64,000 nt of DNA from an uncultured Bacteroidia bacterium. GTDB lineage: Bacteria > Bacteroidota > Bacteroidia > Bacteroidales > UBA932. Below the pieces are notes generated by a model that made no database searches, was not told the origin of the DNA, and was given only the letters and a program-made list of their open reading frames with translations. Location: assembly GCA_902782225.1 (NCBI GenBank), contig CACZMF010000007.1:1-64000 (forward strand). The letters run 5' to 3'. A program made the position numbers and the translations under genes. Below are positions 1 through 64,000 of the stretch, in pieces (position 1 is the stretch's first letter; every line of letters starts with the position of its first letter).

Positions 1-536
1 TACAGTGACGGTGTGGCAAATTGGGCCTGCCCGGATGAGACGATGCCAGCGGTGAAAAGCTTCGGGTACTCCTTGAGCATTCTCCATGCGCCCATAGCCC
101 CCATCGATGTGCCGCAGATATAGACTCGGCTCTCATCGATATCCTTCTCCTTCATGAAGTAATCAAGCAGTTCCTTGGCCTTTACATAATAGCCAGCAGT
201 GCTTCCTCTGCTGTCCCATTCATGATCGGTCGGGCACTGCGGCACAAGGAAATACGCAGGGATCTTATTATCCTTGATGTATTTCTCAATATTGCCTGCG
301 GACACCTGCGTCATCTGCTTTTTGTTGTCCGTTCCGCTGCCGCTGTTGCTGTGCAGGTAGATAATGAGTGCTGGCTTCAAGTCTGAGCCGATGAGGTTTT
401 CAATTACCTGATAAGGGATGTCCGGAACGACAGATGTCTGTTCTTCCTTTTGCGGATCTGAAGATGACTTGTCCAGATGCTTCGTAGCGCTGCATCCGGT
501 AAGAAGGCTAAGGAGTAGTAAGAGGATAATTTTCAT
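1..536 (-). CDS. Alpha/beta hydrolase (esterase-like) lipoprotein, 3' part missing
   Basis: The reading frame opens at an ATG at 536-534 and runs off the left edge, so only about 178 N-terminal residues are present. The N-terminus is a lipoprotein signal peptide with lipobox LTGC (Cys at about residue 15). A strand-like segment ending in LIIYLHSNSGSG gives the oxyanion-hole region typical of secreted esterases, and GTSMGAMG is the nucleophile elbow (GxSxG) of the alpha/beta-hydrolase fold. The pattern resembles prolyl-oligopeptidase-like or PHB-depolymerase-like esterases that cleave acetyl or feruloyl esters at the cell surface. The Asp and His of the triad would lie beyond the edge, so substrate and exact family are inference. 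It is divergent from the gene cluster starting at 729. Confidence 0.75.
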   Translation of the reverse strand, partial: MKIILLLLLSLLTGCSATKHLDKSSSDPQKEEQTSVVPDIPYQVIENLIGSDLKPALIIYLHSNSGSGTDNKKQMTQVSAGNIEKYIKDNKIPAYFLVPQCPTDHEWDSRGSTAGYYVKAKELLDYFMKEKDIDESRVYICGTSMGAMGAWRMLKEYPKLFTAGIVSSGQAQFATPSL

Positions 537-665
537 ATTTTGATCAAACAGATTTCGATTTATCTGACTGTCAAAGATAACGTTTTTTCAATAGGATTTC
601 TCAAAAGCATCCTTTACTAGTCACAAAATCTGCAAGTTTTTGGATAGACATATTTTGGGCTCAGA

Positions 666-698
666 TTGCGGATTATCATAGAGATTTTCGTATATTTG
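666..698 (+). promoter_or_regulatory. Bacteroidota-type promoter for the 729-3989 operon
   Basis: TATATTTG at 691-698 matches the -7 consensus TAnnTTTG of Bacteroidota primary-sigma promoters; ATTG at 665-668 lies 22 bases upstream as a weak -33 element. It is 30 bases upstream of the ATG at 729. The remaining divergent space (537-660) shows no other recognisable signal. Confidence 0.55.
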
Positions 699-728
699 CC
701 ATTGCCGCCAAAGTATAACACATCAAAT

Positions 729-860
729 ATGACCAAAACAACTATTAGCTACGCCCCGCCTAGATGCGAATATGATGAATCGTCCCTGGTGGACTTATTA
801 TGTGCCAGCCCGACGGAGGGTGGACTTGAAGGTATTACTGAAGAAGATTGGGTTGTTTAA
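729..860 (+). CDS. 43-aa peptide of a recurring small family (copy 1)
   Basis: ATG at 729, stop at 858-860, 43 residues, preceded by a good promoter and followed 12 bases later by the lipoprotein gene at 873. An in-frame extension to 666 has no justification because it would read through the promoter. The peptide shares its layout with those at 58584 and 61135: Tyr-x-Pro-Pro near residue 8-11, a central hydrophobic pair followed by Cys-x-Ser (LCASP here), and an acidic C-terminus ending with Trp (EEDW). No signal peptide is visible. Similar unnamed peptides next to surface lipoproteins are common in Bacteroidales in my experience; no function is known to me. Confidence 0.7.
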   Translation: MTKTTISYAPPRCEYDESSLVDLLCASPTEGGLEGITEEDWVV

Positions 861-872
861 TGGACTTGCAGT

Positions 873-3800
873 ATGAAAAGTTATAAATCCATTTTTATAG
901 CACTCCTGGCCGTATTGGCGACTGGATGCAATGACTTTAAAGAGTCGCCTGAATCTTTGAATTTCACCGAGGAGGAGATTATACTTACGGCAACCCGGGA
1001 AGGCCTTAACCCCGGCACCCGTTCCGTCCGCCAGAATGACGGATCTGTTTATTGGGGTCCGTCCGAAGAAGTCAGCGTCTTTTACGGCAGTGGCTCTAAT
1101 GGTGGCAGCAAATTCGTATCGACGAACACAGCCATTGCAAAGACTGTCGAACTCCAAGGCACCATTGATACTACAGAACCTGGCAAGGAATATTGGGCCG
1201 TGTATCCCTATTCAGAGGATAATTCTTGCGACGGCAACTCAATCACAACCGTCATACCTGCCAGACAGACAGGTGTTGAAGGCAATTTCTCAGACAACGC
1301 CTTCCCGGCGATAGCAAAAGGAAACTCAACCAGTTTAGCTTTCTGGAACATCTGCGGTGGTATCAAGTTCTCCGTTTCAAGGTCGGATATCAAGTCTGTG
1401 ACATTCAGGTCCAACAGCTATCAGCCATTGTGGGGGGAGGCTCGTATTGCCTTTGACTCCAACGGTGAGCCGGAAGTCAAAAGTGTAATAGGCGCTAGCT
1501 TCTATGATGGAGATGTTTATGAAGTTACGTTGATAGCCCCCGATAATGGCACATTCAAAGCTGGAAAGTATTACTATATAACCATGATTCCAGCCTTTCT
1601 ATCCGGCGGTTTCACAATGACCTTCACGACAGAAACAAAAACAGGATCATTTAGAAGTGAGGGCGTGCAGGAGATCAAGCGTTCAACTTTCGGCGTGTTG
1701 AAATACATTGATTCCAAAGTTACTAACTGGGAGAGTAATGTACCCGTCCCCGAATATGTGGACTTTGGCCTTTCGGTCAAGTGGGCGACCTTCAATGTCG
1801 GAGCATCAAAGCCCGAGGAGTACGGCGGCTACTACGCCTGGGGCGAGACCACCACAAAGAATTCTTACCTCGAATCCAATTACCTGTGGCTCGACGGCGG
1901 CACCATGACCAAATACAACGGCGAGACCTATGTCCTGGAGCTGGCTGACGATGCCGCCTATGCCACTCTCAGCGGTAGCTGGCGCATGCCCACCGAGGAG
2001 GAGATGGAAGAACTCCTCACAGGCTGCAACTGGACCTGGACCACAAAGAACGGAGTGGACGGATACACCGTGTCCGGCAAAGGAGCCTACTCCGGCAATT
2101 CCATCTTCCTTCCTGCCGCAGGCCGCTTGAGCGGAAAGAGCAACCCCGAAGAAGGCTGGGCCGGAAGCTACTGGACATCAACACTTTACCCTAACAACAA
2201 GTTCCACGCCATCAAACTTGATTTCACCTCCAAAGACACCAGCCGGCGTACGACCGACACCAGTCGCGAATACGGACTCCCCGTCCGTCCCGTCTTCTGC
2301 GAAAGCGTAACCGGCGTTTCCCTGAATAAGATGACGATGGAGCTGCAGCTTGACAAAACGGAAAAGCTCACCGCCACCGTCTATCCCGGTGACGCCACCA
2401 ACAAGGCGCTGGAATGGAGCAGCACCAACCCGTCCGTTGCAGTCGTGGACCAGGATGGCAATGTGACCGGCCTCGCAATAGGATCTGCCGACATCATCGT
2501 CACCACCGTCAACGGCGGCAAGACCGCAAAATGCGAAGTAACGGTGGTTGCACCCGGCTACGAATACGTAGACCTTGGACTATCGGTCAAATGGGCCACC
2601 TTCAATGTGGGAGCCCTGAGGCCGGAGGAATACGGCAACTACCTCGCCTGGGGCGAGACAACACCAAAGTCGGCATATAATTGGAAAACCTACGCCTGGT
2701 GCAACGGAAGCGACCAGACGCTGTCCAAATACAACTTCAGCGAAGAGTACGGCGTGTTTGACAACCTGTACATGCTGACAGCCAAAGACGACGCAGCCCA
2801 TTTCATGTGGAGCGGAAACTGGCGCATGCCGACGGGCGATGAGTGGTCCGCACTGAAGAATTTCTGCACCTGGACCTGGGAGAAACGGAACGGCGTCTGG
2901 GGATACAAAGTCAGCGGCAAAGGTTCATATTCAGGCAATTCGATATTCCTCCCGGCCGGCGGCTTCATGTCCGGGAGCGAGCGCAGCCTTGCCGGCAGCG
3001 ATGGCTATTACTGGGCGTCCGACCTCTATGAAAAAGGCGTCCCGTCCGAAGCCTTCGCATTCGGATTCGATTCTTCTGACAAGAAACTCTACGTATTGCC
3101 CAGACAGACAGGCTACCTGGTCCGTCCCGTCTATGCCGAGCCCACCAGCGTTTCCTGGGTGTCCCTGGACTGCAGAGTGGATTGTATATACTTCGGGGAA
3201 AGCCGGCAGCTCACCGCAACCGTATATCCCGAAACTGCGACTGACCAGAGGGTCACATGGTCTTCCGACAATCCGGAAATCGTCAGCGTGACCCAGGAAG
3301 GAAGGGTCACTGCCGCAACGAAACCCGGCGTAGCAACCATAACAGCAACCACCGTGGATGGAGAAAGGAAGGCCAGGTGCACGCTCAGCACTATGAAGGC
3401 AGTCACTCTGGCCGACATGGGCCTCTCCGTCAATTGGGCCTCCTGCAACGTCGGAGCCTCCTTTAGTGATGAGTACGGCGATTACTTCGCCTGGGGCGAG
3501 CCCCAGCCCAAGAGCGGATACTTCCCCGGCAACTACTTATGGTACGACCATCCCAGCACCATGCTCACCAAGTATAACGGAGATGCCTCCTGCGGCAACG
3601 TGGACAACAAGGTCATACTCGACAAGGATGACGACGCCGCACACGCCATCTGGGGCGGTAAGTGGCGTACACCCACAGCGGAAGAATGGCTGGAACTGCT
3701 TGACAGCTGTACGTGGGAAACAATTGAAATCAACGGCGTAAAAGGCAAAAGGGGTGTAAGCAAGAACCCCAACTTCTACAGTATCTTCCTTCCTTTCGCC

Positions 3801-3989
3801 GGTGGCTGTTACGGCTCCACCGAAGCAGACGGCAAGGGCGAAATCGGAGAGTACTGGTCTTCATCCAGGGTGCTCAACAACAATCCCCGGAATGCATACT
3901 CGGCCAAATTCTACTTATACGTTGAATCTCATATAACCGATACTCCACGCCTTACCGGATTGCCCATACGCGCCGTGGCCGACAAGTAA
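873..3989 (+). CDS. Large surface lipoprotein: fimbrillin-like N-domain plus three FISUMP-type modules separated by Ig-like domains
   Basis: 1038 aa. Lipoprotein signal with lipobox ATGC (Cys19). Residues about 30-285 look like a fimbrillin/Mfa-type beta domain (GPSEEVSVFYG, EYWAVYPYS are typical). Then follow three homologous modules of about 190 aa beginning near residues 294, 564 and 846, each opening with a (V/A)D(F/L/M)GLSV(K/N)WA motif, then NVGA, EYG-Y-AWGE and a W(R)MPT strand, and ending with (L)(P/V)(I/V)R(P/A)V. This is the pattern of the Fibrobacter succinogenes major paralogous domain (FISUMP, C-type-lectin-like). Two bacterial Ig-like Big_2 domains (about 482-560 and 755-842, with TATVYP and Asn-Pro segments) separate the modules. 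Likely a cell-surface binding protein; ligand unknown. Related to the gene at 13333. Co-transcribed with the peptide at 729. Confidence 0.8.
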   Translation: MKSYKSIFIALLAVLATGCNDFKESPESLNFTEEEIILTATREGLNPGTRSVRQNDGSVYWGPSEEVSVFYGSGSNGGSKFVSTNTAIAKTVELQGTIDTTEPGKEYWAVYPYSEDNSCDGNSITTVIPARQTGVEGNFSDNAFPAIAKGNSTSLAFWNICGGIKFSVSRSDIKSVTFRSNSYQPLWGEARIAFDSNGEPEVKSVIGASFYDGDVYEVTLIAPDNGTFKAGKYYYITMIPAFLSGGFTMTFTTETKTGSFRSEGVQEIKRSTFGVLKYIDSKVTNWESNVPVPEYVDFGLSVKWATFNVGASKPEEYGGYYAWGETTTKNSYLESNYLWLDGGTMTKYNGETYVLELADDAAYATLSGSWRMPTEEEMEELLTGCNWTWTTKNGVDGYTVSGKGAYSGNSIFLPAAGRLSGKSNPEEGWAGSYWTSTLYPNNKFHAIKLDFTSKDTSRRTTDTSREYGLPVRPVFCESVTGVSLNKMTMELQLDKTEKLTATVYPGDATNKALEWSSTNPSVAVVDQDGNVTGLAIGSADIIVTTVNGGKTAKCEVTVVAPGYEYVDLGLSVKWATFNVGALRPEEYGNYLAWGETTPKSAYNWKTYAWCNGSDQTLSKYNFSEEYGVFDNLYMLTAKDDAAHFMWSGNWRMPTGDEWSALKNFCTWTWEKRNGVWGYKVSGKGSYSGNSIFLPAGGFMSGSERSLAGSDGYYWASDLYEKGVPSEAFAFGFDSSDKKLYVLPRQTGYLVRPVYAEPTSVSWVSLDCRVDCIYFGESRQLTATVYPETATDQRVTWSSDNPEIVSVTQEGRVTAATKPGVATITATTVDGERKARCTLSTMKAVTLADMGLSVNWASCNVGASFSDEYGDYFAWGEPQPKSGYFPGNYLWYDHPSTMLTKYNGDASCGNVDNKVILDKDDDAAHAIWGGKWRTPTAEEWLELLDSCTWETIEINGVKGKRGVSKNPNFYSIFLPFAGGCYGSTEADGKGEIGEYWSSSRVLNNNPRNAYSAKFYLYVESHITDTPRLTGLPIRAVADK

Positions 3990-4088
3990 ACCAGTACCAG
4001 GGACGCTCATTGCATCTGGCCCTTCTTTCCATTGTCTTGAAAACTATGAAATAATCAAAATTTATCCGATTTTTTCATAGTTTTTGAT

Positions 4089-4096
4089 TATATTTG
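4089..4096 (+). promoter_or_regulatory. -7 promoter element of the AAA ATPase gene
   Basis: TATATTTG fits TAnnTTTG and lies 26 bases before the ATG at 4123 in an AT-rich stretch; no clear -33 TTTG at the expected distance. Confidence 0.45.
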
Positions 4097-4122
4097 CCTC
4101 GGACTAATAGTTGGGAAATGCA

Positions 4123-5481
4123 ATGAAAAGAAAACTGACCCAGAAGCTGATAGACTGGAAAAACAGGCCGGACCACAAGCCGCTCATCCTTCAGGGAGCC
4201 CGTCAGGTGGGCAAGACATATATCCTGGAGGAGTTCGGTCGCAATCATTACAAGAATTATATCAAGGTAAGTCTGGACTTGGTAACGGATGTGACCAATT
4301 TCCTCAATGACAATATCAACCCCATCGAGATTATTGCCTATCTGGAATCCTTGTACAATCAGCGCATCCTGCCCCACGAAACGCTGGTCATTTTGGATGA
4401 GATTCAGGATTGTAAAAGGGCGCTCCTGGCTTTGAAATACTTCAAAGAGGATTATCCCCAATATGATATTGTAGCGGCGGGAAGCCTTCTGGGCGTGGCC
4501 GTGAATCAGGGAAACAAGCCTGACGAGGATGAAAAGACAGACAAACAGGAAGAAGACGAGTTCTCTTACCCCGTTGGCATGGTGGATGAACTAAACCTGT
4601 TTCCCATGGATTTTGAGGAGTTTCTTTGGGCGACGGGCAATGACATTCTCTCGCAGGAGATTCGTTCCCACTATGAGACCAACGAAGCCATGCCCGCGTC
4701 GGTGCATTCTCTGGCGTTGGACATTTATCAAAAGTACCTTGTTGTAGGAGGAATGCCCGAGAGCGTGCAGAGATGGGTAGACACACACAGCTATCTGGAG
4801 TGCAGGACCGTTCAGCAGTCTATTTTGGTTGGCTACAATGCCGATATGGCCAAATACGCCAAACCCGCGACCACCGTGAAGATAAGGGCTTGTTTTAACA
4901 GCATTCCGGCCCAACTTGCCAAGGAAAACCGCAAATTCCAATATAAGCTGGCCATGAAAGGTGGTACGGCTAAAATATTCGGAGAAGCCATTGAGTGGCT
5001 CATCCTTGCCGGAACCGTACACAAGTGCAAACTGATTACGCACGGCATCATCCCTATCTCCGCGCAGGAGGATGACAGCGACTTTAAGATTTACATGTCT
5101 GACGTGGGACTTCTGAATACCAAGGCGCAGATGCCGGTTCAGATGCTGCTGAGCTCTATAGAGACAGACAATACATTCCTTGGCTCTGTCGCTGAAAACT
5201 ATGTGGGCCAGGCACTTGCAGCCAATGGCATAACACTCCGTTATTGGAAGAACGATAATACCCAGGAGGTTGAATTCATCCTGCAAGACGGGATGAACGT
5301 GCTACCGGTGGAAGTCAAGAAGGGAAAGAAGGTGGATGCTATCAGCCTGAACAATTTCAAAAAGACCTACAGCTGCCCTTTCGCCTACAGAATCTCCGGC
5401 AAGAATTTCGGGTTCACAAATGGAATCAAGGCTGTTCCCCTCTATGCTGTTTTCTGTATGGAAGCAAATGAGAACATTTAG
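4123..5481 (+). CDS. AAA-family ATPase with C-terminal DUF4143-type domain
   Basis: 452 aa from the ATG at 4123; a TTG four codons upstream is less likely. Walker A GARQVGKT at residues 25-32 and Walker B LVILDEIQD at about residue 90-98 define the AAA_14 fold; the C-terminal part (EVEFILQDG, LPVEVKKGKK) matches DUF4143, which has a restriction-endonuclease-like (PD-(D/E)XK) core with the E-VEF...VEVK pattern. This very common family in gut bacteria has no settled role; links to toxin-antitoxin or mobile DNA defence are suggestions only. A lysine/acid-rich insert (about 132-150, with DEDEKTDKQEEDE) interrupts the ATPase domain. It is a single-gene unit. Confidence 0.8.
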   Translation: MKRKLTQKLIDWKNRPDHKPLILQGARQVGKTYILEEFGRNHYKNYIKVSLDLVTDVTNFLNDNINPIEIIAYLESLYNQRILPHETLVILDEIQDCKRALLALKYFKEDYPQYDIVAAGSLLGVAVNQGNKPDEDEKTDKQEEDEFSYPVGMVDELNLFPMDFEEFLWATGNDILSQEIRSHYETNEAMPASVHSLALDIYQKYLVVGGMPESVQRWVDTHSYLECRTVQQSILVGYNADMAKYAKPATTVKIRACFNSIPAQLAKENRKFQYKLAMKGGTAKIFGEAIEWLILAGTVHKCKLITHGIIPISAQEDDSDFKIYMSDVGLLNTKAQMPVQMLLSSIETDNTFLGSVAENYVGQALAANGITLRYWKNDNTQEVEFILQDGMNVLPVEVKKGKKVDAISLNNFKKTYSCPFAYRISGKNFGFTNGIKAVPLYAVFCMEANENI

Positions 5482-5609
5482 AATCCTATCCTGAGGCTGA
5501 GTCCGGGAGCGGGGGAGAATGAACCTGCCGCGAAACCGGGAGGAGGGCCAGCGACATACGTAAATGGGGTCGAACGCGAAGTGGAAATAGAGGAGAAGCA
5601 AAAGATAGT

Positions 5610-5653
5610 TAAAAAAAAGATAAACTCCACAGCCCTAAGGCCGTGGAGTTTGT
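5610..5653 (-). terminator. Rho-independent terminator after tRNA-Met
   Basis: On the minus strand AAACTCCAC pairs with GTGGAGTTT (arms 5622-5630 and 5643-5651 on +), with an inner GGC/GCC pair, and is followed by a run of eight T. It lies 5 bases past the tRNA 3' end. The stretch 5482-5609 between the ATPase gene and this hairpin holds nothing I recognise. Confidence 0.75.
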
Positions 5654-5657
5654 TTTG

Positions 5658-5731
5658 TAGCGGGGGTGGGGCATGATCCCACGACCTCCGGATTATGAAT
5701 CCGACGCTCTAACCAGCTGAGCTACCCCGCC
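5658..5731 (-). tRNA. tRNA-Met (anticodon CAT)
   Basis: 74 nt cloverleaf on the minus strand: acceptor GGCGGGG pairs with CCCCGCT (one G.T at the top), D arm GCTC/GAGC, anticodon arm TCGGA-TTCATAA-TCCGG with anticodon CAT, T stem GTGGG/CCCAC, discriminator A, no encoded CCA. CAT could also mark a lysidine-modified tRNA-Ile, but the acceptor stem and D arm look like elongator Met. The 7-base T loop reads ATCATGC instead of the usual TTCRANN. Confidence 0.85.
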
Positions 5732-5817
5732 GTTGATCCAGGAAGACGGAGCCGAAGCGCGCTTCTTTGGAAACGGACTGCAAAGATAGGTTAAAAAATT
5801 GAAATAGCAAGCAAAAC

Positions 5818-5848
5818 TTTGATATTTAAGAAATAATTTCTACCTTTG
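5818..5848 (+). promoter_or_regulatory. Promoter of the ribosomal-protein operon
   Basis: TTTG at 5818-5821 and TACCTTTG at 5841-5848 are separated by 19 bases, a textbook fit to the Bacteroidota -33/-7 promoter. The 59-base leader reaches the GTG start of rplM at 5908. Confidence 0.75.
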
Positions 5849-5907
5849 CGTCCCCTAATTTTTGAAGGGATCGCAATGTTAGTATTAACCATTTAAAGAT
5901 CAAGACA

Positions 5908-6360
5908 GTGGACACACAAAGCTACAAAACAGTATCTCTCAACAAGGAGACTGTGAACAAGGAGTGGGTCGTCATTGACGCGACTGATCTCGCACTTGGT
6001 CGTCTCGCCGCCCGCGTGGCCCTTGTCCTTCGTGGCAAGACCAAGCCCGGCTTCACCCCCAACGTCGATTGCGGTGACAACGTCATCGTGGTCAACGCTG
6101 AGAAGGTGGCCCTCGGCGGAAAGAAGATGACCGACCGCGTGTACACCCGCTACACCGGCTATCCCGGTGGCCAGCGCTTCACCACGCCCAAGGAGATCCT
6201 CGAGAAGAGGCCGACCGAACTCATCCGGAGAGCAGTCAAGGGTATGCTCCCCAAGAACCGTCTTGGCAGCAAGATCCTCGGCAACCTGCACATCTACGCA
6301 GGCCCTGAGCATCCGCACCAGGCACAGAACCCTAAAGCAATCAAGTTGAACGAAATTTAA
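5908..6360 (+). CDS. rplM: 50S ribosomal protein L13
   Basis: 150 aa, the normal L13 length. It binds 23S rRNA early in large-subunit assembly. Family hallmarks visible: W-VIDA-D--LGRLA near residues 20-35, GD-VIVVNAEK in the middle, YT-YPGG and the (V)KGMLP-NRLG segment, then HP(H)QAQ near the C-terminus. The start is a GTG at 5908; no in-frame ATG lies between the promoter and the conserved N-terminus. First gene of a unit with rpsI (9-base gap), as in most bacteria. Confidence 0.97.
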   Translation: MDTQSYKTVSLNKETVNKEWVVIDATDLALGRLAARVALVLRGKTKPGFTPNVDCGDNVIVVNAEKVALGGKKMTDRVYTRYTGYPGGQRFTTPKEILEKRPTELIRRAVKGMLPKNRLGSKILGNLHIYAGPEHPHQAQNPKAIKLNEI

Positions 6361-6369
6361 ACAGAGCAA

Positions 6370-6759
6370 ATGGAACAGACACACGCCCTTGGAAGACGTA
6401 AAGCAGCTGTGGCTCGCGTTTATCTCACTGCCGGCAAAGGCAACATCACCGTCAACGACCGCACTCTCGAGAACTACTTCCCCGCAGAGACCCTTCGTTA
6501 CGTCGTGAACCAGCCCCTGGAAGTCACCGGCACCGCAGGTCAGTTTGACATCAAGGTGACCATCTGCGGCGGCGGCACCAAAGGCCAGGCCGAGGCCATC
6601 CGTCTCGGAATCGCCCGCGCACTTTGTGAGGTTGACAAGGAAGCATATCGTCCCGCTCTGAAGGCAGCCGGTTTCCTCACCCGCGACGCACGCGAGGTCG
6701 AGCGCAAGAAGCCCGGTCAGCCCGGAGCCCGCAGACGCTTCCAGTTCAGCAAACGTTAG
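6370..6759 (+). CDS. rpsI: 30S ribosomal protein S9
   Basis: 129 aa. Starts [13 protein letters not shown], has [19 protein letters not shown] and the basic tail ending RRRFQFSKR whose last Arg contacts P-site tRNA in the family. Immediately downstream of rplM, the standard L13-S9 pair. Confidence 0.97.
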
Positions 6760-6782
6760 TCATCAGAACGCTATCGCACAGA

Positions 6783-6862
6783 GGTGGTTCCAAACCCTCC
6801 CCCGAATTGGAGAGTTGCCACCCTGCGGAAAAGGCCGGAGACCGGCAAGGCCGCTACTCCGC
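6783..6862 (+). promoter_or_regulatory. Candidate structured mRNA leader of rpsB-tsf
   Basis: The 162-base gap between rpsI and rpsB can fold into nested helices: GGTGG (6783-6787) with CCACC (6818-6822); GCGGA (6825-6829) with TCCGC (6858-6862), enclosing GCCGG (6834-6838) with CCGGC (6842-6846). No TAnnTTTG promoter is evident in it. Many bacteria control rpsB-tsf by S2 binding to an mRNA leader; whether this one does so is inference. Confidence 0.4.
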
Positions 6863-6921
6863 CTTGATGAAAAGAGGCCCGCAAGACAGGGCACAGTTTT
6901 AAAAACAAGAAACAAACAACA

Positions 6922-7809
6922 ATGTCACGTACAAATTTCCAAGAACTGCTTGATGCAGGCGTACACTTCGGACATCTTGCCCGCAAGTGGAATCCTAAGA
7001 TGGCTCCGTACATCTTCGACCAGAAGAACGGCATCCACATCATCGACCTGCACAAGACCATCGTCAAGATAGACGAGGCCGCCGAAGAAATGAAGATCCT
7101 GGCCAAGAGCGGCCGCAAGATCCTCTTCGTCGCGACCAAGAAGCAGGCCAAGGACATCGTCAGCGAGAAAGCAAGCGCTGTCGGTATGCCTTCGGTCACC
7201 GAGCGCTGGGCTGGTGGTATGCTCACCAACTTCCCCACCATCCGCAAGGCCATCAAGAAGATGGGCACCATCGACAAGATGAAAGAAGACGGCACCTTCG
7301 AGAAGCTCGCAAAGCGTGAGCGCCTCCAGGTGGACCGCCAGAGAGCAAAACTCGAGAAGAACCTCGGCTCCATCCGCGACATGAGCCGCCTCCCTTCAGC
7401 GATCTTCGTGATCGACATCCAGAAGGAAGCCAACGCCGTCAAGGAAGCCAACCGCCTCAACATTCCGGTATTCGCCATGGTAGATACTTGTTGCGATCCT
7501 ACCCCCGTCGATTTCGTGATCCCGGCAAATGACGATGCGGCAAAGTCCATCGAGTGCATCATGAACGTTCTCTGTGCAGCCATCGCCGAAGGTCTTGAGG
7601 AGCGCAAGCTCGAGAAGGACAAGGAAGCTCCCGCAGAGGAAGCCGCAGAGACCGCTGCAAAGCCCGCCGCACGCAAGATCCGTGCACGCAAGGGCGCCAA
7701 GGCCGACGAGGCCCCCGAGGCCGAGAAGGTCGAGGCGGCAGCCGAGCCCGTAGCAGAGGCCCCCAAGGCAGAGGAAGCTCCCGCAGCCGAAGAACCCAAA
7801 GCCGAATAA
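6922..7809 (+). CDS. rpsB: 30S ribosomal protein S2 with long acidic/alanine-rich tail
   Basis: 295 aa. The S2 core (about 1-225) shows LLDAGVHFGH and W-PKM at the N-terminus, GRK-LFV-TKKQA, ERW-GGMLTNF and D---DP---D--IP-NDDA. S2 joins the 30S subunit late and helps place S1. The last roughly 65 residues are a low-complexity Ala/Glu/Lys/Pro extension (EAPAEEAAET, EAPAAEEPKAE), which makes it longer than the usual 230-270 aa; such tails occur in Bacteroidales S2 proteins. Followed by tsf after 28 bases. Confidence 0.97.
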   Translation: MSRTNFQELLDAGVHFGHLARKWNPKMAPYIFDQKNGIHIIDLHKTIVKIDEAAEEMKILAKSGRKILFVATKKQAKDIVSEKASAVGMPSVTERWAGGMLTNFPTIRKAIKKMGTIDKMKEDGTFEKLAKRERLQVDRQRAKLEKNLGSIRDMSRLPSAIFVIDIQKEANAVKEANRLNIPVFAMVDTCCDPTPVDFVIPANDDAAKSIECIMNVLCAAIAEGLEERKLEKDKEAPAEEAAETAAKPAARKIRARKGAKADEAPEAEKVEAAAEPVAEAPKAEEAPAAEEPKAE

Positions 7810-7837
7810 GTTCCATTAACTTTTAAAGAATAAAGCT

Positions 7838-8833
7838 ATGGCAATTACTGCAGCAGACGTAATGAAGTTACGCAAAATGACTTCTGCCGGTATGATGGAT
7901 TGCAAGAAGGCCCTCGAGGAAGCTGAAGGCGACTTCGAGAAAGCCGTCGGCATCATCCGCGAGAAGGGCAAGATGGTCGCCGCCAAGCGCGCCGACCGCG
8001 AGACCTCCGAAGGCGCCGTGAAGGCCCGTATCCAGGGAGGCAAGGGCATCCTCGTGTGCCTGGGCTGCGAGACCGACTTCGTGTCCCGCAACGCCGACTT
8101 CCAGAACCTGGCCGACGCCATCGCCGATGTCGCAATCGCCAACTGCCCCGCCGACCTTGAAGGCCTGAAGGCCTGCAAGATGGCTGACGGCTACACCGTG
8201 GCCGAGGCAGTGGAAGCCCAGACCGGCAAGACCGGAGAGAAGCACGTCCTCGTGGGCTACGCCCTCGTGGAGGCTCCTTTCGTGGCCGAATACATCCACA
8301 AGATCACCGGTAAGCTCGGTGCCCTCGTGGGCTTCAACAAGCCCGTCTCCGAGGCCCTTGCCAAGGGTGTCGTGATGCAGGTCGCTTCTATGAACCCCGT
8401 CTCCATCGGTGTCGCCGACTGCCCTCAGTCCGTGCTTGACAACGAGAAAGCGGTGGCCATCCAGAAGACCAAGGATGAACTTGTCCAGAAGGCAATCGAC
8501 GCCGCTCTCAAGAAGGTCGGCATCAACCCCGCCCACGTGGACAGCGAAGACCACATCGATTCCAACACTGCAAAGGGATGGATCACTCCCGAGCAGGCTG
8601 CCCAGGCCCGCGAGATCATCAAGACCGTCGGCGAGGAGAAGGCCGCAAGCCTCAACCCCGCGATGATCGAGAACATCGCAAACGGCCGCGTGCAGAAGTT
8701 CCTCAAGGAGCAAACCCTCGAGGAGCAGGACTACCAGATGAGCGACGAGAAGATTTCCGTCAAGGATGCAATCGCAGCCGAAGACAAAGAGATCAAGGTC
8801 GTGGCCTTCAAGCGTTTCTCCCTGAGCGACTAA
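7838..8833 (+). CDS. tsf: Translation elongation factor Ts
   Basis: 331 aa, longer than the E. coli form (about 280) but in the range of Bacteroidales EF-Ts. It exchanges GDP for GTP on EF-Tu. N-terminal UBA-like domain with KLRKMTSAGMMDCKKAL; catalytic core motif TDFV preceded by CLGCE; C-terminal LKEQTLEEQDY. Ends the rplM-tsf cluster. Confidence 0.97.
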   Translation: MAITAADVMKLRKMTSAGMMDCKKALEEAEGDFEKAVGIIREKGKMVAAKRADRETSEGAVKARIQGGKGILVCLGCETDFVSRNADFQNLADAIADVAIANCPADLEGLKACKMADGYTVAEAVEAQTGKTGEKHVLVGYALVEAPFVAEYIHKITGKLGALVGFNKPVSEALAKGVVMQVASMNPVSIGVADCPQSVLDNEKAVAIQKTKDELVQKAIDAALKKVGINPAHVDSEDHIDSNTAKGWITPEQAAQAREIIKTVGEEKAASLNPAMIENIANGRVQKFLKEQTLEEQDYQMSDEKISVKDAIAAEDKEIKVVAFKRFSLSD

Positions 8834-8848
8834 GAGTTACAGCTTAAT

Positions 8849-8888
8849 CAAAAGCCGGACTGAGCAATCGGTCCGGCTTTTTCTTTTT
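8849..8888 (+). terminator. Terminator downstream of tsf
   Basis: AAGCCGGAC (8852-8860) pairs with GTCCGGCTT (8871-8879) around a 10-base loop and is followed by TTTTCTTTTT. On the opposite strand the hairpin is flanked by A/T too, so it may also stop transcription from gldH coming the other way. Confidence 0.85.
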
Positions 8889-9292
8889 CAGTTGGCCTGC
8901 GCGCAGATCACGCCCAATCCCCGGAAGCCCTCCGGCTCAGGCGATACCGTGACCGACAGGGTCCACTCCCCCGCCTCCGACGGCACGACTCCGCTGCGAT
9001 AGCGCACGCGCAGCGAATCTGCCGGATAGTACACGGTCTCCGAAAAATAGCGCCCTGATGGCGAGCGCCACACGACCTGAAGGGGGAAGCTCACCAGGGT
9101 GTCCGGCACGAAAAGCGGACGATCGAGCGAGCTGAAAAAAGAAATGTCGTAGGCCTGGAGCGTGTCGGAGAGCTCCAGAGGGAAGGAATACTCTCCGCTG
9201 CCGTCGGAGCGTATGAACTGCTCACGCGCACGAGGCTGCGAGCAGGCGGCTGCAAGCAGGACACACAGCAACAGCAGTCCGCGCAGGCGCAT
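8888..9292 (-). CDS. gldH: GldH-like lipoprotein
   Basis: 134 aa from the ATG at 9292, which overlaps the ricT stop; a GTG one codon earlier is possible. Lipoprotein signal with lipobox AAAC. The short beta-rich body with a central YDISFF..RPL and a VVWRSPSGRYFSETVYYPAD-type segment fits GldH, a lipoprotein required for gliding in Flavobacterium and kept in non-gliding Bacteroidales, where its role is unclear. Position next to ricT and holB is the usual one in Bacteroidales, which supports the call. Confidence 0.7.
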   Translation of the reverse strand: MRLRGLLLLCVLLAAACSQPRAREQFIRSDGSGEYSFPLELSDTLQAYDISFFSSLDRPLFVPDTLVSFPLQVVWRSPSGRYFSETVYYPADSLRVRYRSGVVPSEAGEWTLSVTVSPEPEGFRGLGVICAQAN

Positions 9293-10476
9293 CACTTCCT
9301 GGGCTCCCTGGGTTTTCCGTCCCTGCGAGCCCCGTTGCCTCCGTTGCCGCCACGGCCCTTGGAGCGCGCACGCTTGCGCTTGCGCTTGGGAGCGTCGAAG
9401 CGGGATATGCTGTCGTCGCCGACCGCGGTCACGAACTCGGGCGTCACGGGCTCCGGCTCGGTGCGGAGCGACTCCGGTTTCTCGCCGACGCGGTTCATCG
9501 CAAGAATCTCCCGGACCTCCTCAGCATCAAGTGCATAGAGGTCGGCGTCGGAGTTCTTGTCGTAGGAGAAATACATGATTTCCCGGAGGATATCGGTCTT
9601 GCGAAGGTAGGCAAGGCCGTCCTCGAACTCCAGGGGCCCCTGCACCTTGGGGATGCGGGACTGGGCGTCGAGGTAGGTAGCCACCTCGTAGTTGAGGCAG
9701 CACTTGAGCTTGCCGCACTGGCCGGCCAGCTTCTGAGGGTTCAGCGAAAGGTCCTGGCAGCGGGCGGCGGAAGTCGAAATGCTCTGGAACGAGGTGATGT
9801 AGTTGGCGCAGCAGAGCTCACGGCCACAGACTCCGAGGCCGCCTATGAGGCCGGCCTCCTGGCGGGCGCCTATCTGCTTCATTTCTATGCGGATACGGAA
9901 CTCTTCGGCAAATACCTTGATAAGCTGCCGGAAATCCACGCGGCCGTCGGCTATGTAGTAGAATATGGCCTTCGAGCCGTCGCCCTGGAACTCCACGTCG
10001 CCTATCTTCATCTCCAGGCCGAGCTCGGCCGCGATCTTGCGTGCCTTGATCATGGTCTCGTGCTCGCGGGCTATCGCCTCCTGCCACTTCTGGATGTCGA
10101 GGGGCTTTGCCTTGCGGTAGATCTTCCGGAATTCCGTGTTCTCGCGGCTGATGCCCTTGCAGGCCATCTGGCGGGCCACAATAGGCCCCGCGAGCGTCAC
10201 GATGCCGAGATCGTGGCCTCCCGCGGCTTCCACGATGACCATGTCGCCCTCGCCTATCTTCTGCTGGGAGTCGTTGATATAGAATCCTTTGCGGGTGTTC
10301 TTGAAGCGCACTTCAAAGATGTCGGGGCAGGTGTTGTCGTCCACTCCGTTGAGCCAGTTGCGGTCGGAGAGCTTGCAGCAGCCGGCCCTGTAGGAGCAGG
10401 CCACGCCTTCCTCGCCGCCCCCGTCCACGACGGAGCAACCCCGGAAACAGTCGTATCTTATGGTCTCTTTATCCAT
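9292..10476 (-). CDS. ricT: RicT/YaaT-type PSP1 domain protein
   Basis: 394 aa. PSP1 C-terminal domain with the cysteine-rich signatures GVCGRELCC (about residue 216) and CGKLKCCLNYE (about 257) and an N-terminal CSYRAGCCKL motif. In Bacillus, RicT with RicA and RicF carries Fe-S clusters and assists RNase Y; in Bacteroidota the partners are not established. The C-terminus (about 355-394) is a strongly basic Arg/Lys/Gly tail, suggestive of RNA or nucleic-acid contact. Start overlaps the holB stop by one base (10476). Confidence 0.85.
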   Translation of the reverse strand: MDKETIRYDCFRGCSVVDGGGEEGVACSYRAGCCKLSDRNWLNGVDDNTCPDIFEVRFKNTRKGFYINDSQQKIGEGDMVIVEAAGGHDLGIVTLAGPIVARQMACKGISRENTEFRKIYRKAKPLDIQKWQEAIAREHETMIKARKIAAELGLEMKIGDVEFQGDGSKAIFYYIADGRVDFRQLIKVFAEEFRIRIEMKQIGARQEAGLIGGLGVCGRELCCANYITSFQSISTSAARCQDLSLNPQKLAGQCGKLKCCLNYEVATYLDAQSRIPKVQGPLEFEDGLAYLRKTDILREIMYFSYDKNSDADLYALDAEEVREILAMNRVGEKPESLRTEPEPVTPEFVTAVGDDSISRFDAPKRKRKRARSKGRGGNGGNGARRDGKPREPRK

Positions 10477-11453
10477 TAAATCAATCCGTATAATCTGTCC
10501 ACCAAATCGGTGAAGATAATTTTCAAATTCACGTTGCGGTCCACCAGCCGGCGCGCGCCGTCAAAGCAGCCAAGCGCCTCACGTGCAAAGCTTTTCCGCA
10601 CTTTTGGGGCCCACTCCCGGGCCTTCCCCGAGCCGGTCTGCGGAAGCTTGAGCCCCTGCTGCTCGAGAAAAACATTGCGCATGGCGTCGGCCGCATACAC
10701 GCAGAACGCCTTGGCGCTCTCGCGCGAAGGGAGGGCGGAAAGTTGCTCCCCAGCCTGCAGGGCGGCATAAAGGTCCCGGGCCACCAGGGAGTCCATCAGG
10801 GCGTCCAGCAGCTCCGGCTCGTCGAACTGCGGAGCCCGAACCTGAGCGCCAAGCTGTATGCGCTGGCAGCGCGAGGCGATGGTCTGGAGCACCTTCTCGG
10901 GCGAATGGGTAATCAGGATGAACTCAGTATTCTCTTCCGGCTCCTCAATTGCCTTCAGCAGGCGGTTGGCAGCCTCCTGGTTCATCTTTTCGGGAAGGAA
11001 CATCACCACCGAGCGCCAGCCTCCTTCGAGGGCGCTCAGGGCGAGCGACGAAAGCACTTCCTTGGCCTCCGCCACCGCTATCAGCGACGACTTCGACTCG
11101 ATGCCGAGAGCCGCGCCCAGCTCTGCCTCCGTGAAGCAGGGATTTGCGAGTGCAAGCTCACGGAACTGAGGCATCAGCCCCAGCGAGGTGTTCGGAGAAG
11201 TGGTGGGGAAAATGAAGTGCACGTCAGGATGGATGAGCTTGGAAATGCGGTTGCACGAAGGGCACTCCCCGCAGGAATCCCCGTCACGCCTGGAATGGCA
11301 GTAGAGATACTGCAGGAACGCAAGCGCCACGCTGAAGGCAGGGCCCCCGTCGGGCTCGGAGAACATGATGGCATGCGGAATCCTGCCGGAATCCACCATT
11401 CCCGCGAGCGCTTTCAGGGTGTCTGCGTTGCCCGATGTGTCTGCAAATCTCAT
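10476..11453 (-). CDS. holB: DNA polymerase III delta-prime subunit
   Basis: 325 aa. The clamp-loader ATPase-like fold is recognised by HAIMFSEPDGGPA (a Walker A position that lacks the GKT lysine, as in delta-prime), a zinc-binding C-GEC-SC cluster (about residues 61-67), MNQEAANRLLKAIEEPE (sensor region) and SRCQRI, the SRC arginine-finger motif of clamp loaders. Part of the replicative clamp loader. It overlaps both neighbours by a few bases, so it is translationally coupled. Confidence 0.9.
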   Translation of the reverse strand: MRFADTSGNADTLKALAGMVDSGRIPHAIMFSEPDGGPAFSVALAFLQYLYCHSRRDGDSCGECPSCNRISKLIHPDVHFIFPTTSPNTSLGLMPQFRELALANPCFTEAELGAALGIESKSSLIAVAEAKEVLSSLALSALEGGWRSVVMFLPEKMNQEAANRLLKAIEEPEENTEFILITHSPEKVLQTIASRCQRIQLGAQVRAPQFDEPELLDALMDSLVARDLYAALQAGEQLSALPSRESAKAFCVYAADAMRNVFLEQQGLKLPQTGSGKAREWAPKVRKSFAREALGCFDGARRLVDRNVNLKIIFTDLVDRLYGLI

Positions 11454-12418
11454 CTGTTCCTGAATGCATTGTAGCGGGCGAGCTCCACCAGCATGTCCTT
11501 CGGGGCCGAAGCCGGGAAGGCATCAAGGGCGGAAATCGCCTCTTCGATAAAACTGTCCAGCCGGGCGGAAGCATATTCGATGCCGCCGTTTTCCAGCACG
11601 AAAGAGTGGATGTCATCACAATACTCCGGATGCTCCGGAATGTCGTGCACCTTGGCCCTGATGGCTTCTTCCTGCCCGGGAGCATGGAGCATGGCCCCGA
11701 GCAGCGGCAGGGTGATCTTCTGCTCTTTCAGATCGATACCCACGGGCTTTCCTATCTCGCCCTGCTGGTAGTCGAAAATGTCGTCGCGGATCTGGAAGGC
11801 AGAGCCTAGGGCGGCTCCGTAGCGGCCGGCGGCCTCCACCAGGCCGGGGGCTGCATCCACCGAATAGGCCCCGAGACGGCACGCAGCTTCGAAAAGGGAG
11901 GCCGTCTTGCAGTTGATAATCCTGAAGTAATCATCCTCAGAGGTGTCGTTGTCCAGGACTTTCTGCATCTGGAGCATCTCCCCTTCGGCAAGACGCGACA
12001 GGACGCCGGAGAACTGCTGTATGGCTTCCGACTGATGGCGGGTGCCGACAATCAGGTCGACCGCCCGGGAGAGCCAGAAATCCCCTATGAGCACGGCAGC
12101 CGAAGGCCCCACGATGCTCGACAGCGAGGGCTTGCCCCTGCGCGTGGGGCTCTCGTCCACCACGTCGTCGTGGAACAAGGTTGCGTTGTGGATCATTTCC
12201 GTCGCGGCGGCAAAGCACAGGCTTTCCCTGTTGATGCCTCCCAGCGCCTTGGCCACCAGCAGCAACAGCATGGGACGCAGACGCTTGCCGGCATTGGAGA
12301 GCAGGGTGTCGTTGACGGAATTAAGCATGGGGATGTCGGACTGGAGGCTATCCCGGACAAAGTCCTCGAAGCGCTTCCAGTCCTCACCGAGCAAGGCTAT
12401 GATCTCTTCGCGGTTCAT
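11450..12418 (-). CDS. Trans-polyprenyl diphosphate synthase (octaprenyl-type)
   Basis: 322 aa. First Asp-rich motif HDDVVDE (about residue 83) and second QIRDDIFDY (about 213) are both intact, with GKRLRP as the IPP-binding region. Long-chain isoprenoid made from FPP and IPP supplies menaquinone side chains in Bacteroidota; product length cannot be read with certainty. ATGA overlaps with LOG upstream and holB downstream place it in the trxA-gldH operon. Confidence 0.88.
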   Translation of the reverse strand: MNREEIIALLGEDWKRFEDFVRDSLQSDIPMLNSVNDTLLSNAGKRLRPMLLLLVAKALGGINRESLCFAAATEMIHNATLFHDDVVDESPTRRGKPSLSSIVGPSAAVLIGDFWLSRAVDLIVGTRHQSEAIQQFSGVLSRLAEGEMLQMQKVLDNDTSEDDYFRIINCKTASLFEAACRLGAYSVDAAPGLVEAAGRYGAALGSAFQIRDDIFDYQQGEIGKPVGIDLKEQKITLPLLGAMLHAPGQEEAIRAKVHDIPEHPEYCDDIHSFVLENGGIEYASARLDSFIEEAISALDAFPASAPKDMLVELARYNAFRNR

Positions 12419-12936
12419 AACAGCGTTTCCAGTTCTTCCACGCTCGAAGGCAGCAGCAGCCGTGCCCTGTCGGAGGCGGTGAGCATATTGGTTGCCACCA
12501 GGTGCTCCAGAAGCTTGTCCAGAGGGTCATAAAAACCGCCTATGTTAAGGGCGGCGATACGGCCTTCGAACTTGCCAAGTTTGGAGAGCACAAGGGTCTC
12601 GAAAAGCTCGTCCAGCGTGCCTATTCCTCCCGGCAGCGCGATCACGATGTCCACTCCCTCGCGCATCGCCTCCTTGCGTGCGGACATGGTGTCGGTCCAC
12701 ACGGTCTCCGTGAGGTACGGGCTCACCAGGGGTGCCATAAAACGGGGCAGGATGCCGCGCACCACGGATCCGCAGGCCGCGGCTTCGCTGCACACCACGT
12801 CCATAGTGCCCTTGGTGGTGCCTCCGGAGACGATTTCATAGCCCCGCGCGCAGGCGGCCCGGACCACTTGCCTGGCTGCCTGATTGTATTCCGGTGCTAT
12901 GTCTTCTACCGATGAGCAGAAGAACAGAGCTCTCAT
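12415..12936 (-). CDS. LOG-family (TIGR00730) nucleotide hydrolase
   Basis: 173 aa. Contains the family signature PGGIGTLDELFE (about residues 101-112) and SGGTTKGTMD, the Rossmann-type phosphate loop. LOG proteins cleave the N-glycosidic bond of nucleotide 5'-monophosphates such as cytokinin ribotides or AMP; the bacterial role is often housekeeping. ATGA overlap with trxA. Confidence 0.85.
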   Translation of the reverse strand: MRALFFCSSVEDIAPEYNQAARQVVRAACARGYEIVSGGTTKGTMDVVCSEAAACGSVVRGILPRFMAPLVSPYLTETVWTDTMSARKEAMREGVDIVIALPGGIGTLDELFETLVLSKLGKFEGRIAALNIGGFYDPLDKLLEHLVATNMLTASDRARLLLPSSVEELETLL

Positions 12937-13247
12937 ATATAGAGCTGTATCTTAGCAGCCAGATCCTGCTTGGACTGCACGCCCACGGTGCGGTCCACGA
13001 CCTCTCCGTCCTTCACGAACACGAGGGTGGGGATGTTGCGCACGCCGAAACGCATTGCGATGTCTTCGCAGTCGTCCACGTTGCACTTGGCGATGGTCGC
13101 GCGGCCTTCGAATTCGGCAGCGAGTTCATCCACGATGGGGCTGAGCATACGGCAGGGGCCGCACCAGGTGGCCCAGAAATCTATGACAAGGAGCCCGGGA
13201 ACAGCCAGGGCTTCCTCAAAATTGGTATTTGTGATAACTTTTTCCAT
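12933..13247 (-). CDS. trxA: Thioredoxin
   Basis: 104 aa with the redox motif WCGPC (about residues 28-32), VDDCEDIAMRFGV and the cis-Pro segment NIPTLV. Cytoplasmic disulfide reductase. First gene of the minus-strand operon. A TATATTTG on the minus strand (13261-13254) ends only 6 bases before the ATG, which would give an almost leaderless mRNA. Confidence 0.95.
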   Translation of the reverse strand: MEKVITNTNFEEALAVPGLLVIDFWATWCGPCRMLSPIVDELAAEFEGRATIAKCNVDDCEDIAMRFGVRNIPTLVFVKDGEVVDRTVGVQSKQDLAAKIQLYI

Positions 13248-13253
13248 AACTCA

Positions 13254-13291
13254 CAAATATATGAAATATTTGTCAATTTTATTTATATTTG
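13254..13291. promoter_or_regulatory. Divergent promoter region between trxA and the 13333 lipoprotein gene
   Basis: Minus strand: TATATTTG at 13261-13254 for trxA. Plus strand: TATATTTG at 13284-13291 for the gene at 13333. Both match TAnnTTTG; the region is very AT-rich and no clear -33 TTTG is seen for either. Confidence 0.5.
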
Positions 13292-13332
13292 ATGATGCAA
13301 GATAATGCAATATTTGTCATTTACATAGTGAT

Positions 13333-14745
13333 ATGAAAAAGTCACTGATATTGCTTTTATGGATTTCGGCGTTATTGTTCGCGGCCTGCGACTGGGACAA
13401 GACCGATCCTAAGCCGGAGGAAATCCTGGTAGGGGTGGATCTTGGTCTGCCGTCGGGGGTGCTGTGGGGATCGCAGAACATTGGAACCTACAGGTCGGAC
13501 CTTCAAGGTGATGAATATGAATTATATGAAAGAAGAGGCGATCCATTGTGGGGCTCCGAGAATTCCAAATACCTCTTGGCTCCTGATAAAGACATTGCCC
13601 AAAAAGAACTGGGTGAAAACTGGCGCCTGCCAACGGCTTGGGAGTACCGGGAGCTTCTTGACTACTGTACGTGGGAGAGGTCGTCAAAATACAGTCATGC
13701 CGGCTATCTCGTCAAGTCAAAAGTAAACTCAAACAGCATTTTTATTCCCTTTAATCCGGACTATAAGCATTTTTTATTTAGTGAATATTTCAAAGATAGC
13801 AGCCGATACTGGACGTCAACGCTTAATAAAAATGGGACGCCTTTTTACCTGGAAGTGAGTGATCGTGGCCAATTGACAGACAGTCAAAATGTAATCAAAT
13901 GCCTGGTCCGCCCTGTTATTGGCCGCAAAGACAAGCCGGAAAGTATTGCCGTTCATGAGAAAGCCATAAAGCTCAGTCCCGGAGACACAACCAGGCTCGC
14001 CGTCGATTTTACTCCGGCTGGTTCATATGACAAGTATCTTGAGTATGCATCCTCGGATCCCTCCGTTGCTTATATTAATGACCGGGGAGAAGTGTTTGCC
14101 TTGACTCCAGGGCAAGCCACGATTCAGGCCACATCAACTTGTTTGGGGAAGACCGTTGAATCCCAGGTTGAGGTAGGGGCTTTCATCGCCCCGGAAAAAG
14201 TGGATTTGGGCTTGCCGTCAGGAAACTTGTGGTCTTCATTCAACCTTGGGGCGAAGGACAATCTGAGCAGCGGATTGTTCTTTAAATGGGGTAACGTACA
14301 GCCAGAGAGCGACTTACCCGCTTATGCGGGTTGGATCAATTTAGGCAGCACTTCATCGGCTTCTCAAAAGACTTTGTCGCCAGAGGAAGATCCCGCCACC
14401 ATTTATCTTGGAGACAAATGGCATATGCCCACAGCGGACGATTTTCGCGAGTTAGTTGAGAATTGCTCTATCAAGTATGAACAGGGGGACAAGATAGCTA
14501 TACATCGTTTGACATCCATTATAAACGGAAACAGTATAATATTCCTGAAAGGTAATGGTTATCTGTTTTTCTCGAACTTTGAGTTCTACCGGCCTCTCAT
14601 TTATTGGACATCCCAAGACGACGGGCAAAATGCTAAGATGGCCAAGTCTTTCGGACTCGACGAAAAAAACGCTTATAGTTTCACTAACATCGACCAGCGG
14701 AACACCCTCCCCATCCGCCCTGTCTGGGGCGAACGGAAGGATTAA
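13333..14745 (+). CDS. Surface lipoprotein with two FISUMP-type modules and one Ig-like domain
   Basis: 470 aa. Lipobox FAAC (Cys19). Module 1 (about 35-200) starts VDLGLPSGVLW and has NWRLPTAWEYRELL; a Big_2-like Ig domain (about 205-285) follows; module 2 (about 290-470) starts VDLGLPSGNLW and has KWHMPTADDFREL and ends LPIRPVWG. Same domain vocabulary as the three-module protein at 873, so the two are paralogues with different repeat numbers. Several stretches are less GC-rich than the neighbouring operons. Likely a surface-exposed binding protein; ligand unknown. Single gene. Confidence 0.75.
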   Translation: MKKSLILLLWISALLFAACDWDKTDPKPEEILVGVDLGLPSGVLWGSQNIGTYRSDLQGDEYELYERRGDPLWGSENSKYLLAPDKDIAQKELGENWRLPTAWEYRELLDYCTWERSSKYSHAGYLVKSKVNSNSIFIPFNPDYKHFLFSEYFKDSSRYWTSTLNKNGTPFYLEVSDRGQLTDSQNVIKCLVRPVIGRKDKPESIAVHEKAIKLSPGDTTRLAVDFTPAGSYDKYLEYASSDPSVAYINDRGEVFALTPGQATIQATSTCLGKTVESQVEVGAFIAPEKVDLGLPSGNLWSSFNLGAKDNLSSGLFFKWGNVQPESDLPAYAGWINLGSTSSASQKTLSPEEDPATIYLGDKWHMPTADDFRELVENCSIKYEQGDKIAIHRLTSIINGNSIIFLKGNGYLFFSNFEFYRPLIYWTSQDDGQNAKMAKSFGLDEKNAYSFTNIDQRNTLPIRPVWGERKD

Positions 14746-14764
14746 TCCAAGGTAGTTCTCCGGC

Positions 14765-15058
14765 TTAATAGAAAGCCTCGATGTTCCACACGAAGGCGCG
14801 AAGGCCGAGGTCCGGAGAGGCCTCGTCCTTCTGCTTCAAGGCAGCAAGTATCGGTTCCACCTTCTCATCCTTGACGAAGGTCAGGATGGCGTGGTTCTGC
14901 TCGGGCCAGGCGTGGTTGCCAAGGCGGGGGAATCCGTTGAATCCCCCCTTGCCCTGGATATCGGTCCAGCGGGTGTAGCCCCTCTGGCGGTTGGCCTCCA
15001 GGATCTCGACGATCTCGTCGCTGTAGGCCTGGTTGTAGCTTATGAATATACCTTTCAT
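14765..15058 (-). CDS. PII-like protein of the PG0541 (transporter-associated) type
   Basis: 97 aa. Small alpha/beta protein with an N-terminal KGIFISYN strand, a YTRWTDIQGKG turn and a C-terminal VWNIEAFY, matching the small PG0541-like proteins that accompany RND pumps in Bacteroidales and have a PII-like fold. Its ATG overlaps the stop of the pump gene (ATGA), so it is last in the efflux operon. It may bind a small ligand and modulate the pump; that is inference. Confidence 0.7.
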   Translation of the reverse strand: MKGIFISYNQAYSDEIVEILEANRQRGYTRWTDIQGKGGFNGFPRLGNHAWPEQNHAILTFVKDEKVEPILAALKQKDEASPDLGLRAFVWNIEAFY

Positions 15059-18000
15059 TGTCTTGCCAGTTTCTTCTTCTTACGTCTTTCCTGACGCACG
15101 CAGATAGCGCAGTACAGGGTCGGGATGAGCACCAGGGTCACGAGGGTGGACACGCTGAGGCCCCAGCACACGGTCACGCCGAGCGGGCGCCACAGTTCCG
15201 ACCCCTCGCCTGTGCCTATGGCCATAGGCAGCATACCCAGCACCGTGGTCAGGGTGGTCATAAGGATAGGCCGCAGACGGCTGCGGGCTGCGGTGGTGGA
15301 AGCGTCGCGCACGTTGAGCCCGCGCTCGCGCAGGAGTATCGTGTAGTCGATGAGCACGATACCATTCTTCACCACGATGCCGAGCAGGATGATGATGCCG
15401 ACGAGCGACATCATGCCCAGGTTCACTCCGCTCAGGGCGAACCCGATGAGCACGCCCACCACTGCGAACGGCACGCTGAACATGATCACGAACGGACTCA
15501 TGAATGACTCGAACTGGGACGCCATCACCATATACACCAGGATGATAATCAGCACGATGAGCAGGAACAGGTCGGAGAACATATCCTGCTGGTCCTCATA
15601 GTCGCCGGCAATCACGATGTTGAGCTCCGAAGGCACATCGGTGGCGTCGATTGCGCGCTGGGAAGCCTCGACCGCCTCGGAAAGGGCGGCGCCGCGCGCC
15701 ACGATTCCCGTCACGGTGATGAGCCTCTCACGGTCCTTGCGCTCGATGGTCGGCGGCACCAGCGTTTCCACTATGGTGCCGAGCTCCTTCATGCGCACGG
15801 TGTTGCCCTGAGCGCCCGTGACCGTGATGTTTTCCATATCTTCGATGCTGGTGCGGAACTCGGGGGCGTAGCGCACGCGTATGCTGTACTCCTCGCCGTC
15901 CTCGCGGTAGTAGGACGCCACCGTGCCGCTCATGGCCGCGCTGAACGCGGAACCGGCGGTGGTGGAGTTCAGGCCGTTGAGAGCCAGCTTGGTGCGGTCG
16001 AAGTCCATCTGGTATTCAGGGGTGTACTCGTCGCGGCTCAGGGTCACCTGCGTGAATGCAGGATCCTCCAGCATCCTGGCGCGCAGCTCCCTGGCTATGC
16101 GGTCGGTGGTCTCGAAACTGTAGCCGTAGACCTCGACCTTCACGGTGGAGGCTCCGCCCATACCGCCGCCGCCCTCGCTGACGGTCGCCCTGTGGATTTC
16201 AGGGTAGCGCTTAAGGACGCCGCGGATCACGTCGGCGATCTCGGCGCTGGTGCGCTCGCGGGTGCTGCTGGTGCCGATACGCACGTTCATCGAGATCACG
16301 TGGGTGCCGTTGTTCTGCATGTTGGCGAAGGTGTTGTCGGTGTCGGCCTGGCCGAAGGTGAAATTGATCCTCTGAGCCTCGGGCACCTCGGCCTTCACGT
16401 CGTTCCAGAGACTGAAGGCAAACTCTCGCGTCACGTCCTGGGCGGTGCCCATGGGCAGCTCGATGTTGCAGGAGATACGGTCGGTGTCGCTGTGGGGGAA
16501 GAATTCGGTCTTCATACCCGGTCCGAGGAGGAGCACCACGGCGGCGAACACGGCGGCAAAGCCGAGGATCACTATCTTGCGGTGGCCGGTGGACCAGTGG
16601 ATCACGTGGGCGTAACCCCTTGAAATCCATTCGATGAAGCGGTTGATGGGGGCGAAGATGGCCCTGTAGACCTTGCCGTGCTTCTCACCAGGCCTGAGCC
16701 AGCGGGAGCAGAGCATGGGCACCAGGGTGAGGGCCGCTGTCGTGGACACGATCATTATGATGCTCACTATCCAGCCCAGCTGGCGGAACATGATGCCGGC
16801 CATACCGGTGATCATGGTCAGGGGCAGGAACACGCAGAGCATCGTGAGCGTGGAGGCGATGACTGAAATACCCACTTCGGAGGTGCCGTGCACCGCCGCC
16901 TCCTTGGGCCGTTCGCCTCGCGCGAGGTGCGTGGTGACGTTTTCGAGCACCACTATGGCGTCGTCCACCACCATGCCAATCGCTATCGCGAGGGCCGACA
17001 TCGAAATGATGTTCAGGGTGTTGCCGGTGGCGAAAAGGTACACCAGCGAAGCCAGGAGCGCCATCGGGATGGACAGCACGATGATGAATGTCGACTTGAA
17101 ATTGCCCAGGAAGATGAACACGATCAGCATAACCACGAGGAAGGTGATTATGATGGTGTCGCGCAGGGTCTTGATGGTGTTGATGATTTCCGTGGAACCG
17201 TCCACGAGTATGGTCACGTCCACGTCGGCGGGAAGCGTGGGGCGTATCTTCGCGAGCTGCTTCTTGACTCCGCGGATCACGTTCACGGTGTTGGCTCCGG
17301 ACTGCTTCTGGATGATGATGCGGGCGGAGCGCTGGCCGTCGGTGTAGGACTCCTGCTCCCTCTCCTCGCTGCCGTCGCGCACGGTGGCGACGTCGCGCAG
17401 GTAGATGGTGCGGCCGGCGACCGCGCCCACCACGATGTCCAGAAGTTCGGAAGGATCCTTGAATTCCTTCTGCACGCGGAGGGTGTAGGTGTTGGAACCT
17501 ATGTCGATGTTGCCGGAGGGAAGGTTGCGGTTCTCATAGGTGATGATTCCCGCTATCGCGCTGATGGTCAGGTGGTATGCCTCCAGCTTCGCGGGGTCGC
17601 AGTAGATCTGGATCTCGCGGGTGGGGGCGCCGGCCACGCTCACGGTGCCGACTCCCGGCACGCGGGCCAGAGGGGTGGCGAGGCGGTCGTCCAGTATCTT
17701 TTCCAGGCCCGGGAGGCTCTCGTCGGCGGTGGCCGTGAGGAGCATGATGGGCATGTCGTCGGCGCTGAACTTGAAGATGACGGGCATCGAAGCGCCGTCC
17801 GGCAGCACGGAATTGACCATATCCAGCTTGTCGCGGACGTTGTTGGTGGCTTCCTCGATGTCGGTGCCGTATTCGAAGGTCAGGGTGAGGAGGGAGATGT
17901 TCTCCTTGGAGCGGGAATTCAGCTCCTTGAGGTTCTCCACGCCGTTGAGGGCGTTTTCGAGCACCTTCGTGAGGTTGGTCTCGATGTCGGCGGCATTGGC

Positions 18001-18159
18001 GCCCGGATAGGACGACATCACCATGATGGTGTTGGAGTCGAATTCCGGGAACTGCGCTATGCTCGTCTTCGTCAGGGAGAAGATGCCGAAAATCATGAAC
18101 GCGATGAAGACGAGGGCCGTCGTCACCGGGTTGTCGACTGCTTTGCGGTAGATACTCAT
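15055..18159 (-). CDS. RND efflux pump inner-membrane permease (AcrB/MexB family)
   Basis: 1034 aa, full length. N-terminal membrane helix after MSIYRKAVDNPVTT, PGANAADIE near residue 54, the proton-relay helix with GMVVDDAIVVLENV (about residue 395-410), large periplasmic loops, and a second half with LGIVVKNGIVLIDY. It exports hydrophobic compounds through the adaptor and TolC protein encoded upstream in the same operon. Overlaps the adaptor stop and the PII-like gene by 4 bases each. Confidence 0.95.
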   Translation of the reverse strand: MSIYRKAVDNPVTTALVFIAFMIFGIFSLTKTSIAQFPEFDSNTIMVMSSYPGANAADIETNLTKVLENALNGVENLKELNSRSKENISLLTLTFEYGTDIEEATNNVRDKLDMVNSVLPDGASMPVIFKFSADDMPIMLLTATADESLPGLEKILDDRLATPLARVPGVGTVSVAGAPTREIQIYCDPAKLEAYHLTISAIAGIITYENRNLPSGNIDIGSNTYTLRVQKEFKDPSELLDIVVGAVAGRTIYLRDVATVRDGSEEREQESYTDGQRSARIIIQKQSGANTVNVIRGVKKQLAKIRPTLPADVDVTILVDGSTEIINTIKTLRDTIIITFLVVMLIVFIFLGNFKSTFIIVLSIPMALLASLVYLFATGNTLNIISMSALAIAIGMVVDDAIVVLENVTTHLARGERPKEAAVHGTSEVGISVIASTLTMLCVFLPLTMITGMAGIMFRQLGWIVSIIMIVSTTAALTLVPMLCSRWLRPGEKHGKVYRAIFAPINRFIEWISRGYAHVIHWSTGHRKIVILGFAAVFAAVVLLLGPGMKTEFFPHSDTDRISCNIELPMGTAQDVTREFAFSLWNDVKAEVPEAQRINFTFGQADTDNTFANMQNNGTHVISMNVRIGTSSTRERTSAEIADVIRGVLKRYPEIHRATVSEGGGGMGGASTVKVEVYGYSFETTDRIARELRARMLEDPAFTQVTLSRDEYTPEYQMDFDRTKLALNGLNSTTAGSAFSAAMSGTVASYYREDGEEYSIRVRYAPEFRTSIEDMENITVTGAQGNTVRMKELGTIVETLVPPTIERKDRERLITVTGIVARGAALSEAVEASQRAIDATDVPSELNIVIAGDYEDQQDMFSDLFLLIVLIIILVYMVMASQFESFMSPFVIMFSVPFAVVGVLIGFALSGVNLGMMSLVGIIILLGIVVKNGIVLIDYTILLRERGLNVRDASTTAARSRLRPILMTTLTTVLGMLPMAIGTGEGSELWRPLGVTVCWGLSVSTLVTLVLIPTLYCAICVRQERRKKKKLARQ

Positions 18160-19181
18160 CCTATTCTGACGCTTTGGCCGGCCTTGAGGGAGGAATTGCC
18201 TTTCACGACCACGCGGTCGCCCTCTTCCAGGCCGGATAGGATTTCATATTTGCCGTCGAAGTGGCGGCCGAGGGTCACCACCTTCACGGTCGCCACGCCG
18301 TCGTCCCCGACCACGAAGACGGAACGGGTGCCGGCGCCCTGCATCTTCGAGACGGCAGTGTCGGGCACGGTGATGTTGCGGCTGTCGCCGAAGTTCACGG
18401 TCACGCGGGCGTACATGCCGGGACGGAGCTCACGCCTGGAGTTCTGCACCAGCACCTCCACGTTGAAGGTGTGGGTGGCGGCGTCCATGGTGGGATAGAG
18501 GCGGTTCACGGTGCCGCTGAAGGTCTTGCCGGGCAGGGCGTCGGCGGTGAGGGTGACTTTGTCGCCCTTCTTCACGCGGGTGTAGTCGGTCTCGGAAATG
18601 GGCACCAGCACCTTCACGGGGGTGATCTGCTGCACGGTGTAGATGGGCTGCGCCATCGTGTACATATCGCCGCGGTCGTAATTGCGGGCGGTCACGACTC
18701 CGCTCACGGGGCTGCGGAGCACAGTGTTTTCGAGCAGGTTGTTGTAGGTGGTACGGCTCACCTTGCAGGCCAGCTCAAGCTGGTCGAAATCGGCCTGGGA
18801 GATGCCTCCCTGGGCGAGCAGGGTGCGCACGCGCTCGAGCTCGGTCTCGTCATTGCGGAGCTTGAGCTCGGCCTGGTCGAGCTGCACGCGGTCCATCTGG
18901 GCAAGCACCTGGCCCTTGGCCACGTAGTCGCCGATCTCCACGTTAAGTTTCTGGATGCGGCCGCCGCTCTGCGGGGCTATGTTGTTGATGACGTTGGCCT
19001 GGACGGTCGAAGAATATACGGAGGTCTGCGGGACATTTTCGCGGGCCGCCGTGATCACGGACACCAGGGGGGCCTGCTGCTCCTGGGGTGCAGCCTGCTG
19101 CTGGGTCTGCTGACCAGGAGTCCGGGAGCCGCAGCCGGCGAGTACGACGGCAGCGGCGATGAGGGAAAGTGTTTTATTCAT
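18156..19181 (-). CDS. RND efflux periplasmic adaptor (membrane fusion protein), lipoprotein
   Basis: 341 aa from the ATG at 19181, chosen because it gives a proper lipoprotein signal with lipobox LAGC; a longer frame to 19211 would run into the TolC gene. Gln-rich linker (about 25-42), lipoyl-like halves with GRIQKLNVEIGDYVAKGQ and LRSPVSGVVTARN flanking a short coiled coil (about 105-150), then beta-barrel domain with LRPGMYARV. It bridges pump and outer-membrane channel. Starts 8 bases inside the tolC-like gene. Confidence 0.93.
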   Translation of the reverse strand: MNKTLSLIAAAVVLAGCGSRTPGQQTQQQAAPQEQQAPLVSVITAARENVPQTSVYSSTVQANVINNIAPQSGGRIQKLNVEIGDYVAKGQVLAQMDRVQLDQAELKLRNDETELERVRTLLAQGGISQADFDQLELACKVSRTTYNNLLENTVLRSPVSGVVTARNYDRGDMYTMAQPIYTVQQITPVKVLVPISETDYTRVKKGDKVTLTADALPGKTFSGTVNRLYPTMDAATHTFNVEVLVQNSRRELRPGMYARVTVNFGDSRNITVPDTAVSKMQGAGTRSVFVVGDDGVATVKVVTLGRHFDGKYEILSGLEEGDRVVVKGNSSLKAGQSVRIG

Positions 19182-20592
19182 TTTTGGCGTTGTTATCTGT
19201 GAAATCGGCACCTATCGTGCCTTCGAGGTCGGATTTGGCGGAGAGGTAGCTGTAGATTGCCTGGCACACGCCCAGTCTGGACTGGGTCAGGGCGAGCTGG
19301 GCGTCATTGAGGTCGGTGAGGGTGCTGCGGCCCACGTCGTAGGCCTGGCGGGCGATGCCGTAGGCCTTGGTGGCCGTCTCGACGGCGCTGCCGGCGGAGG
19401 CGTAACTCTTTATGGCAGTGTCCATTGTGCCGACGTACTGGCGTATTGCTATCTGGAGCTGGCGCTCAGTGTTGACCCTCTGGATGTCAAGCTCTTCGGC
19501 CTGCAGCTTCGCAGCCTTGGCGGCGTGGTAGCGCCGGCCTCCGGCAAAGATGGGGATGCTGAGGCTGAGCCCCACGAAAGAGTAGGGCGACCAACGGTAC
19601 TCGCTGAAATTGAAGTCGTTGGTCATGGCGTTGAGACTGTAGTTGAAGGCCAGGGCAAGGGAAGGGATGCTGGCGTACTGATGCATACGCACGGCCTCGG
19701 CAAGCTGGCGGGACTGTATGCCGAGCTGGCGGAGGGTGGAGTTGCCGGACAGGTCGGTGTCGGGCACCGCTTCCGTGAGCATGCGGTCGGCATAGTCGGT
19801 CAGGACGCCGGCCACGTCGATGTTGGAATCCAGGTCCACTCCCATCACGGCCTTGAGCTGCCAGAGGCTGATTTCCACGGTGTTGGCAGCGTCATAGACA
19901 TTCGGCACGGCATTGGCCACGGCGGTCTTGGCGCGGGTCAGGTCGAGCTCGGAAGCGCGCTGGGCGTTGAACTTCTTCTGGGTGAGCTCGAGGTTCTCCA
20001 CGGCATTGTCATAGACCGACTTATACACGTTGCAGGCCTCCTTCGCGAGCAGGACGGTGTAGTAGGCCTTCTTGACCTGGGTCACGGTCTCAAGCCGCGA
20101 GGCCCTTGCCTTTTCGACTGCGAGCTCCACATCCTGGTCGCTGATTTTCAAGCTCTTCCAGAGCTGTGCATTCACCAGGGGCATACTTGCCGACACGCCG
20201 GCGGACCAGGTGTTCCAGCGGCCCACCTCGAAGCCGTCCGAGGATGCGGGCTTGGCTGCGGCCTCCTCGGTGCCGGTGTCTCCACCGGGCAGGGATGCGC
20301 CGCCTCCCATCATCTTGGACATGTCGAAGTCCATATACATCACCTGCTTCTTGATGGTGCGCTGGTACGAGCCGGAACCGTCTATCTGGGGGAAAAGGGC
20401 GGCATAGCTGCCTTTGCGGGCATAGCCGGTGCGTTGTATTTCCAGGTCGGCCACACGGACCGAAACGTTTTCGCTCAGAGCGATCTGCAGGGCCTGTTCG
20501 AGGGTCAGGGGGACGGGCTCGCCGGGAGTTTCGGCAGAGGCGTTCCAGAGAGCGAGAGCAAGCCCGAGAAACGAGAATATTATCTTTTTCAT
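19174..20592 (-). CDS. TolC-type outer-membrane efflux channel
   Basis: 472 aa with a cleavable signal peptide (ends near NASA). Two OEP repeats: the first with LTLEQALQIALSENVSVR and a coiled coil around VTQVKKAYY, the second with LSIPIFAGGRRY and AYDVGRSTLTDLNDAQ. Trimeric channel for the pump at 15055. First gene of the efflux operon, divergent from lgt. Confidence 0.93.
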   Translation of the reverse strand: MKKIIFSFLGLALALWNASAETPGEPVPLTLEQALQIALSENVSVRVADLEIQRTGYARKGSYAALFPQIDGSGSYQRTIKKQVMYMDFDMSKMMGGGASLPGGDTGTEEAAAKPASSDGFEVGRWNTWSAGVSASMPLVNAQLWKSLKISDQDVELAVEKARASRLETVTQVKKAYYTVLLAKEACNVYKSVYDNAVENLELTQKKFNAQRASELDLTRAKTAVANAVPNVYDAANTVEISLWQLKAVMGVDLDSNIDVAGVLTDYADRMLTEAVPDTDLSGNSTLRQLGIQSRQLAEAVRMHQYASIPSLALAFNYSLNAMTNDFNFSEYRWSPYSFVGLSLSIPIFAGGRRYHAAKAAKLQAEELDIQRVNTERQLQIAIRQYVGTMDTAIKSYASAGSAVETATKAYGIARQAYDVGRSTLTDLNDAQLALTQSRLGVCQAIYSYLSAKSDLEGTIGADFTDNNAKNE

Positions 20593-20640
20593 ACTACTAT
20601 TAAAGGCGCGTTATTGCTGCAAAAATTATACCGCATCACT

Positions 20641-20672
20641 TTTGTTTTATCGCTCCAAAAAGCATATCTTTG
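20641..20672 (+). promoter_or_regulatory. Promoter of lgt
   Basis: TTTG at 20641-20644 and TATCTTTG at 20665-20672, 20 bases apart, are a consensus match. The -7 box includes a TTG that would otherwise be an alternative start, which argues for the ATG at 20691. Confidence 0.7.
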
Positions 20673-20690
20673 GAAAAATTTTTGATCGGA

Positions 20691-21566
20691 ATGGAATTTC
20701 TTGCTGTACACTGGCACGTCGATCCCGTGCTGATACATATCGGAGACTGGGGAATACGCTGGTATTCATTGCTTTTCGTCGGAGGATTCATCCTCGGATG
20801 GTATTTGTTCCGCTGGTTCTTCCGCAGGGAGGGAGTGGATGAAAAGTTGATGGACCCGCTGCTCTACACCCTGCTCATCGCCACTATCGTGGGCGCCCGC
20901 CTCGGCCACTGCCTGTTCTACCAGCCGGACTACTACCTGGGCTCCTGGAAGGGCTTCTGGGAGATCTTCATGCCCTGGAAGGGCGGCCTGGCAAGCCACG
21001 GCGGCGCCATAGCCCTTCTGCTCGGAATGTGGTGGTATTCAGCGCACTACGGCAAGAAGCACAATTTCGACTATCTCTGGATTCTGGACCGCCTGGTCAT
21101 CACCGTGGCCTTCGCCGGCTGCATGATACGCCTTGGCAACCTCTTCAATTCCGAGATCTACGGCGACGTGACCACCCTCCCCTGGGGTTTCATCTTCGAC
21201 CTCCGGGGCGAGACGGAGCCAAAGCACCCCACGCAGATCTATGAGGCCCTGACCTACCTGCTGCTGGGCCTGGGACTCACCTGGGTGTATGCAAAGAAGC
21301 TGGAAAAGGTCCACCGCGGCTTCTTCTTCGGCACCTTCCTCGTGGTGTGCTTCGGCATGAGGTTCATCATCGAATTCATAAAGGAGCCGCAGGTCGAATT
21401 CGAGCAGACAATGGTCCTCAACATGGGGCAGCTGCTCTCCATTCCCTTCGTGCTTGCCGGCATCGCCATCCTGGTCTATGCGGCGGTGAAGAAGACGCCC
21501 GCAAAAATAGTGCGTCCCGAGCCCCAGAAGAAGCCCGAGACGCATTATGCAAAGCCTCTGAACTAA
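20691..21566 (+). CDS. lgt: Prolipoprotein diacylglyceryl transferase
   Basis: 291 aa from the ATG at 20691. Multi-pass inner-membrane enzyme that moves diacylglycerol from phosphatidylglycerol onto the lipobox Cys of prolipoproteins. Hallmarks: [27 protein letters not shown], the Lgt signature [12 protein letters not shown], and [14 protein letters not shown]. It is the maturation enzyme for the many lipoproteins in this window. Its stop overlaps that of lolD (convergent, 21563-21566). Confidence 0.95.
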
Positions 21567-22231
21567 AGGATACAGCCGTCTTTCATCTCCAGGCGGCGGT
21601 CGCAGATCCCGGCCAGTTCAGGGTCGTGGGTCACGATCACCGTGGTCTGGCCAAGGGTGTCCCTGAGGTCAAAGAACAGACGGTGGATTTCCTGCTTGGT
21701 GGCGGAGTCCAGGTTGCCCGTGGGCTCGTCGGCAAAGAGCACGGCCGGGGAATTCACCAGCGCGCGGGCTATCGCCACCCTCTGCTGCTCGCCTCCTGAA
21801 AGTTCGGAGGGCTTGTGGGAGAGGCGGTGCGAAAGGCCGGTCAGCTCAAGAAGGCGCAGGGCGTCCTCGCGGGCCGCGGTCTCGCCCCTGCCGGCTATGA
21901 GCGCCGGAATCATCACGTTCTCCACGGCATTGAATTCCGGCAGCAGGTGATGAGCCTGGAACACGAAGCCTATCCTGCGCCCCCGGAAAGCCGCCAGGGC
22001 ATCCCCCTTGAGGGAGCGCCCGGAGCCGTCGAAGACAGTCGTGCCGTCTATGACAAGGCTGCCTTCATCCGGGGTTGCGAGAGTGCCGAGAATCTGCAGG
22101 AGAGTCGTCTTGCCGGCTCCGGAGGCGCCCACGATTGCGAGCACCTCCCCTTTCCGCACTTCCAGGTCTATGCCCTTCAGCACTTCGAGCGAGCCGAAAC
22201 TCTTGTGGATATTCCCGGCCTGGATTATCAC
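21563..22231 (-). CDS. lolD: ABC transporter ATP-binding protein, LolD type
   Basis: 222 aa. Walker [10 protein letters not shown] (about residues 35-43), signature LSGGEQQR, Walker [14 protein letters not shown]-loop VTHD. The MacB/LolD-like sequence with [10 protein letters not shown] suggests the lipoprotein-release ATPase, though LolC/E partners are not adjacent. Start is GTG at 22231, three bases after the mdh stop; no ATG is available. Likely co-transcribed with mdh. Confidence 0.85.
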
Positions 22232-22234
22232 TTA

Positions 22235-23227
22235 TCAGAGGTTGGGATTCTCCTTGGTCCAGTCGGCCACGGGCGGGACTATGCCGAGGCTGACGATCTC
22301 GTCACGCATCTTGCAGAGGTGCTCGTAGGATGCCTGGAGGTCGGCCATTTCGGCAGCGGTGCCTTCGGGAGCGGTGTAGTGCACACCGTCGGCGTCGATC
22401 ACGGTGGGCATTGCCATCATCACGTTCTTGTAGCCGAGCTTGTCGTCGTTGACGTAGCAGCCTGCAGGCCAGCAGAACTTGGGGCCGCCCATTGCAGCCT
22501 CGATCATCTTCACGGCCTGGTAGGCAGGACTCTGGAAGGAGCTGCGGCCGCGGAGCTTGATGATGTTGGAACCGCCCTGGATGGTGGCGTGCTTGATTTC
22601 AGCCCAGCGCTCGGCGGAGAGATTCTTCTCTGCGAGAGGGGTGCCGTCGATCACGGCCTTGCTGGCGAACACTGCCATGGCCTCACCGTGGCCGCCGTAG
22701 GTGCGGGCACCGGTGACCTTGCACTGCTGCACGCCGAATTCGGCGGCGAGGGCCTCCTGCAGGCGGGTGCTGTCGAGGGCGGCAAGGGAAGTGAGCTGGT
22801 TGGGCTTCAGGCCGGAGTGGATGAGGGCGGTCAGGGCCGTCACGTCGGCCGGGTTGAAAATCACGACGACGTGCTTCACGTCGGGGCAGTACTTCTTGAT
22901 GAGATCGCCGAACTCGGCGGCAATCTGGCAGTTGCCCTTGAGCAGGTCTTCGCGGGTCATACCCTCCTTGCGGGGGGCGCCGCCGGAAGAAATGATGTAC
23001 TTGGCATCCTTGAAGGCCACTTCCGGATCCACTGTCCAGGACACGTTGGCGCCTTCGAATGCGCAATGGTAGATTTCTTCTGCTACTCCGTGCACACCGG
23101 GCTCGTAGATATCATACAGGCAGATGTTGGGAGTGAGACCGAGCATGAGGGCGGTCTGGGCCATATTGGAGCCGATCATTCCGCCAGCCCCAACGATGGT
23201 CAATTTCTCATTAGTCAAATATTTCAT
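22235..23227 (-). CDS. mdh: Malate dehydrogenase
   Basis: 330 aa. NAD-binding GAGGMIGSNMA (about residues 13-23), SSGGAPRKEGMTREDLLKGN with the substrate Arg residues, FNPADV and catalytic His in YGGHGE. Interconverts malate and oxaloacetate in the reductive branch to succinate/propionate used by Bacteroidales. The usual LDSARF motif reads LDSTRL. Upstream of lolD by 3 bases. Confidence 0.92.
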   Translation of the reverse strand: MKYLTNEKLTIVGAGGMIGSNMAQTALMLGLTPNICLYDIYEPGVHGVAEEIYHCAFEGANVSWTVDPEVAFKDAKYIISSGGAPRKEGMTREDLLKGNCQIAAEFGDLIKKYCPDVKHVVVIFNPADVTALTALIHSGLKPNQLTSLAALDSTRLQEALAAEFGVQQCKVTGARTYGGHGEAMAVFASKAVIDGTPLAEKNLSAERWAEIKHATIQGGSNIIKLRGRSSFQSPAYQAVKMIEAAMGGPKFCWPAGCYVNDDKLGYKNVMMAMPTVIDADGVHYTAPEGTAAEMADLQASYEHLCKMRDEIVSLGIVPPVADWTKENPNL

Positions 23228-23273
23228 ATCAATAAATAATTGGTCACAAAAGGCGACACAAAATTACAAATTT

Positions 23274-23303
23274 TTTGCATAATAAAAATAATCATTATCT
23301 TTG
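23274..23303 (+). promoter_or_regulatory. Promoter of the phosphopantetheinyl transferase gene
   Basis: TTTG at 23274-23277 and TATCTTTG at 23296-23303, 18 bases apart; the ATG at 23321 follows 17 bases later. Confidence 0.6.
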
Positions 23304-23320
23304 CCCTGTTATAATTGTTT

Positions 23321-23977
23321 ATGGCACTATATCTACAAAAAGATCTTGATGACGACTATCACTCGCGAATAGGCGTGTGGCAAGTAAGCGAGACCGAGGC
23401 GGAGCTTCGGGCACTCACATCCATCCCCTCCGACGAACTGGAGGAAATCTCATACATAAAAAGTGAATCAATACGCAAGCAGAAGCTTGCAGTAAGGGCG
23501 TTGCTTGACGTGATGTTCGAAGAAAAGGTGTACCTCAGCCACCACGACAACGGCAAACCGTACATCGAAAACAACGCCATCAACATCAGCATCACCCACA
23601 CCGACAAATACGTGGCCGTGATTCTCAACGACGTCGAAGAAGTCGGCATCGACTGCGAATCGCTCGACCGCGACTTCAGCGCCGTGGAGAAAAAGGCCCT
23701 CTCGGAAGAAGAAATCGAAGAGCTCGACGACGACGCCGACGACCGCCGCACCCAGCTCGCCATCTACTGGTGCGCCAAGGAGGCCGTCTACAAGAAGATG
23801 TCCCAGTACAACGTCGATTTCGCAGAGCAGATCGAAATCGAGGCCGTGCGCGCCCGCGAGGAAGGCGAACTCGACGCAACCTTCATCAACAAAGACGGTT
23901 ACGAAGAAGAGCTAAAACTCGAATACATGACCTTCGACCGCCACGTCCTCGTCTGGGTCAGCGGCGAAGCCGAATAA
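23321..23977 (+). CDS. 4'-phosphopantetheinyl transferase (Sfp/AcpT superfamily)
   Basis: 218 aa from the ATG at 23321 (a TTG two codons earlier is not needed). Magnesium-binding GIDCE (about residues 107-111) and WCAKEAVYK (about 149-157) are the two signature motifs; ISITHTDKYVAV precedes them. It transfers phosphopantetheine from CoA to carrier proteins such as ACP. Convergent with the EnvC-like gene, with no bases between their stops. Confidence 0.9.
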   Translation: MALYLQKDLDDDYHSRIGVWQVSETEAELRALTSIPSDELEEISYIKSESIRKQKLAVRALLDVMFEEKVYLSHHDNGKPYIENNAINISITHTDKYVAVILNDVEEVGIDCESLDRDFSAVEKKALSEEEIEELDDDADDRRTQLAIYWCAKEAVYKKMSQYNVDFAEQIEIEAVRAREEGELDATFINKDGYEEELKLEYMTFDRHVLVWVSGEAE

Positions 23978-25180
23978 CTACCTCAACCACTTCTCAGGAT
24001 CCTGCGGATCCCGTCCCTTCCAGAGCTGGAAGTGGACCTGGGTGTCGTCGGTGTTGGCCACGTGGCCGATGACCTCGCCGGTCTTGAGCTTGTCGCCGGC
24101 CTTCACGGCCACCGAGCCCAGCTTGCAGTAAAATGTGAAATACTCCCCGTGCTGCACCAGCACGCACTGGTTGTAGCCCGGAATGACCACGATCTGCTTG
24201 ACGACGCCGTTGAAGACGGCCTTCACGGGGCTGTCCTTCTCGACTGCAATGCCCACTCCGTTGTTGAACGGCATCTCCAGCTTGGTGTAGACCGGATGCG
24301 GGTTGCGCCCGAAATGGCTCACCACGCGCCCTTCCGCCGGCCACGGCAGTTTGCCCTTGTTGGCCGAGAATTCGTTGGAGAGCGCCTGGTCGATCTTGGT
24401 GTTGGTCTTCTTGCCGCCCTTGCTGCCCTTGTCGCCCTTTCCGCCGCTGCCGTTCATAGCGTCGGCGATCATACGTTCGATTTCCCGGTTCAGCGCCTCC
24501 ACCTCGCGGCGCTTCCTTGAGAGCTGGTCCTGGTACTTGCGCTTGTCCTGCTGGAGCTGGCTCACGAGGGCGCGGGACTTGTCTTCCTCCTTGCGGAGCT
24601 TGCCCACCTCGGTGGCCCGCTCGTCGCGAAGTTTGCGCGCCTCGGCCTTGAGGCTGTCCAGACGCGCCTTTTTCAGTTCGAGCTGCTCGTGCTCGCTGCG
24701 CATCTCACGGCCCTGCGAGTTCATGCGGGAGGAAAGCTGGCGCAGGTAGCCGTAGCGCCGCATCCCCTGGCCAAGGTTCTCGCTGGCAAGTATATAGAGG
24801 TACCAGACGCGCGCGTCGCGGTGCTTGTAGGCGCTGCGAACGAGGCGGGAGTAATAGCGGGACATCGTGTCCAGGCGCGCTTCCAGGGCCTGGATCTGCT
24901 TTGTGCACACGCGCACGCTGTCGCTGACTTCGCCCAGTTCGCGTTCGCTTTCCTGAAGGAGCTCGCGGCGGGCCTGGGTCTGGGCGTGGAGCAGGTCGAG
25001 CTGGGTGGCGGCGCTGTTGGAACGGGCGTTCGTGGCCTCGATCTGCTTCTCGAGCAGGCGTATGTCCCGTTCAAGGCGTGCCTTGCGGTCCTTTCGTCCC
25101 TGCAGGCCGCTCTGGGCGGGCAGGGGCAGGCAGAACGCTGCGAGGAACAGGCAGACGCATATATGACGCAGGACTCTCAT
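23978..25180 (-). CDS. EnvC-like murein hydrolase activator (coiled coil plus degenerate M23/LytM domain)
   Basis: 400 aa. Sec signal peptide, a long coiled coil (about 28-245, heptad-rich, with LEKQIEATNARS and LKAEARKLRDERA), a Gly/Lys-rich linker (about 248-262), then a LytM domain (about 278-400; GRVVSHFGRNPHP). The zinc ligands of active M23 enzymes appear lost: the HxxxD position reads NNGVG and the HxH position reads QVH. This matches EnvC-type activators that switch on amidases at the division site rather than cut peptidoglycan. Overlaps the upstream TPR gene by 4 bases. Confidence 0.85.
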   Translation of the reverse strand: MRVLRHICVCLFLAAFCLPLPAQSGLQGRKDRKARLERDIRLLEKQIEATNARSNSAATQLDLLHAQTQARRELLQESERELGEVSDSVRVCTKQIQALEARLDTMSRYYSRLVRSAYKHRDARVWYLYILASENLGQGMRRYGYLRQLSSRMNSQGREMRSEHEQLELKKARLDSLKAEARKLRDERATEVGKLRKEEDKSRALVSQLQQDKRKYQDQLSRKRREVEALNREIERMIADAMNGSGGKGDKGSKGGKKTNTKIDQALSNEFSANKGKLPWPAEGRVVSHFGRNPHPVYTKLEMPFNNGVGIAVEKDSPVKAVFNGVVKQIVVIPGYNQCVLVQHGEYFTFYCKLGSVAVKAGDKLKTGEVIGHVANTDDTQVHFQLWKGRDPQDPEKWLR

Positions 25181-26346
25181 TGCTTCTTGCTTTCAGCGAG
25201 GTTGCGGTAATAGGTGGACAGGTCCGTTTCGCCCAGCCGGGCCAGGACATCCGAAAAGTGCCGGAGTATCACGGCGCTGTCTTTGCCGCCGTAGATCATC
25301 GCATGCTTGAAATAGGGTTTGGCCTCTTTCGCCTTGCCGCGCAGGAAGAGTATCCAGCCGTAGGTGTCGAGGTAGGTGGCGTTGTCGGGCTCCTTTTCGA
25401 TGGTGATGCGGCTCATGCGCTCCGCCTTGCGCAGGCGGCACTTCTTCTGGCTGAGGTAGTAGGCGTAGTTGTTGAGCACGGGGCAGTATTCAGGGTCGAT
25501 TTTCAGCGCCTGCTCGTAGGTCTTGAAGGCCTTGGACTCCAGGCCCTGTTCGTGGTAGGTGTCGCCTATTATGGAAAGGTAGGTGAGCTGCTCGGAGGGG
25601 GAGTCGGGATGGAGTTCGATCAGGCGGCGGCACTCGTCGATGACGGTCTGGCTGTCGTCCCGGTTGATGGCAATCTCCATGCGCAGGCTGTGGGCGTGGA
25701 CGCTGGAGGGTTCGGCTTCGCAGTAGCGCAGCATCAGGGTGTCGAGCTGCGGGAGCAGGGAGTTGAAAGTGCGGCGGTCGAAGCCCCCGAGCGAGGACAT
25801 CAGCGACTTGTACTTCATCTCGTCGTCGGCGTTTTCATCCTGCACAAGGGAGGTCAGGGCCTTGAAGAATGAAGGGTAGTCGCGCTTGAGGCGGTAGGCG
25901 TCGGCGGCGAGGGAATTGGTGAAGAGGTCTGGGAACTTGGACGGCTTGTCGATCTTGAGTTCGCGGTAGAGCTCCACCGCCTCCCGGACTTTGCCGGTGT
26001 TGAGATAGAGGCCGGCGAGGGTCTCCTTGTACCAGGAGTTCGAGGGGTCCAGTTCCACGGCCTTTGCCATCACGTCCGCGGCTCCCGCATAGTCGCCGAC
26101 GGAGTAGCGGCAGAGCCCCTGGTAGTAGAGGACGGCATCGTTGGACGGGCAGGCCGCGGAGAGAGAATCCAGCAGATGCGCCGCATCCAGGACAGCCCCG
26201 GATTCTATCATGAGAACGGCGTCAACGATGGCGTTTTCTATCTGGGTACTATCTGGGGCACAGGGAGTTACGGCATCCGGAGCCGTCTGCGCCGGGAGCA
26301 CCAGGCAGCGGAGGGCGAGGACCAGTCCTGTGAGGAGTTTTCTCAT
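25177..26346 (-). CDS. Periplasmic tetratricopeptide-repeat protein
   Basis: 389 aa with a Sec signal peptide ending near PAQ. About six to eight TPR units are readable, e.g. LYYQGLCRYSVGDYAGAADV, WYKETLAGLYLNTGKVREAV, YLSIIGDTYHEQGLESKAF, NNYAYYLSQKKCRLRKA and YLDTYGWILFLRGKAKEA. TPRs mediate protein contacts; coupling to the EnvC-like gene (ATGA overlap) suggests an envelope or division role. Function otherwise unknown. Confidence 0.8.
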   Translation of the reverse strand: MRKLLTGLVLALRCLVLPAQTAPDAVTPCAPDSTQIENAIVDAVLMIESGAVLDAAHLLDSLSAACPSNDAVLYYQGLCRYSVGDYAGAADVMAKAVELDPSNSWYKETLAGLYLNTGKVREAVELYRELKIDKPSKFPDLFTNSLAADAYRLKRDYPSFFKALTSLVQDENADDEMKYKSLMSSLGGFDRRTFNSLLPQLDTLMLRYCEAEPSSVHAHSLRMEIAINRDDSQTVIDECRRLIELHPDSPSEQLTYLSIIGDTYHEQGLESKAFKTYEQALKIDPEYCPVLNNYAYYLSQKKCRLRKAERMSRITIEKEPDNATYLDTYGWILFLRGKAKEAKPYFKHAMIYGGKDSAVILRHFSDVLARLGETDLSTYYRNLAESKKQ

Positions 26347-26353
26347 ACAATTA

Positions 26354-26361
26354 CAAAAATA
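26354..26361 (-). promoter_or_regulatory. -7 element of the TPR-EnvC operon
   Basis: On the minus strand TATTTTTG matches TAnnTTTG and ends 7 bases before the ATG at 26346, implying a very short 5' leader, like the one inferred for trxA. Confidence 0.4.
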
Positions 26362-26419
26362 TTGATTTTTTGGCTAATTTCGCACATTCATTTGACGATT
26401 TAAGTTTTTTTGGAGGACG

Positions 26420-26977
26420 ATGCAACTTTTTGGAGACAACTCGCATCTTAATACTTGGACGATTGAAAAGGCCAAGGAAGGCGACAGGCGTGCCCAAAAA
26501 GCCATCTACGACGCCCTTTCCGCCAAAATGTTCCCCGTATGCCTCCGGTATATGGGCGAGCGTGAGGCGGCTGAAGACATCCTTCAGGACGGTTTCGTGA
26601 CGCTTTTCTCCAAACTTGACACCTTCTCGGGGGATGGCTCCTTCGAAGGCTGGGCGAGAAAGATCTTTGTCAACACGGCTCTGATGAGCCTGAGAAAAAA
26701 CGACGTGCTGAAGGAAAGCGACGACGTGGAAGAGGCCCGCAGCCTCTCGACCGAAGCGCCCTCAGCGGTGCAGGACCTTGGCTACAAGGAGCTCTGCAAG
26801 ATGATTTCCGAGCTGCCGGCCGGATTCAGGACGGTCTTCAACCTCTTTGTGGTGGAAGGCTACTCCCACGCCGACATCGCCGAAGCGCTCGGCATCTCCG
26901 AAGGCACGTCCCGCTCGCAGTTGAACCGCGCAAGGGCGATGCTGCAGGCAAGGATACTGGAAACAAGAAAGAAATAG
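26420..26977 (+). CDS. ECF sigma factor (module 1)
   Basis: 185 aa. Sigma-70 region 2 with YMGEREAAEDILQDGFVTLF (about 44-63) and FEGWARKIFVNTAL; region 4 with LPAGFRTVFNLFVVEGYSH and an AEALGISEGTSRSQLNRAR helix-turn-helix. Unusually for this genome a strong GGAGG (26412-26416) lies 3 bases before the ATG. It is 8 bases upstream of the membrane protein at 26986, its probable anti-sigma factor. Paralogous to the sigma at 30033. Confidence 0.9.
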   Translation: MQLFGDNSHLNTWTIEKAKEGDRRAQKAIYDALSAKMFPVCLRYMGEREAAEDILQDGFVTLFSKLDTFSGDGSFEGWARKIFVNTALMSLRKNDVLKESDDVEEARSLSTEAPSAVQDLGYKELCKMISELPAGFRTVFNLFVVEGYSHADIAEALGISEGTSRSQLNRARAMLQARILETRKK

Positions 26978-26985
26978 ATATAAAG

Positions 26986-28185
26986 ATGCAAGACAACTGG
27001 CAAGATTTCGACCGACACATCAGGTCGGTGATGCAAGACGCCGAGGAGAAGGCTCCCCGCCGCGTCTGGCGTGCCGTGTCCTCGCGTCTGGACTCCGTAG
27101 CGGCCGCAGCCGCCTGGTGGAGGTGGGCAGTGCCCGCATTCGCCGCGGCAGCGCTCGTGGCAGGTTTGTTCTTTTCCGGCATATTCGACCGCAGGGCCGA
27201 TGCGCCGGGCGATATCCAGATACTTGCAGATGCCGGGCAGCAGTCCGGATTGAGTGTGGACGCCCTCGCCCAGGCGGAAGTGCTTCCAGAGATCATTCCG
27301 GAGCTTCCCGCGCCGGCATCAAGGCGTGTGCAGAAGGCTCCGGCCGTGTCCGGGACCATTTCCAGGACGGACCTTCCCGCCGAAGATGCCGAAGTTCCGT
27401 CTGTAGCGGAAAGTACTGAGCCTCAAGACATTACTCCGTCCGGAAAAGATGAGGTGTCCCAGGAGGTGAAGAATGACAAGGAAGCGGAAGATATCGCAGC
27501 ACAATGGGCCCGCATAAGCAACGAAGGCCAGCACAGGACCTCCGGCCTCAAGATAGGCAGTCTCTACGCCCAGGGCGGCGTGGGAGGCAATGACTCCAAC
27601 ATTTCCTACGGAGGCAACGGCATCAGCCGTATGGCCCCCGGCGCAGGATCTGCCGATGCAGGCATAAGCGAGACAAGCGCATCCACCTACGGCGTGCCCT
27701 TCACCATCGGCCTCGGCGTCAGCTTCCCCGTTTCGGAAAAGCTGTCCATCGGCACCGGCCTCGGCTATTCCCTGCTCACCCGCTCATTCACCGGCAGTTA
27801 CACCGGAGGCGGCGAGACCTACAACGGCAGCATATTCCACAATGTCAGCTACGTGGGCGTGCCCGTGAATGCCTACTACAAGCTCATCGGCACCCGCGAC
27901 GGCCTTATGGACGTCTATGCCTGGGGCGGCGGCTCCGCTGAGATCTGCGTAGCCAACAACTACCGCCTGGTGAACGCCCAGTCCCGGCTCATCAACGACA
28001 AGGCCGGCGCGTTCCAGTTCTCGGCAGCCCTCGGCGTGGGCATTCAGTTCAAGGTCTCCGACAAGCTGGGCATCTACCTCGACCCTGCCGTGCGCTACTA
28101 CTTCCACGGCAACCAGCCCAAGTCCGTCCGCACCGACAAGCCGTTCATGTTCAACTTCGATGCCGGCTTGAGGTTCAACCTGTAG
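26986..28185 (+). CDS. Putative dual-membrane anti-sigma factor: cytoplasmic helix, one TM, periplasmic linker, outer-membrane beta-barrel (module 1)
   Basis: 399 aa. Residues 1-38 are a short amphipathic segment without signal peptide (FDRHIRSVMQDAEEKAPRRVW), followed by one transmembrane helix at about 46-64. Residues about 68-185 are a Pro/Ala/Glu/Ser-rich linker. From about 195 the protein becomes Gly/aromatic beta strands (VPFTIGLGVSFPVSEKLSIG, VGIQFKVSDKLGIYLDPAVRYYF) ending FNFDAGLRFNL, as in 8-stranded outer-membrane barrels. This order would span both membranes, like the Dma proteins reported in Bacteroides thetaiotaomicron. Directly follows an ECF sigma gene, which supports an anti-sigma role for the N-terminus. 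Confidence 0.78.
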   Translation: MQDNWQDFDRHIRSVMQDAEEKAPRRVWRAVSSRLDSVAAAAAWWRWAVPAFAAAALVAGLFFSGIFDRRADAPGDIQILADAGQQSGLSVDALAQAEVLPEIIPELPAPASRRVQKAPAVSGTISRTDLPAEDAEVPSVAESTEPQDITPSGKDEVSQEVKNDKEAEDIAAQWARISNEGQHRTSGLKIGSLYAQGGVGGNDSNISYGGNGISRMAPGAGSADAGISETSASTYGVPFTIGLGVSFPVSEKLSIGTGLGYSLLTRSFTGSYTGGGETYNGSIFHNVSYVGVPVNAYYKLIGTRDGLMDVYAWGGGSAEICVANNYRLVNAQSRLINDKAGAFQFSAALGVGIQFKVSDKLGIYLDPAVRYYFHGNQPKSVRTDKPFMFNFDAGLRFNL

Positions 28186-28215
28186 AGTTGATTTCCAAAC
28201 ATATTTTTGAGAATT

Positions 28216-28240
28216 ACGGCCTGATTTCCAGGCCGTTTTT
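28216..28240 (+). terminator. Terminator after module 1
   Basis: Perfect stem ACGGCCTG (28216-28223) / CAGGCCGT (28229-28236) with a 5-base loop followed by TTTT. Confidence 0.85.
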
Positions 28241-28241
28241 C

Positions 28242-28271
28242 TTGCTATTTCGATAAAGCATTGTAACTTTG
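28242..28271 (+). promoter_or_regulatory. Promoter of tRNA-Pro
   Basis: TTG at 28242-28244 and TAACTTTG at 28264-28271, 19 bases apart; the tRNA begins 10 bases after the -7 box. Confidence 0.55.
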
Positions 28272-28280
28272 CGGTTCTAT

Positions 28281-28354
28281 CGGGGTGTGGCGCAGTTGGC
28301 TAGCGCATCTGGTTTGGGACCAGAGGGTCGAAAGTTCGAGTCTTTTCACCCCGA
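28281..28354 (+). tRNA. tRNA-Pro (anticodon TGG)
   Basis: 74 nt: acceptor CGGGGTG/CACCCCG with discriminator A, D arm GCGC/GCGC, anticodon stem CTGGT/ACCAG around TTTGGGA with anticodon TGG, T stem GAAAG/CTTTT with loop TTCGAGT, no encoded CCA. C1-G72 is the usual tRNA-Pro identity pair. Confidence 0.93.
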
Positions 28355-28381
28355 CGATCCGGAAGGACAACATCCTATCTG

Positions 28382-28416
28382 ACAAGCACTTGCAGATCTG
28401 CAGGTGCTTGTTGTTT
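28382..28416 (+). terminator. Terminator after tRNA-Pro
   Basis: Near-perfect 14-bp palindrome: ACAAGCACTTGCAG (28382-28395) against CTGCAGGTGCTTGT (28398-28411), followed by TGTTT. Confidence 0.7.
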
Positions 28417-28431
28417 ACTATCCCCGCCGGC

Positions 28432-28631
28432 GCGCGAAGACAACGTCACCACCCCCACATCGTCCTCACGAAGGGTTTCGCCGCCGTTCCGCCCTTCTCC
28501 GGTGCGCGAAGACAACGTCAGCTCCCCCACATCGTCCTCATGGAAGATGATGCTGACGGATAATCGCCTGAAAGCCGTCAGGAATACGGAAAAACAGCGC
28601 TACTGACGGAAAATCGCCCAAAAGCCGTCAG
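28432..28631. repeat. Cluster of two direct repeats and two identical-arm hairpins
   Basis: The 372-base gap 28355-28726 holds no gene. It contains a 37-base direct repeat (28432-28468 and 28504-28540, about 3 mismatches, starting GCGCGAAGACAACGTCA) and two copies, 50 bases apart, of an inverted repeat CTGACGG-N15-CCGTCAG (28553-28581 and 28603-28631) with similar loops. Looks like a small REP-type cluster between two convergent operons. Confidence 0.7.
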
Positions 28632-28726
28632 GTTGTACTAGCGGACGGGGCTGGAACCGGGCTGGAGCAGGCTGGGAACCGATCTGCAACCAGGCGGGAA
28701 CTGGGCCGGCCGATCTGGGGCCAGGG

Positions 28727-30040
28727 TTAGAAGAAGATCCTGTAGCCGGCGGAGAGGGTGAAGGCGAGGGGGTGGACGGTGTAGAAGGACTCCTGGGCGC
28801 CTTCCTTGGGGAAATGCCATGAGATGCCGGGCTGGAGGAAGAAGGCGCCCTTGGAATAGGGGTGCCACTGCACGCCGGCGTTGGCCTCCAGGGACCACAG
28901 CCAATCGTTCTTTCCTAAGCGTCCCGAGGCGCTTCCGGTGCCGACTCCGTCGATAGACCCTGCCGTCTTCCAGTCGGTACGGAAACTGAATTCAACCATG
29001 GGTCCGGCGGAGATGTAGCAGGAGAAGTGCCTGGTGCTCAACGGAGTATATACGGCATGCAGGGGGATTCCAAGATAATGGATGCGCTGCTTGTTGAGGG
29101 CTTCGATGCCGCCGGAGACAGAAGTGATGTCGGCCGAGAGTATAGTGTAGAGCAGGCCGCTTTCCACGCTGAAATGCCGGCTCAAGGGCACATTGACCAT
29201 GAATCCGGCACGGAAGGTCATTTTGTGGTTGGCGATGGTGGTCGTGGTCCGGTTACGGGAAAGCAACGCCGCCATCGGACTCGCCGCACGGCTTCCGTCG
29301 GCCCTCGACGCCGCCGACATGGCATACTCAGTGAAAGTCGAAGAGGCCGGACCTCCGGGGACGCCGGCGCCGACAAAGGACACCGATGCGGTCCGTGCCT
29401 TCGAGACCTGCGCCAGCCGGGGCTGATCTGCAGGATAGTGACGTTCCGGGGTCTCGGGCCCCTGCTTCAGTGCGGGCTCTTTCTGTGCGGGCTCTTTCTG
29501 TGCGGGATTGCCACTATAGTCCTTCGCCTCTGCAACCAGCGGCCGCTCCGGCGCCTTCTCCGTCACAACCGGCGCCTTCTCCGTCTCAACCGGAACATCT
29601 TCAGTCTCAACCGGAGCCACCTCCGCCTCAACCGGAACCGCCTCCCGCTTCCATGCGGCCTCCGGAGCCGCATTCTGCCGGGCAGCAGTCAGCGTCTTAG
29701 CGGCGCTCGGCGCCACATGCTCCACCGGCGCCAACTTATCCACCGGCACCGCAGCGCCCAGTGAATCACTCAGCGCATCTTCCGCCCCGACGCCAAGCGA
29801 GTCGGCCACGGCCGCCACTTCTGCAAGCCTGGGGCTCCCGGGCTCAAGACTCCCGGGCCAGAGCAGCAGCACGGCGGCCACTGCGGCGGCGGCACCGGCC
29901 AGCGCCCACCACCAGGGGAACACCGGCGCGGCGGGCTTCCGTATCTTGCCGTCTATGGCCTCCCACAGCCCCTCCGGAGGAGTCTGCGAGTAGTCAGCCA
30001 TACGCTGGCGTAGTTTGTCATTCCATTGATTTTCAGCCAT
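28727..30040 (-). CDS. Putative dual-membrane anti-sigma factor (module 2)
   Basis: 437 aa, same plan as the protein at 26986: N-terminal cytoplasmic helix (WNDKLRQRMADYSQTPPEGLW) without signal peptide, one TM helix (about 42-61), a very long Ala/Pro/Glu/Val linker (about 65-215) holding EVAPVETEDVPVETEKAPV repeats, then a C-terminal beta-barrel (about 240-437; VPLSRHFSVESGLLYTI, FLQPGISWHF) ending LSAGYRIFF with terminal Phe, the usual outer-membrane protein end. It overlaps the 3' end of the ECF sigma gene by 8 bases. Role as anti-sigma is inferred from position and topology. Confidence 0.75.
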   Translation of the reverse strand: MAENQWNDKLRQRMADYSQTPPEGLWEAIDGKIRKPAAPVFPWWWALAGAAAAVAAVLLLWPGSLEPGSPRLAEVAAVADSLGVGAEDALSDSLGAAVPVDKLAPVEHVAPSAAKTLTAARQNAAPEAAWKREAVPVEAEVAPVETEDVPVETEKAPVVTEKAPERPLVAEAKDYSGNPAQKEPAQKEPALKQGPETPERHYPADQPRLAQVSKARTASVSFVGAGVPGGPASSTFTEYAMSAASRADGSRAASPMAALLSRNRTTTTIANHKMTFRAGFMVNVPLSRHFSVESGLLYTILSADITSVSGGIEALNKQRIHYLGIPLHAVYTPLSTRHFSCYISAGPMVEFSFRTDWKTAGSIDGVGTGSASGRLGKNDWLWSLEANAGVQWHPYSKGAFFLQPGISWHFPKEGAQESFYTVHPLAFTLSAGYRIFF

Positions 30041-30590
30041 TTCTTTTTCTGTATTCGTTTATCTCCCGCGCCAGCAGCGCTTTCGCGCGAAGGAACTGGG
30101 ACGCGGATGAATTTTCCTTGATTCCGAGCAGGGAGGCAATTTCCTTATGCTTCAGCTGCTCGAACACGTAGAGGTTGAAGACCGTGCGGTAGCCGTCCGG
30201 CAGATGCCGTATCATCTCCTGCAGCACATCCATAGGCACTTCGTCCACATCGGGATCCTCATCTGGGGCGTCAGGAAGCGTCTCGACCGGAAGCAGGTGC
30301 CTTGTCTGACGGAGCACGTGCAGCGAGTCGTTGACGACTATCCTGGTGAGCCAGGCCTTGAGTGAGCCCTCGCCCCTGTAGCGGAAGCTCCCGAAACGAT
30401 TGAACACACGCACGAAGGCATCCTGCAGCAGGTCCTTGACAGCATCGCTGTCGGTGAGGTAGCGCGAAGCCACGGCCGTCAGGTAGCCGGCGTAGCGCTC
30501 GTAAAGCTCCCGCTGGCCGCGGGCATCCCCGTCGCCTACAAGCCTGACCAGTTCGAGTTCGGTCAGTTTATTTCCTGGTCTTGAATCCAA
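30033..30590 (-). CDS. ECF sigma factor (module 2), TTG start
   Basis: 185 aa. Region 2 with YLTDSDAVKDLLQDAFVRVF and LKAWLTRIVVNDSLHVL; region 4 with LPDGYRTVFNLYVFEQLKH and ASLLGIKENSSASQFLRAK. No ATG or GTG precedes the conserved region; the only candidate is TTG at 30590, with an in-frame stop 33 bases further upstream. It lies 23 bases inside the 3' end of the NigD-like gene, so translation may be coupled to it. Followed by the membrane protein at 28727. Confidence 0.88.
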   Translation of the reverse strand: MDSRPGNKLTELELVRLVGDGDARGQRELYERYAGYLTAVASRYLTDSDAVKDLLQDAFVRVFNRFGSFRYRGEGSLKAWLTRIVVNDSLHVLRQTRHLLPVETLPDAPDEDPDVDEVPMDVLQEMIRHLPDGYRTVFNLYVFEQLKHKEIASLLGIKENSSASQFLRAKALLAREINEYRKRNG

Positions 30591-31278
30591 AATCTGCCGC
30601 CTCTGCCTGGCCAGCGCTGTTTATCCACTTTAAATGTATGACTTTTGCCTCCTCCCCGGTGTCGGGAAGGGTGTTGATATCGAAATTGATGATGCCTTCG
30701 CCTTCTTCTTCCGGCAGGTCGCCGTTGGCATTGTGGCGGAGTTCAAGGGTGTAGGGGTCATCCGGATCCGTGCCTGCCACAAGGTAGAAATCGTGGTGGA
30801 CGGGATGCTGGCCCCATTTTGCCGTGTAGTGCAGTGTCAGGTAACCGTCGTCCGACGTGGTGATCCAGGAACCGGTCTTCAGGTCGATGCCGTCGGCCCC
30901 CGGGACGGAGACGTCGGTGGTGAATACGCCGTCGTCCACCGGCTCCAGCCATTGCACGCTGACGCGTGCACGGTCCTCCTCGAAGGCGCCGGTCTGGCGC
31001 AATGACGCCATCGCACGATACTGATGCTCATACGGCACGGAAGCGTCAGGATCCAGCCTGTACCGTCCTCCAAGCCACAGATACACCTTCCCTTCCTCAT
31101 CCTGCCTCACGGTCACGATGGCAGTGTAGCTGCCGCCGGCTTCTGAATGATATGAAAGAGACGAGTCCTCAGGCATATAAACGGGCGGCACAGGAATAGC
31201 CCATTCCCTTGCCGCGCAACCGTACAGGGCCGCCATCACAATCCAGGCAAAAACAAATCTCAATACTGCTTTTCTCAT
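30568..31278 (-). CDS. NigD-like lipoprotein
   Basis: 236 aa with lipobox LYGC (Cys21). Beta-rich body; the C-terminal segment PYTLELRHNANGD and the layout with an N-terminal OB-like half fit NigD-like proteins, a Bacteroidales family named after a gene near the nigrescin bacteriocin. Their function is unknown. Its overlap with the sigma gene makes it the first gene of module 2, suggesting a surface or periplasmic input. Confidence 0.6.
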   Translation of the reverse strand: MRKAVLRFVFAWIVMAALYGCAAREWAIPVPPVYMPEDSSLSYHSEAGGSYTAIVTVRQDEEGKVYLWLGGRYRLDPDASVPYEHQYRAMASLRQTGAFEEDRARVSVQWLEPVDDGVFTTDVSVPGADGIDLKTGSWITTSDDGYLTLHYTAKWGQHPVHHDFYLVAGTDPDDPYTLELRHNANGDLPEEEGEGIINFDINTLPDTGEEAKVIHLKWINSAGQAEAADFGFKTRK

Positions 31279-31393
31279 TTCGCTTAGTAAATCCCGCCTT
31301 CACGGAAATCTTGCACATTATGCAAAAAATATTTGTGATGGCAATGCAAGATTGGGATTTTTTGCGCGTTTATCAGTCAAAAAGACAAAAAAA

Positions 31394-32902
31394 ATGAAAC
31401 GGATAATCAAACTTTTCCCGGCCATCGTGGCCATCAGCCTTATTGTGTCCTGCTCTATGGGAGCTTTCGAGGGTGCTATGTACGGATACCCTTCGGACGC
31501 GTACGAAAAAATGAACGAAAACGGAGAACCCGTCGATCCTCAGGAACAGGGGGATGACTTCATCGAACTCGCAGAGAATGAATTCATCAAGGTGGCCGAC
31601 CAGCCCGTCTCCACCTTCTCAATCGACGCCGACGGCGCTTCCTATTCATATATGAGGCGCTGCGTGCTCAACGGGTTCCGGCCATCCGCCAGTTCCGTAC
31701 GCGCCGAAGAGTTCCTCAACTACTTCACTTTCGACTACCCTGAGCCCGAGGCAGGAGAGACCGTCGGCATCAATTCTGAAATCGGCGTATGTCCCTGGAA
31801 CACCGAGCATTACCTGCTTCGTCTCGGACTCAAGGGCAAAAGCATCCCGGAAGCTGACATGCCGGTGGCCAACTACATCCTGCTGGTCGACACCTCCGGC
31901 TCCATGTCCGGCTCCGACCGCATCGAACTGCTCAAATCAGGCCTCATCAACATGATAGACTATATGAGGCCCACCGACCGCATTGCCATCATCACCTACG
32001 CAGGCACCGTGAAGCGCGTGCTCGAATCCACCCTGGTCAAGGATGCCGCCACGATCAAGAGGGCCATCAAGAAACTGGAGGCGAGCGGCTCGACTGCCGG
32101 CGGCGCAGCGATGCAGATGGCCTACGATGAAGCGGTGGAGCACTACATCAAGGGCGGCAACAACCGCATCATAATGTGCACGGACGGCGATTTCAACGTG
32201 GGCGTCACCTCCACCGAAGCGCTCATCGAAATGGTGGAGAGCTACCTGGACAAGGGCATCTACCTGAGCATCATGGGCTTCGGCACCGGCAACTACCAGG
32301 ACTCCAGGATGGAGAGCCTGTCCAACCACGGCAACGGCACCTACACCTACATCGACTGCGAGGATGAGATGATGAAGGTCTTCGTCCACGAACGCTCCCG
32401 CTTCTACTCCGTTGCCAACGACACCAAGTGCCAGGTGAAGTTCTTCGACTGGGTGGACAGCTACCGGCTGATCGGCTACGAGAACAGGGTGATGAGCAAC
32501 GAAGATTTCGAAAACGACAAGAAGGATGCGGGCGAGATCGGCGCCGGCCAGACCATCACGGCCCTATATGAACTCATTCCGGCCGCAGACATGACCCAGA
32601 ACGCCACCGCTGCCTCATTCGACGTGCGCTACAAAACCGAGCTCGGAGGCGAAAGCCGCCTGCTCCACCAGGATATCGGGAAATACTACCAGGGAGTCAC
32701 CAAGACCGGGCCCGAGTTCAACTTCGCCGCCGGCGTGGCCGCCTACGCCATGATTCTGCGAGGCTCCAAGTTCAAGGGCAATGCCGACTTCAATATGGTC
32801 AAGGAGCTCGTCAAAAGTGCCGAGCAGCCCTCCGAGGGCGTCGACCCTCTGAAACTCCGCCCCGCCCTCCTCAAGCTCGTCGACAAAGCCGGGAACATTT
32901 GA
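31394..32902 (+). CDS. YfbK-like von Willebrand factor A lipoprotein
   Basis: 502 aa from the ATG at 31394, which begins a lipoprotein signal with lipobox IVSC. N-terminal von_Willebrand-associated segment (about 60-150; FSIDADGASYSYMRR, RAEEFLNYFTFDYP), VWA domain (about 155-325) with an intact MIDAS DTSGSMSG, a Thr in the GSTAGG loop and CTDGDFN, and a C-terminal DUF3520-type region (about 345-500). A metal-dependent protein-binding module at the cell surface or periplasm; partner unknown. Monocistronic. Confidence 0.85.
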   Translation: MKRIIKLFPAIVAISLIVSCSMGAFEGAMYGYPSDAYEKMNENGEPVDPQEQGDDFIELAENEFIKVADQPVSTFSIDADGASYSYMRRCVLNGFRPSASSVRAEEFLNYFTFDYPEPEAGETVGINSEIGVCPWNTEHYLLRLGLKGKSIPEADMPVANYILLVDTSGSMSGSDRIELLKSGLINMIDYMRPTDRIAIITYAGTVKRVLESTLVKDAATIKRAIKKLEASGSTAGGAAMQMAYDEAVEHYIKGGNNRIIMCTDGDFNVGVTSTEALIEMVESYLDKGIYLSIMGFGTGNYQDSRMESLSNHGNGTYTYIDCEDEMMKVFVHERSRFYSVANDTKCQVKFFDWVDSYRLIGYENRVMSNEDFENDKKDAGEIGAGQTITALYELIPAADMTQNATAASFDVRYKTELGGESRLLHQDIGKYYQGVTKTGPEFNFAAGVAAYAMILRGSKFKGNADFNMVKELVKSAEQPSEGVDPLKLRPALLKLVDKAGNI

Positions 32903-32912
32903 AAAAAATGAC

Positions 32913-32920
32913 TATCTTTG
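32913..32920 (+). promoter_or_regulatory. -7 element before the 32943 lipoprotein gene
   Basis: TATCTTTG matches TAnnTTTG, 22 bases before the ATG; no -33 TTTG at a suitable distance. Confidence 0.4.
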
Positions 32921-32942
32921 ATGGGATGCTGCATGTTTATTT

Positions 32943-33527
32943 ATGAAATCGCGTACACTGTTTATTCTTTTTGGTCTTTTCGCATTCGGGCTTAATGTTG
33001 TCTGCGGTTGTGAAAAGTGGTCCGAGGGAAAGAAAACCGTATATTTCACCATCAAGGCAACCGTGAATGGCGAGTATAAAGAATATGCAGAAACCCGCGA
33101 GGGCAGACTTGAACCATATTACATAAAAGTCCCCTTCTTCTATAGATGTACGTTTGCCGAGCAATATTTTGACATGGCCATCAAAGATATGCTCTTGATT
33201 AAAATCACCGCCGAGCAGTTGGACTCAAGTGCTATCAGGAACAAGAAACAATATTTTGTCCGTGAAGATGCCCCCGGTCAAAATTCAGCCGTGGGAGCAT
33301 ATAAATACAACGGCAGCATTTACACCTTGGTCTCAGGTTCTTTTTCTTTTGAAGCCTATGGATCAAGTATTCCGGATAGCTTTTCTCTGCTGTTCGACTG
33401 CCTTATGGCAAATTCCAGCAAAGACACAATACCAATCACTGGCGGAAGGATTGACTTCTATAGACCATTCTACACTAAAAATACACTACTCGGCCTTACC
33501 ACTTGGCTTGATATTCCAATTCATTAA
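32943..33527 (+). CDS. Small lipoprotein of a three-member local family (copy 1)
   Basis: 194 aa with lipobox VCGC (Cys23), then EKW. The body is beta-rich: FTIKATVNGEYKEYAET, a central ISSA-like region, SGSFSFEAYGSS and a C-terminal DTIPITGGRIDFY. The same skeleton (x-I-A-x-(V/I)NG near residue 40; FSLLFD; DTI-ITNGR(I/L)DIY) recurs at 33629 and 34424. I do not recognise the family with confidence. The C-terminus diverges from the other two after the TGGRIDFY motif. Confidence 0.6.
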   Translation: MKSRTLFILFGLFAFGLNVVCGCEKWSEGKKTVYFTIKATVNGEYKEYAETREGRLEPYYIKVPFFYRCTFAEQYFDMAIKDMLLIKITAEQLDSSAIRNKKQYFVREDAPGQNSAVGAYKYNGSIYTLVSGSFSFEAYGSSIPDSFSLLFDCLMANSSKDTIPITGGRIDFYRPFYTKNTLLGLTTWLDIPIH

Positions 33528-33577
33528 TGTATTAGACCATTTCTCTTTTATTATCTTGCTTATATTTTATATCCTGC

Positions 33578-33613
33578 ACTCAGTACTTACTCAACAATTC
33601 CCGCCATTGCCAT
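33578..33613 (+). repeat. 36-bp repeat in front of lipoprotein gene copy 2
   Basis: Identical to 34390-34425 (begins ACTCAGTACTTACTCAACAA). The similarity extends upstream to about 33518, marking the left end of the tandem duplication. Confidence 0.9.
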
Positions 33614-33628
33614 AATTTGTTTTCCAAG

Positions 33629-34249
33629 ATGAAACCTTTTGGCTTTTTATTGTTATTAATTTCAATGATTTCAGCAGTTCTTGCTTGTTGTAATAAGACT
33701 GATGAGATACCACAAGAGGTACACTTTATGATTGAAGCTACAGTCAATGGCGATAAAAAGAGCTTCACAGAAACTCTTCCAATGCGGTGGAGTCTTCCTC
33801 GTCGTTATTTTTGGAGTCTTGGTCCTGGGGTTGTTTATTACGACTTTATTATTGATCATAATCGTTTTATGATTGAAGAACCAGAGCCCGATTTTAGAGT
33901 CAATGTTTCTTTCAATCAACTCGATTCTTTTCCAATAGTAAGCAACAAATGGTATCATTTCGAAACGATCAATGAAAGCGAAACATACTACATCAGCTCC
34001 ACCCAAATGTACTGCTTTAACTCTGGTAATTTGTGCTTTGTGACTAATTGCCATCCTGAAAAGCCTATATCCTTTTCAGTTTTATTTGATGACTGCACTT
34101 TTTGCTCTGTTACAGCACCTTATGACAACACTATACCAGACACTCTCATAATAACTAATGGCAGGTTAGATATATACGAGTGTCTATATAAAGAAATGAA
34201 TGAAATTCATCATCCTGAACTGCCGGATTTCCTTACTTCGCCATTTTAG
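33629..34249 (+). CDS. Small lipoprotein (copy 2), AT-rich
   Basis: 206 aa from the ATG at 33629; the TTG at 33617 is not needed. Signal peptide with a lipobox-like VLAC-C. Shares FMIEATVNGDKKSF, ISFSVLFDDCTF, DTLIITNGRLDIYE and the exact end LPDFLTSPF with copy 3. Its DNA is conspicuously AT-rich compared with all flanking operons. Followed by a truncated second copy of the rsmA 3' end, showing that it arose with copy 3 by tandem duplication. Function unknown. Confidence 0.65.
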   Translation: MKPFGFLLLLISMISAVLACCNKTDEIPQEVHFMIEATVNGDKKSFTETLPMRWSLPRRYFWSLGPGVVYYDFIIDHNRFMIEEPEPDFRVNVSFNQLDSFPIVSNKWYHFETINESETYYISSTQMYCFNSGNLCFVTNCHPEKPISFSVLFDDCTFCSVTAPYDNTIPDTLIITNGRLDIYECLYKEMNEIHHPELPDFLTSPF

Positions 34250-34300
34250 TTGCCGGCGATATAGCGGGTGAGGGCGATGAAGTCCTCAGCGCTGAGGCGC
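34246..34300 (-). pseudogene. Duplicated 3'-terminal fragment of rsmA
   Basis: 55 bases, 54 identical to 35002-35056, which encode the last 17 codons and stop of rsmA. It overlaps the stop of lipoprotein copy 2 exactly as the real rsmA overlaps copy 3. Homology stops at 34300, where unrelated AT-rich sequence begins. A relic of the tandem duplication. Confidence 0.9.
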
Positions 34301-34389
34301 CAGGTCTCACATATTGGCATATTATTCCATTCCATTAATATATGAAACCGTTACTTTTTATATTGTCTTGCTTATGTTGTATGTCCTGA

Positions 34390-34425
34390 ACTCAGTACTT
34401 ACTCAACAATTCCCGCCATTGCCAT
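34390..34425 (+). repeat. 36-bp repeat in front of lipoprotein gene copy 3
   Basis: Identical to 33578-33613; its last two bases are the AT of the copy 3 start codon. Flanking similarity reaches back to about 34328. Confidence 0.9.
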
Positions 34426-35005
34426 GAGACGAGAGTTCGCCAAGATTTTTATTGCTTCCGCTCTCTTTGTGATATATACCGTGGTATGTGGCTGTGAAAA
34501 GTATTATGACAGGGAGGATGTGACACTATTTTCAATTCGGGCAAATATTAATGGGGAGATTATTGACTTTACCGGGAAAGGACCTAAACCGTCATATTTT
34601 TTCCCTCTTATTACTGAAAGTTGTTCTTTAGATAAGTATAGCTTCAATTGTAATGTATATAGGTTCGGAATAGAATTGAGAGATTCGCTACAAATTGTTG
34701 GAAATAAGTGGTACACTGTCGATTTTAGTTCGTCTCCGCCTTCCTGCGACTATTTTTTTAGTTTTCGTTATTATGGTGTATTCTCTTTCATTTCTGGAAG
34801 ATATTGTTTCCAAAACAATAATAATCCTGAGATTCCAATAAGTTTTTCATTTTTGTTTGATGATTGCACCTTTGTGCAATACCGTGATCCTCAAACCTTA
34901 AATGACACAATATCTATCACTAATGGAAGAATAGATATATACGAATCTCTCTTTGAAAGATACCACAATTATAACTTGCCGGATTTCCTTACTTCGCCAT
35001 TTTAG
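34424..35005 (+). CDS. Small lipoprotein (copy 3), AT-rich
   Basis: 193 aa; lipobox VCGC like copy 1, rest like copy 2 (IRANINGEIIDF, ISFSFLFDDCTF, DTISITNGRIDIYE, LPDFLTSPF end). Start ATG lies inside the 36-bp repeat. Stop overlaps the rsmA stop by 4 bases, convergent. DNA is AT-rich. The N-terminal signal being closer to copy 1 and the C-terminus to copy 2 suggests mixing between paralogues. Function unknown. Confidence 0.65.
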   Translation: MRREFAKIFIASALFVIYTVVCGCEKYYDREDVTLFSIRANINGEIIDFTGKGPKPSYFFPLITESCSLDKYSFNCNVYRFGIELRDSLQIVGNKWYTVDFSSSPPSCDYFFSFRYYGVFSFISGRYCFQNNNNPEIPISFSFLFDDCTFVQYRDPQTLNDTISITNGRIDIYESLFERYHNYNLPDFLTSPF

Positions 35006-35904
35006 TTGCCGGCGATATAGCGGGTGAGGGCGATGAAGTCCTCAACGCTGAGGCGCTCGGCGCGGAGGTCCAATAAGTCATTGATGCTGACCTGGTTGTT
35101 TTCAACCGGGTCAGTATGCTGTATGCCGTTTAGCAGCTGTTTCAGCGCATTCCTCAGGGTTTTGCGGCGCTGGTTGAAGGCAGTCTTGACAACTTGCTTG
35201 AAAAGCTTTTCGTCACAGCCGAGGGTGGTGCGGGAATTGCGGGTGAGGCGGATCACGGCGGAGTGGACCTTGGGCGGCGGGGCGAAGGCGCCGGGGCCTA
35301 CGGTGAAGCAGTATTCTATGTCGTACCAGGCCTGGAGAAGCACGCTGAGAATCCCGTAGGTCTTGCTTCCGGGCTTCTCAGCGATGCGTTCTGCGACTTC
35401 TTTCTGTATCATACAGACGACCTCAGGGACGCGGTCCTTGTCGTCGAGGATCTTGAAGAAAATCTGGGATGAGATGTTGTAGGGGAAGTTGCCGATGACC
35501 CTGTAGGGGCCGGGGAAAACTTTTTCCATCGGGAGGCGGAGGTAGTCCGCCTGCAGCAGCCGGCCCTGTATTCCTGGGAAATGCGTCAGCAGATAATCCA
35601 CGCTCTCCCCATCCACCTCAACTGCCTTCAGGTCAATGTCTTCCCTCTGCAGCAGATACTGCGTCAGCACCCCCATCCCCGGCCCGATTTCCAGCACGTC
35701 CCTGTATAGCCCTGTGGCGCCCAACTCGCTCTGTCCCAACACATTGCCAACTTTGCCTGCATCATTTTCCGTGCAGGCAAAATCGGCAAGCGATTGGCTA
35801 TCAGACGGTTGAGGGGCGCGGGACAACGCGTCAACGATACGGCGGGCGATCGACTGATCCGTCAGGAAATGCTGGCCAAGGGCTTTCTTCGCTCTGACTT
35901 CCAT
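35002..35904 (-). CDS. rsmA: 16S rRNA dimethyladenosine transferase with an in-frame insertion
   Basis: 300 aa from the ATG at 35904 (one base after the mrp stop). KsgA dimethylates two adjacent adenines in the helix-45 loop of 16S rRNA. Visible: ALGQHFLTD at the N-terminus, SAM motif DVLEIGPGMG, GNFPYNIS (the NLPY-type catalytic motif) and FAPPPKVHSAV, FNQRRKTLRNAL near the end. Residues about 29-64 are an extra 36-residue stretch, polar and unlike the family, placed before the SAM motif; it is encoded by a palindromic DNA segment. Despite this the catalytic motifs are intact. Confidence 0.92.
   Translation of the reverse strand: MEVRAKKALGQHFLTDQSIARRIVDALSRAPQPSDSQSLADFACTENDAGKVGNVLGQSELGATGLYRDVLEIGPGMGVLTQYLLQREDIDLKAVEVDGESVDYLLTHFPGIQGRLLQADYLRLPMEKVFPGPYRVIGNFPYNISSQIFFKILDDKDRVPEVVCMIQKEVAERIAEKPGSKTYGILSVLLQAWYDIEYCFTVGPGAFAPPPKVHSAVIRLTRNSRTTLGCDEKLFKQVVKTAFNQRRKTLRNALKQLLNGIQHTDPVENNQVSINDLLDLRAERLSVEDFIALTRYIAGN
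35713..35820. repeat. Palindromic element inserted in frame in rsmA
   Basis: The DNA of the extra rsmA stretch centres on a perfect 10-bp inverted repeat TTTGCCTGCA (35752-35761) / TGCAGGCAAA (35772-35781), extended by TTGCC (35744-35748) / GGCAA (35785-35789) after a symmetric 3-base bulge, with weaker GC-rich outer arms near 35716-35725 and 35808-35819. Length 108 bases, a multiple of three. Confidence 0.65.
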
Positions 35905-35905
35905 A

Positions 35906-36961
35906 TCAGCCAAGTTTATGAGCCAGCCTCGCGGCGAGATCGAGGAAAGCCTCGGCGTCGGGGCGGGTGCCGAGGGCTGCGGGCTCGCCGGCGTCGCCGC
36001 TCTCGCGTATGCTCTGCACCAGCGGGATGCGCCCGAGCAGCTCTATGCCGAGCTGGCGGGCCATACGCTCGCCGCCGTCCTTTCCGAAGATGTAGTACTT
36101 TTCGTCCGGATGCTCGGCAGGGGTGAACCACGCCATATTCTCCACCAGACCGAAGACGGGACGGTTGATGTTCTTGTTGCTGAACATAGCCGCACCCTTC
36201 TCCACATCGGCGAGCGCGACCTCCTGGGGCGTTGTCACGAGGATTGCGCCCTCCACGGGGATATCCTGCAGCAGGCTGATGTGGATGTCGCCGGTGCCAG
36301 GGGGCATGTCCACCAGCAGGAAGTCCAGCGGGCCCCATTCCACCTGCAGTATCATCTGTTTGAGGGCATTGCAAGCCATAGGACCGCGCCATATGAGCGC
36401 CTGTCCCCGTTCGGCGAAGTAGCCGATGCTCATCCACTTGACCCCGTACTTCTCCAGCGGCACCATCATCTCCTTCCCGTCCACCTCTTCAGCCAGCGGC
36501 TGCTGCCCTTCGGTGCCCGTCATCAGGGGCACGGAGGGGCCGTAGACGTCGGCGTCGGCAAGGCCAACCCTGTGGCCCAGGCGCGCAAGGGCGCACGCCA
36601 GGTTCACGGCCACGGTGGACTTCCCCACCCCGCCTTTTCCGGACGCCACACCGATGATGTGGCGCACGTAGCGCAGGCCCTCGGTGTCCAGGTCCAGCCC
36701 CTTCTTCTTCGGCGCAGCATCCTCGACCACGACGGTCTCCACTTTTGGATCCTTCACCCCGCCGCGTATCAGGGCGGCGCGGGTGGCGCCTATGAGGTAT
36801 TCAGCCAACGGGTCCCTTCGTTTCGGAAAAGCGAGCGTTACCGTGACCCCTTCGGAACTCACCCGCACGGAGGAGACCATGCCAAGGTCCACGATGTCGC
36901 GGTCCTGGCGGGCCGGGTGGCGCACCTCCCGGAGAATCTTCAGCACATCTTCGTTCGTCAT
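35906..36961 (-). CDS. mrp: Mrp/NBP35-type Fe-S cluster carrier ATPase
   Basis: 351 aa from the ATG at 36961, which overlaps the upstream peptidase stop (ATGA). N-terminal DUF59/MIP18 domain (about 1-80) and a C-terminal P-loop ATPase with the deviant Walker A GKGGVGKST (about 108-116), DADVYGPSVP and MPPGTGDIH. Assembles and transfers Fe-S clusters. The C-x-x-C usually seen near the C-terminus of this family is not evident, so cluster binding by the standard ligands is uncertain. Confidence 0.88.
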   Translation of the reverse strand: MTNEDVLKILREVRHPARQDRDIVDLGMVSSVRVSSEGVTVTLAFPKRRDPLAEYLIGATRAALIRGGVKDPKVETVVVEDAAPKKKGLDLDTEGLRYVRHIIGVASGKGGVGKSTVAVNLACALARLGHRVGLADADVYGPSVPLMTGTEGQQPLAEEVDGKEMMVPLEKYGVKWMSIGYFAERGQALIWRGPMACNALKQMILQVEWGPLDFLLVDMPPGTGDIHISLLQDIPVEGAILVTTPQEVALADVEKGAAMFSNKNINRPVFGLVENMAWFTPAEHPDEKYYIFGKDGGERMARQLGIELLGRIPLVQSIRESGDAGEPAALGTRPDAEAFLDLAARLAHKLG

Positions 36962-39069
36962 TCCCGCACCAGATTCATTTCGTTCAACAGATAACCGGCG
37001 CCGCCGAATTTGTCCACCATCAGGAGCACGTAGCGGATGTCCACGCAGATGCACCTCTGGAGCTCCGGCTCGAACATCACGTCGCTGCTCATCGCCTCCC
37101 AGTTGCCGTCGAAGGCAAGTCCTATCAGGTTGCCGTCGGCATCGAGCACGGGGCTGCCGGAGTTGCCTCCGGTGATGTCGAGGTTGGTGAGGAAGCAGGT
37201 CACCAGCTCGCCCTTTGCGTTGGCGTACTGGCCGTAGTCCTTCTTCTGGTAGATTTCCTTGAGGCGCGCGGGCACGCGGAACTCATAGTTGTCGGGGTCT
37301 TCCTTCTCCATCACGCCCTTCAGTGTGGTGTAGTACTTGTAGAGCACGCCGTCCTTGGGTTCGTAGCTCTTCACCGTGCCGTAGGTGAAGCGGCAGGTGC
37401 TGTTTGCGTCCGGATAGGAGGGCTCGCCCTTCTTCCACTCCAGCAGGCTGGCAGCGTAGGCCTTGGTCGATTCGGCGAGTTTCTCGCTGCCGGCAGCGTT
37501 GGCCTGATGGAGCCCCATATACTTTTCCAGTATGGCGTTGAACATCTGCACGGCGGGGTCGGCATCGAGCAACTTGTCCGTGATGGGCTTGGAAGCGAGC
37601 TTTTCGGGGCTCGTGAAGATACTCTTTTTGAAGAGCTTGTCCACGAATTTGCGGGTGTCGGTCTTCATGAAATCGACGCCTTTGACGGTGATTGCGTCCT
37701 GGGGAGCGACGTTCTGCTTGTAGAAGTCTATCATCGCCACGGCCACGTCGCGGTCCACGTCGGCGTTGTAGTCCTTGTAGTTTTCGGAAATCTCCCGTAT
37801 CAGCTCCTGGAGCGCCTCGGCTTCGGGCTTGGCGTGCTCAGGGTCCTTGCCGGCGGCGATGCGGGCAGCCTGCAGGCCGCGCTGGATGGCGCCGCCGAAG
37901 CTGAGCAGCTCGATCTGGAGCAGGCTCTCGGTGAGAAGGGTGGCGGCCTCACGGGTGGCCTTCGAGCCCCTGACGCTCTCTTCGATGCGTCCGATGGCTC
38001 CGCCCCAGGCGGCCTGGCGGGCAGGGTCGGCTGCAATCCAGGCTTCCAGTTCCTGCTCCTTCTGCTTTTCACGGCCGATGATGTCGAGGGCCTCGAAAGC
38101 TTCCTTCTCGCCTATCCACTTCTTCCAGCCGTTGGAAGATCCGGAATACTTGCTGGCGTACTGCAGCCCCACTTTCTCGTCGGCACGCATAGCTTTCCAG
38201 AGTATGTCCTGGCGCACGCCGCGGGCTGCGATGCGGATGTTGTTGTTGTCCAGCATTTCCTCGAGCTGGGCGGCCGTCTGGAAACGCTGGGTGCGGCCCG
38301 GGTAGCCCATGATCATGGCGAAATCGCCTTCCTCGACGCCCTTGAGCGACACTCCGAGGAACTGGCGGGGCACGAAGGGCACGTTGACCTCAGAGTAGTC
38401 GGCCGGCTCGTTGTCGGGACCGGCATACACGCGGAACATCGAGAAATCGCAGGTGTGGCGGGGCCACATCCAGTTGTCGGTGTCGCCGCCGAACTTGCCG
38501 GAGGATGCCGGAGGGGCGCCGACAAAGCGGACGTCGCGGTAGACCTTGGACACTATGAGATACTGGACGTTGCCGTTGTAGAACTCGGTGATGCGCACCT
38601 GGCAGTTGGGGTTGGCCGCCTGCGCGTCCTTGACCAGCTGCAGGCGGCTGGCGCCGGCCGCAAGGGTGTCGGTCACGTCCGTCATGCTCTGCAGGAAACG
38701 CACCGTGAGGCCGGGCACCGGGATCTCTTCGGCGAGGCTGCCGGCCCAATAGCCGTCTTCGAGGTAGTTGTGCTCCGTGGAAGAGAGGGACTGGATGCTG
38801 CCGTAGCCGCAGTGGTGGTTGGTCACGAGCAGGCCGCGGCCGGAGATGATTTCGCCGGTGCAGCCGCCTCCGAACTGGACGATGGCGTCCTTGATGGAGG
38901 AATTGTTGACGCTGTAGATTTGCTCGGGAGTGAGCCGGCAGCCGAGTTTCTGCATCGTTCCGGCATTCATTTTTTCGAGCAGGGGCAGCAGCCACATGCC
39001 TTCGTCCGCCCGGAGTGTGGCGGGCAGGAGCAGCAGGGCGCTGGCGAGGGTCAAAAGAACTCTTTTCAT
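36958..39069 (-). CDS. S46-family dipeptidyl-peptidase, DPP7-like
   Basis: 703 aa from the ATG at 39069; signal peptide ends near residue 21 (LRA). Chymotrypsin-like serine exopeptidase that frees dipeptides from oligopeptides in the periplasm. Catalytic His in TNHHCGYG (about residues 83-90), nucleophile Ser in GGNSGSPV near residue 640. The S1 specificity site reads FDGNWEAM with Gly, as in DPP7 (hydrophobic P1), where DPP11 has Arg (acidic P1). N-terminal free-amine binding residues lie in W--P-LEKMN region. Relevant to amino-acid fermentation. Coupled to mrp. Confidence 0.9.
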   Translation of the reverse strand: MKRVLLTLASALLLLPATLRADEGMWLLPLLEKMNAGTMQKLGCRLTPEQIYSVNNSSIKDAIVQFGGGCTGEIISGRGLLVTNHHCGYGSIQSLSSTEHNYLEDGYWAGSLAEEIPVPGLTVRFLQSMTDVTDTLAAGASRLQLVKDAQAANPNCQVRITEFYNGNVQYLIVSKVYRDVRFVGAPPASSGKFGGDTDNWMWPRHTCDFSMFRVYAGPDNEPADYSEVNVPFVPRQFLGVSLKGVEEGDFAMIMGYPGRTQRFQTAAQLEEMLDNNNIRIAARGVRQDILWKAMRADEKVGLQYASKYSGSSNGWKKWIGEKEAFEALDIIGREKQKEQELEAWIAADPARQAAWGGAIGRIEESVRGSKATREAATLLTESLLQIELLSFGGAIQRGLQAARIAAGKDPEHAKPEAEALQELIREISENYKDYNADVDRDVAVAMIDFYKQNVAPQDAITVKGVDFMKTDTRKFVDKLFKKSIFTSPEKLASKPITDKLLDADPAVQMFNAILEKYMGLHQANAAGSEKLAESTKAYAASLLEWKKGEPSYPDANSTCRFTYGTVKSYEPKDGVLYKYYTTLKGVMEKEDPDNYEFRVPARLKEIYQKKDYGQYANAKGELVTCFLTNLDITGGNSGSPVLDADGNLIGLAFDGNWEAMSSDVMFEPELQRCICVDIRYVLLMVDKFGGAGYLLNEMNLVRE

Positions 39070-39071
39070 AT

Positions 39072-39683
39072 TCAAAATAACGTTGGTTCCAATTCTTTGG
39101 GGTGAAAACTGCGGCGGTGTTCGGGCGTAAGGCCCAGGCGCCGTATGGCATCGATGTGTTCCGGGGTGGGATAGCCGGCATTGTGGGCCCAGCCGTAGCC
39201 GGGATAGAGGCGGTCGAGCTCCTCCATCCTCTCGTCGCGCCAGGTCTTGGCGAGCACCGAAGCGGCCGCTATGCTGGCGTAGGTGGCGTCGCCGTGGACG
39301 ACGGTCCGGTAGGGGTAGCCGCCGAAGGGCTTGAAACGGTTGCCGTCGATGAGCAGGAACTCCGGGCGCGTCTTCAGCGCGCCAACAGCTCTCTGCATGC
39401 CTATGATGCTGGCATTCAAAATGTTGATACGGTCTATCTCCTCGGCTTCCACGGCCACGACGGCCCAGGCCATGGCCTCCCGTTCGATGATGGGACGGAG
39501 GGTTTCGCGGGCCTTTCGCGACATCTGCTTGGAGTCGTTGAGAAGGGGATGGCTGAAGCCTTCGGGAAGAATCACGGCGGCAGCGTACACGGGACCGGCG
39601 AGCGGACCCCTGCCCGCTTCGTCACACCCCGCCTCGATACGGCCTGGTTGCATGCATCCCAACAACTGTACACTACGTGCCAT
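39072..39683 (-). CDS. rnhB: Ribonuclease HII
   Basis: 203 aa from the ATG at 39683. [19 protein letters not shown] holds the first two catalytic acidic residues; LLIDGNRF and [16 protein letters not shown] the others. Removes ribonucleotides from DNA. Ends 2 bases before the peptidase start and may be co-transcribed with it. A TTG-start extension to 39719 is not conserved-looking. Confidence 0.93.
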
Positions 39684-39720
39684 AGTTGCAAAGTTACACA
39701 CAAATGTGGAGAATGGCAAC

Positions 39721-40071
39721 TCAGTCTTCCTCTTTCTTGGAGAGGGACATGCCTGTGATTTTCTGGATGGCGGACGAGATTTGTTCCAGCTGCACGGACA
39801 AGAGGTCGAGCCTGGACCCGAGGTCCTGGATCATGTCTTCGATGCTGCCCTCGCGAAGATAACCGGCAGGATTGTCTCCGAGCAGGATTTCTTCTTCGCT
39901 CATACCCATCATTTCGGCGAACAGCTGCATGTTTTCGCTGAACAGATGGGTCTTGCCGCGCTCAAACTTGTTGAATGTCGAGCGGTCTATACCCATTTTC
40001 TCGGCCGCCGCCAGCTGGGAAAGGCCTTTCTTGATTCGGGCGCGCCTTATGTTTTCATGAAAACGGTCCAT
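39721..40071 (-). CDS. XRE-family helix-turn-helix regulator
   Basis: 116 aa from the ATG at 40071. HTH_3 domain (about 5-60): [29 protein letters not shown]. The C-terminal half (about 75-116) is a predicted helical dimerisation segment ([20 protein letters not shown]). Divergent from the 62-aa gene at 40270 with a 198-base region rich in inverted repeats, likely its own operator. Physiological target unknown. Confidence 0.82.
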
Positions 40072-40135
40072 CCGTATGCAAAAAACCACTGCAAATTTAA
40101 GATTTCTTAACTTATTATGCTATAGCGACTTTCGC

Positions 40136-40242
40136 AACATTTGTGGCGCCCTTCGCCACATCCGGCTTAAAAAATCGTTAGAAAATGTTTTTACCCCCAG
40201 TTTTACCCCCGCCCAAATGTTGCATTTGCCGCCACAAATGTT
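40136..40242. promoter_or_regulatory. Inverted-repeat pair between the XRE gene and the 62-aa gene
   Basis: AACATTTGTGGCG at 40136-40148 is exactly reverse-complemented at 40230-40242. The left copy continues into TGTGGCG-CCCTT-CGCCACA (a local hairpin), and CAAATGTTGCATTTG lies just left of the right copy. Repeated half-sites of this kind suit a dimeric repressor, plausibly the adjacent XRE protein. Confidence 0.45.
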
Positions 40243-40269
40243 AATCTTTGCGTCACAAAACGACCGTTT

Positions 40270-40458
40270 ATGAAAGAAGATACCTACATCCGTTTCGCTT
40301 CCCTGCTCCAGGGCGGGTCATTCAGCAGCTACGAAGCCATCTGCCGGGCCCTGAGGGTATGCCCCGACGACCTTGACGAACTGCTCGTCGACGAGCTGGG
40401 ATATGACGGGCGGCAAGTGTTCGATTATTATTTTGGTATTCAGTGTGAAAATTATTAA
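40270..40458 (+). CDS. 62-aa conserved-looking small protein
   Basis: ATG at 40270, 62 residues, acidic. The sequence SSYEAICRALRVCPDDLDELL followed by ELGYDG resembles half of a helix-turn-helix domain (helix, turn with CPDDL, helix). No cysteine pairs or signal peptide. Its last codons carry the -33/-7 promoter of fusA2. Unknown function; could be a small DNA- or protein-binding factor. Confidence 0.6.
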   Translation: MKEDTYIRFASLLQGGSFSSYEAICRALRVCPDDLDELLVDELGYDGRQVFDYYFGIQCENY

Positions 40459-40463
40459 ATTTG
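40432..40463 (+). promoter_or_regulatory. Promoter of fusA2
   Basis: TTTG at 40432-40435 and TAAATTTG at 40456-40463 with 20 bases between; the ATG at 40495 is 31 bases downstream. It overlaps the 3' end of the 62-aa gene, so fusA2 can be transcribed alone. Confidence 0.65.
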
Positions 40464-40494
40464 CAGACTTGGATAATTAACAACACATCATACA

Positions 40495-42588
40495 ATGAAA
40501 GAATACCAAAGCAAAGAAGTCCGCAACGTCGTTCTCCTCGGCGCCACCAAGTCGGGCAAAACCACACTCGCAGAAGCGATGCTCTTCGAGGGCAAAGTCA
40601 TTTCACGTATGGGCACTGTCGAAGACAAGAACACCTTGTCTGACAACAACGAGCTCGAGAAACTCAACCAGCGTTCCATCTACGCGACCCCTCTGTATGC
40701 AGAGTTCGCCGGCAGCAAGATCAATTTCATCGACGCTCCCGGTTCCGACGACTTCATCGGCGGGGCCTACTCCGCTTTCCGCGTGTGCGAGAGCGGCGTG
40801 CTCGTGGTGAATGCCCAGCAGGGCGTGGAAGTCGGCACCGAGAGTTTCGTGCGCAGGGCTGAAAGCCAGAAGCTCCCCATGATCATCGCAGTGGGCCAGC
40901 TCGACGCCGACAAGGCCGACTGGGACAATGTCCAGAACTCCCTGAAGGAGACCTTCGGCGGCAAGATGATCAACGTCCAGTTCCCTGCAGGTGCAGGCGC
41001 ATCCTTCGACGGTGTCATCGACGTCCTGACCATGAAATACTACAAGGGAGGCGACGTCCTCGACATCCCCGCCGAATATGCCGACCAGGCAGAAGAATAC
41101 CGCGAGCAGCTCATTGAGAAGGCCGCAGAATTCGACGACACCCTGATGGAGAAATACTTCGAAGAAGGCACCCTCAGCGAGGAGGAAATCCACAGCGGAA
41201 TGAACAAGGGCATCACCAGCGGTGATCTCTACCCCGTCTTCTGCGTCTGCGGAAAGAAGGACATCGGCGTGAAGCGCCTCATGGAGTTCATCAAGGACGT
41301 GGCTCCGGCTCCCGCATGCAAGGAAGACGGCCCCGCTTCCCTCTTCATCTACAAGAACGATGTCGAGCAGCACCTCGGCGAGGTTTCCTACTTCAAGGTG
41401 ATGAGCGGCACCCTCACTACCGGCATGGATCTCGAGGATCCCGTCTCCGGCAACAAGGACCGCTTCTCCGCCATCTACGCCGTGGCCGGCTCCAAGAAAG
41501 AGGCCGTGACCAATCTCCACGCCGGAGATTTCGGCTGCGCCGTGAAGCTCAAGAACAGCCGTTCCAGCACCACCCTGTCCATCCCCGGATCGGGCATCGT
41601 CTATGACAAGATCCAGTATCCCGCTCCCAAGTACCGCTGCGCCATCAAGGCCAAGGTCCAGCAGGACGACCAGAAGCTGGGCGACGCCCTCAAGAAGATC
41701 GCCGCACAGGATCCCACCGTCGTCGTGGAATACTCCAAGGAGCTTCGCCAGACCATCCTCAGCGGCAACGGCGAGCAGCACATCAACATCGTCAAGTGGC
41801 GTCTGAACAACGAGTTCGGCCTCGAGGTCGAGCTCTTCGCCCCGAAGGTGCCCTACCGTGAGACCATCACCAAGGTGGCCTGCGCGCAGTACCGCCACAA
41901 GAAGCAGTCCGGCGGCGCCGGCCAGTTCGGCGAAGTCCACCTGCTTGTCTGCCCTGCCGAGGGTGAGCTCAACACCAAGTTCATGATCAACGGCAAGGAG
42001 ACCCAGCTGAACATCAAGACCCAGGATATCACCGAGCTCGAATGGGGCGGCAAACTGGAGTTCTACAACTGCGTCGTGGGTGGTTCCATCGACCTTGGCT
42101 TCATGCCCGCCATCCTCAAGGGTATCAAGGAGAGAATGGTCGAAGGCCCTCTGACCGGTTCCTACGCCCGTGACATCCGCGTCTTCGTCTACGACGGCAA
42201 AATGCACCCGGTGGATTCCAAGGAAATCGCCTTCATCATCGCTGGCCGCAACGCCTTCCGTGAGGCTTTCCGCAACGCCGGTCCGAAGATCCTCGAGCCT
42301 ATCTACAACGTCGAGGTGATGACCCCGAGCGAGTACCAGGGCGCCGTGATGAGCGACCTGCAGAACCGCCGCGGCATGCTCGGCGACATGGGCGCCGACA
42401 AGGGCTTCGCAATCCTCAAGGCCCGCGTGCCTCTGGCAGAGCTCTACCGCTACTCCACCACCCTCAGCTCGCTGACCGCCGGCTCCGCCACCTTCACGAT
42501 GGAATTCGCCGACTACCAGCCTGTCCCGGGTGACGTGCAGACCAAGCTCCTCGCCGACTACGCAGCCCAGGAGAAAGAGGAAGACTAA
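40495..42588 (+). CDS. fusA2: EF-G paralogue of the EF-G2 type with altered GTPase motifs
   Basis: 697 aa, five-domain EF-G layout. G1 is GATKSGKT (residues 16-23). G3 is DAPGS (80-84), where canonical EF-G has DTPGH: the histidine that activates the hydrolytic water is Ser84. G4 is GQLD (134-137) instead of NKxD. Domains II-V are recognisable (RETITKVACAQYRHKKQSGGAGQ..., GSYARDIRV, MTPSEYQGAVMSDLQNRRG). It corresponds to Bacteroides EF-G2, reported to support translocation without GTP hydrolysis and to aid survival in starvation and the gut. Own promoter and strong terminator. Confidence 0.88.
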   Translation: MKEYQSKEVRNVVLLGATKSGKTTLAEAMLFEGKVISRMGTVEDKNTLSDNNELEKLNQRSIYATPLYAEFAGSKINFIDAPGSDDFIGGAYSAFRVCESGVLVVNAQQGVEVGTESFVRRAESQKLPMIIAVGQLDADKADWDNVQNSLKETFGGKMINVQFPAGAGASFDGVIDVLTMKYYKGGDVLDIPAEYADQAEEYREQLIEKAAEFDDTLMEKYFEEGTLSEEEIHSGMNKGITSGDLYPVFCVCGKKDIGVKRLMEFIKDVAPAPACKEDGPASLFIYKNDVEQHLGEVSYFKVMSGTLTTGMDLEDPVSGNKDRFSAIYAVAGSKKEAVTNLHAGDFGCAVKLKNSRSSTTLSIPGSGIVYDKIQYPAPKYRCAIKAKVQQDDQKLGDALKKIAAQDPTVVVEYSKELRQTILSGNGEQHINIVKWRLNNEFGLEVELFAPKVPYRETITKVACAQYRHKKQSGGAGQFGEVHLLVCPAEGELNTKFMINGKETQLNIKTQDITELEWGGKLEFYNCVVGGSIDLGFMPAILKGIKERMVEGPLTGSYARDIRVFVYDGKMHPVDSKEIAFIIAGRNAFREAFRNAGPKILEPIYNVEVMTPSEYQGAVMSDLQNRRGMLGDMGADKGFAILKARVPLAELYRYSTTLSSLTAGSATFTMEFADYQPVPGDVQTKLLADYAAQEKEED

Positions 42589-42603
42589 TCCATCTCCTCC
42601 CCC

Positions 42604-42647
42604 AGACAAATGGGCTGGCCGAAATGGCCAGCCCATTTTGTCTTTTA
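42604..42647 (+). terminator. Strong terminator of fusA2
   Basis: GACAAATGGGCTGGCC and GGCCAGCCCATTTTGTC form a roughly 16-bp stem around GAAAT, followed by TTTTA. Its A/T flanks on both sides would let it work in both directions. Confidence 0.9.
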
Positions 42648-42703
42648 TACTGTCCTTCTGAACTGCACTGCATCATTCTGAGCGCAGCAAACTCCCTCCT
42701 CCC

Positions 42704-42727
42704 CGTGCCAGGTCTGCTTGAATGTGG
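42704..42727 (+). repeat. Copy of the CCAGGTCTGC repeat element
   Basis: 24 bases beginning CGTGCCAGGTCTGC, identical to 45320-45343. It sits between the fusA2 terminator and the 3' end of the lipoprotein gene at 42749. Confidence 0.85.
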
Positions 42728-42748
42728 CAGGAAAATCTTGGTCAGGAC

Positions 42749-43204
42749 CTACCACTTTCGGACAAAATCCACATCAGGAACAATAAAGTCCTTGGATATC
42801 ATAAAACTGTCGAAATGGAGCGTCTTGTCGTCTGCCGTGAAAGTGCCCTCGTTGAAATAAACGGCATCCGAGCCTGATTCATCCTTATAATTGAACGGGA
42901 TAGCAACTGAGGGATATTTATACTCTATCTCACCCGAGAATTGCGTCTGACTCATAAAGTTGTTGCCGCTAGACATGCCATCCTGATCAGGCGTACCGGA
43001 TCTGAGTTCGCATTGGAAAGTGTATCCTGTAAGGTTGAACTTATATCTCATCAACCCTTTGCTCAGGACTCCGTATCCCTCAATATCCCGGCCGGCAAGG
43101 TCCGCTTCCCAAATAGTAAGCTTAAGCCAACCGTCGTTGGATTTATTGCAGGACGTAAACACGAACACCATCAAGATGGCAATTGCTTGAAACAGTTTCT
43201 TCAT
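42749..43204 (-). CDS. Small lipoprotein of unknown function
   Basis: 151 aa, lipobox FTSC (Cys19). Beta-rich, with EADLAGRDIEGYGV, FSGEIEYKYPS and DKTLHFDSFMI, perhaps a lipocalin-like small barrel, but I do not recognise a named family. Single gene; AT-richer than its neighbours. Separated by 58 bases from the S51/ATP-grasp gene. Confidence 0.65.
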   Translation of the reverse strand: MKKLFQAIAILMVFVFTSCNKSNDGWLKLTIWEADLAGRDIEGYGVLSKGLMRYKFNLTGYTFQCELRSGTPDQDGMSSGNNFMSQTQFSGEIEYKYPSVAIPFNYKDESGSDAVYFNEGTFTADDKTLHFDSFMISKDFIVPDVDFVRKW

Positions 43205-43262
43205 GATTCCAATAATTGATGCAAATTAATAAGAATAATCAAAAGATGCAAGCCCCTGAATC

Positions 43263-45275
43263 TCAGGCCTTCTCGCAGACGTAATCAAAGAAGGCCTGGA
43301 TGTCCTTGCGGGAGCTGAAGCGGGCCATATAGGCTTGGTTGCCAAGGTCGTCGGAGAGGGCGTCGGGCACCCTGCTGCACATACAGATGCCGAGCGCAGG
43401 ATCGACCGGCGACCAGGCGCCAGCGCCGTAGCGGGAGAGGATGTCCCCGTGGGAATGGGCATAGGTGTAGCAGTCCCTGCGGCTTGCGTAGGCGCAGTAG
43501 TACTGCTCTCCCGAAGATTTGCGGTTCTCCCCGAACGCCACCATATCAGCCCAGATCCGGAACACGTCGGTGGAGTGGGCATAGTTCATCATATCCGGGG
43601 TGTAGCCTCCCGGGGGACGCATATTGACTTCCAGTCCCACATAATCACCCTTCTTTCCGAGGCCTTCCCTGTCGCGGTCGAGCTGGAAGAACTCCAGGTG
43701 CACAAAACGCCCGGTGACCCCGAACGCGCGGACGGTCTTGCGCCCGATCCTCGCAAGGGCTGCCGGGACGTCCTTGTTGGTCCAGTAGCAGGTGTCCAGA
43801 TTATTGTGCACTATGTCCATGATCGGAGTCGGGAAGATGGTGTTGTTCTCGAAAACGGGCTTCCCGTCCAGGTTGTAGATGGCGTCGTAGCTGACCAGCA
43901 GGCCCGTGATGAATTCCTCGATCACGAAGCCGCCGTAGTTGGATTCGTGGGCCTTGAACCAATCCTGTAACTCTTTATCAGAATTGATTTTAGCTGTGCC
44001 GCCGGCGCCCACGCCGTTGTCGGGCTTGGCTATGATGGGGAAGCCGGTCTTGCGGCTGAAAGCCTGCACGGCCTTCAGCCCTTCGGATGCCTTTATCTGC
44101 CGGGCGGTTGGCACGCCTCCGAGGGCGTAGAACTTCTTCATCTCCGACTTGTTCTTGATTCCGGAGATGCGGTCGGTATGGAGGCCTGTCGTGACGTTGA
44201 AGTCGGTCCGCAGGCGGGCATCCTGCTCAAGCCAGTATTCATTGTTGGACTCTATCCAGTCGATGCGGCCGTAGCGGTGGGCGAACCAGGCCACGGCGCG
44301 GTAGACCTCATCGTAGTCTTCCAGGTTGCGCACCTGGTAATAGTCGGTCAGCGAGCTGCGGAGCTCATCGGTGAGTTCTCCGTAGGGGGTGTCCGCAATG
44401 CCGAGCACGTTCACGCCGTCGGCCTTGAGGCCGGCGCAGAAGTGGCTGTAGGTCTGAGGGAAGTGGGGGGAAATAAATACAACGTTCATAAAGGTGTACA
44501 CTTTGTTTTCACTGCAAATCTGACGAATCTGTCCGTTCGCTATCTCCCAGGCGGTGCCGTGGAGCGTGCTGCGGCCGTCCTTGACAAGGATGTAGCCGCC
44601 GTCGGGGAAGGTGTAGAACGAGTGGTTCAGGCTGTCGGGGAACACCACGTCCTCGAACAGGCGCCTGCCGTCAAGGACCACGTCCCTGACCTGGTGGTAG
44701 TGCGGGATGATGCGGATGTCGGTAAGGCCGAGGCCGGGAAGCCAGCGGCGGTACTGCGGATCCACCGCCTCTCCGGGCATCTCAGGATGGGAATACACCA
44801 GGCCGGCGCAGTTCATGCTGCCGGCGCTGCACCCCATCACTAGCCCGTCGAAGCCCTGCAGGAGCTCTTTGAGGCCGATTTCATGGATGAAGCGATTCTG
44901 CGTGGGCACGTGTCCGCCGCAAAGCACCACCCAGTCGGCATTCCGTACCAGCTCCGCAGCCATGCCGCAGTTGCGCCGGTCGAGCATCGTGATCCGCGAA
45001 GGGGTGATACCTGAGTTGCGCACGCACCGGCTCATGCCCTCCAGCACGCTGTCGGTGAAGGCCTGGTCGTCCGGGGCGGCGCTCACCATCAGGATGACCG
45101 GCCGACATGGCTCAGGACGCTCAGCCGCACGGCCGTGGGCCCGGCACGCCGCCTCGCTTCTACGGGCCCGGCACACCGCCTCCAGCTCAGCCTTGACGGT
45201 GGCCAGGAAGCCATTGTCGGTCGTGAACCTGTCCTCGCCGTAGCGGGTGGGACTGCCTGTAAGGATTAGCGTCAT
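43263..45275 (-). CDS. Fusion of an S51 (cyanophycinase/dipeptidase E-like) domain and an ATP-grasp ligase
   Basis: 670 aa from the ATG at 45275, which follows a clear -7 box; the open frame continues upstream to 45659 only by chance through repeat DNA. Residues 1-255: class-I-glutaminase-like S51 fold with nucleophile Ser150 in GCSAGS and PHYH (191-194). Residues about 263-670: ATP-grasp with IIAKPDNGVGAGGTAKI (phosphate loop), FVIEEFITG and LEVNMRPPGG (Mg2+ ligands). Met263 begins a sequence that looks like the natural N-terminus of a free ATP-grasp protein. An in-frame 27-base direct repeat (45137-45155 and 45164-45182) encodes a 9-residue duplication near residue 36-54. Such a pair could cleave and form amide bonds of an isopeptide; substrate unknown. 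Confidence 0.8.
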   Translation of the reverse strand: MTLILTGSPTRYGEDRFTTDNGFLATVKAELEAVCRARRSEAACRAHGRAAERPEPCRPVILMVSAAPDDQAFTDSVLEGMSRCVRNSGITPSRITMLDRRNCGMAAELVRNADWVVLCGGHVPTQNRFIHEIGLKELLQGFDGLVMGCSAGSMNCAGLVYSHPEMPGEAVDPQYRRWLPGLGLTDIRIIPHYHQVRDVVLDGRRLFEDVVFPDSLNHSFYTFPDGGYILVKDGRSTLHGTAWEIANGQIRQICSENKVYTFMNVVFISPHFPQTYSHFCAGLKADGVNVLGIADTPYGELTDELRSSLTDYYQVRNLEDYDEVYRAVAWFAHRYGRIDWIESNNEYWLEQDARLRTDFNVTTGLHTDRISGIKNKSEMKKFYALGGVPTARQIKASEGLKAVQAFSRKTGFPIIAKPDNGVGAGGTAKINSDKELQDWFKAHESNYGGFVIEEFITGLLVSYDAIYNLDGKPVFENNTIFPTPIMDIVHNNLDTCYWTNKDVPAALARIGRKTVRAFGVTGRFVHLEFFQLDRDREGLGKKGDYVGLEVNMRPPGGYTPDMMNYAHSTDVFRIWADMVAFGENRKSSGEQYYCAYASRRDCYTYAHSHGDILSRYGAGAWSPVDPALGICMCSRVPDALSDDLGNQAYMARFSSRKDIQAFFDYVCEKA

Positions 45276-45283
45276 ACGGAGTG

Positions 45284-45291
45284 CAAAGATA
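45284..45291 (-). promoter_or_regulatory. -7 element of the S51/ATP-grasp gene
   Basis: On the minus strand TATCTTTG (45291-45284) ends 8 bases before the ATG at 45275 and supports that start over the longer open frame. Confidence 0.5.
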
Positions 45292-45319
45292 GCAATAATC
45301 CAAGAAACATAGCCCGCAG

Positions 45320-45450
45320 CGTGCCAGGTCTGCTTGAATGTGGTAGGACCTGCTGCGAAAAGGGCCCAAAACGTAGCAGGTCCTGCCAGCGGATGGCAGA
45401 CCTGGCACGGGGAAATGGCAGAATCGGTCCGAAATGCAGACCTGGCACGG
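45320..45450. repeat. Long imperfect palindrome built from CCAGGTCTGC repeats
   Basis: GTGCCAGGTCTGC (45321-45333) pairs with GCAGACCTGGCAC (45396-45408), and inside it AGGACCTGCT (45345-45354) pairs with AGCAGGTCCT (45375-45384). A third half-copy GCAGACCTGGCACGG sits at 45436-45450. The first 24 bases match 42704-42727. The stretch 45292-45498 holds no gene. Confidence 0.85.
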
Positions 45451-45498
45451 TTATGTCTTTGGGGAGAAAGCCACTTCCCGGAAACCTGACGGAGATGG

Positions 45499-45801
45499 CT
45501 ACTTCCCGGAGACCTGGCGGAGGATGCGGGCGAGCTGGTCGGAGCAGGAGGTGCCGCGGCCGGCGCAGTTGATGCCGGAGAGGCGCTCCAGGGCGAATTC
45601 CACGGGGGCATCCTCCAGAAGGGCGCCGAGCGCCTGCAGGTTGCCGTTGCAGCCGCCAAGGTAATGAAGGTTGTGGATACGGCCGTCTACGAGGTCGAAA
45701 TCTATGAGTTTCGAGCACACCAGGGCACTCGGCGCCGCCGTGATGTGCCGCACACCGTTCTCGACGGTGTCCACCATAATCTTAAAGTCGTTTCCTTCCA
45801 T
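45499..45801 (-). CDS. TSCPD-domain protein (TIGR03905-like)
   Basis: 100 aa from the ATG at 45801. Small domain found free or at the C-terminus of some ribonucleotide reductases and proposed to bind nucleic acid or metal. Motifs: GGCNGNLQALGALL, GINCAGRGTSC-DQLA with four Cys as in the family; the usual SCPD reads SCSD. The sequence around the stop is repeated just outside the gene (TTCCCGG-GACCTG-CGGA, 45475 and 45502 regions), a small local duplication. Confidence 0.85.
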   Translation of the reverse strand: MEGNDFKIMVDTVENGVRHITAAPSALVCSKLIDFDLVDGRIHNLHYLGGCNGNLQALGALLEDAPVEFALERLSGINCAGRGTSCSDQLARILRQVSGK

Positions 45802-45813
45802 ATCGTCATTCCT

Positions 45814-45927
45814 TTGGCGGGCTCCATTGCCCCTGAAAACGTCGCTTCGCGACCCCTCCCTAAAGGGCACCCTCCCTCTTATGTTGCCGAGGGTGGCACA
45901 GTTTTCAGGGGCAATGGAGCCCGCCAA
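45814..45927. repeat. 114-bp element with perfect 27-bp terminal inverted repeats
   Basis: 45814-45840 (TTGGCGGGCTCCATTGCCCC...) is exactly reverse-complemented at 45901-45927. The 60-base interior holds GTCGC-TTC-GCGAC and a CACCCTC/GAGGGTG pair, so the whole unit can form a branched hairpin. No target-site duplication is obvious. It lies between the aspS stop and the TSCPD start. Confidence 0.92.
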
Positions 45928-45930
45928 TAA

Positions 45931-47697
45931 TTATTCTTTCACCGTAGAGGCGAGGAAGAGTTCTTCCATCTGGGCATCGTCGATCTTGGACGGGGAGTCG
46001 ATCATGACGTCGCGGCCCTGGTTGTTCTTCGGGAAGGCGATGTAGTCACGGATGGTCTCCTGGCCGCCGAAGAGGGCGCAGACGCGGTCGAAGCCGAAGG
46101 CGAGGCCGCCGTGGGGCGGGGCGCCGAACTTGAAGGCGTTGATGATGAAACCGAACTTGTATTCCGCTTCCTCGGGGCCGATCCCGAGCACCTCGAACAT
46201 CCTCTTCTGCATATCTGCATTGTGGATACGGATGGAGCCGCCGCCGAGCTCGGTGCCGTTGAGCACGAAGTCGTAGGCGTTGGCGCACACGCGCTCCAGG
46301 TCCTCTTTCTTATCGGAATAGAACCACTTCTCATGCTCCGGCTTGGGGGCGGTGAAGGGATGGTGCATCGCATAGAAGCGGCCGTCCTCCTCGCTCCACT
46401 CGAGCAGCGGGAAGTCCACGATCCACAGGGGCGCGAACACCTTCGGATCCCTGAGTCCCAGACGGTTACCCATCTCGATACGGAGCACGCCGAGGCGCGT
46501 CTGCGTCTTGCGCTTCTCGCCGCACATGATGAGCAGCAAGTCACCGGTGGAAGCGCCGCACTCGGCAGCGACCTTCTGCAACTGGTCCGGAGTATAGAAC
46601 TTATCGACGGAAGATTTGACCGAACCGTCGGCATTCATCTTCACATACACCAGTCCGGCTGCACCCACCTGCGGACGCTTCACCCATTCGGTGAGTTCGT
46701 CCAGCTGCTTGCGGGTGTATTCCGCAGCGCCCGGCACAGCGATGGCGCCCACGTAGGCGGCGCTGTCAAACACGCTGAAGCCGCATCCCTGCACCAGGGG
46801 CGTGACCTCGTGGATCTCCATCCCGAAGCGGATATCGGGCTTGTCGGAGCCGTAGCGGTCCATGGCATCGTACCAGCTCATGCGGGGGAGCGGATTGGGA
46901 ATGTCGACGCCGAGGGCGTTCTTGAACATCTGCCGCATCATGCCCTCGAAGGTGTTCAGCACATCCTCCTGCTCCACGAAGCTCATCTCGCAGTCGATCT
47001 GGGTGAACTCGGGCTGGCGGTCGGCGCGCAGGTCCTCGTCGCGGAAGCAGCGAACGATCTGGAAGTAGCGGTCGTAACCGGCAACCATCAGAAGCTGCTT
47101 GAAGGTCTGGGGACTCTGCGGCAGGGCGTAGAATGTGCCAGGATTCATGCGGGAAGGTACGACGAAGTCGCGCGCTCCCTCGGGAGTGGACTTGATGAGG
47201 TACGGGGTCTCGATCTCCATGAAGCCCTCTCCGTCCAGGTAGGTGCGGATTTCCTGCGCGAGGCGGTGCCTCAGGGCGAGCGCCCGCTGAAGGGGCGGAC
47301 GGCGCAGGTCGAGGTAGCGGTATTTGGCACGAAGGTCCTCGCCGCCGTCGGAATCCTCCTCGATGGTGAACGGGGGGACGGATGAACGATTCAATATATT
47401 GATGTCCAGCACTTTGATTTCAATGTCACCGGTCGGGATACGGGGGTTCTTGCTCTCACGTTCGAGCACCTCTCCCTCCACCTGGAGCACGAACTCACGC
47501 CCGAGCGAAGAAGCGGTCTCCACCAGCTCCGGCGCGGCGTCGGCCTCCACCACCAGCTGCGTGATGCCGTAGCGGTCGCGCAGGTCAATGAATGTCATAC
47601 CTCCGAGTTTGCGGGATTTCTGCACCCATCCCGCCAGGGTGACTTTCTTGCCTTTATCGGCTATGCGGAGCTCTCCGCAAGTGTGGGTTCTGTACAT
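45931..47697 (-). CDS. aspS: Aspartyl-tRNA synthetase
   Basis: 588 aa, normal bacterial length. N-terminal OB-fold anticodon domain (about 1-105; [23 protein letters not shown]), class II core with motif 2 [18 protein letters not shown] and motif 3 [15 protein letters not shown] near the C-terminus; the bacterial GAD insertion lies between. Charges tRNA-Asp. Its own promoter lies at 47726-47719. Confidence 0.97.
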
Positions 47698-47718
47698 ATT
47701 CGTCTAAATTCCGAACTG

Positions 47719-47726
47719 CAAAGGTA
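47719..47726 (-). promoter_or_regulatory. -7 element of aspS
   Basis: TACCTTTG on the minus strand matches TAnnTTTG, 21 bases before the aspS ATG. For the opposite SusC gene I see no consensus -7 box in 47740-47808; its promoter may use another sigma factor. Confidence 0.5.
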
Positions 47727-47808
47727 GTAAAAATTGCGGTATTATGTCTGCGTTTGTGCGTAAATGACTTGTTGGCCGTCATTTTAATAAATCTTTAATA
47801 GTTCGAAA

Positions 47809-50800
47809 ATGAAAAGAAAACGGGTAACCATGGCGGCCACTATTCTGGCCATATTGCTATGCTCTTCTTTTTCCGCTTTTGCGCAGATGCCGAAAGTATC
47901 CCTGAACCTTCAGCAAGTGCCCGCAAGACAATTGTTGAAGGCTATTGAGGAGATGTCAGACTACACCTTCGCCTATGTGGACTCGGAGCTCGATCTGGAT
48001 AAAACAGTATCTGTCAAAGCAAACAACAAAGACGTATCCGCCATCCTGGCGGAAGTCTGGCCCGGTGTCAAGGTTACGATGAACGGCAGGCAGCTTGTGT
48101 TGAATCTGCCCCCAAAGCAACAGGCGCAAACCCGGAAGCAAAGCGAGGACGACAGCCCTTTCCGGCGAGTAACCGGCGTGGTGACTGATGATTCAGACCA
48201 GCCGGTTATCGGTGCCGTGGTGATGGTGAATGGCACAAAGAATGCCGCATTGACCAGCGCCACGGGTTATTATGCCCTGGACGACGTCGACGGCCCTGCC
48301 ACTATCACGGTCTCCTGCCTTGGCTACAAGTCAATGGAAGTCGCCATCTCCGAAAAGCAGTCGGAATGCAACATAAGGATAGAGCAGGAACTGATCGCCC
48401 TTGACGACGTCGTGGTGGTGGGATACGCCACCATGAAAAAGCGGGACCTCGTGGGCTCCGTGGATGCCGTCGGCAGTGAGGTGGTGGGCAACCGCGCCAA
48501 CTCCAACCTGCTGCGCTCCCTGCAAGGCGAGATCCCCGGCCTGAACGTCACCATCAGCGACAGCAAGCCCTCACACGAAGGTTCCTACAATGTCAGAGGC
48601 GAGACCTCCGTCGGCGCCGGCGGTGATGCGCTGGTGCTGATCGACGGCGTGGAGGGAAGCCTCAGTTCCGTGAACCCGCAGGATGTGGAAAGCATCTCCG
48701 TGCTGAAAGACGCATCCTCCGCCGCGGTCTATGGTGCCAGGGGCGCTTTCGGCGTGATACTCGTGACCACGAAAGCAGCGCAGAAAGGCCGCCCCGTCAT
48801 CAACTACAGCGGCTCCTACAGCATCAACCGCAGAACAGTCATTCCCGACGGCATCACCGACCCCAATGAATGGCTGGACTGGTGGAAAGCAGCCTACACT
48901 GGCTACTACAACGCCTCCCGTACCCTCCTGAACCACCTGGACTCCAAGGCCCCGTATTCGGAGAACATCTACAATGAAATCATAAGGCGCAAGAACGACC
49001 CGTCGCTTGCCAAAGTGGTGCGGTCCAACGAAGTGCCGGGATTCGGATATGTCTATCTCGACAGCCACGAATGGATGCAGGAGTTCTACAATGACTGGCA
49101 CGGCTCCACGGAACACAACATCTCCGTGTCCGGCGGCAACGAGAACGCAGACTACTATGTGTCCGGCCGCTACTACGGTTCCGATGGCGTTTTCAGGATC
49201 GGCAACGAGAAATACAAAAAATTCAGTATGCGAGCCAAGGGCACCTTGAAGATTCGTCCCTGGCTGACCCTGACCAACAACACGAGCGTCAGCACCAATT
49301 TCTCCCACATTCCCCGCACCCAGTCGGGCCAGTCGCCTTACCGTTACATACAGCACTGCCTCCAGCCGATGACGCCCCTCAAGAACCCTGACGGCACCTG
49401 GACCCCCGCAGCGGGTATCTCCGGCTACGCCGCTTTCGTGGAGGGCAAAAACTACCTGGAGAATGACTACATCTACCTGCGCAACAAGGTAGGACTGGAT
49501 GCCAGCATAATCCGGGACGTGCTCAAACTCCAGGCCGACTACTCCTACAACTACACCGGACGCACGAGGCTGCTGGTCCAGAACCCGGTATCCTATTCCA
49601 AGGAACCTGGCGTCATTCTTTATGAAAGCGACAAGTACGGCGACGGCCTCACCCAGACCACCTACAGGACGGACTACCAGGCGGCGAACATCTATGCGAC
49701 CTGGACCCCGAAATTAGGCGAAAAACATAGTCTCACGACCCTCGTGGGCTACAACGTCGAATGGCGCACCTACAAGACGACGACCGCTGAAAGGGTGGGA
49801 TTCATTTCTGAGAAGCCCTCCTTCGCGCTAATGGAAGGCGAAGCCAGCGTAACCTCAGGCGGCAATGAATGGTCCTACCTGGGAGCATTCTTCCGCGTCA
49901 ACTATTCCTTCCTCGGACGCTTCCTGCTGGAAGTGAGCGGCCGCTATGACGGTTCATCCAAGTTCCCCATCAACAGCCGCTGGGGCTTCTTCCCTTCAGC
50001 ATCATTCGGGTGGCGGCTCTCGGACGAGCCCTGGATGAAGTGGAGCCGCGGCGTGCTCGACAACGCCAAGATAAGGCTATCCGCCGGCTCGATGGGCAAC
50101 GGCAACGTCGACCCTTATAAATACACGTCCACGATGACCATCAAGAAGGCCGAGGACATAGTCATCGACGGTTCCCTGCCGTCCTACACGACCGTGGCCA
50201 GCCTGGTGCCCTCATCCCTGACCTGGGAGACAGCATCCACCTATGACGCCGGTATCGACATAGATATGTTCAAGAACCGCTTCTCCGCCACCTTCGACTA
50301 CTATATCCGCAATACGACCAATATGTACACCACCGGCGTCACCCTGCCCCCGGTGTACGGTGCCTCCGCCCCGAAAGGAAACTACGCTGCGATGCAGACC
50401 AGGGGCTGGGAACTTTCACTCCAGTGGCGCGACCAGTTCCAGATGGGCGGCAAGCCATTCAAGTACAGCATTAAAGGCACTCTCTGGGACAGCCGATCAT
50501 TCATAACCAAGTACGACGGCAACGACGGCAACTCGCTCGGAACAATTTCCAACATCATAGCCGGAGATCCCCAGTACTATGTGGGAATGGAACTCGGCGA
50601 ACTCTGGGGTTACGAAGTGGAAGGCCTGTTCCGGGATTATGAAGACATCGCCACCCACGCCACACAGACCTTCCAGCAGTCTTCCGATAAAGTCACGAGG
50701 CCCGGACAGGTCAAGGTCGCAAACCTCAACGATGACGACGTAATCGACTGTGGCAACCTGACGCTCGCAGACCACGGAGATATGAGGATCGTGGGCAACA

Positions 50801-51387
50801 AGTCCCCGAGATACCGCTACGGCATCAATATGTCTGCAATGTGGAACGGAATCGGGCTCTCCGTATTCCTGCAGGGCGTGGGCAAGAGGGACTGGTATCC
50901 CGGCTCCGACGCCAGTTACTTCTGGGGCAAATACGACAGGCCGTTCCTTTATTTCCTGCCGAAAATCCACGCTATGGACAGCCCTACGATGTGCCAGCTC
51001 TCCGAAGACGGCTCCGAATGCCTCAACCCCGACACCGCCTACTGGCCGAGAATCACCAGCTATCAGTCCAGAGGCACGAACAGCAAGGACCTGCTGCTGG
51101 AAATTCCCAATACCAGATACATACAGAATGCAGCCTACCTGAGAGTCAAGAACATACAGATAGACTACAGTTTCAGTCAGAAAGTCTGCAATGCCATCGG
51201 CGTGTCAGGGCTCAAACTCTTCCTGAACGGTGAAAACCTGTTCACGATCACCCCTATGTGGAAATGGGCCCCGAACATCGACCCTGAAACCGCGGGAAGC
51301 GGAGACTCCGACTACAGCGACGTGATAGACGGAAACTCATACCCGATGATCAAGACCATCACACTCGGAATGAACCTTAAATTCTAA
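47809..51387 (+). CDS. SusC-family TonB-dependent transporter with N-terminal STN domain
   Basis: 1192 aa. Signal peptide to about residue 26; STN domain (about 27-105) as found in transporters that signal through FecR-type anti-sigma factors; CnaB-like carboxypeptidase-regulatory domain (about 120-200; GVVTDDSDQPVIGAVV); plug domain with the SusC signature VVVVGYATMKKRDLVGSVD, LLRSLQGEIPGLNV and DASSAAVYGARGAFGVILV; C-terminal 22-strand barrel ending TLGMNLKF. Imports the ligand presented by SusD. No FecR/ECF pair is adjacent. First gene of the 47.8-64 kb locus; SusD follows after 4 bases. Confidence 0.95.
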   Translation: MKRKRVTMAATILAILLCSSFSAFAQMPKVSLNLQQVPARQLLKAIEEMSDYTFAYVDSELDLDKTVSVKANNKDVSAILAEVWPGVKVTMNGRQLVLNLPPKQQAQTRKQSEDDSPFRRVTGVVTDDSDQPVIGAVVMVNGTKNAALTSATGYYALDDVDGPATITVSCLGYKSMEVAISEKQSECNIRIEQELIALDDVVVVGYATMKKRDLVGSVDAVGSEVVGNRANSNLLRSLQGEIPGLNVTISDSKPSHEGSYNVRGETSVGAGGDALVLIDGVEGSLSSVNPQDVESISVLKDASSAAVYGARGAFGVILVTTKAAQKGRPVINYSGSYSINRRTVIPDGITDPNEWLDWWKAAYTGYYNASRTLLNHLDSKAPYSENIYNEIIRRKNDPSLAKVVRSNEVPGFGYVYLDSHEWMQEFYNDWHGSTEHNISVSGGNENADYYVSGRYYGSDGVFRIGNEKYKKFSMRAKGTLKIRPWLTLTNNTSVSTNFSHIPRTQSGQSPYRYIQHCLQPMTPLKNPDGTWTPAAGISGYAAFVEGKNYLENDYIYLRNKVGLDASIIRDVLKLQADYSYNYTGRTRLLVQNPVSYSKEPGVILYESDKYGDGLTQTTYRTDYQAANIYATWTPKLGEKHSLTTLVGYNVEWRTYKTTTAERVGFISEKPSFALMEGEASVTSGGNEWSYLGAFFRVNYSFLGRFLLEVSGRYDGSSKFPINSRWGFFPSASFGWRLSDEPWMKWSRGVLDNAKIRLSAGSMGNGNVDPYKYTSTMTIKKAEDIVIDGSLPSYTTVASLVPSSLTWETASTYDAGIDIDMFKNRFSATFDYYIRNTTNMYTTGVTLPPVYGASAPKGNYAAMQTRGWELSLQWRDQFQMGGKPFKYSIKGTLWDSRSFITKYDGNDGNSLGTISNIIAGDPQYYVGMELGELWGYEVEGLFRDYEDIATHATQTFQQSSDKVTRPGQVKVANLNDDDVIDCGNLTLADHGDMRIVGNKSPRYRYGINMSAMWNGIGLSVFLQGVGKRDWYPGSDASYFWGKYDRPFLYFLPKIHAMDSPTMCQLSEDGSECLNPDTAYWPRITSYQSRGTNSKDLLLEIPNTRYIQNAAYLRVKNIQIDYSFSQKVCNAIGVSGLKLFLNGENLFTITPMWKWAPNIDPETAGSGDSDYSDVIDGNSYPMIKTITLGMNLKF

Positions 51388-51391
51388 TAAG

Positions 51392-53218
51392 ATGAAGAAA
51401 TCAATCATACTCCCGGCACTTCTTTCCCTGCTTGCCGTTTCCTGCACTGATTTCCTGACCAAGGTCAGCCCCAATGCAATTGAGAGTGAATACTTCTTCA
51501 CCGACGAATCTTCGCTCCAGATCTACACCAACGGTCTCATCCGTTCATACGCAACGGAAATCAAGGATCTCCTGGATGCGGACAAATATGTGGACGCACA
51601 GGCGTGGGACGGGGAATACCTGTTCTTCACCGGCCGCTACGGCGTCTCCGACAACAGTTCCTGGAGCTGGACATCTCTGCGGTCCATAAACTATTTCATA
51701 GAGAATATGGGCGCTGCGGAGACGAGTCCGACCATTATGGCCCACTATGAAGGCGTGGGCCGGTTCTTCAGGGCAATGTTCTACATAGCCAAACTCCAGC
51801 GCTATGGAGCCGTCCCGTGGTACGACCACGTCCTGGACCCCACCGATGAAGCGGAGCTCTACAGGACAAGGGACGACAGGTCCGTGGTTGCCGCCAAGAT
51901 ACTGGAAGACCTGGACTATGCCTGCAAGAACTGCCTTGGCGACGACAAGTACAGGGTCCGCAGCACCAACATCAACAAGTATGTAGCCCTTGGCATCAAG
52001 GCTCGCTTCTGCCTCTACGAAGGCACCTACCGCAAATACCACGAGACCGACCCGTCCAAAGGCACCCCCTGGACCGCCGCCGAAAAGGAGGAAGGCAATA
52101 TGTACCTGCGGGAATGCATTAAGGCCTGCCAAGAGATAATGGACTCCAAGCTCTACTCCCTCACCGACAATGCGGCAAAACGGCAGACCCAGTACAGGGA
52201 TATGTTCACAAACGCGGATGCCTGCGCATACTACACCAATGAGTTCATCTGGGCGAGGGACTATGACGAAGCGTTGAGAGTCAACAACAAGGAATACTCC
52301 ATCAATGACTACCTCAACAACACCGGCCACTACATTTGGGCCCTCAACAGGGACTTTATGCTGACCTACCTCTGCCTTGACGGCACCCCCTTCACAGACA
52401 GATATTCAGGCAAGGACTACTATTCCGCCACCCTGGCCGATGAGATAAAGGACCGCGACTACCGTTTCGCCCAGACAGTCCGCACCCCCGGATTCAAGCG
52501 CGACAACGGCACCAAGGCATACCCGCCCAACCTTGCGTGCGCCAAGACCGGCTACCAGCCCGTGAAATGGCTCACCGACGCCATCAAGGACGAGATTTCC
52601 GACGGTACCTACTCCGACGTCCCCCTCATACGCTATGCGGAGATCCTCCTAAGTTACGCAGAAGCGAAGGCCGAACTCGGCGAATGCACCCAGGAGGTCT
52701 GGGACAAGTCGGTCAAGCTCGTCCGCGAAAGGGCCGGAGTCAAAAGCATATATCCGACCACGGCCGACCCGTACCTCGTGGAATACTTCCTCAAGACAGT
52801 CACGGACCCCGTGATCCTCGAAATACGCCGGGAGCGCGGGACCGAGTTCGTTATGGAAGGCCTCAGGATGCAGGACGTGATGCGCTGGCATATCGGCGAG
52901 CGCCTGATAATGCCCAAGACCGGCATCTGGATTCCCGGAATCGAGCAGAACCTCGACCTTGACGGAGACGGCCAGCCGGACAATTACGTGTCGGCTAAAG
53001 TGGTTGAGAAATCAGGCATCAACGTGCTTGCTATCAACCACAACGGCTCTTCCCTCTCCTCCGCAGGCCACTACCTTTCCGAAGGCGACCACGGCTACAT
53101 CATTGCCTATTCCGCTTTCTGCAGCGGCTACACCTGGTCGGAGAAAAAGTATCTCTACCCCATCCCCTCCGCCGACGTCACGCTCAACGAGGGACTTGGA
53201 CAGAATTATGGTTGGTAA
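51392..53218 (+). CDS. SusD-family surface lipoprotein
   Basis: 608 aa, lipobox AVSC (Cys18). N-terminal SusD_like segment (about 25-215; DFLTKVSPNAI, FRAMFYIAKLQRYGAVPWYD) and C-terminal RagB/SusD part (about 310-608; IRYAEILLSYAEAKAELG, EIRRERGTEFVMEGLRMQDVMRW, YPIPSADVTLN). Forms the lid over the SusC pore and binds the cargo. The cargo cannot be read from sequence. Confidence 0.95.
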   Translation: MKKSIILPALLSLLAVSCTDFLTKVSPNAIESEYFFTDESSLQIYTNGLIRSYATEIKDLLDADKYVDAQAWDGEYLFFTGRYGVSDNSSWSWTSLRSINYFIENMGAAETSPTIMAHYEGVGRFFRAMFYIAKLQRYGAVPWYDHVLDPTDEAELYRTRDDRSVVAAKILEDLDYACKNCLGDDKYRVRSTNINKYVALGIKARFCLYEGTYRKYHETDPSKGTPWTAAEKEEGNMYLRECIKACQEIMDSKLYSLTDNAAKRQTQYRDMFTNADACAYYTNEFIWARDYDEALRVNNKEYSINDYLNNTGHYIWALNRDFMLTYLCLDGTPFTDRYSGKDYYSATLADEIKDRDYRFAQTVRTPGFKRDNGTKAYPPNLACAKTGYQPVKWLTDAIKDEISDGTYSDVPLIRYAEILLSYAEAKAELGECTQEVWDKSVKLVRERAGVKSIYPTTADPYLVEYFLKTVTDPVILEIRRERGTEFVMEGLRMQDVMRWHIGERLIMPKTGIWIPGIEQNLDLDGDGQPDNYVSAKVVEKSGINVLAINHNGSSLSSAGHYLSEGDHGYIIAYSAFCSGYTWSEKKYLYPIPSADVTLNEGLGQNYGW

Positions 53219-53233
53219 AAAACACACCCGAAT

Positions 53234-54991
53234 ATGAAAAAGACTTTTTCAATAATCTGCCTGGGCCTCCTGTTCCTCACAGAATGCCAAAAAGAAGTTG
53301 ATGTGTTTCAAAGGGAATACGACGCCATATCCTGCGACTGCTTCGAGCAGAACATTTCCCAGTATCTCCTCTGCTCCGGAGAATGGACTTCGGAGTGCGA
53401 CCTGGACTGGCTGCGCCTCAATCCCGACAGCGGTTCGGGCAACGGCTCCGAATACCAGGTATATTACATCCAGGTGTCCGGCAATATGGGCGAAGCCAGG
53501 GAGGGGACGTTCTACCTGGTCCACGGCGGGCAGCGTTATCCCGTAGTGGTCCGGCAGGACAAGACCAATTTCGAATTCGGCGAACTGTATATGTCCGGCC
53601 TGCTGAAGCAGAACCAGCCCAGCAACGCCTTCCTCGCCATACCCTACAAGAATGCCACAGGTGCCGAAACTATATCTATCGCCTGTTCGATGAGCGGCGC
53701 CACGGATGGCCTGTCGGTCTCCGGAGGCAATTTCACCCTGACTGCGGGCAATAATTCCATAGTCATTCCCATTGACGGCACCCCGTCCGGAGCTGGCGAA
53801 ATCACCTTCAACGTGAATATCAACGGGAAGCCCCTCAACCCCATAGTGACCACAATCAAGGAGTTCACCAACAAGAAGATAAACGTCTTCCTGAACGGCG
53901 AGGACTGCGGCAGTTGCACTGAGAGCCAGCCCGGCGTGTGGGAACTTACCATCGACGCACCCGCCGTGGGAGAAATCACCATCAAGAACGAAGAGCAGGA
54001 ACTGGGCTTCACTTCCTATTCCGGAGCCGGCGGCCTCGGCACCTGCAAGAATATGAATTCAGCACTGCCCTTCTATAATTTCACGCCCCAGCACACCCGC
54101 TTCTATAAGGTGGACAAGGCCATTGGCGCTCTCCAGCCCATTTCTGAAGGCGGCAACAAGCTATGGCTGAATTTGGACGCCCCCGGCAAGGTGAAAGTGG
54201 CCTACGATGAGACCTACAAGCAGTACGGCTCCTACTATCTGGAACTTGTCAAGGATGACGACCCGACTCTCATCTTTGACGAGCAGTTCGACCTCTTCAC
54301 TTACGGCGGCGACGCTATCAACTACCTTCTGGGCACCATCTACAACGGCACCGCCGAATCTTTTGACGGACTTGAACCGGGTACCAACAACAGCGGAAAA
54401 TGGTCCTCTTCCGGAAGCATCGGGCAGATGTGGGACTATCCCACGCTCAAGGTGAATATCAGGGCGTGCGACGACTATATCAAGAACCGCGGCGTCCAGG
54501 ACTGGGAATTCGTCTATGTCGACGAGCGTCCCGGAGCCATCCAGATGAACAACACCGGCCAGCAGGACAATTATATGATAACGCCCAAATTCTCAAAGAT
54601 TTCCGGCACGCAGAACATAGTCCTGACCCTGGATATCGCCAGGTACTCCTCAACCTCGAAGGCAGACATCCCCGTGACCATACTCGGGGCCGGAAGTTTC
54701 ACCGGCGGCAAAGCCAGTCAGACCGAAGGCCAGGACGCCAACGGCGTGAAGGTGGAAGCAAAGAGCGGCGACCTGGGCAGTCTGAGCGGAACGAAGTACA
54801 ACATCGGGACCGATTACCTGATGACCGCTGGTTCCTCCTACAACGCAAGTATATACAAACCCACTTCAAGGTTCGAATTCTACATTTCCGGAGCGACCTC
54901 CGAGACCCAGATCAAGATTGCTGCGTCTTCAGCATCCGGAGGGAATGCACCCCGGTGCTTCATATATGGAATAAAAGCCACACTGCAATGA
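53234..54991 (+). CDS. Surface lipoprotein with BACON-like N-domain, in the SusE/F position
   Basis: 585 aa, lipobox LTEC (Cys18). Residues about 30-110 resemble a BACON domain (W-------DWLRLNPDSGSGNGS, EGTFYLVHGGQRYPVVVRQ). Further beta domains follow; the C-terminal 200 residues (DEQFDLFTYGGDAINYLLG..., NYMITPKFSKISG) look like a jelly-roll/DUF-type carbohydrate- or peptide-binding domain. Its TGA stop overlaps the next ATG (ATGA). By position a cargo-binding surface protein. Confidence 0.75.
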   Translation: MKKTFSIICLGLLFLTECQKEVDVFQREYDAISCDCFEQNISQYLLCSGEWTSECDLDWLRLNPDSGSGNGSEYQVYYIQVSGNMGEAREGTFYLVHGGQRYPVVVRQDKTNFEFGELYMSGLLKQNQPSNAFLAIPYKNATGAETISIACSMSGATDGLSVSGGNFTLTAGNNSIVIPIDGTPSGAGEITFNVNINGKPLNPIVTTIKEFTNKKINVFLNGEDCGSCTESQPGVWELTIDAPAVGEITIKNEEQELGFTSYSGAGGLGTCKNMNSALPFYNFTPQHTRFYKVDKAIGALQPISEGGNKLWLNLDAPGKVKVAYDETYKQYGSYYLELVKDDDPTLIFDEQFDLFTYGGDAINYLLGTIYNGTAESFDGLEPGTNNSGKWSSSGSIGQMWDYPTLKVNIRACDDYIKNRGVQDWEFVYVDERPGAIQMNNTGQQDNYMITPKFSKISGTQNIVLTLDIARYSSTSKADIPVTILGAGSFTGGKASQTEGQDANGVKVEAKSGDLGSLSGTKYNIGTDYLMTAGSSYNASIYKPTSRFEFYISGATSETQIKIAASSASGGNAPRCFIYGIKATLQ

Positions 54992-56226
54992 AAAACAAAC
55001 TGATTATATTCACCTTGCTGGCCGCCGTCGCCTGCGAGCCCCAAATCGACCCTGACAACGGAGGCAAGAACAACAACAATCCGACCGACACCCGAGGCGC
55101 TTTCGAGGTGGAGGTCGGGAAGCCGCTTCCGCACTGGCAGGAAGGCGTGCTGGATATCCACGCCATCAATACCGGAAGCGGTGAATGCACCTTCTTCATC
55201 CTGCCCGACGGCACCACGATGCTCGTGGACGCAGGCGACCTGTATATGAACAAGAAGTCCAACAGGGTGCCGGTACGTCCCACTTCGGAGTCCATCCCCT
55301 ACAAGACCTACGGTTCTTATATCAAGTACTTTATTCCGAGCGGGCACCCGAAGATCGACTACTTCGTGCTGACCCATTTCCACATTGACCATATGGCCTA
55401 CCTGGGCACCGGGCGCATAAACAACACCGCGGGAAGCTACTGCTATGCCGGCCCTATGGGGCTCTATCAGGACATACAGTTCGCCAAGTCGATCGACAGG
55501 CTTTACCCCGACTATGCGACGAACAGCGAAGACGACGACGCCAACGCCTCGCCTGATTCCAGGAGTATGTTTGCAAACTTCCTGGACTATCAGGCAAGGA
55601 CCTCGGGCCTCACGGCCGAGCGGTTCAAGATCGGCACCGACCAGCAGCTCGCAATGAAATACAACGCCGCCAAGTACCCTTCCTGCAAGGTCTTTGGTTA
55701 TGCCGTCAACGGAAAGGTCTGGGACGGGGCAAAGGAATATGACACCCACGCCCGCTACGAAAACGGCCTGTCCTGCGCCTTCCTACTGAGTTACGGCAAG
55801 TTCGACTATTTCACCAGCGGCGACCTGAACGAGAAGAGCACCTGCACTGCAATCGCCAAATCCATAGGGAAGAACATCGAAGCCATGAAGGCCCACCACC
55901 ATATGTCCAACGAAGCCACCTACGACGTGGAGGCAGAGGCCTACAAGCCCAAGGTCGTGGTCACGCAGAGTTTCTATGCCCTGACGACACAGCCACAGCA
56001 AAGCATCATTCAGAAATATTCAGGAACTCAAGACCTGTATTTCACCAACATAGACCAGAGCATCATCACGGCCCGCTCCGACATCTACGGCGCCTGCAAG
56101 GGCCTCAACGGCCACGTCGTCATCCGTGTTGCGGAAAACGGCGACAAGTTCTGGGTCTATATGCTTGACGACACTGACAAGAAATATAAAGTAAAATCCA
56201 TCAACGGTCCTTATACCTGCGAATAA
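54988..56226 (+). CDS. ComEC-like metallo-beta-lactamase-fold lipoprotein (paralogue 1)
   Basis: 412 aa from the ATG at 54988, overlapping the previous stop; the longer upstream frame is out of register with real coding. Lipobox AVAC (Cys16), Asn-rich spacer, then the MBL fold: INTGSGECTFFILPDGTTML-DAGD (about 60-84), zinc motif HFHIDH (residues 130-135), a later SGDLN acid, and AHHHMSN. The first-strand pattern and HxHxDH are those of the MBL domain of ComEC/COG2333, a phosphodiester-type hydrolase family. It would act at the surface or in the periplasm. About 45-residue N-terminal differences aside, it is closely similar to the next gene. Confidence 0.85.
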   Translation: MKNKLIIFTLLAAVACEPQIDPDNGGKNNNNPTDTRGAFEVEVGKPLPHWQEGVLDIHAINTGSGECTFFILPDGTTMLVDAGDLYMNKKSNRVPVRPTSESIPYKTYGSYIKYFIPSGHPKIDYFVLTHFHIDHMAYLGTGRINNTAGSYCYAGPMGLYQDIQFAKSIDRLYPDYATNSEDDDANASPDSRSMFANFLDYQARTSGLTAERFKIGTDQQLAMKYNAAKYPSCKVFGYAVNGKVWDGAKEYDTHARYENGLSCAFLLSYGKFDYFTSGDLNEKSTCTAIAKSIGKNIEAMKAHHHMSNEATYDVEAEAYKPKVVVTQSFYALTTQPQQSIIQKYSGTQDLYFTNIDQSIITARSDIYGACKGLNGHVVIRVAENGDKFWVYMLDDTDKKYKVKSINGPYTCE

Positions 56227-57384
56227 ATGTCCTTAGTTTTACCATTTGTCCTGACGCTCCTGTCGGTCCTGCAGCCTTCGCCCACATCAGTCGGGGCGAC
56301 CCTGCCGGACTGGCAGGAAGGCATGCTGGACATCCACGCCATAAACACGGGACGCGGAGAATGCACGTTCTTCATTTTCCCGGACGGAACCACGCTCCTC
56401 GTGGACGCCGGCGACTTACATGGCTACAATCCTTCGAAATATGCCATGGTGCCGGCCCGGCCGTCCGGAGATGAGGAACCGTGGAAGGTTTATGCGGACT
56501 ATATCCTGCACTTCCTTCCTGATGGGCACAAGAGCCTGGACTATTTCCTTCTCACACATTTCCATATCGACCATTCCGCCTATATCGGAGAGGGGCGGAC
56601 AATCCATCCCGAAGGGGGCTATGCCCTTGCCGGGCCCATGGGCCTATACTCGATTGTGCCGTTTGATGTGTTGATAGACCGTGCATCTCCCGAGTATCCG
56701 GAGTATAAAGAGAACGCGTCCACCGACCATTATCTCAGATTCGCCAAATACAATGCGGAGCACAACGGGCTTCGCGTCGAGCGTTTTCTCGTGGGCTCCG
56801 ACCGCCAGATCGTTCCAAGATACAGTCCTGAAGCATACCCCTGCTTCAAGGTATTCGGTTACGCGGCCAGCGGTATGGTGTGGAACGGGCGTGAAATAGT
56901 GGACACCAAGGCCCGCTACGAAAACGGGATGTCCTGCGCATTCCTTTTGAGTTACGGCAAATTCGATTATTTCACCAGCGGCGACATGAACCAGAAGAAC
57001 ACCTGCCATGTGACAGCCCGGTCGATTGGAAGGAAGATCGAAGCCATGAAGGCTCATCACCATATGTCTAATGAAGGGACCTACGCCATCGAGGCTGAAG
57101 ATTATCATCCGCAGGTGGTCGTGACGCAAAGCTTCTATGAGCGGGATATACAGCCCCACCAGGATATCATTAAAAAATACTCCGAAAGCCAGGACATGTT
57201 CTTCACCAACCTCCCGATGACTTTTGCGGAGGCGGCTCCGGAAATCTACAAAGACTGCAAATGCACCGGCGGCCACATAGTCATACGCGTCTCTCCTGAG
57301 GGTGAATTCTACGTCTATGTGCTTGACGACACCGACAAAGATTATAAAGTGAAATCAATCTACGGACCATATAAAAGCGAATAG
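56227..57384 (+). CDS. ComEC-like metallo-beta-lactamase-fold secreted protein (paralogue 2)
   Basis: 385 aa; ATG directly follows the TAA of the previous gene. Cleavable-type signal peptide without lipobox Cys, so probably soluble in the periplasm or secreted, unlike paralogue 1. Zinc motif HFHIDH at residues 111-116; LLSYGKFDYFTSGDMN and KAHHHMSNEGTY are shared almost word for word with paralogue 1, as is the end DDTDKDYKVKSIYGPY. Tandem duplication with change of localisation is the simplest explanation. Confidence 0.85.
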   Translation: MSLVLPFVLTLLSVLQPSPTSVGATLPDWQEGMLDIHAINTGRGECTFFIFPDGTTLLVDAGDLHGYNPSKYAMVPARPSGDEEPWKVYADYILHFLPDGHKSLDYFLLTHFHIDHSAYIGEGRTIHPEGGYALAGPMGLYSIVPFDVLIDRASPEYPEYKENASTDHYLRFAKYNAEHNGLRVERFLVGSDRQIVPRYSPEAYPCFKVFGYAASGMVWNGREIVDTKARYENGMSCAFLLSYGKFDYFTSGDMNQKNTCHVTARSIGRKIEAMKAHHHMSNEGTYAIEAEDYHPQVVVTQSFYERDIQPHQDIIKKYSESQDMFFTNLPMTFAEAAPEIYKDCKCTGGHIVIRVSPEGEFYVYVLDDTDKDYKVKSIYGPYKSE

Positions 57385-57386
57385 CA

Positions 57387-58565
57387 ATGAAACGTCTCTA
57401 TCTGATTATCCTGGCCGCTTTCCTGGCCGTTCTCTCCGCTTGCGGGCCGAGCGGCGAAGTGGTGGTGGACAAGAACCTTCCCGCCGGCAACATAGTGTTC
57501 GAGCGGATGGTCGGCGACACAGTCTATGTGCATCAGGAGCTCAGGGGCTCCAAGAAGGCCTGGTTCTACTGGGCATTCCGCGTGACCGGAGCACAGGGGA
57601 AGAAACTCACTTTCGTGTTCACGAAGAGTTTCGCCATCTGCGAGCGCGGCCCTGTCGTTTCCCTGGACAAGGGCAAGAGCTATGATTATCTTGCCGAAGA
57701 AGGAGCCACCAAGTTCCAGTTCACCTATGCCTTCCCTAAGGACGCAAAGGAGGTCTGGTTCTACGAATGCCATCCCTACACTCCTGAAATGTGGTATTCA
57801 TTCATCAATGCTCCCCACAAAGGACAATATGAGACCGGAGTCCTGTGCAAGAGTCCCAAGGGCAGGGACGTTCCTTTCTTCAGGATCATGCCGAAGAAAT
57901 CTGCCCCGAAACTCTCCGTGGTGGTCAGCTGCCGCCACCACTGCTCGGAAGCCCCTGCCGGATACGTAGTCGAAGGCATCACCGCCGCTTTCCTGGAAGA
58001 CAGTGAACTTGGCCAGTGGCTCAGGGACAACATAGAACTGCACGTCGTTCCCTTCGTGGATATGGACGGCGCCGTGGAGGGCGACCAGGGCAAATGGAGG
58101 CTCCCGCACGACCACAACAGGGATTACACCGAATTCCGCTATCCCGAAACAGCCGCCCTGGCCAGCCTCATGGCCGAGATCCAGCCGGACATTTACCTGG
58201 ACTGCCACAATCCCAAGCTTTATAAGTACAACGACAATTACATATATACTCCGTACCGTGAGAACCCGAATCCCAAGGAGTTCGTATTCTCCAGCCTGCT
58301 TGAAAAATATCAGGAAGGCGGACTTAACTACCGGACGTCTGACAACCTGCCGTTCGGGACGAGCTGGAATTCCTCCAGCAACTACCAGGACGGTCTGAAC
58401 GCAACACAATGGGTATATGCCAACATCCAGGACATTAAAGTCGCCCGCACTATTGAATTCCCGTTTGCCTATTCCAACGGCGCGCTTGTCTATCCCGGCA
58501 AGTTACGCCAGTTCGGCCACGGAATAGCCAGGACCCTGAAAGCTTTCGCCCAAGGAGAAGAATAA
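57387..58565 (+). CDS. M14-type zinc carboxypeptidase-like lipoprotein
   Basis: 392 aa, lipobox LSAC (Cys19). N-terminal beta domain (about 25-165) as in the CCP/AGBL group, then the carboxypeptidase core: zinc ligands His185 and Glu188 in RHHCSEA, DMDGAV and NRDY (Asn244-Arg245 substrate-binding), third zinc ligand His274 in LDCH, and catalytic Glu357 in RTIEFPFA. All catalytic residues of M14 are present, so it should trim C-terminal amino acids or related amides. Starts 2 bases after the MBL gene. Confidence 0.82.
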   Translation: MKRLYLIILAAFLAVLSACGPSGEVVVDKNLPAGNIVFERMVGDTVYVHQELRGSKKAWFYWAFRVTGAQGKKLTFVFTKSFAICERGPVVSLDKGKSYDYLAEEGATKFQFTYAFPKDAKEVWFYECHPYTPEMWYSFINAPHKGQYETGVLCKSPKGRDVPFFRIMPKKSAPKLSVVVSCRHHCSEAPAGYVVEGITAAFLEDSELGQWLRDNIELHVVPFVDMDGAVEGDQGKWRLPHDHNRDYTEFRYPETAALASLMAEIQPDIYLDCHNPKLYKYNDNYIYTPYRENPNPKEFVFSSLLEKYQEGGLNYRTSDNLPFGTSWNSSSNYQDGLNATQWVYANIQDIKVARTIEFPFAYSNGALVYPGKLRQFGHGIARTLKAFAQGEE

Positions 58566-58583
58566 CAATTAAAACATATCATT

Positions 58584-58715
58584 ATGATAAAACAGTTAAT
58601 AGCTTATTTGCCCCCACGCTGCGGACAGGCAAAGTGGGAGGAAGAGCAGATTCTTTGCTCTTCTGATATGGTTGAGGCGGAGGATTTCAACAGTTTAACG
58701 GAATATGAATGGTAG
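58584..58715 (+). CDS. 43-aa peptide of the recurring small family (copy 2)
   Basis: ATG 58584, stop TAG at 58713-58715, 43 residues, exactly as long as the peptide at 729. Y-PPRC near residue 8-13 (same PPRC as copy 1), central LCSSD, acidic C-terminus ending EYEW. Lies 18 bases after the carboxypeptidase gene and 4 bases before the next lipoprotein start, inside the operon. No signal peptide. Function unknown. Confidence 0.7.
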   Translation: MIKQLIAYLPPRCGQAKWEEEQILCSSDMVEAEDFNSLTEYEW

Positions 58716-58719
58716 CCTT

Positions 58720-61122
58720 ATGAAAAGATCAGCATTATTTATCGCTGCAGCTGTGACTTTGATACTGACTGCGGCCTGCGCAAAAGAAGCCGTTCTCGAA
58801 CCCGTTCCTTCCCGGGATGGTATGAAGGCCATTGAATTCACGGTCCAGCTGGAAGATGCAGGCACTAAAGCCTGGCTCGACGGCCTCAGCGTCCGATGGA
58901 GCAATGGAGAAAAGGTTGCCGTCTTCGACGGGATCAAGTCCGAGCCCAATGAATTCACCGTCTGGAACGCCAGCGGCAATACCGCTACAATAAGCGGAAC
59001 CGTGTCTGACGGCGCGACTGATTTTTGCGCCGTGTATCCTTTCAGCGCAGCAAAGAGCCGCACAGAGACCGGCGTAAACATAAGCCTGAGCCAGTACCAG
59101 GAGGTTCCTGCCGGCAGGAATGTGGCTCCGGACGCACTCATTTCCGTTGCCAAGTCATCAGGAACTTCATTTTTGTTCAGGAATGTCGTTTCACTTGTGG
59201 CATTCGACATCAACTCGGACAACGTCCGTAGCGTCACCTTCTATGGAAATGGTGAAGAGCTGATCACCGGAGCGGCTTCCGTGGACTTGGGCGGCAGCGA
59301 CCCTGCCTCGACGGCAACCGGGTCCTCCTATGTATCCGTGTCCCCTGAGAGCGGCAGCACTTTCAGCCAGGGCAGGTATTATGCTACGGTCCTGCCTGCC
59401 GAATTAAACAGCGGCGTGACCTTCGCAGTCACCACCGACAGCGGAAAATTCATACGCACGAGCAGCAAAAAGGCCGTGCTTCCCATCAACGGCGGCGTTT
59501 CTTTCGGCAGTATGGGCTCCGGAACGGAACTTCCTATGTCGATAGGCAGCAAGGCTGAGCTCCAGACCTGGGCTGAAAACATCACCGCCTACGTCAGGGG
59601 CGACGTCGTCAAGCTCACGGCCGACATCGACTGGGGAGGCGACGAATGGGCTCCCCTCCCCGGACGTTGCAGCTTTGACGGCCAGGGCCACAGCATCTAC
59701 AATTTCGTAATCCACACCTCCAAGCATCCCGACATCGACCGCTTCGGCATCTTCCAGACCCTAAGCGACGACAACGCGATCGTGAACCTGAAGCTCGGAT
59801 GCACCCCGTCCGGAGAATATGACGGAGTCAGCGCCATCACCATCGATTCTGCCGCAGACAGTTATTATGTCGGACCTCTTGCCGGTATTATCAAGAACAA
59901 CAAAGGCAGCGACAAAGTGCTTGTATCCGATGTCTGGTCTTATGTGCCCGTGACAATGGAATTGCCTGCAGCCGCTACTATGGGACTCCGTGCAGGCGGT
60001 ATCATTGGTTGTGTCACGACCGGCGAAGCTGCCGTCATCTCCGGATGCCGGAACTACGGCGACGTGAAAAACGCCAGCGGCGTGAAAATGTCCGGAAGTA
60101 TGTATCTCGGCGGCATTGTCGGGCAGCTCACCAACGCAAACTCCACAGTTGAGAACTGCTCCAACTATGCCGAAATCAACCTTTCCTCGAAAGCCAACGG
60201 TCTGATCAGCACCTCTTTTGCCGGCGGCATCGTGGGACGTATCGGTTCCGTTGACGGCATTACCATCGACGGATGCCACAACGAAGGTAAAGTCACTGCA
60301 GGCATAAACATCAAGGTGGCACATTACATCGGCGGCATCGTCGGAATGGATCACCAGCCTACGGAAGGCAGCGCCTATAATGTCGTGATCAGCGAGTGCA
60401 CCAATGCCGGAGAAGTTGGCGCCGGATCCCAGAGCAAATCCGGTTATTATGGCGGAATCATAGGCTGCACGTTGTCCAGGACGCTCATCACCGACTGCGA
60501 CAATCTTGCGACCGGCATCATATTCAAAAAGAACAACCATACGGCAGAATCAGCTTATGGCGGAATCATCGGAAAGGCTTCGGGATGCGAAGGTGCCCTC
60601 GTTGCAAGTTGCACCAACGCCGCAGACATCACTGAAAGCGGAAACGTGACCAACGGCACAGAAGTGTACCACGCCTTCGGCGGCATCGCCGGAATCGGCA
60701 ATATAGACATCCTCAATTGCTCCAACTCAGGCGCCATCACGGTCTCTTACACTCTGAACACCACCCTGCACTGCGCAGGTGGCATTGCCGGCCTGCACGA
60801 AGGTTATCAAATCAACGGATGCTCCAACACCGGTGCAATCAGCACTACCCTCAACTGCCCTACCGGCGGACTTATCGGCCTTCAGCTGGACTCTTCCATA
60901 GCCACCGGAGAAGGATGCTCCGTCAACTGCGACATCACTTCCGGCCAGGATTCCACCGGCGGTATGCTGGTGGGTGTGTACCAGGGCTCATCTTCACTCA
61001 CGATAGGCAGTGCAGCACGCCCCATCAACGTGGCCGGCACCATCAACGGAGCTGCGGCAAGCCAGAGCAACCTCTGCGGCAGCGCCAGCACCAGCCAGCC
61101 CCATTTCAATGTAAATCTTTAA
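58720..61122 (+). CDS. Large surface lipoprotein: fimbrillin-like N-domain plus GLUG-type repeats (cassette 1)
   Basis: 800 aa from the ATG at 58720, four bases after the peptide stop; the ATG at 58705 would overlap the peptide gene and add five residues ahead of the signal. Lipobox TAAC. N-terminal half: fimbrillin-like domain (about 30-265; FCAVYPFSAA). From about 280 on: right-handed beta-helix with GLUG-like units, e.g. GGIIGCVTTGEAAVISGC-NYG, YLGGIVGQLTNANSTVENCSN, GGIVGRIGSVDGITIDGCHN. GLUG repeats occur in large adhesins. Likely surface binding. Confidence 0.78.
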   Translation: MKRSALFIAAAVTLILTAACAKEAVLEPVPSRDGMKAIEFTVQLEDAGTKAWLDGLSVRWSNGEKVAVFDGIKSEPNEFTVWNASGNTATISGTVSDGATDFCAVYPFSAAKSRTETGVNISLSQYQEVPAGRNVAPDALISVAKSSGTSFLFRNVVSLVAFDINSDNVRSVTFYGNGEELITGAASVDLGGSDPASTATGSSYVSVSPESGSTFSQGRYYATVLPAELNSGVTFAVTTDSGKFIRTSSKKAVLPINGGVSFGSMGSGTELPMSIGSKAELQTWAENITAYVRGDVVKLTADIDWGGDEWAPLPGRCSFDGQGHSIYNFVIHTSKHPDIDRFGIFQTLSDDNAIVNLKLGCTPSGEYDGVSAITIDSAADSYYVGPLAGIIKNNKGSDKVLVSDVWSYVPVTMELPAAATMGLRAGGIIGCVTTGEAAVISGCRNYGDVKNASGVKMSGSMYLGGIVGQLTNANSTVENCSNYAEINLSSKANGLISTSFAGGIVGRIGSVDGITIDGCHNEGKVTAGINIKVAHYIGGIVGMDHQPTEGSAYNVVISECTNAGEVGAGSQSKSGYYGGIIGCTLSRTLITDCDNLATGIIFKKNNHTAESAYGGIIGKASGCEGALVASCTNAADITESGNVTNGTEVYHAFGGIAGIGNIDILNCSNSGAITVSYTLNTTLHCAGGIAGLHEGYQINGCSNTGAISTTLNCPTGGLIGLQLDSSIATGEGCSVNCDITSGQDSTGGMLVGVYQGSSSLTIGSAARPINVAGTINGAAASQSNLCGSASTSQPHFNVNL

Positions 61123-61134
61123 AGCAAAAACGAT

Positions 61135-61272
61135 ATGAACATCAAAAAACAACCGACCTACATCCAGCCGCTTGTGAATATAATCACCATACAGGCCGGC
61201 TACATCGTGTGTAATTCCCCTGGCCCCAACAACATTGCCAATGTGGGTGAAGATGATTATGGAACATATTAA
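61135..61272 (+). CDS. 45-aa peptide of the recurring small family (copy 3)
   Basis: ATG 61135, stop TAA at 61270-61272. TY-QP near residue 8-12, central IVCNSPG, acidic aromatic C-terminus (GEDDYGTY). More diverged than copies 1 and 2 but with the same size, the same Cys-x-Ser centre and the same place, 12 bases before a lipoprotein gene. Function unknown. Confidence 0.6.
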   Translation: MNIKKQPTYIQPLVNIITIQAGYIVCNSPGPNNIANVGEDDYGTY

Positions 61273-61284
61273 TCCAAAGAAGCC

Positions 61285-63795
61285 ATGAGAAGAATTACTA
61301 TCATACTGATGTCGATCGCCGCACTGGCCATCGCATCCTCCTGCAACAAGAACATCAACCCGGAACCCCCCGGAGACGGACTGGTCTACAAGACCATCCA
61401 TCTTTCCGCATCCGAGACTCTCACGAATAAAGCCGCCTTCGGTGAAAAAGAAGGCACATCATATCCCATACTCTGGTCTTCTGAAGACAAGGTGATCATC
61501 TGCGTCAACAATGATCCCGATCTCACCCAGGAGCTCTCCGTCACTCCTACTGATGGCGGAAAGTCCGCAGAATTCGGGGCACGCACTCTGGCCCTTCCCA
61601 AGTCAGGTGAAATCACCATCCGCGTGACCACCAACACCACTATAGCCTCCGGTGGCACGGCGGCAACGGTGAAATACAAACCGAATGTGGGAGAATCTCA
61701 AGCCCCCCAGCCGGCTTCCTGTGACCCGGAATCCATTATTTTGTTCGCAAAAGAGACTTATTCCAGCGCAGCAGTAGTTCCTGACAAAATAGAGATGAGT
61801 TTCTCACACGCTACCGCGTACGGCCTTTTGAACATAAGCGGTATCGACCTTGGCGGCGAGACCGTGAAGTTCGTGGAGCTTCAGGCAATGTCGCCTGACA
61901 TCAGGATTGCAGGCGACGTGACGATCGACGGCAACGGCGTTCTCTCTCCCGGAAGCCACACCTCATTGACGATGAGGGGGATAAGCGATCTGAGCAACCC
62001 CATCTGGTTTGCAATCGCCCCATCCCAGTTTAACACGGCATCTGCCCTTGCAATCCACGTGGTCACATCTGCAGACCGCCATTTCGAGAAAATTCTTGAT
62101 TGCTCGTCGAATCCCCTTAAATTCCAGGCCGGCCGAATCAGCAAGTTCGGCGTCAATTTCAGCGGGATAGAGCCGGAAGCAAGACAGGTTAAGACTATAC
62201 GAGACTTGGTTCTGCTCAAGAATGCTTTGCAAAATAATGATTATGCTTATTGGATGAATTCCAACAAAGAGATTAAGCTTGCCAACGACATCAACTATAA
62301 CAATGAGGAGGTTAAAGGAAATGCCACAACGCTTCACGAAGGTGTTACATTCAACGGACAGAACTATGCCATAAAAAATGCTGATATAAGTGCTACCATT
62401 TTCAAAATTGTAAAAGGCACAGTCAAGAATCTAAAGATTGAAGGAGGCACCAATTCCACGTATTTATTCAATACAATTGAAGGTTCTCTTGATGGATTGG
62501 AAATCAGCGGCCTTACCTCAAATGCATCTCTAATCAATACCATTTCAAGTACTGGCACAGCTGAGAATCTTTCGATAGAAGGAGGTGAGAATTCAGATTA
62601 TTTATTCAACACAATTGAAGGCTCTCTTGATGGCTTGACAATCAGCGGCCTTACTTCCTCAAAATCTCTTCTCAATACAATTGCGAGCACTGGCACTGTC
62701 AAGAATCTGACAGTAGACAACACCTCGGAATATACTTGTCCCTGGTCTGGAAACAACATGGGTTACGTGACTCTCACAAATCATGGATTAATAGAAGATT
62801 GTGAAGTGGCTGCAACGATTAATGTTGGAGATCCTGAACGCGGTTCATTCAATTTCGGCGTCTTCTCGCCTAAGTGCATAGACGGACGTTTTGTCAGGTG
62901 TAAGAATAATGGTACCGTAACCTGCTCAACAACAACTACGATATCTACAGGGTGCAGTCTTGGGGGAATTGTCGGTGTTATAGAGAGCACTCAGGATAAT
63001 TCTGTTTATATACTTGAGAATTGTGGCAATGGAGAAAACGGGTCTGTGTCATTAACTGTAAACACTAGTGAAGGCAGTCGCATTTGTTGTGTTGGCGGAG
63101 TCGCGGGGGGCAATTATAAAGGTGGCATTTCCGACGTTACCGGACGATGGCTGGAAGAATCTTTACCCAGTCATGGGGTTATTTATGAATGCTATAATGA
63201 GGGAAATGTAGAACTAAACTACAATTGTCCTAATAGCCTTTCAAAATCAGACACTAAAGGTTCCCCAGGCACAGCTGCCGGCGGTGTTATTGGAACAACT
63301 ATAAACGATCTGAGCGGATGCTGGAATGAAGGATCAGTTACAGCTACGTTTGGGACATCATCCAGTAATGCTGTCATTGCGCCAAAAATCGGTGGCGTTG
63401 TGGGTGATGCTCATAATAAAGTCATTGGTTGCATTAACAAAGCCAAAGCATCAATATCCGTTTCAGGTCGAGTAAGAAATTATTATACAGCCTTATATCA
63501 TGGCGGGGGAACATATTACTTAGCTTGTATTGGAGGGGTTTGCGGAGCAGTAGGTTGCGGAGGATATGACCCAGACGGCAATGTTTTTGATAATGATGCA
63601 GCTATCGCCAACTCTACTTCAGCCGGTTCCAGAATTCAGGATTGCGATAATTATTCTACAAGTATTGTCACTGCTCTTACTTATAATAATAATAGTACCC
63701 CTCAAATCGGTGCTGTTTGTGGCTGGACGTCAGCAACTAATTCAGGTTGTAATGACTTTGCTAATACGGGCCTAACGGCCGTCGGAGGGATATGA
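61285..63795 (+). CDS. Large surface lipoprotein: fimbrillin-like N-domain plus GLUG-type repeats (cassette 2), mosaic
   Basis: 836 aa, lipobox ASSC (Cys16). N-terminal domain (about 25-295) is fimbrillin-like and GC-rich in codon use. From about residue 302 (near 62190) the DNA turns AT-rich up to the stop; this part has a 46-aa exact-period tandem repeat (62428-62703) and GLUG units such as GGIVGVIESTQDN, GGVAGGNYKGG, GGVVGDAHNK. The frame ends at TGA 63793-63795 and then continues, in the same frame, into a metallo-beta-lactamase domain. Looks like a gene assembled from two sources. Confidence 0.72.
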   Translation: MRRITIILMSIAALAIASSCNKNINPEPPGDGLVYKTIHLSASETLTNKAAFGEKEGTSYPILWSSEDKVIICVNNDPDLTQELSVTPTDGGKSAEFGARTLALPKSGEITIRVTTNTTIASGGTAATVKYKPNVGESQAPQPASCDPESIILFAKETYSSAAVVPDKIEMSFSHATAYGLLNISGIDLGGETVKFVELQAMSPDIRIAGDVTIDGNGVLSPGSHTSLTMRGISDLSNPIWFAIAPSQFNTASALAIHVVTSADRHFEKILDCSSNPLKFQAGRISKFGVNFSGIEPEARQVKTIRDLVLLKNALQNNDYAYWMNSNKEIKLANDINYNNEEVKGNATTLHEGVTFNGQNYAIKNADISATIFKIVKGTVKNLKIEGGTNSTYLFNTIEGSLDGLEISGLTSNASLINTISSTGTAENLSIEGGENSDYLFNTIEGSLDGLTISGLTSSKSLLNTIASTGTVKNLTVDNTSEYTCPWSGNNMGYVTLTNHGLIEDCEVAATINVGDPERGSFNFGVFSPKCIDGRFVRCKNNGTVTCSTTTTISTGCSLGGIVGVIESTQDNSVYILENCGNGENGSVSLTVNTSEGSRICCVGGVAGGNYKGGISDVTGRWLEESLPSHGVIYECYNEGNVELNYNCPNSLSKSDTKGSPGTAAGGVIGTTINDLSGCWNEGSVTATFGTSSSNAVIAPKIGGVVGDAHNKVIGCINKAKASISVSGRVRNYYTALYHGGGTYYLACIGGVCGAVGCGGYDPDGNVFDNDAAIANSTSAGSRIQDCDNYSTSIVTALTYNNNSTPQIGAVCGWTSATNSGCNDFANTGLTAVGGI
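62428..62703 (+). repeat. Two tandem 138-bp (46-aa) coding repeats
   Basis: Units 62428-62565 and 62566-62703, each coding for a segment with YLFNTIEGSLDGL and ISGLTS; a partial third unit starts at 62704. Period is exactly 138 bases. Confidence 0.9.
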
Positions 63796-64000
63796 AGAGA
63801 TAATGCTGTAGCCTATGACGAAGCGTCAGTGGGAGCCCCCCTGCCCTTGTGGCAGGAGGGAGTCCTTGACATCCATGCGATAAGTACCGGAAGGGGAGAA
63901 TGTTTTTATTACATTTTCCCCGACGGTACCACCATGATGGTGGATGCCGGGGACTTGTACGGACATTCCAACAAGTACACCCAAGTTGACTCAAAACCCA
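63796..64000 (+). pseudogene. Third ComEC-like MBL paralogue, start missing, cut by the window edge
   Basis: Immediately after the TGA at 63793-63795 the same frame encodes a sequence opening with GAPLPLWQEGVLDIHAI and including STGRGEC, IFPDGTTMMVDAGD, matching residues about 45-85 of the MBL proteins at 54988 and 56227. No ATG with a signal peptide exists upstream in this frame; ATGs in other frames stop at once. Either a start such as GTG 63829 gives a signal-less protein, or this is a remnant joined to the lipoprotein gene, or the TGA is a point mutation in a fusion. The zinc motif would lie beyond 64000. Confidence 0.55.

Follow-up and report, generated by a model that had tools for sequence, protein, structure and literature searches.

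A SusCD operon of a gut Bacteroidales genus with predicted Pce-like MBL-fold phosphodiesterases and a UGA-split lipoprotein–MBL gene

An operon of a gut Bacteroidales genus, occupying positions 47809–64000 of the window (the whole stretch of DNA analysed, 64,000 nucleotides) and continuing to contig position 64959, has the gene order SusC-SusD-BACON-MBL-MBL-M14-peptide-GLUG-peptide-GLUG-MBL. We hold with moderate confidence that it encodes a SusCD uptake system equipped with Pce-like MBL phosphodiesterases and directed at a cargo with glycerol-phosphate-type phosphodiesters, and that its last MBL protein (MBL3) is made by readthrough of a stop codon. The operon with its M14 gene was found in three genomes (those of the window and of loci L006 and L007), so the gene order, for which the initial annotation had proposed a search, is not unique to this genome.

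All features lie on the forward strand, and the genes, their order and their spacing agree with those first described. The SusC/RagA TonB-dependent outer-membrane transporter (47809–51387; TIGR04056, 766 bits), which has a carboxypeptidase-regulatory-like domain, is followed directly, after a 4 bp gap, by a SusD-like surface lipoprotein (51392–53218; PF07980, 140 bits), an arrangement that defines a SusCD locus. The STN domain that had also been assigned to SusC gave a weak, sub-threshold match in the Pfam scan (17.9 bits, cut-off 28.4). The BACON-domain lipoprotein (53234–54991; PF13004, 29.1 bits, cut-off 25) is probably a surface binding protein, with relatives in sister loci, and overlaps by 4 bp the gene for MBL1 (54988–56226), a Pce/ComEC-type MBL-fold protein by its sequence, alignments and profile match to Pce, with an N-terminus that is lipoprotein-type by eye. 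MBL2 (56227–57384), assigned to the same type from its AlphaFold2 model and Foldseek matches, has, again by eye, a signal-like N-terminal segment without a lipobox Cys. The M14 zinc carboxypeptidase-like protein (57387–58565; PF00246, 43.5 bits), a lipoprotein by eye, is followed by two peptides, of 43 aa (58584–58715) and 45 aa (61135–61272), which are conserved in L006 and L007 and lie 5' of the adhesin-like lipoproteins GLUG1 (58705–61122, start possibly 58720; PF07581, 33.8 bits) and GLUG2 (61285–63795), respectively. A PF07581 match was found in GLUG1 only; GLUG2, described at first as a second GLUG lipoprotein, had no GLUG match in the Pfam scan. GLUG2 ends in a UGA (63793–63795) that separates it from MBL3, which lies in its frame (63796–64000 in the window, on to contig position 64959). 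Genes recognised by eye as ECF-sigma-like and FecR-like stand just outside the window.

Among the nine locus proteins scanned against Pfam and NCBIfam there was no glycoside hydrolase, lyase, carbohydrate esterase or sulfatase, as had been claimed, and the operon is therefore not a classical PUL; no phosphomonoesterase was recognised in it either. Glycoside hydrolases just past position 64000 had been named as an objection to this picture. The ORFs of at least 150 aa between contig positions 64000 and 80000, read by eye rather than by family scan, showed none, nor any recognisable lyase or sulfatase.

All three MBL proteins carry the HxHxDH motif, initially reported for the tandem pair, and none matched a Pfam family above its cut-off: MBL1 gave a sub-cut-off match to Lactamase_B_2 (14.1 bits, cut-off 27), MBL2 and MBL3 gave no Pfam match, and one relative in the same genome scored above the cut-off of the general family PF00753 (Lactamase_B; 25.8 against 22.7 bits). 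Among solved structures, a profile of 18 MBLs best matched chains of Pce/CbpE, the teichoic acid phosphorylcholine esterase (1wra, E 3.3e-7), and matched ComEC more weakly (9ic4, E 9.5e-4). Foldseek, run with an AlphaFold2 model of MBL2 (pLDDT 89.9), ranked the ComEC MBL domain (9ic4; E 1.7e-12, TM 0.79 by target) first, ahead of Pce, these being the two folds with which the initial annotation had suggested a comparison. In the profile alignment with Pce (structures 1wra and 2bib), the HxHxDH motif, the later Asp and the HHH motif were aligned, and no counterpart of the motif III His of Pce was placed in the MBLs. Each of the putative metal residues is retained in 43–44 of 45 MBL domain sequences. 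Pce/CbpE carries choline-binding repeats, none of which was found in the MBLs by Pfam or NCBIfam scan. The MBLs also differ from Pce/CbpE in sequence (14–15% identity in the structural alignment) and in setting: they often stand in SusCD operons, in tandem or fused to a lipoprotein. To our knowledge, no activity is known for any member of this MBL family; by homology in sequence and modelled fold, these hydrolases most resemble phosphodiesterases, and this is their predicted role. They would form a likely phosphodiesterase family that is hardly detected by curated family models and often adjoins SusCD transporters.

The best fold match of the modelled MBL2, the C-terminal MBL domain of ComEC, bears on whether the operon scavenges nucleic acids, with the MBLs as ComEC-like extracellular nucleases and SusCD importing oligonucleotides for phosphate, carbon or nitrogen. 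ComEC's MBL domain is a nuclease according to the available text of PMC8579336, one MBL locus of the window's own genome lies near an endonuclease/exonuclease/phosphatase and SASA domain protein, and nucleic acids are proposed, in the accessible part of PMC6499787, as the target of SusCD loci with phosphodiesterases. The MBLs are unlike ComEC, however, in having no membrane channel and in keeping the His residues of motif II, one of which is replaced by Asp in ComEC (PMC8579336, available text). MBL1 and MBL2 match only the C-terminal MBL part of TIGR00361 (12.6 and 17.3 bits, cut-off 190), and a ComEC channel-domain match lies elsewhere in the same genome (C5). By sequence profile Pce outranks ComEC, and no nucleotidase was recognised among the scanned partners, a minority of all partners. 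We consider nucleic-acid cargo unlikely because motif II has the HxHxDH form of Pce and not that of ComEC, and because several of the partners encode glycerophosphodiester phosphodiesterase (GDPD)-like or glycerol-phosphate-related proteins.

These partners emerge from a wider set of loci. The MBL family was found in 123 of the 300 genomes searched within the genus, and SusC or SusD is present in 41 of the 57 annotated MBL loci, in which 35 of the 66 same-strand MBL runs include SusC and 31 do not; among five loci from outside the family (L100–L104), L100 alone has SusC/SusD. The window's own genome holds 12 MBL copies, nine with SusD within 12 kb, while the other three lie together on a single 26 kb contig, where SusD was not found. 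Over 19 MBL-bearing genomes, more GDPD genes than expected stand no further than 5 kb from an MBL (9/122 against 3.0; simulated P 0.004, with genome lengths rounded), an excess that shrinks at 10 kb (9 against 4.7, P 0.045); both P values overstate the support, because two of the nine GDPD pairs (G209/G219), and likewise two others (G365/G406), seem to be a single locus met again in a related genome. L097 combines G1P-dehydrogenase-like, GlpT-like and HAD phosphatase genes, L114 has a GlpT-like gene, and L115 has a G3P-dehydrogenase-like gene with a relative in L130 (blastp). None of the G1P-dehydrogenase-, GlpT-, G3P-dehydrogenase- and GDPD-like proteins reaches a curated NCBIfam cut-off, and such partner genes occur in sister loci only, none being in the window's own operon.

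In the mechanism we propose, BACON and GLUG lipoproteins would retain the cargo at the cell surface, MBL1, a lipoprotein, and MBL2, probably periplasmic, would cleave its phosphodiester bonds, and SusC and SusD would import it. The cargo would most likely be a polymer or conjugate, such as a teichoic acid, a glycerophosphate-decorated glycan or phospholipid headgroups. From the peptide-, nucleic-acid- or phosphodiester-containing polymer first suggested, the phosphodiester fits best, nucleic acid is less likely, and the single pointer to a peptide is the M14 protein. MBL–SusCD loci are a candidate route for using phosphate-linked polymers, for example those of Gram-positive cell walls or membrane lipids.

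In the window's version of the locus, the M14 protein would remove a terminal amino acid or a group attached through an amide bond. Aligned with solved M14 carboxypeptidases (4b6z, 3l2n and 4a37, which we take to be bacterial CCP-type enzymes), it matches them at HxxE (185/188), at Asn-Arg (244/245) and at His274, and thus has the HxxE and His zinc ligands of M14. Glu357, in a region outside the alignment, is a candidate for the catalytic Glu, so the full set of catalytic residues first claimed is borne out in part, at the aligned positions. The protein is nearest to bacterial cytosolic-carboxypeptidase-type M14, but unlike these enzymes it is a lipoprotein by eye, and close relatives of it turned up nowhere but in the three copies of the window operon (3 of 19 MBL-bearing genomes). 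Its structure model, built on three near-identical rows, reached a pLDDT of 32.2.

The operon could instead belong to an ordinary glycan PUL, in which the MBLs would be accessory esterases or phosphodiesterases stripping decorations while backbone glycosidases are encoded elsewhere in the genome. SusCD pairs may indeed pair with remote CAZyme genes (PMC6499787, accessible part), and some sister loci carry sulfatases, a GH27-like domain or GH3 (of the 57 MBL loci, 7 have a 13-protein sulfatase cluster and 2 a GH3 cluster), so that the absence of GH and sulfatase genes holds for the window operon and not for all related MBL loci. Since these clusters occur, and since most neighbours without matches lay outside the family scan, some MBL loci may target sulfated or ordinary glycans. 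For the window operon we regard this as quite improbable: 12 MBL copies in one genome, together with the common loci of two or three MBLs, go beyond what would be expected of accessory enzymes, and the operon has no recognised glycosidase.

The proposed phosphodiester-uptake system resembles others in print. PusCD of Flavobacterium combines a SusCD-like pair with phosphodiesterases, has enzymes of families that include calcineurin-like and PhoA-like ones, and is induced by phosphate depletion (PMC8115612, available portion). The window operon shares with it the SusCD-like pair and would, if its MBLs act as homology predicts, also share the phosphodiesterases in place of glycosidases; it differs in its Pce-like MBLs, its gut Bacteroidales host and its neighbouring ECF-sigma-like and FecR-like regulators. 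SusC/D loci without CAZymes and with PF00149 or PF01663 phosphodiesterases appear in the accessible part of PMC6499787; the concept of a phosphodiester cargo is common to both, whereas the MBLs match neither Pfam family. The idea of an undescribed kind of uptake system therefore falls: phosphodiesterase-armed SusCD loci have been described, and what is new here is the MBL version, of which no description was found in a search of openly licensed PMC papers (CC0, CC BY and CC BY-SA), including the available text of PMC8579336, PMC8115612, PMC6499787, PMC7785958 and PMC13092985.

The end of the operon has a further feature, a UGA inside the last gene pair, which the initial annotation had overlooked. 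In all three operon copies with M14, GLUG2 and MBL3 form one frame split by this single codon. MBL3 has no signal peptide and no ATG ahead of its domain, and may be made only if the ribosome passes the UGA. It is under purifying selection (dN/dS 0.170 for window–L007 and 0.092 for L006–L007; dS is saturated for window–L006, so the estimate covers two pairs). The sister operons L091 and L092, for which alone this position is claimed, end in an unbroken lipoprotein–MBL fusion. As a hypothesis, readthrough at the UGA accounts for the split best, and by it MBL3 would probably reach the surface as the C-terminal portion of GLUG2.

There is a substantial chance, though we lean against it, that MBL3 does without readthrough, either starting at a rare GTG or TTG and staying in the cytoplasm, or decaying after a nonsense mutation. 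A GTG is available in the window copy and TTGs in L006 and L007, but these candidate starts lie at three different places. The MBLs of L049 and L079 likewise offer GTG or TTG but no ATG downstream of the stop that precedes them. Set against this, 7 of 94 distinct MBL domains have no ATG between the domain and the in-frame stop or sequence end before it, namely MBL3 of the window and L007, three domains truncated where a contig or stretch ends, and those of L049 and L079 (the L006 MBL3 was read by eye, outside this set). In favour of this alternative, UGA also serves as an ordinary stop elsewhere in the operon: the BACON gene ends with it in all three copies, for which reason general UGA reassignment was rejected. 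Against decay stand the dN/dS values, and the UGA in the window and L007 is not recent, because it and most following codons are common to both despite an MBL3 dS of ~1.26; a recent nonsense mutation in these two copies was rejected on both grounds. Over the 11 codons 3' of the UGA, window and L007 differ 3/0/5 times by codon position, a small number.

If readthrough does occur, the conserved in-frame UGA might, tentatively, act as a translational valve, most ribosomes yielding a surface GLUG lipoprotein and a fraction the same lipoprotein with a Pce-like phosphodiesterase attached. Such a valve would fix the proportion of binder to enzyme at the cell surface. It would exemplify regulated stop readthrough in a cellular bacterial system for nutrient uptake, one that would belong to a large and little-recognised class of SusCD loci carrying MBLs and directed at glycerol-phosphate polymers. 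The UGA-split lipoprotein–enzyme gene offers a clear test case for stop-codon readthrough at the bacterial cell surface.

UGA-reading tRNA-Trp is a subject of PMC13092985 (available text); ARAGORN found no tRNA-Trp among the sequences above 5 kb examined. When ORF pairs in one frame with a single stop between them were sought more generally, most of the returns were, in our judgement, shadow frames, and the MBL3 case itself was dropped by the composition filter. RNA folding over the 100 nt from the UGA gave z-scores of -1.75 (window), -3.34 (L007) and -4.22 (L006), and a stretch around the window UGA gave 0.46; as a readthrough signal the fold was discounted, since we attribute the stems largely to conserved MBL codons.

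All genes that the initial annotation had placed in the uptake operon were found in the claimed order on the + strand of the window's contig (the window is C7:1-64000 of a 2.58 Mb genome), separated by 0 to 18 bases or overlapping slightly. MBL3, truncated at the window edge, ends at contig position 64959 and is followed by minus-strand genes recognised by eye, first a PD-(D/E)XK-like gene (C7:65058-66002; 5058-6002 in stretch L004) lying between the operon and the FecR-like and ECF-sigma-like genes, with housekeeping genes beyond. The annotation had named glycoside hydrolases just past 64000 as a finding that would speak against its reading; none was read by eye past the operon among open reading frames of at least 150 aa up to contig position 80000. 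A relative of the PD-(D/E)XK-like protein also lies beside the operon copy in L007; in L006, the other copy, none is present between MBL3 and FecR.

The three MBL-fold proteins are related (MBL2 58% and MBL3 51% identical to MBL1), and none matched a curated family above cut-off in the family scan; an MBL relative from the same genome matches the general family PF00753 at 25.8 bits (cut-off 22.7). A structure model of MBL2 (18 rows; pLDDT 89.9) was compared with the PDB using Foldseek; the top hit was the MBL domain of ComEC (9ic4, E 1.7e-12), followed by the teichoic-acid phosphorylcholine esterase Pce (2bib, E 4.7e-12; 1wra, E 1.4e-11). At the level of the sequence profile the best match was Pce (1wra, E 3.3e-7), with 9ic4 at E 9.5e-4. 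H111, H113, D115, H116, D253, H278, H279 and H350 (MBL2 numbering) are each conserved in 43-44 of 45 domain sequences, a set drawn from the compared loci after removal of exact duplicates; near-duplicates stayed in, as did at least one gene shared by two stretches that overlap. According to PMC8579336, ComEC differs from Pce at one motif II His and at the motif III His. The motif II His residues are retained here, as in Pce; a counterpart of the motif III His could not be placed. For the M14 protein, the closest matches are the bacterial M14 enzymes 4b6z (E 9.5e-9), 3l2n and 4a37.

GLUG2 and MBL3 share one frame, interrupted by exactly one UGA in the window, L006 and L007 alike (GLUG2-frame codons 837, 800 and 758, respectively). 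UGA-AGA-GAY and most of the following codons are common to the window and L007, and the L006 UGA occupies the position of the conserved Trp of PLPxW in other members. MBL3 is under purifying selection, with NG86 dN/dS of 0.170 for window-L007 (dS 1.26) and 0.092 for L006-L007, dS being saturated for window-L006 (and, for MBL1, L006-L007); GLUG2 gives 0.15-0.18. Among 131 MBL matches in 19 genomes, only one contained a stop, the UGA of the L006 record. The stretch from the UGA to the MBL3 domain contains no ATG. Of 94 distinct MBL domains, 7 show no ATG downstream of the in-frame stop (or sequence end) that precedes them: MBL3 of the window and of L007, two that offer GTG or TTG, and three truncated where a contig or stretch ends (L006 MBL3, not flagged by the script, is left out of this count). 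We conclude that MBL3 is translated. Readthrough of the UGA is the simplest route that also supplies MBL3 with an export signal, though translation may instead begin at a non-ATG start. Unbroken lipoprotein-MBL genes of 950-985 aa occur in six sister loci (signal peptides and lipoboxes, here as throughout, were assigned by eye), closing the operon after adhesin-like lipoproteins in L091 and L092, which is the position of GLUG2-MBL3, lying elsewhere in the operon in L096, L097 and L098, and standing on a broken contig in L024.

The complete operon including M14 was found in three genomes, those of the window, L006 and L007; a fourth contributes L005, a 3.6 kb fragment with MBL1 and an incomplete MBL2. 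When 400 genomes of the genus were searched at the DNA level, with two candidates scored per genome, five matched; long matches to the MBL3 region were confined to the same three genomes, those in the other two being short and partial. The MBL family itself extends further. Counting the genome under study, which has 12 copies, a 3-row profile matched 11 of 149 family genomes, and an 18-row profile matched at least 123 of 300 in the genus and at least 8 of 393 in the order (lower bounds, with up to six and four candidates scored per genome, respectively).

In 57 loci chosen non-randomly among the better-scoring MBL matches, neighbouring genes were annotated through phmmer searches that started from the locus proteins. 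SusC or SusD was present in 41 and absent from 16, some of them at contig ends; the 66 same-strand runs with an MBL included SusC in 35 and SusD in 34, and L100 was the sole locus with them among the five that came from other families (L100-L104). Partner genes, identified by Pfam or NCBIfam in a survey that family-scanned a minority of unmatched neighbours, included GDPD (L008, L010 and, by NCBIfam below cut-off, L100), a glycerol-1-phosphate-dehydrogenase-like gene with a GlpT-like transporter and a HAD-IIA phosphatase (L097), a GlpT-like gene (L114), a G3P-dehydrogenase-like gene (L115; relative in L130 by blastp) and a calcineurin-like phosphoesterase (L108; blastp-linked, not family-scanned relatives in L132, L133 and L137). 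The dehydrogenase-, GlpT- and GDPD-like assignments score under curated NCBIfam cut-offs. In 19 genomes picked for having MBLs, GDPD genes lay near MBLs more often than expected: 9 of the 122 GDPD genes were within 5 kb of an MBL versus 3.0 expected (P 0.004), and 9 within 10 kb versus 4.7 (P 0.045), P values that are too favourable because two pairs among the nine each resemble one locus in related genomes. Two clusters count against the phosphodiester reading: one of sulfatases (13 proteins in seven loci; the single scanned member also has a GH27-like domain) and one of GH3 proteins, present in two loci. SusCD-like loci with phosphodiesterases, induced on phosphate depletion, are described as PusCD in Flavobacterium in PMC8115612; on the phosphodiester reading the window locus would work alike. 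The SusCD-phosphodiesterase principle is thus already known, and the enzyme family is the difference.

An FAD-dependent oxidoreductase, PF12831 in scanned members, accompanies 20 of the 66 MBL runs (for example L096, L097, L105, L113 and L117). Near an MBL-SusCD cluster on contig C9 of the window's own genome, one gene (L027 666-2906) joins an N-terminal SASA esterase to a C-terminal endonuclease/exonuclease/phosphatase domain.

Directly before the two GLUG lipoprotein genes of the window lie short peptide genes (58584-58715 and 61135-61272, + strand), whose 40-55 aa products share Y..P, then LC.[SA]S, an acidic tail and often a terminal Trp; six tested had no Pfam or NCBIfam family above cut-off. 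The same family precedes lipoprotein genes in L006, L009, L011, L023, L024, L091, L092, L096, L097, L122, L127 and L129. The pattern, composed after examples had been seen, stands before 15 of 29 GLUG/adhesin-like lipoprotein genes (two of the 15 are one peptide in overlapping loci), versus none of 235 genes of the SusC, SusD, BACON, LP_b, MBL and FADox classes and one of the remaining 275.
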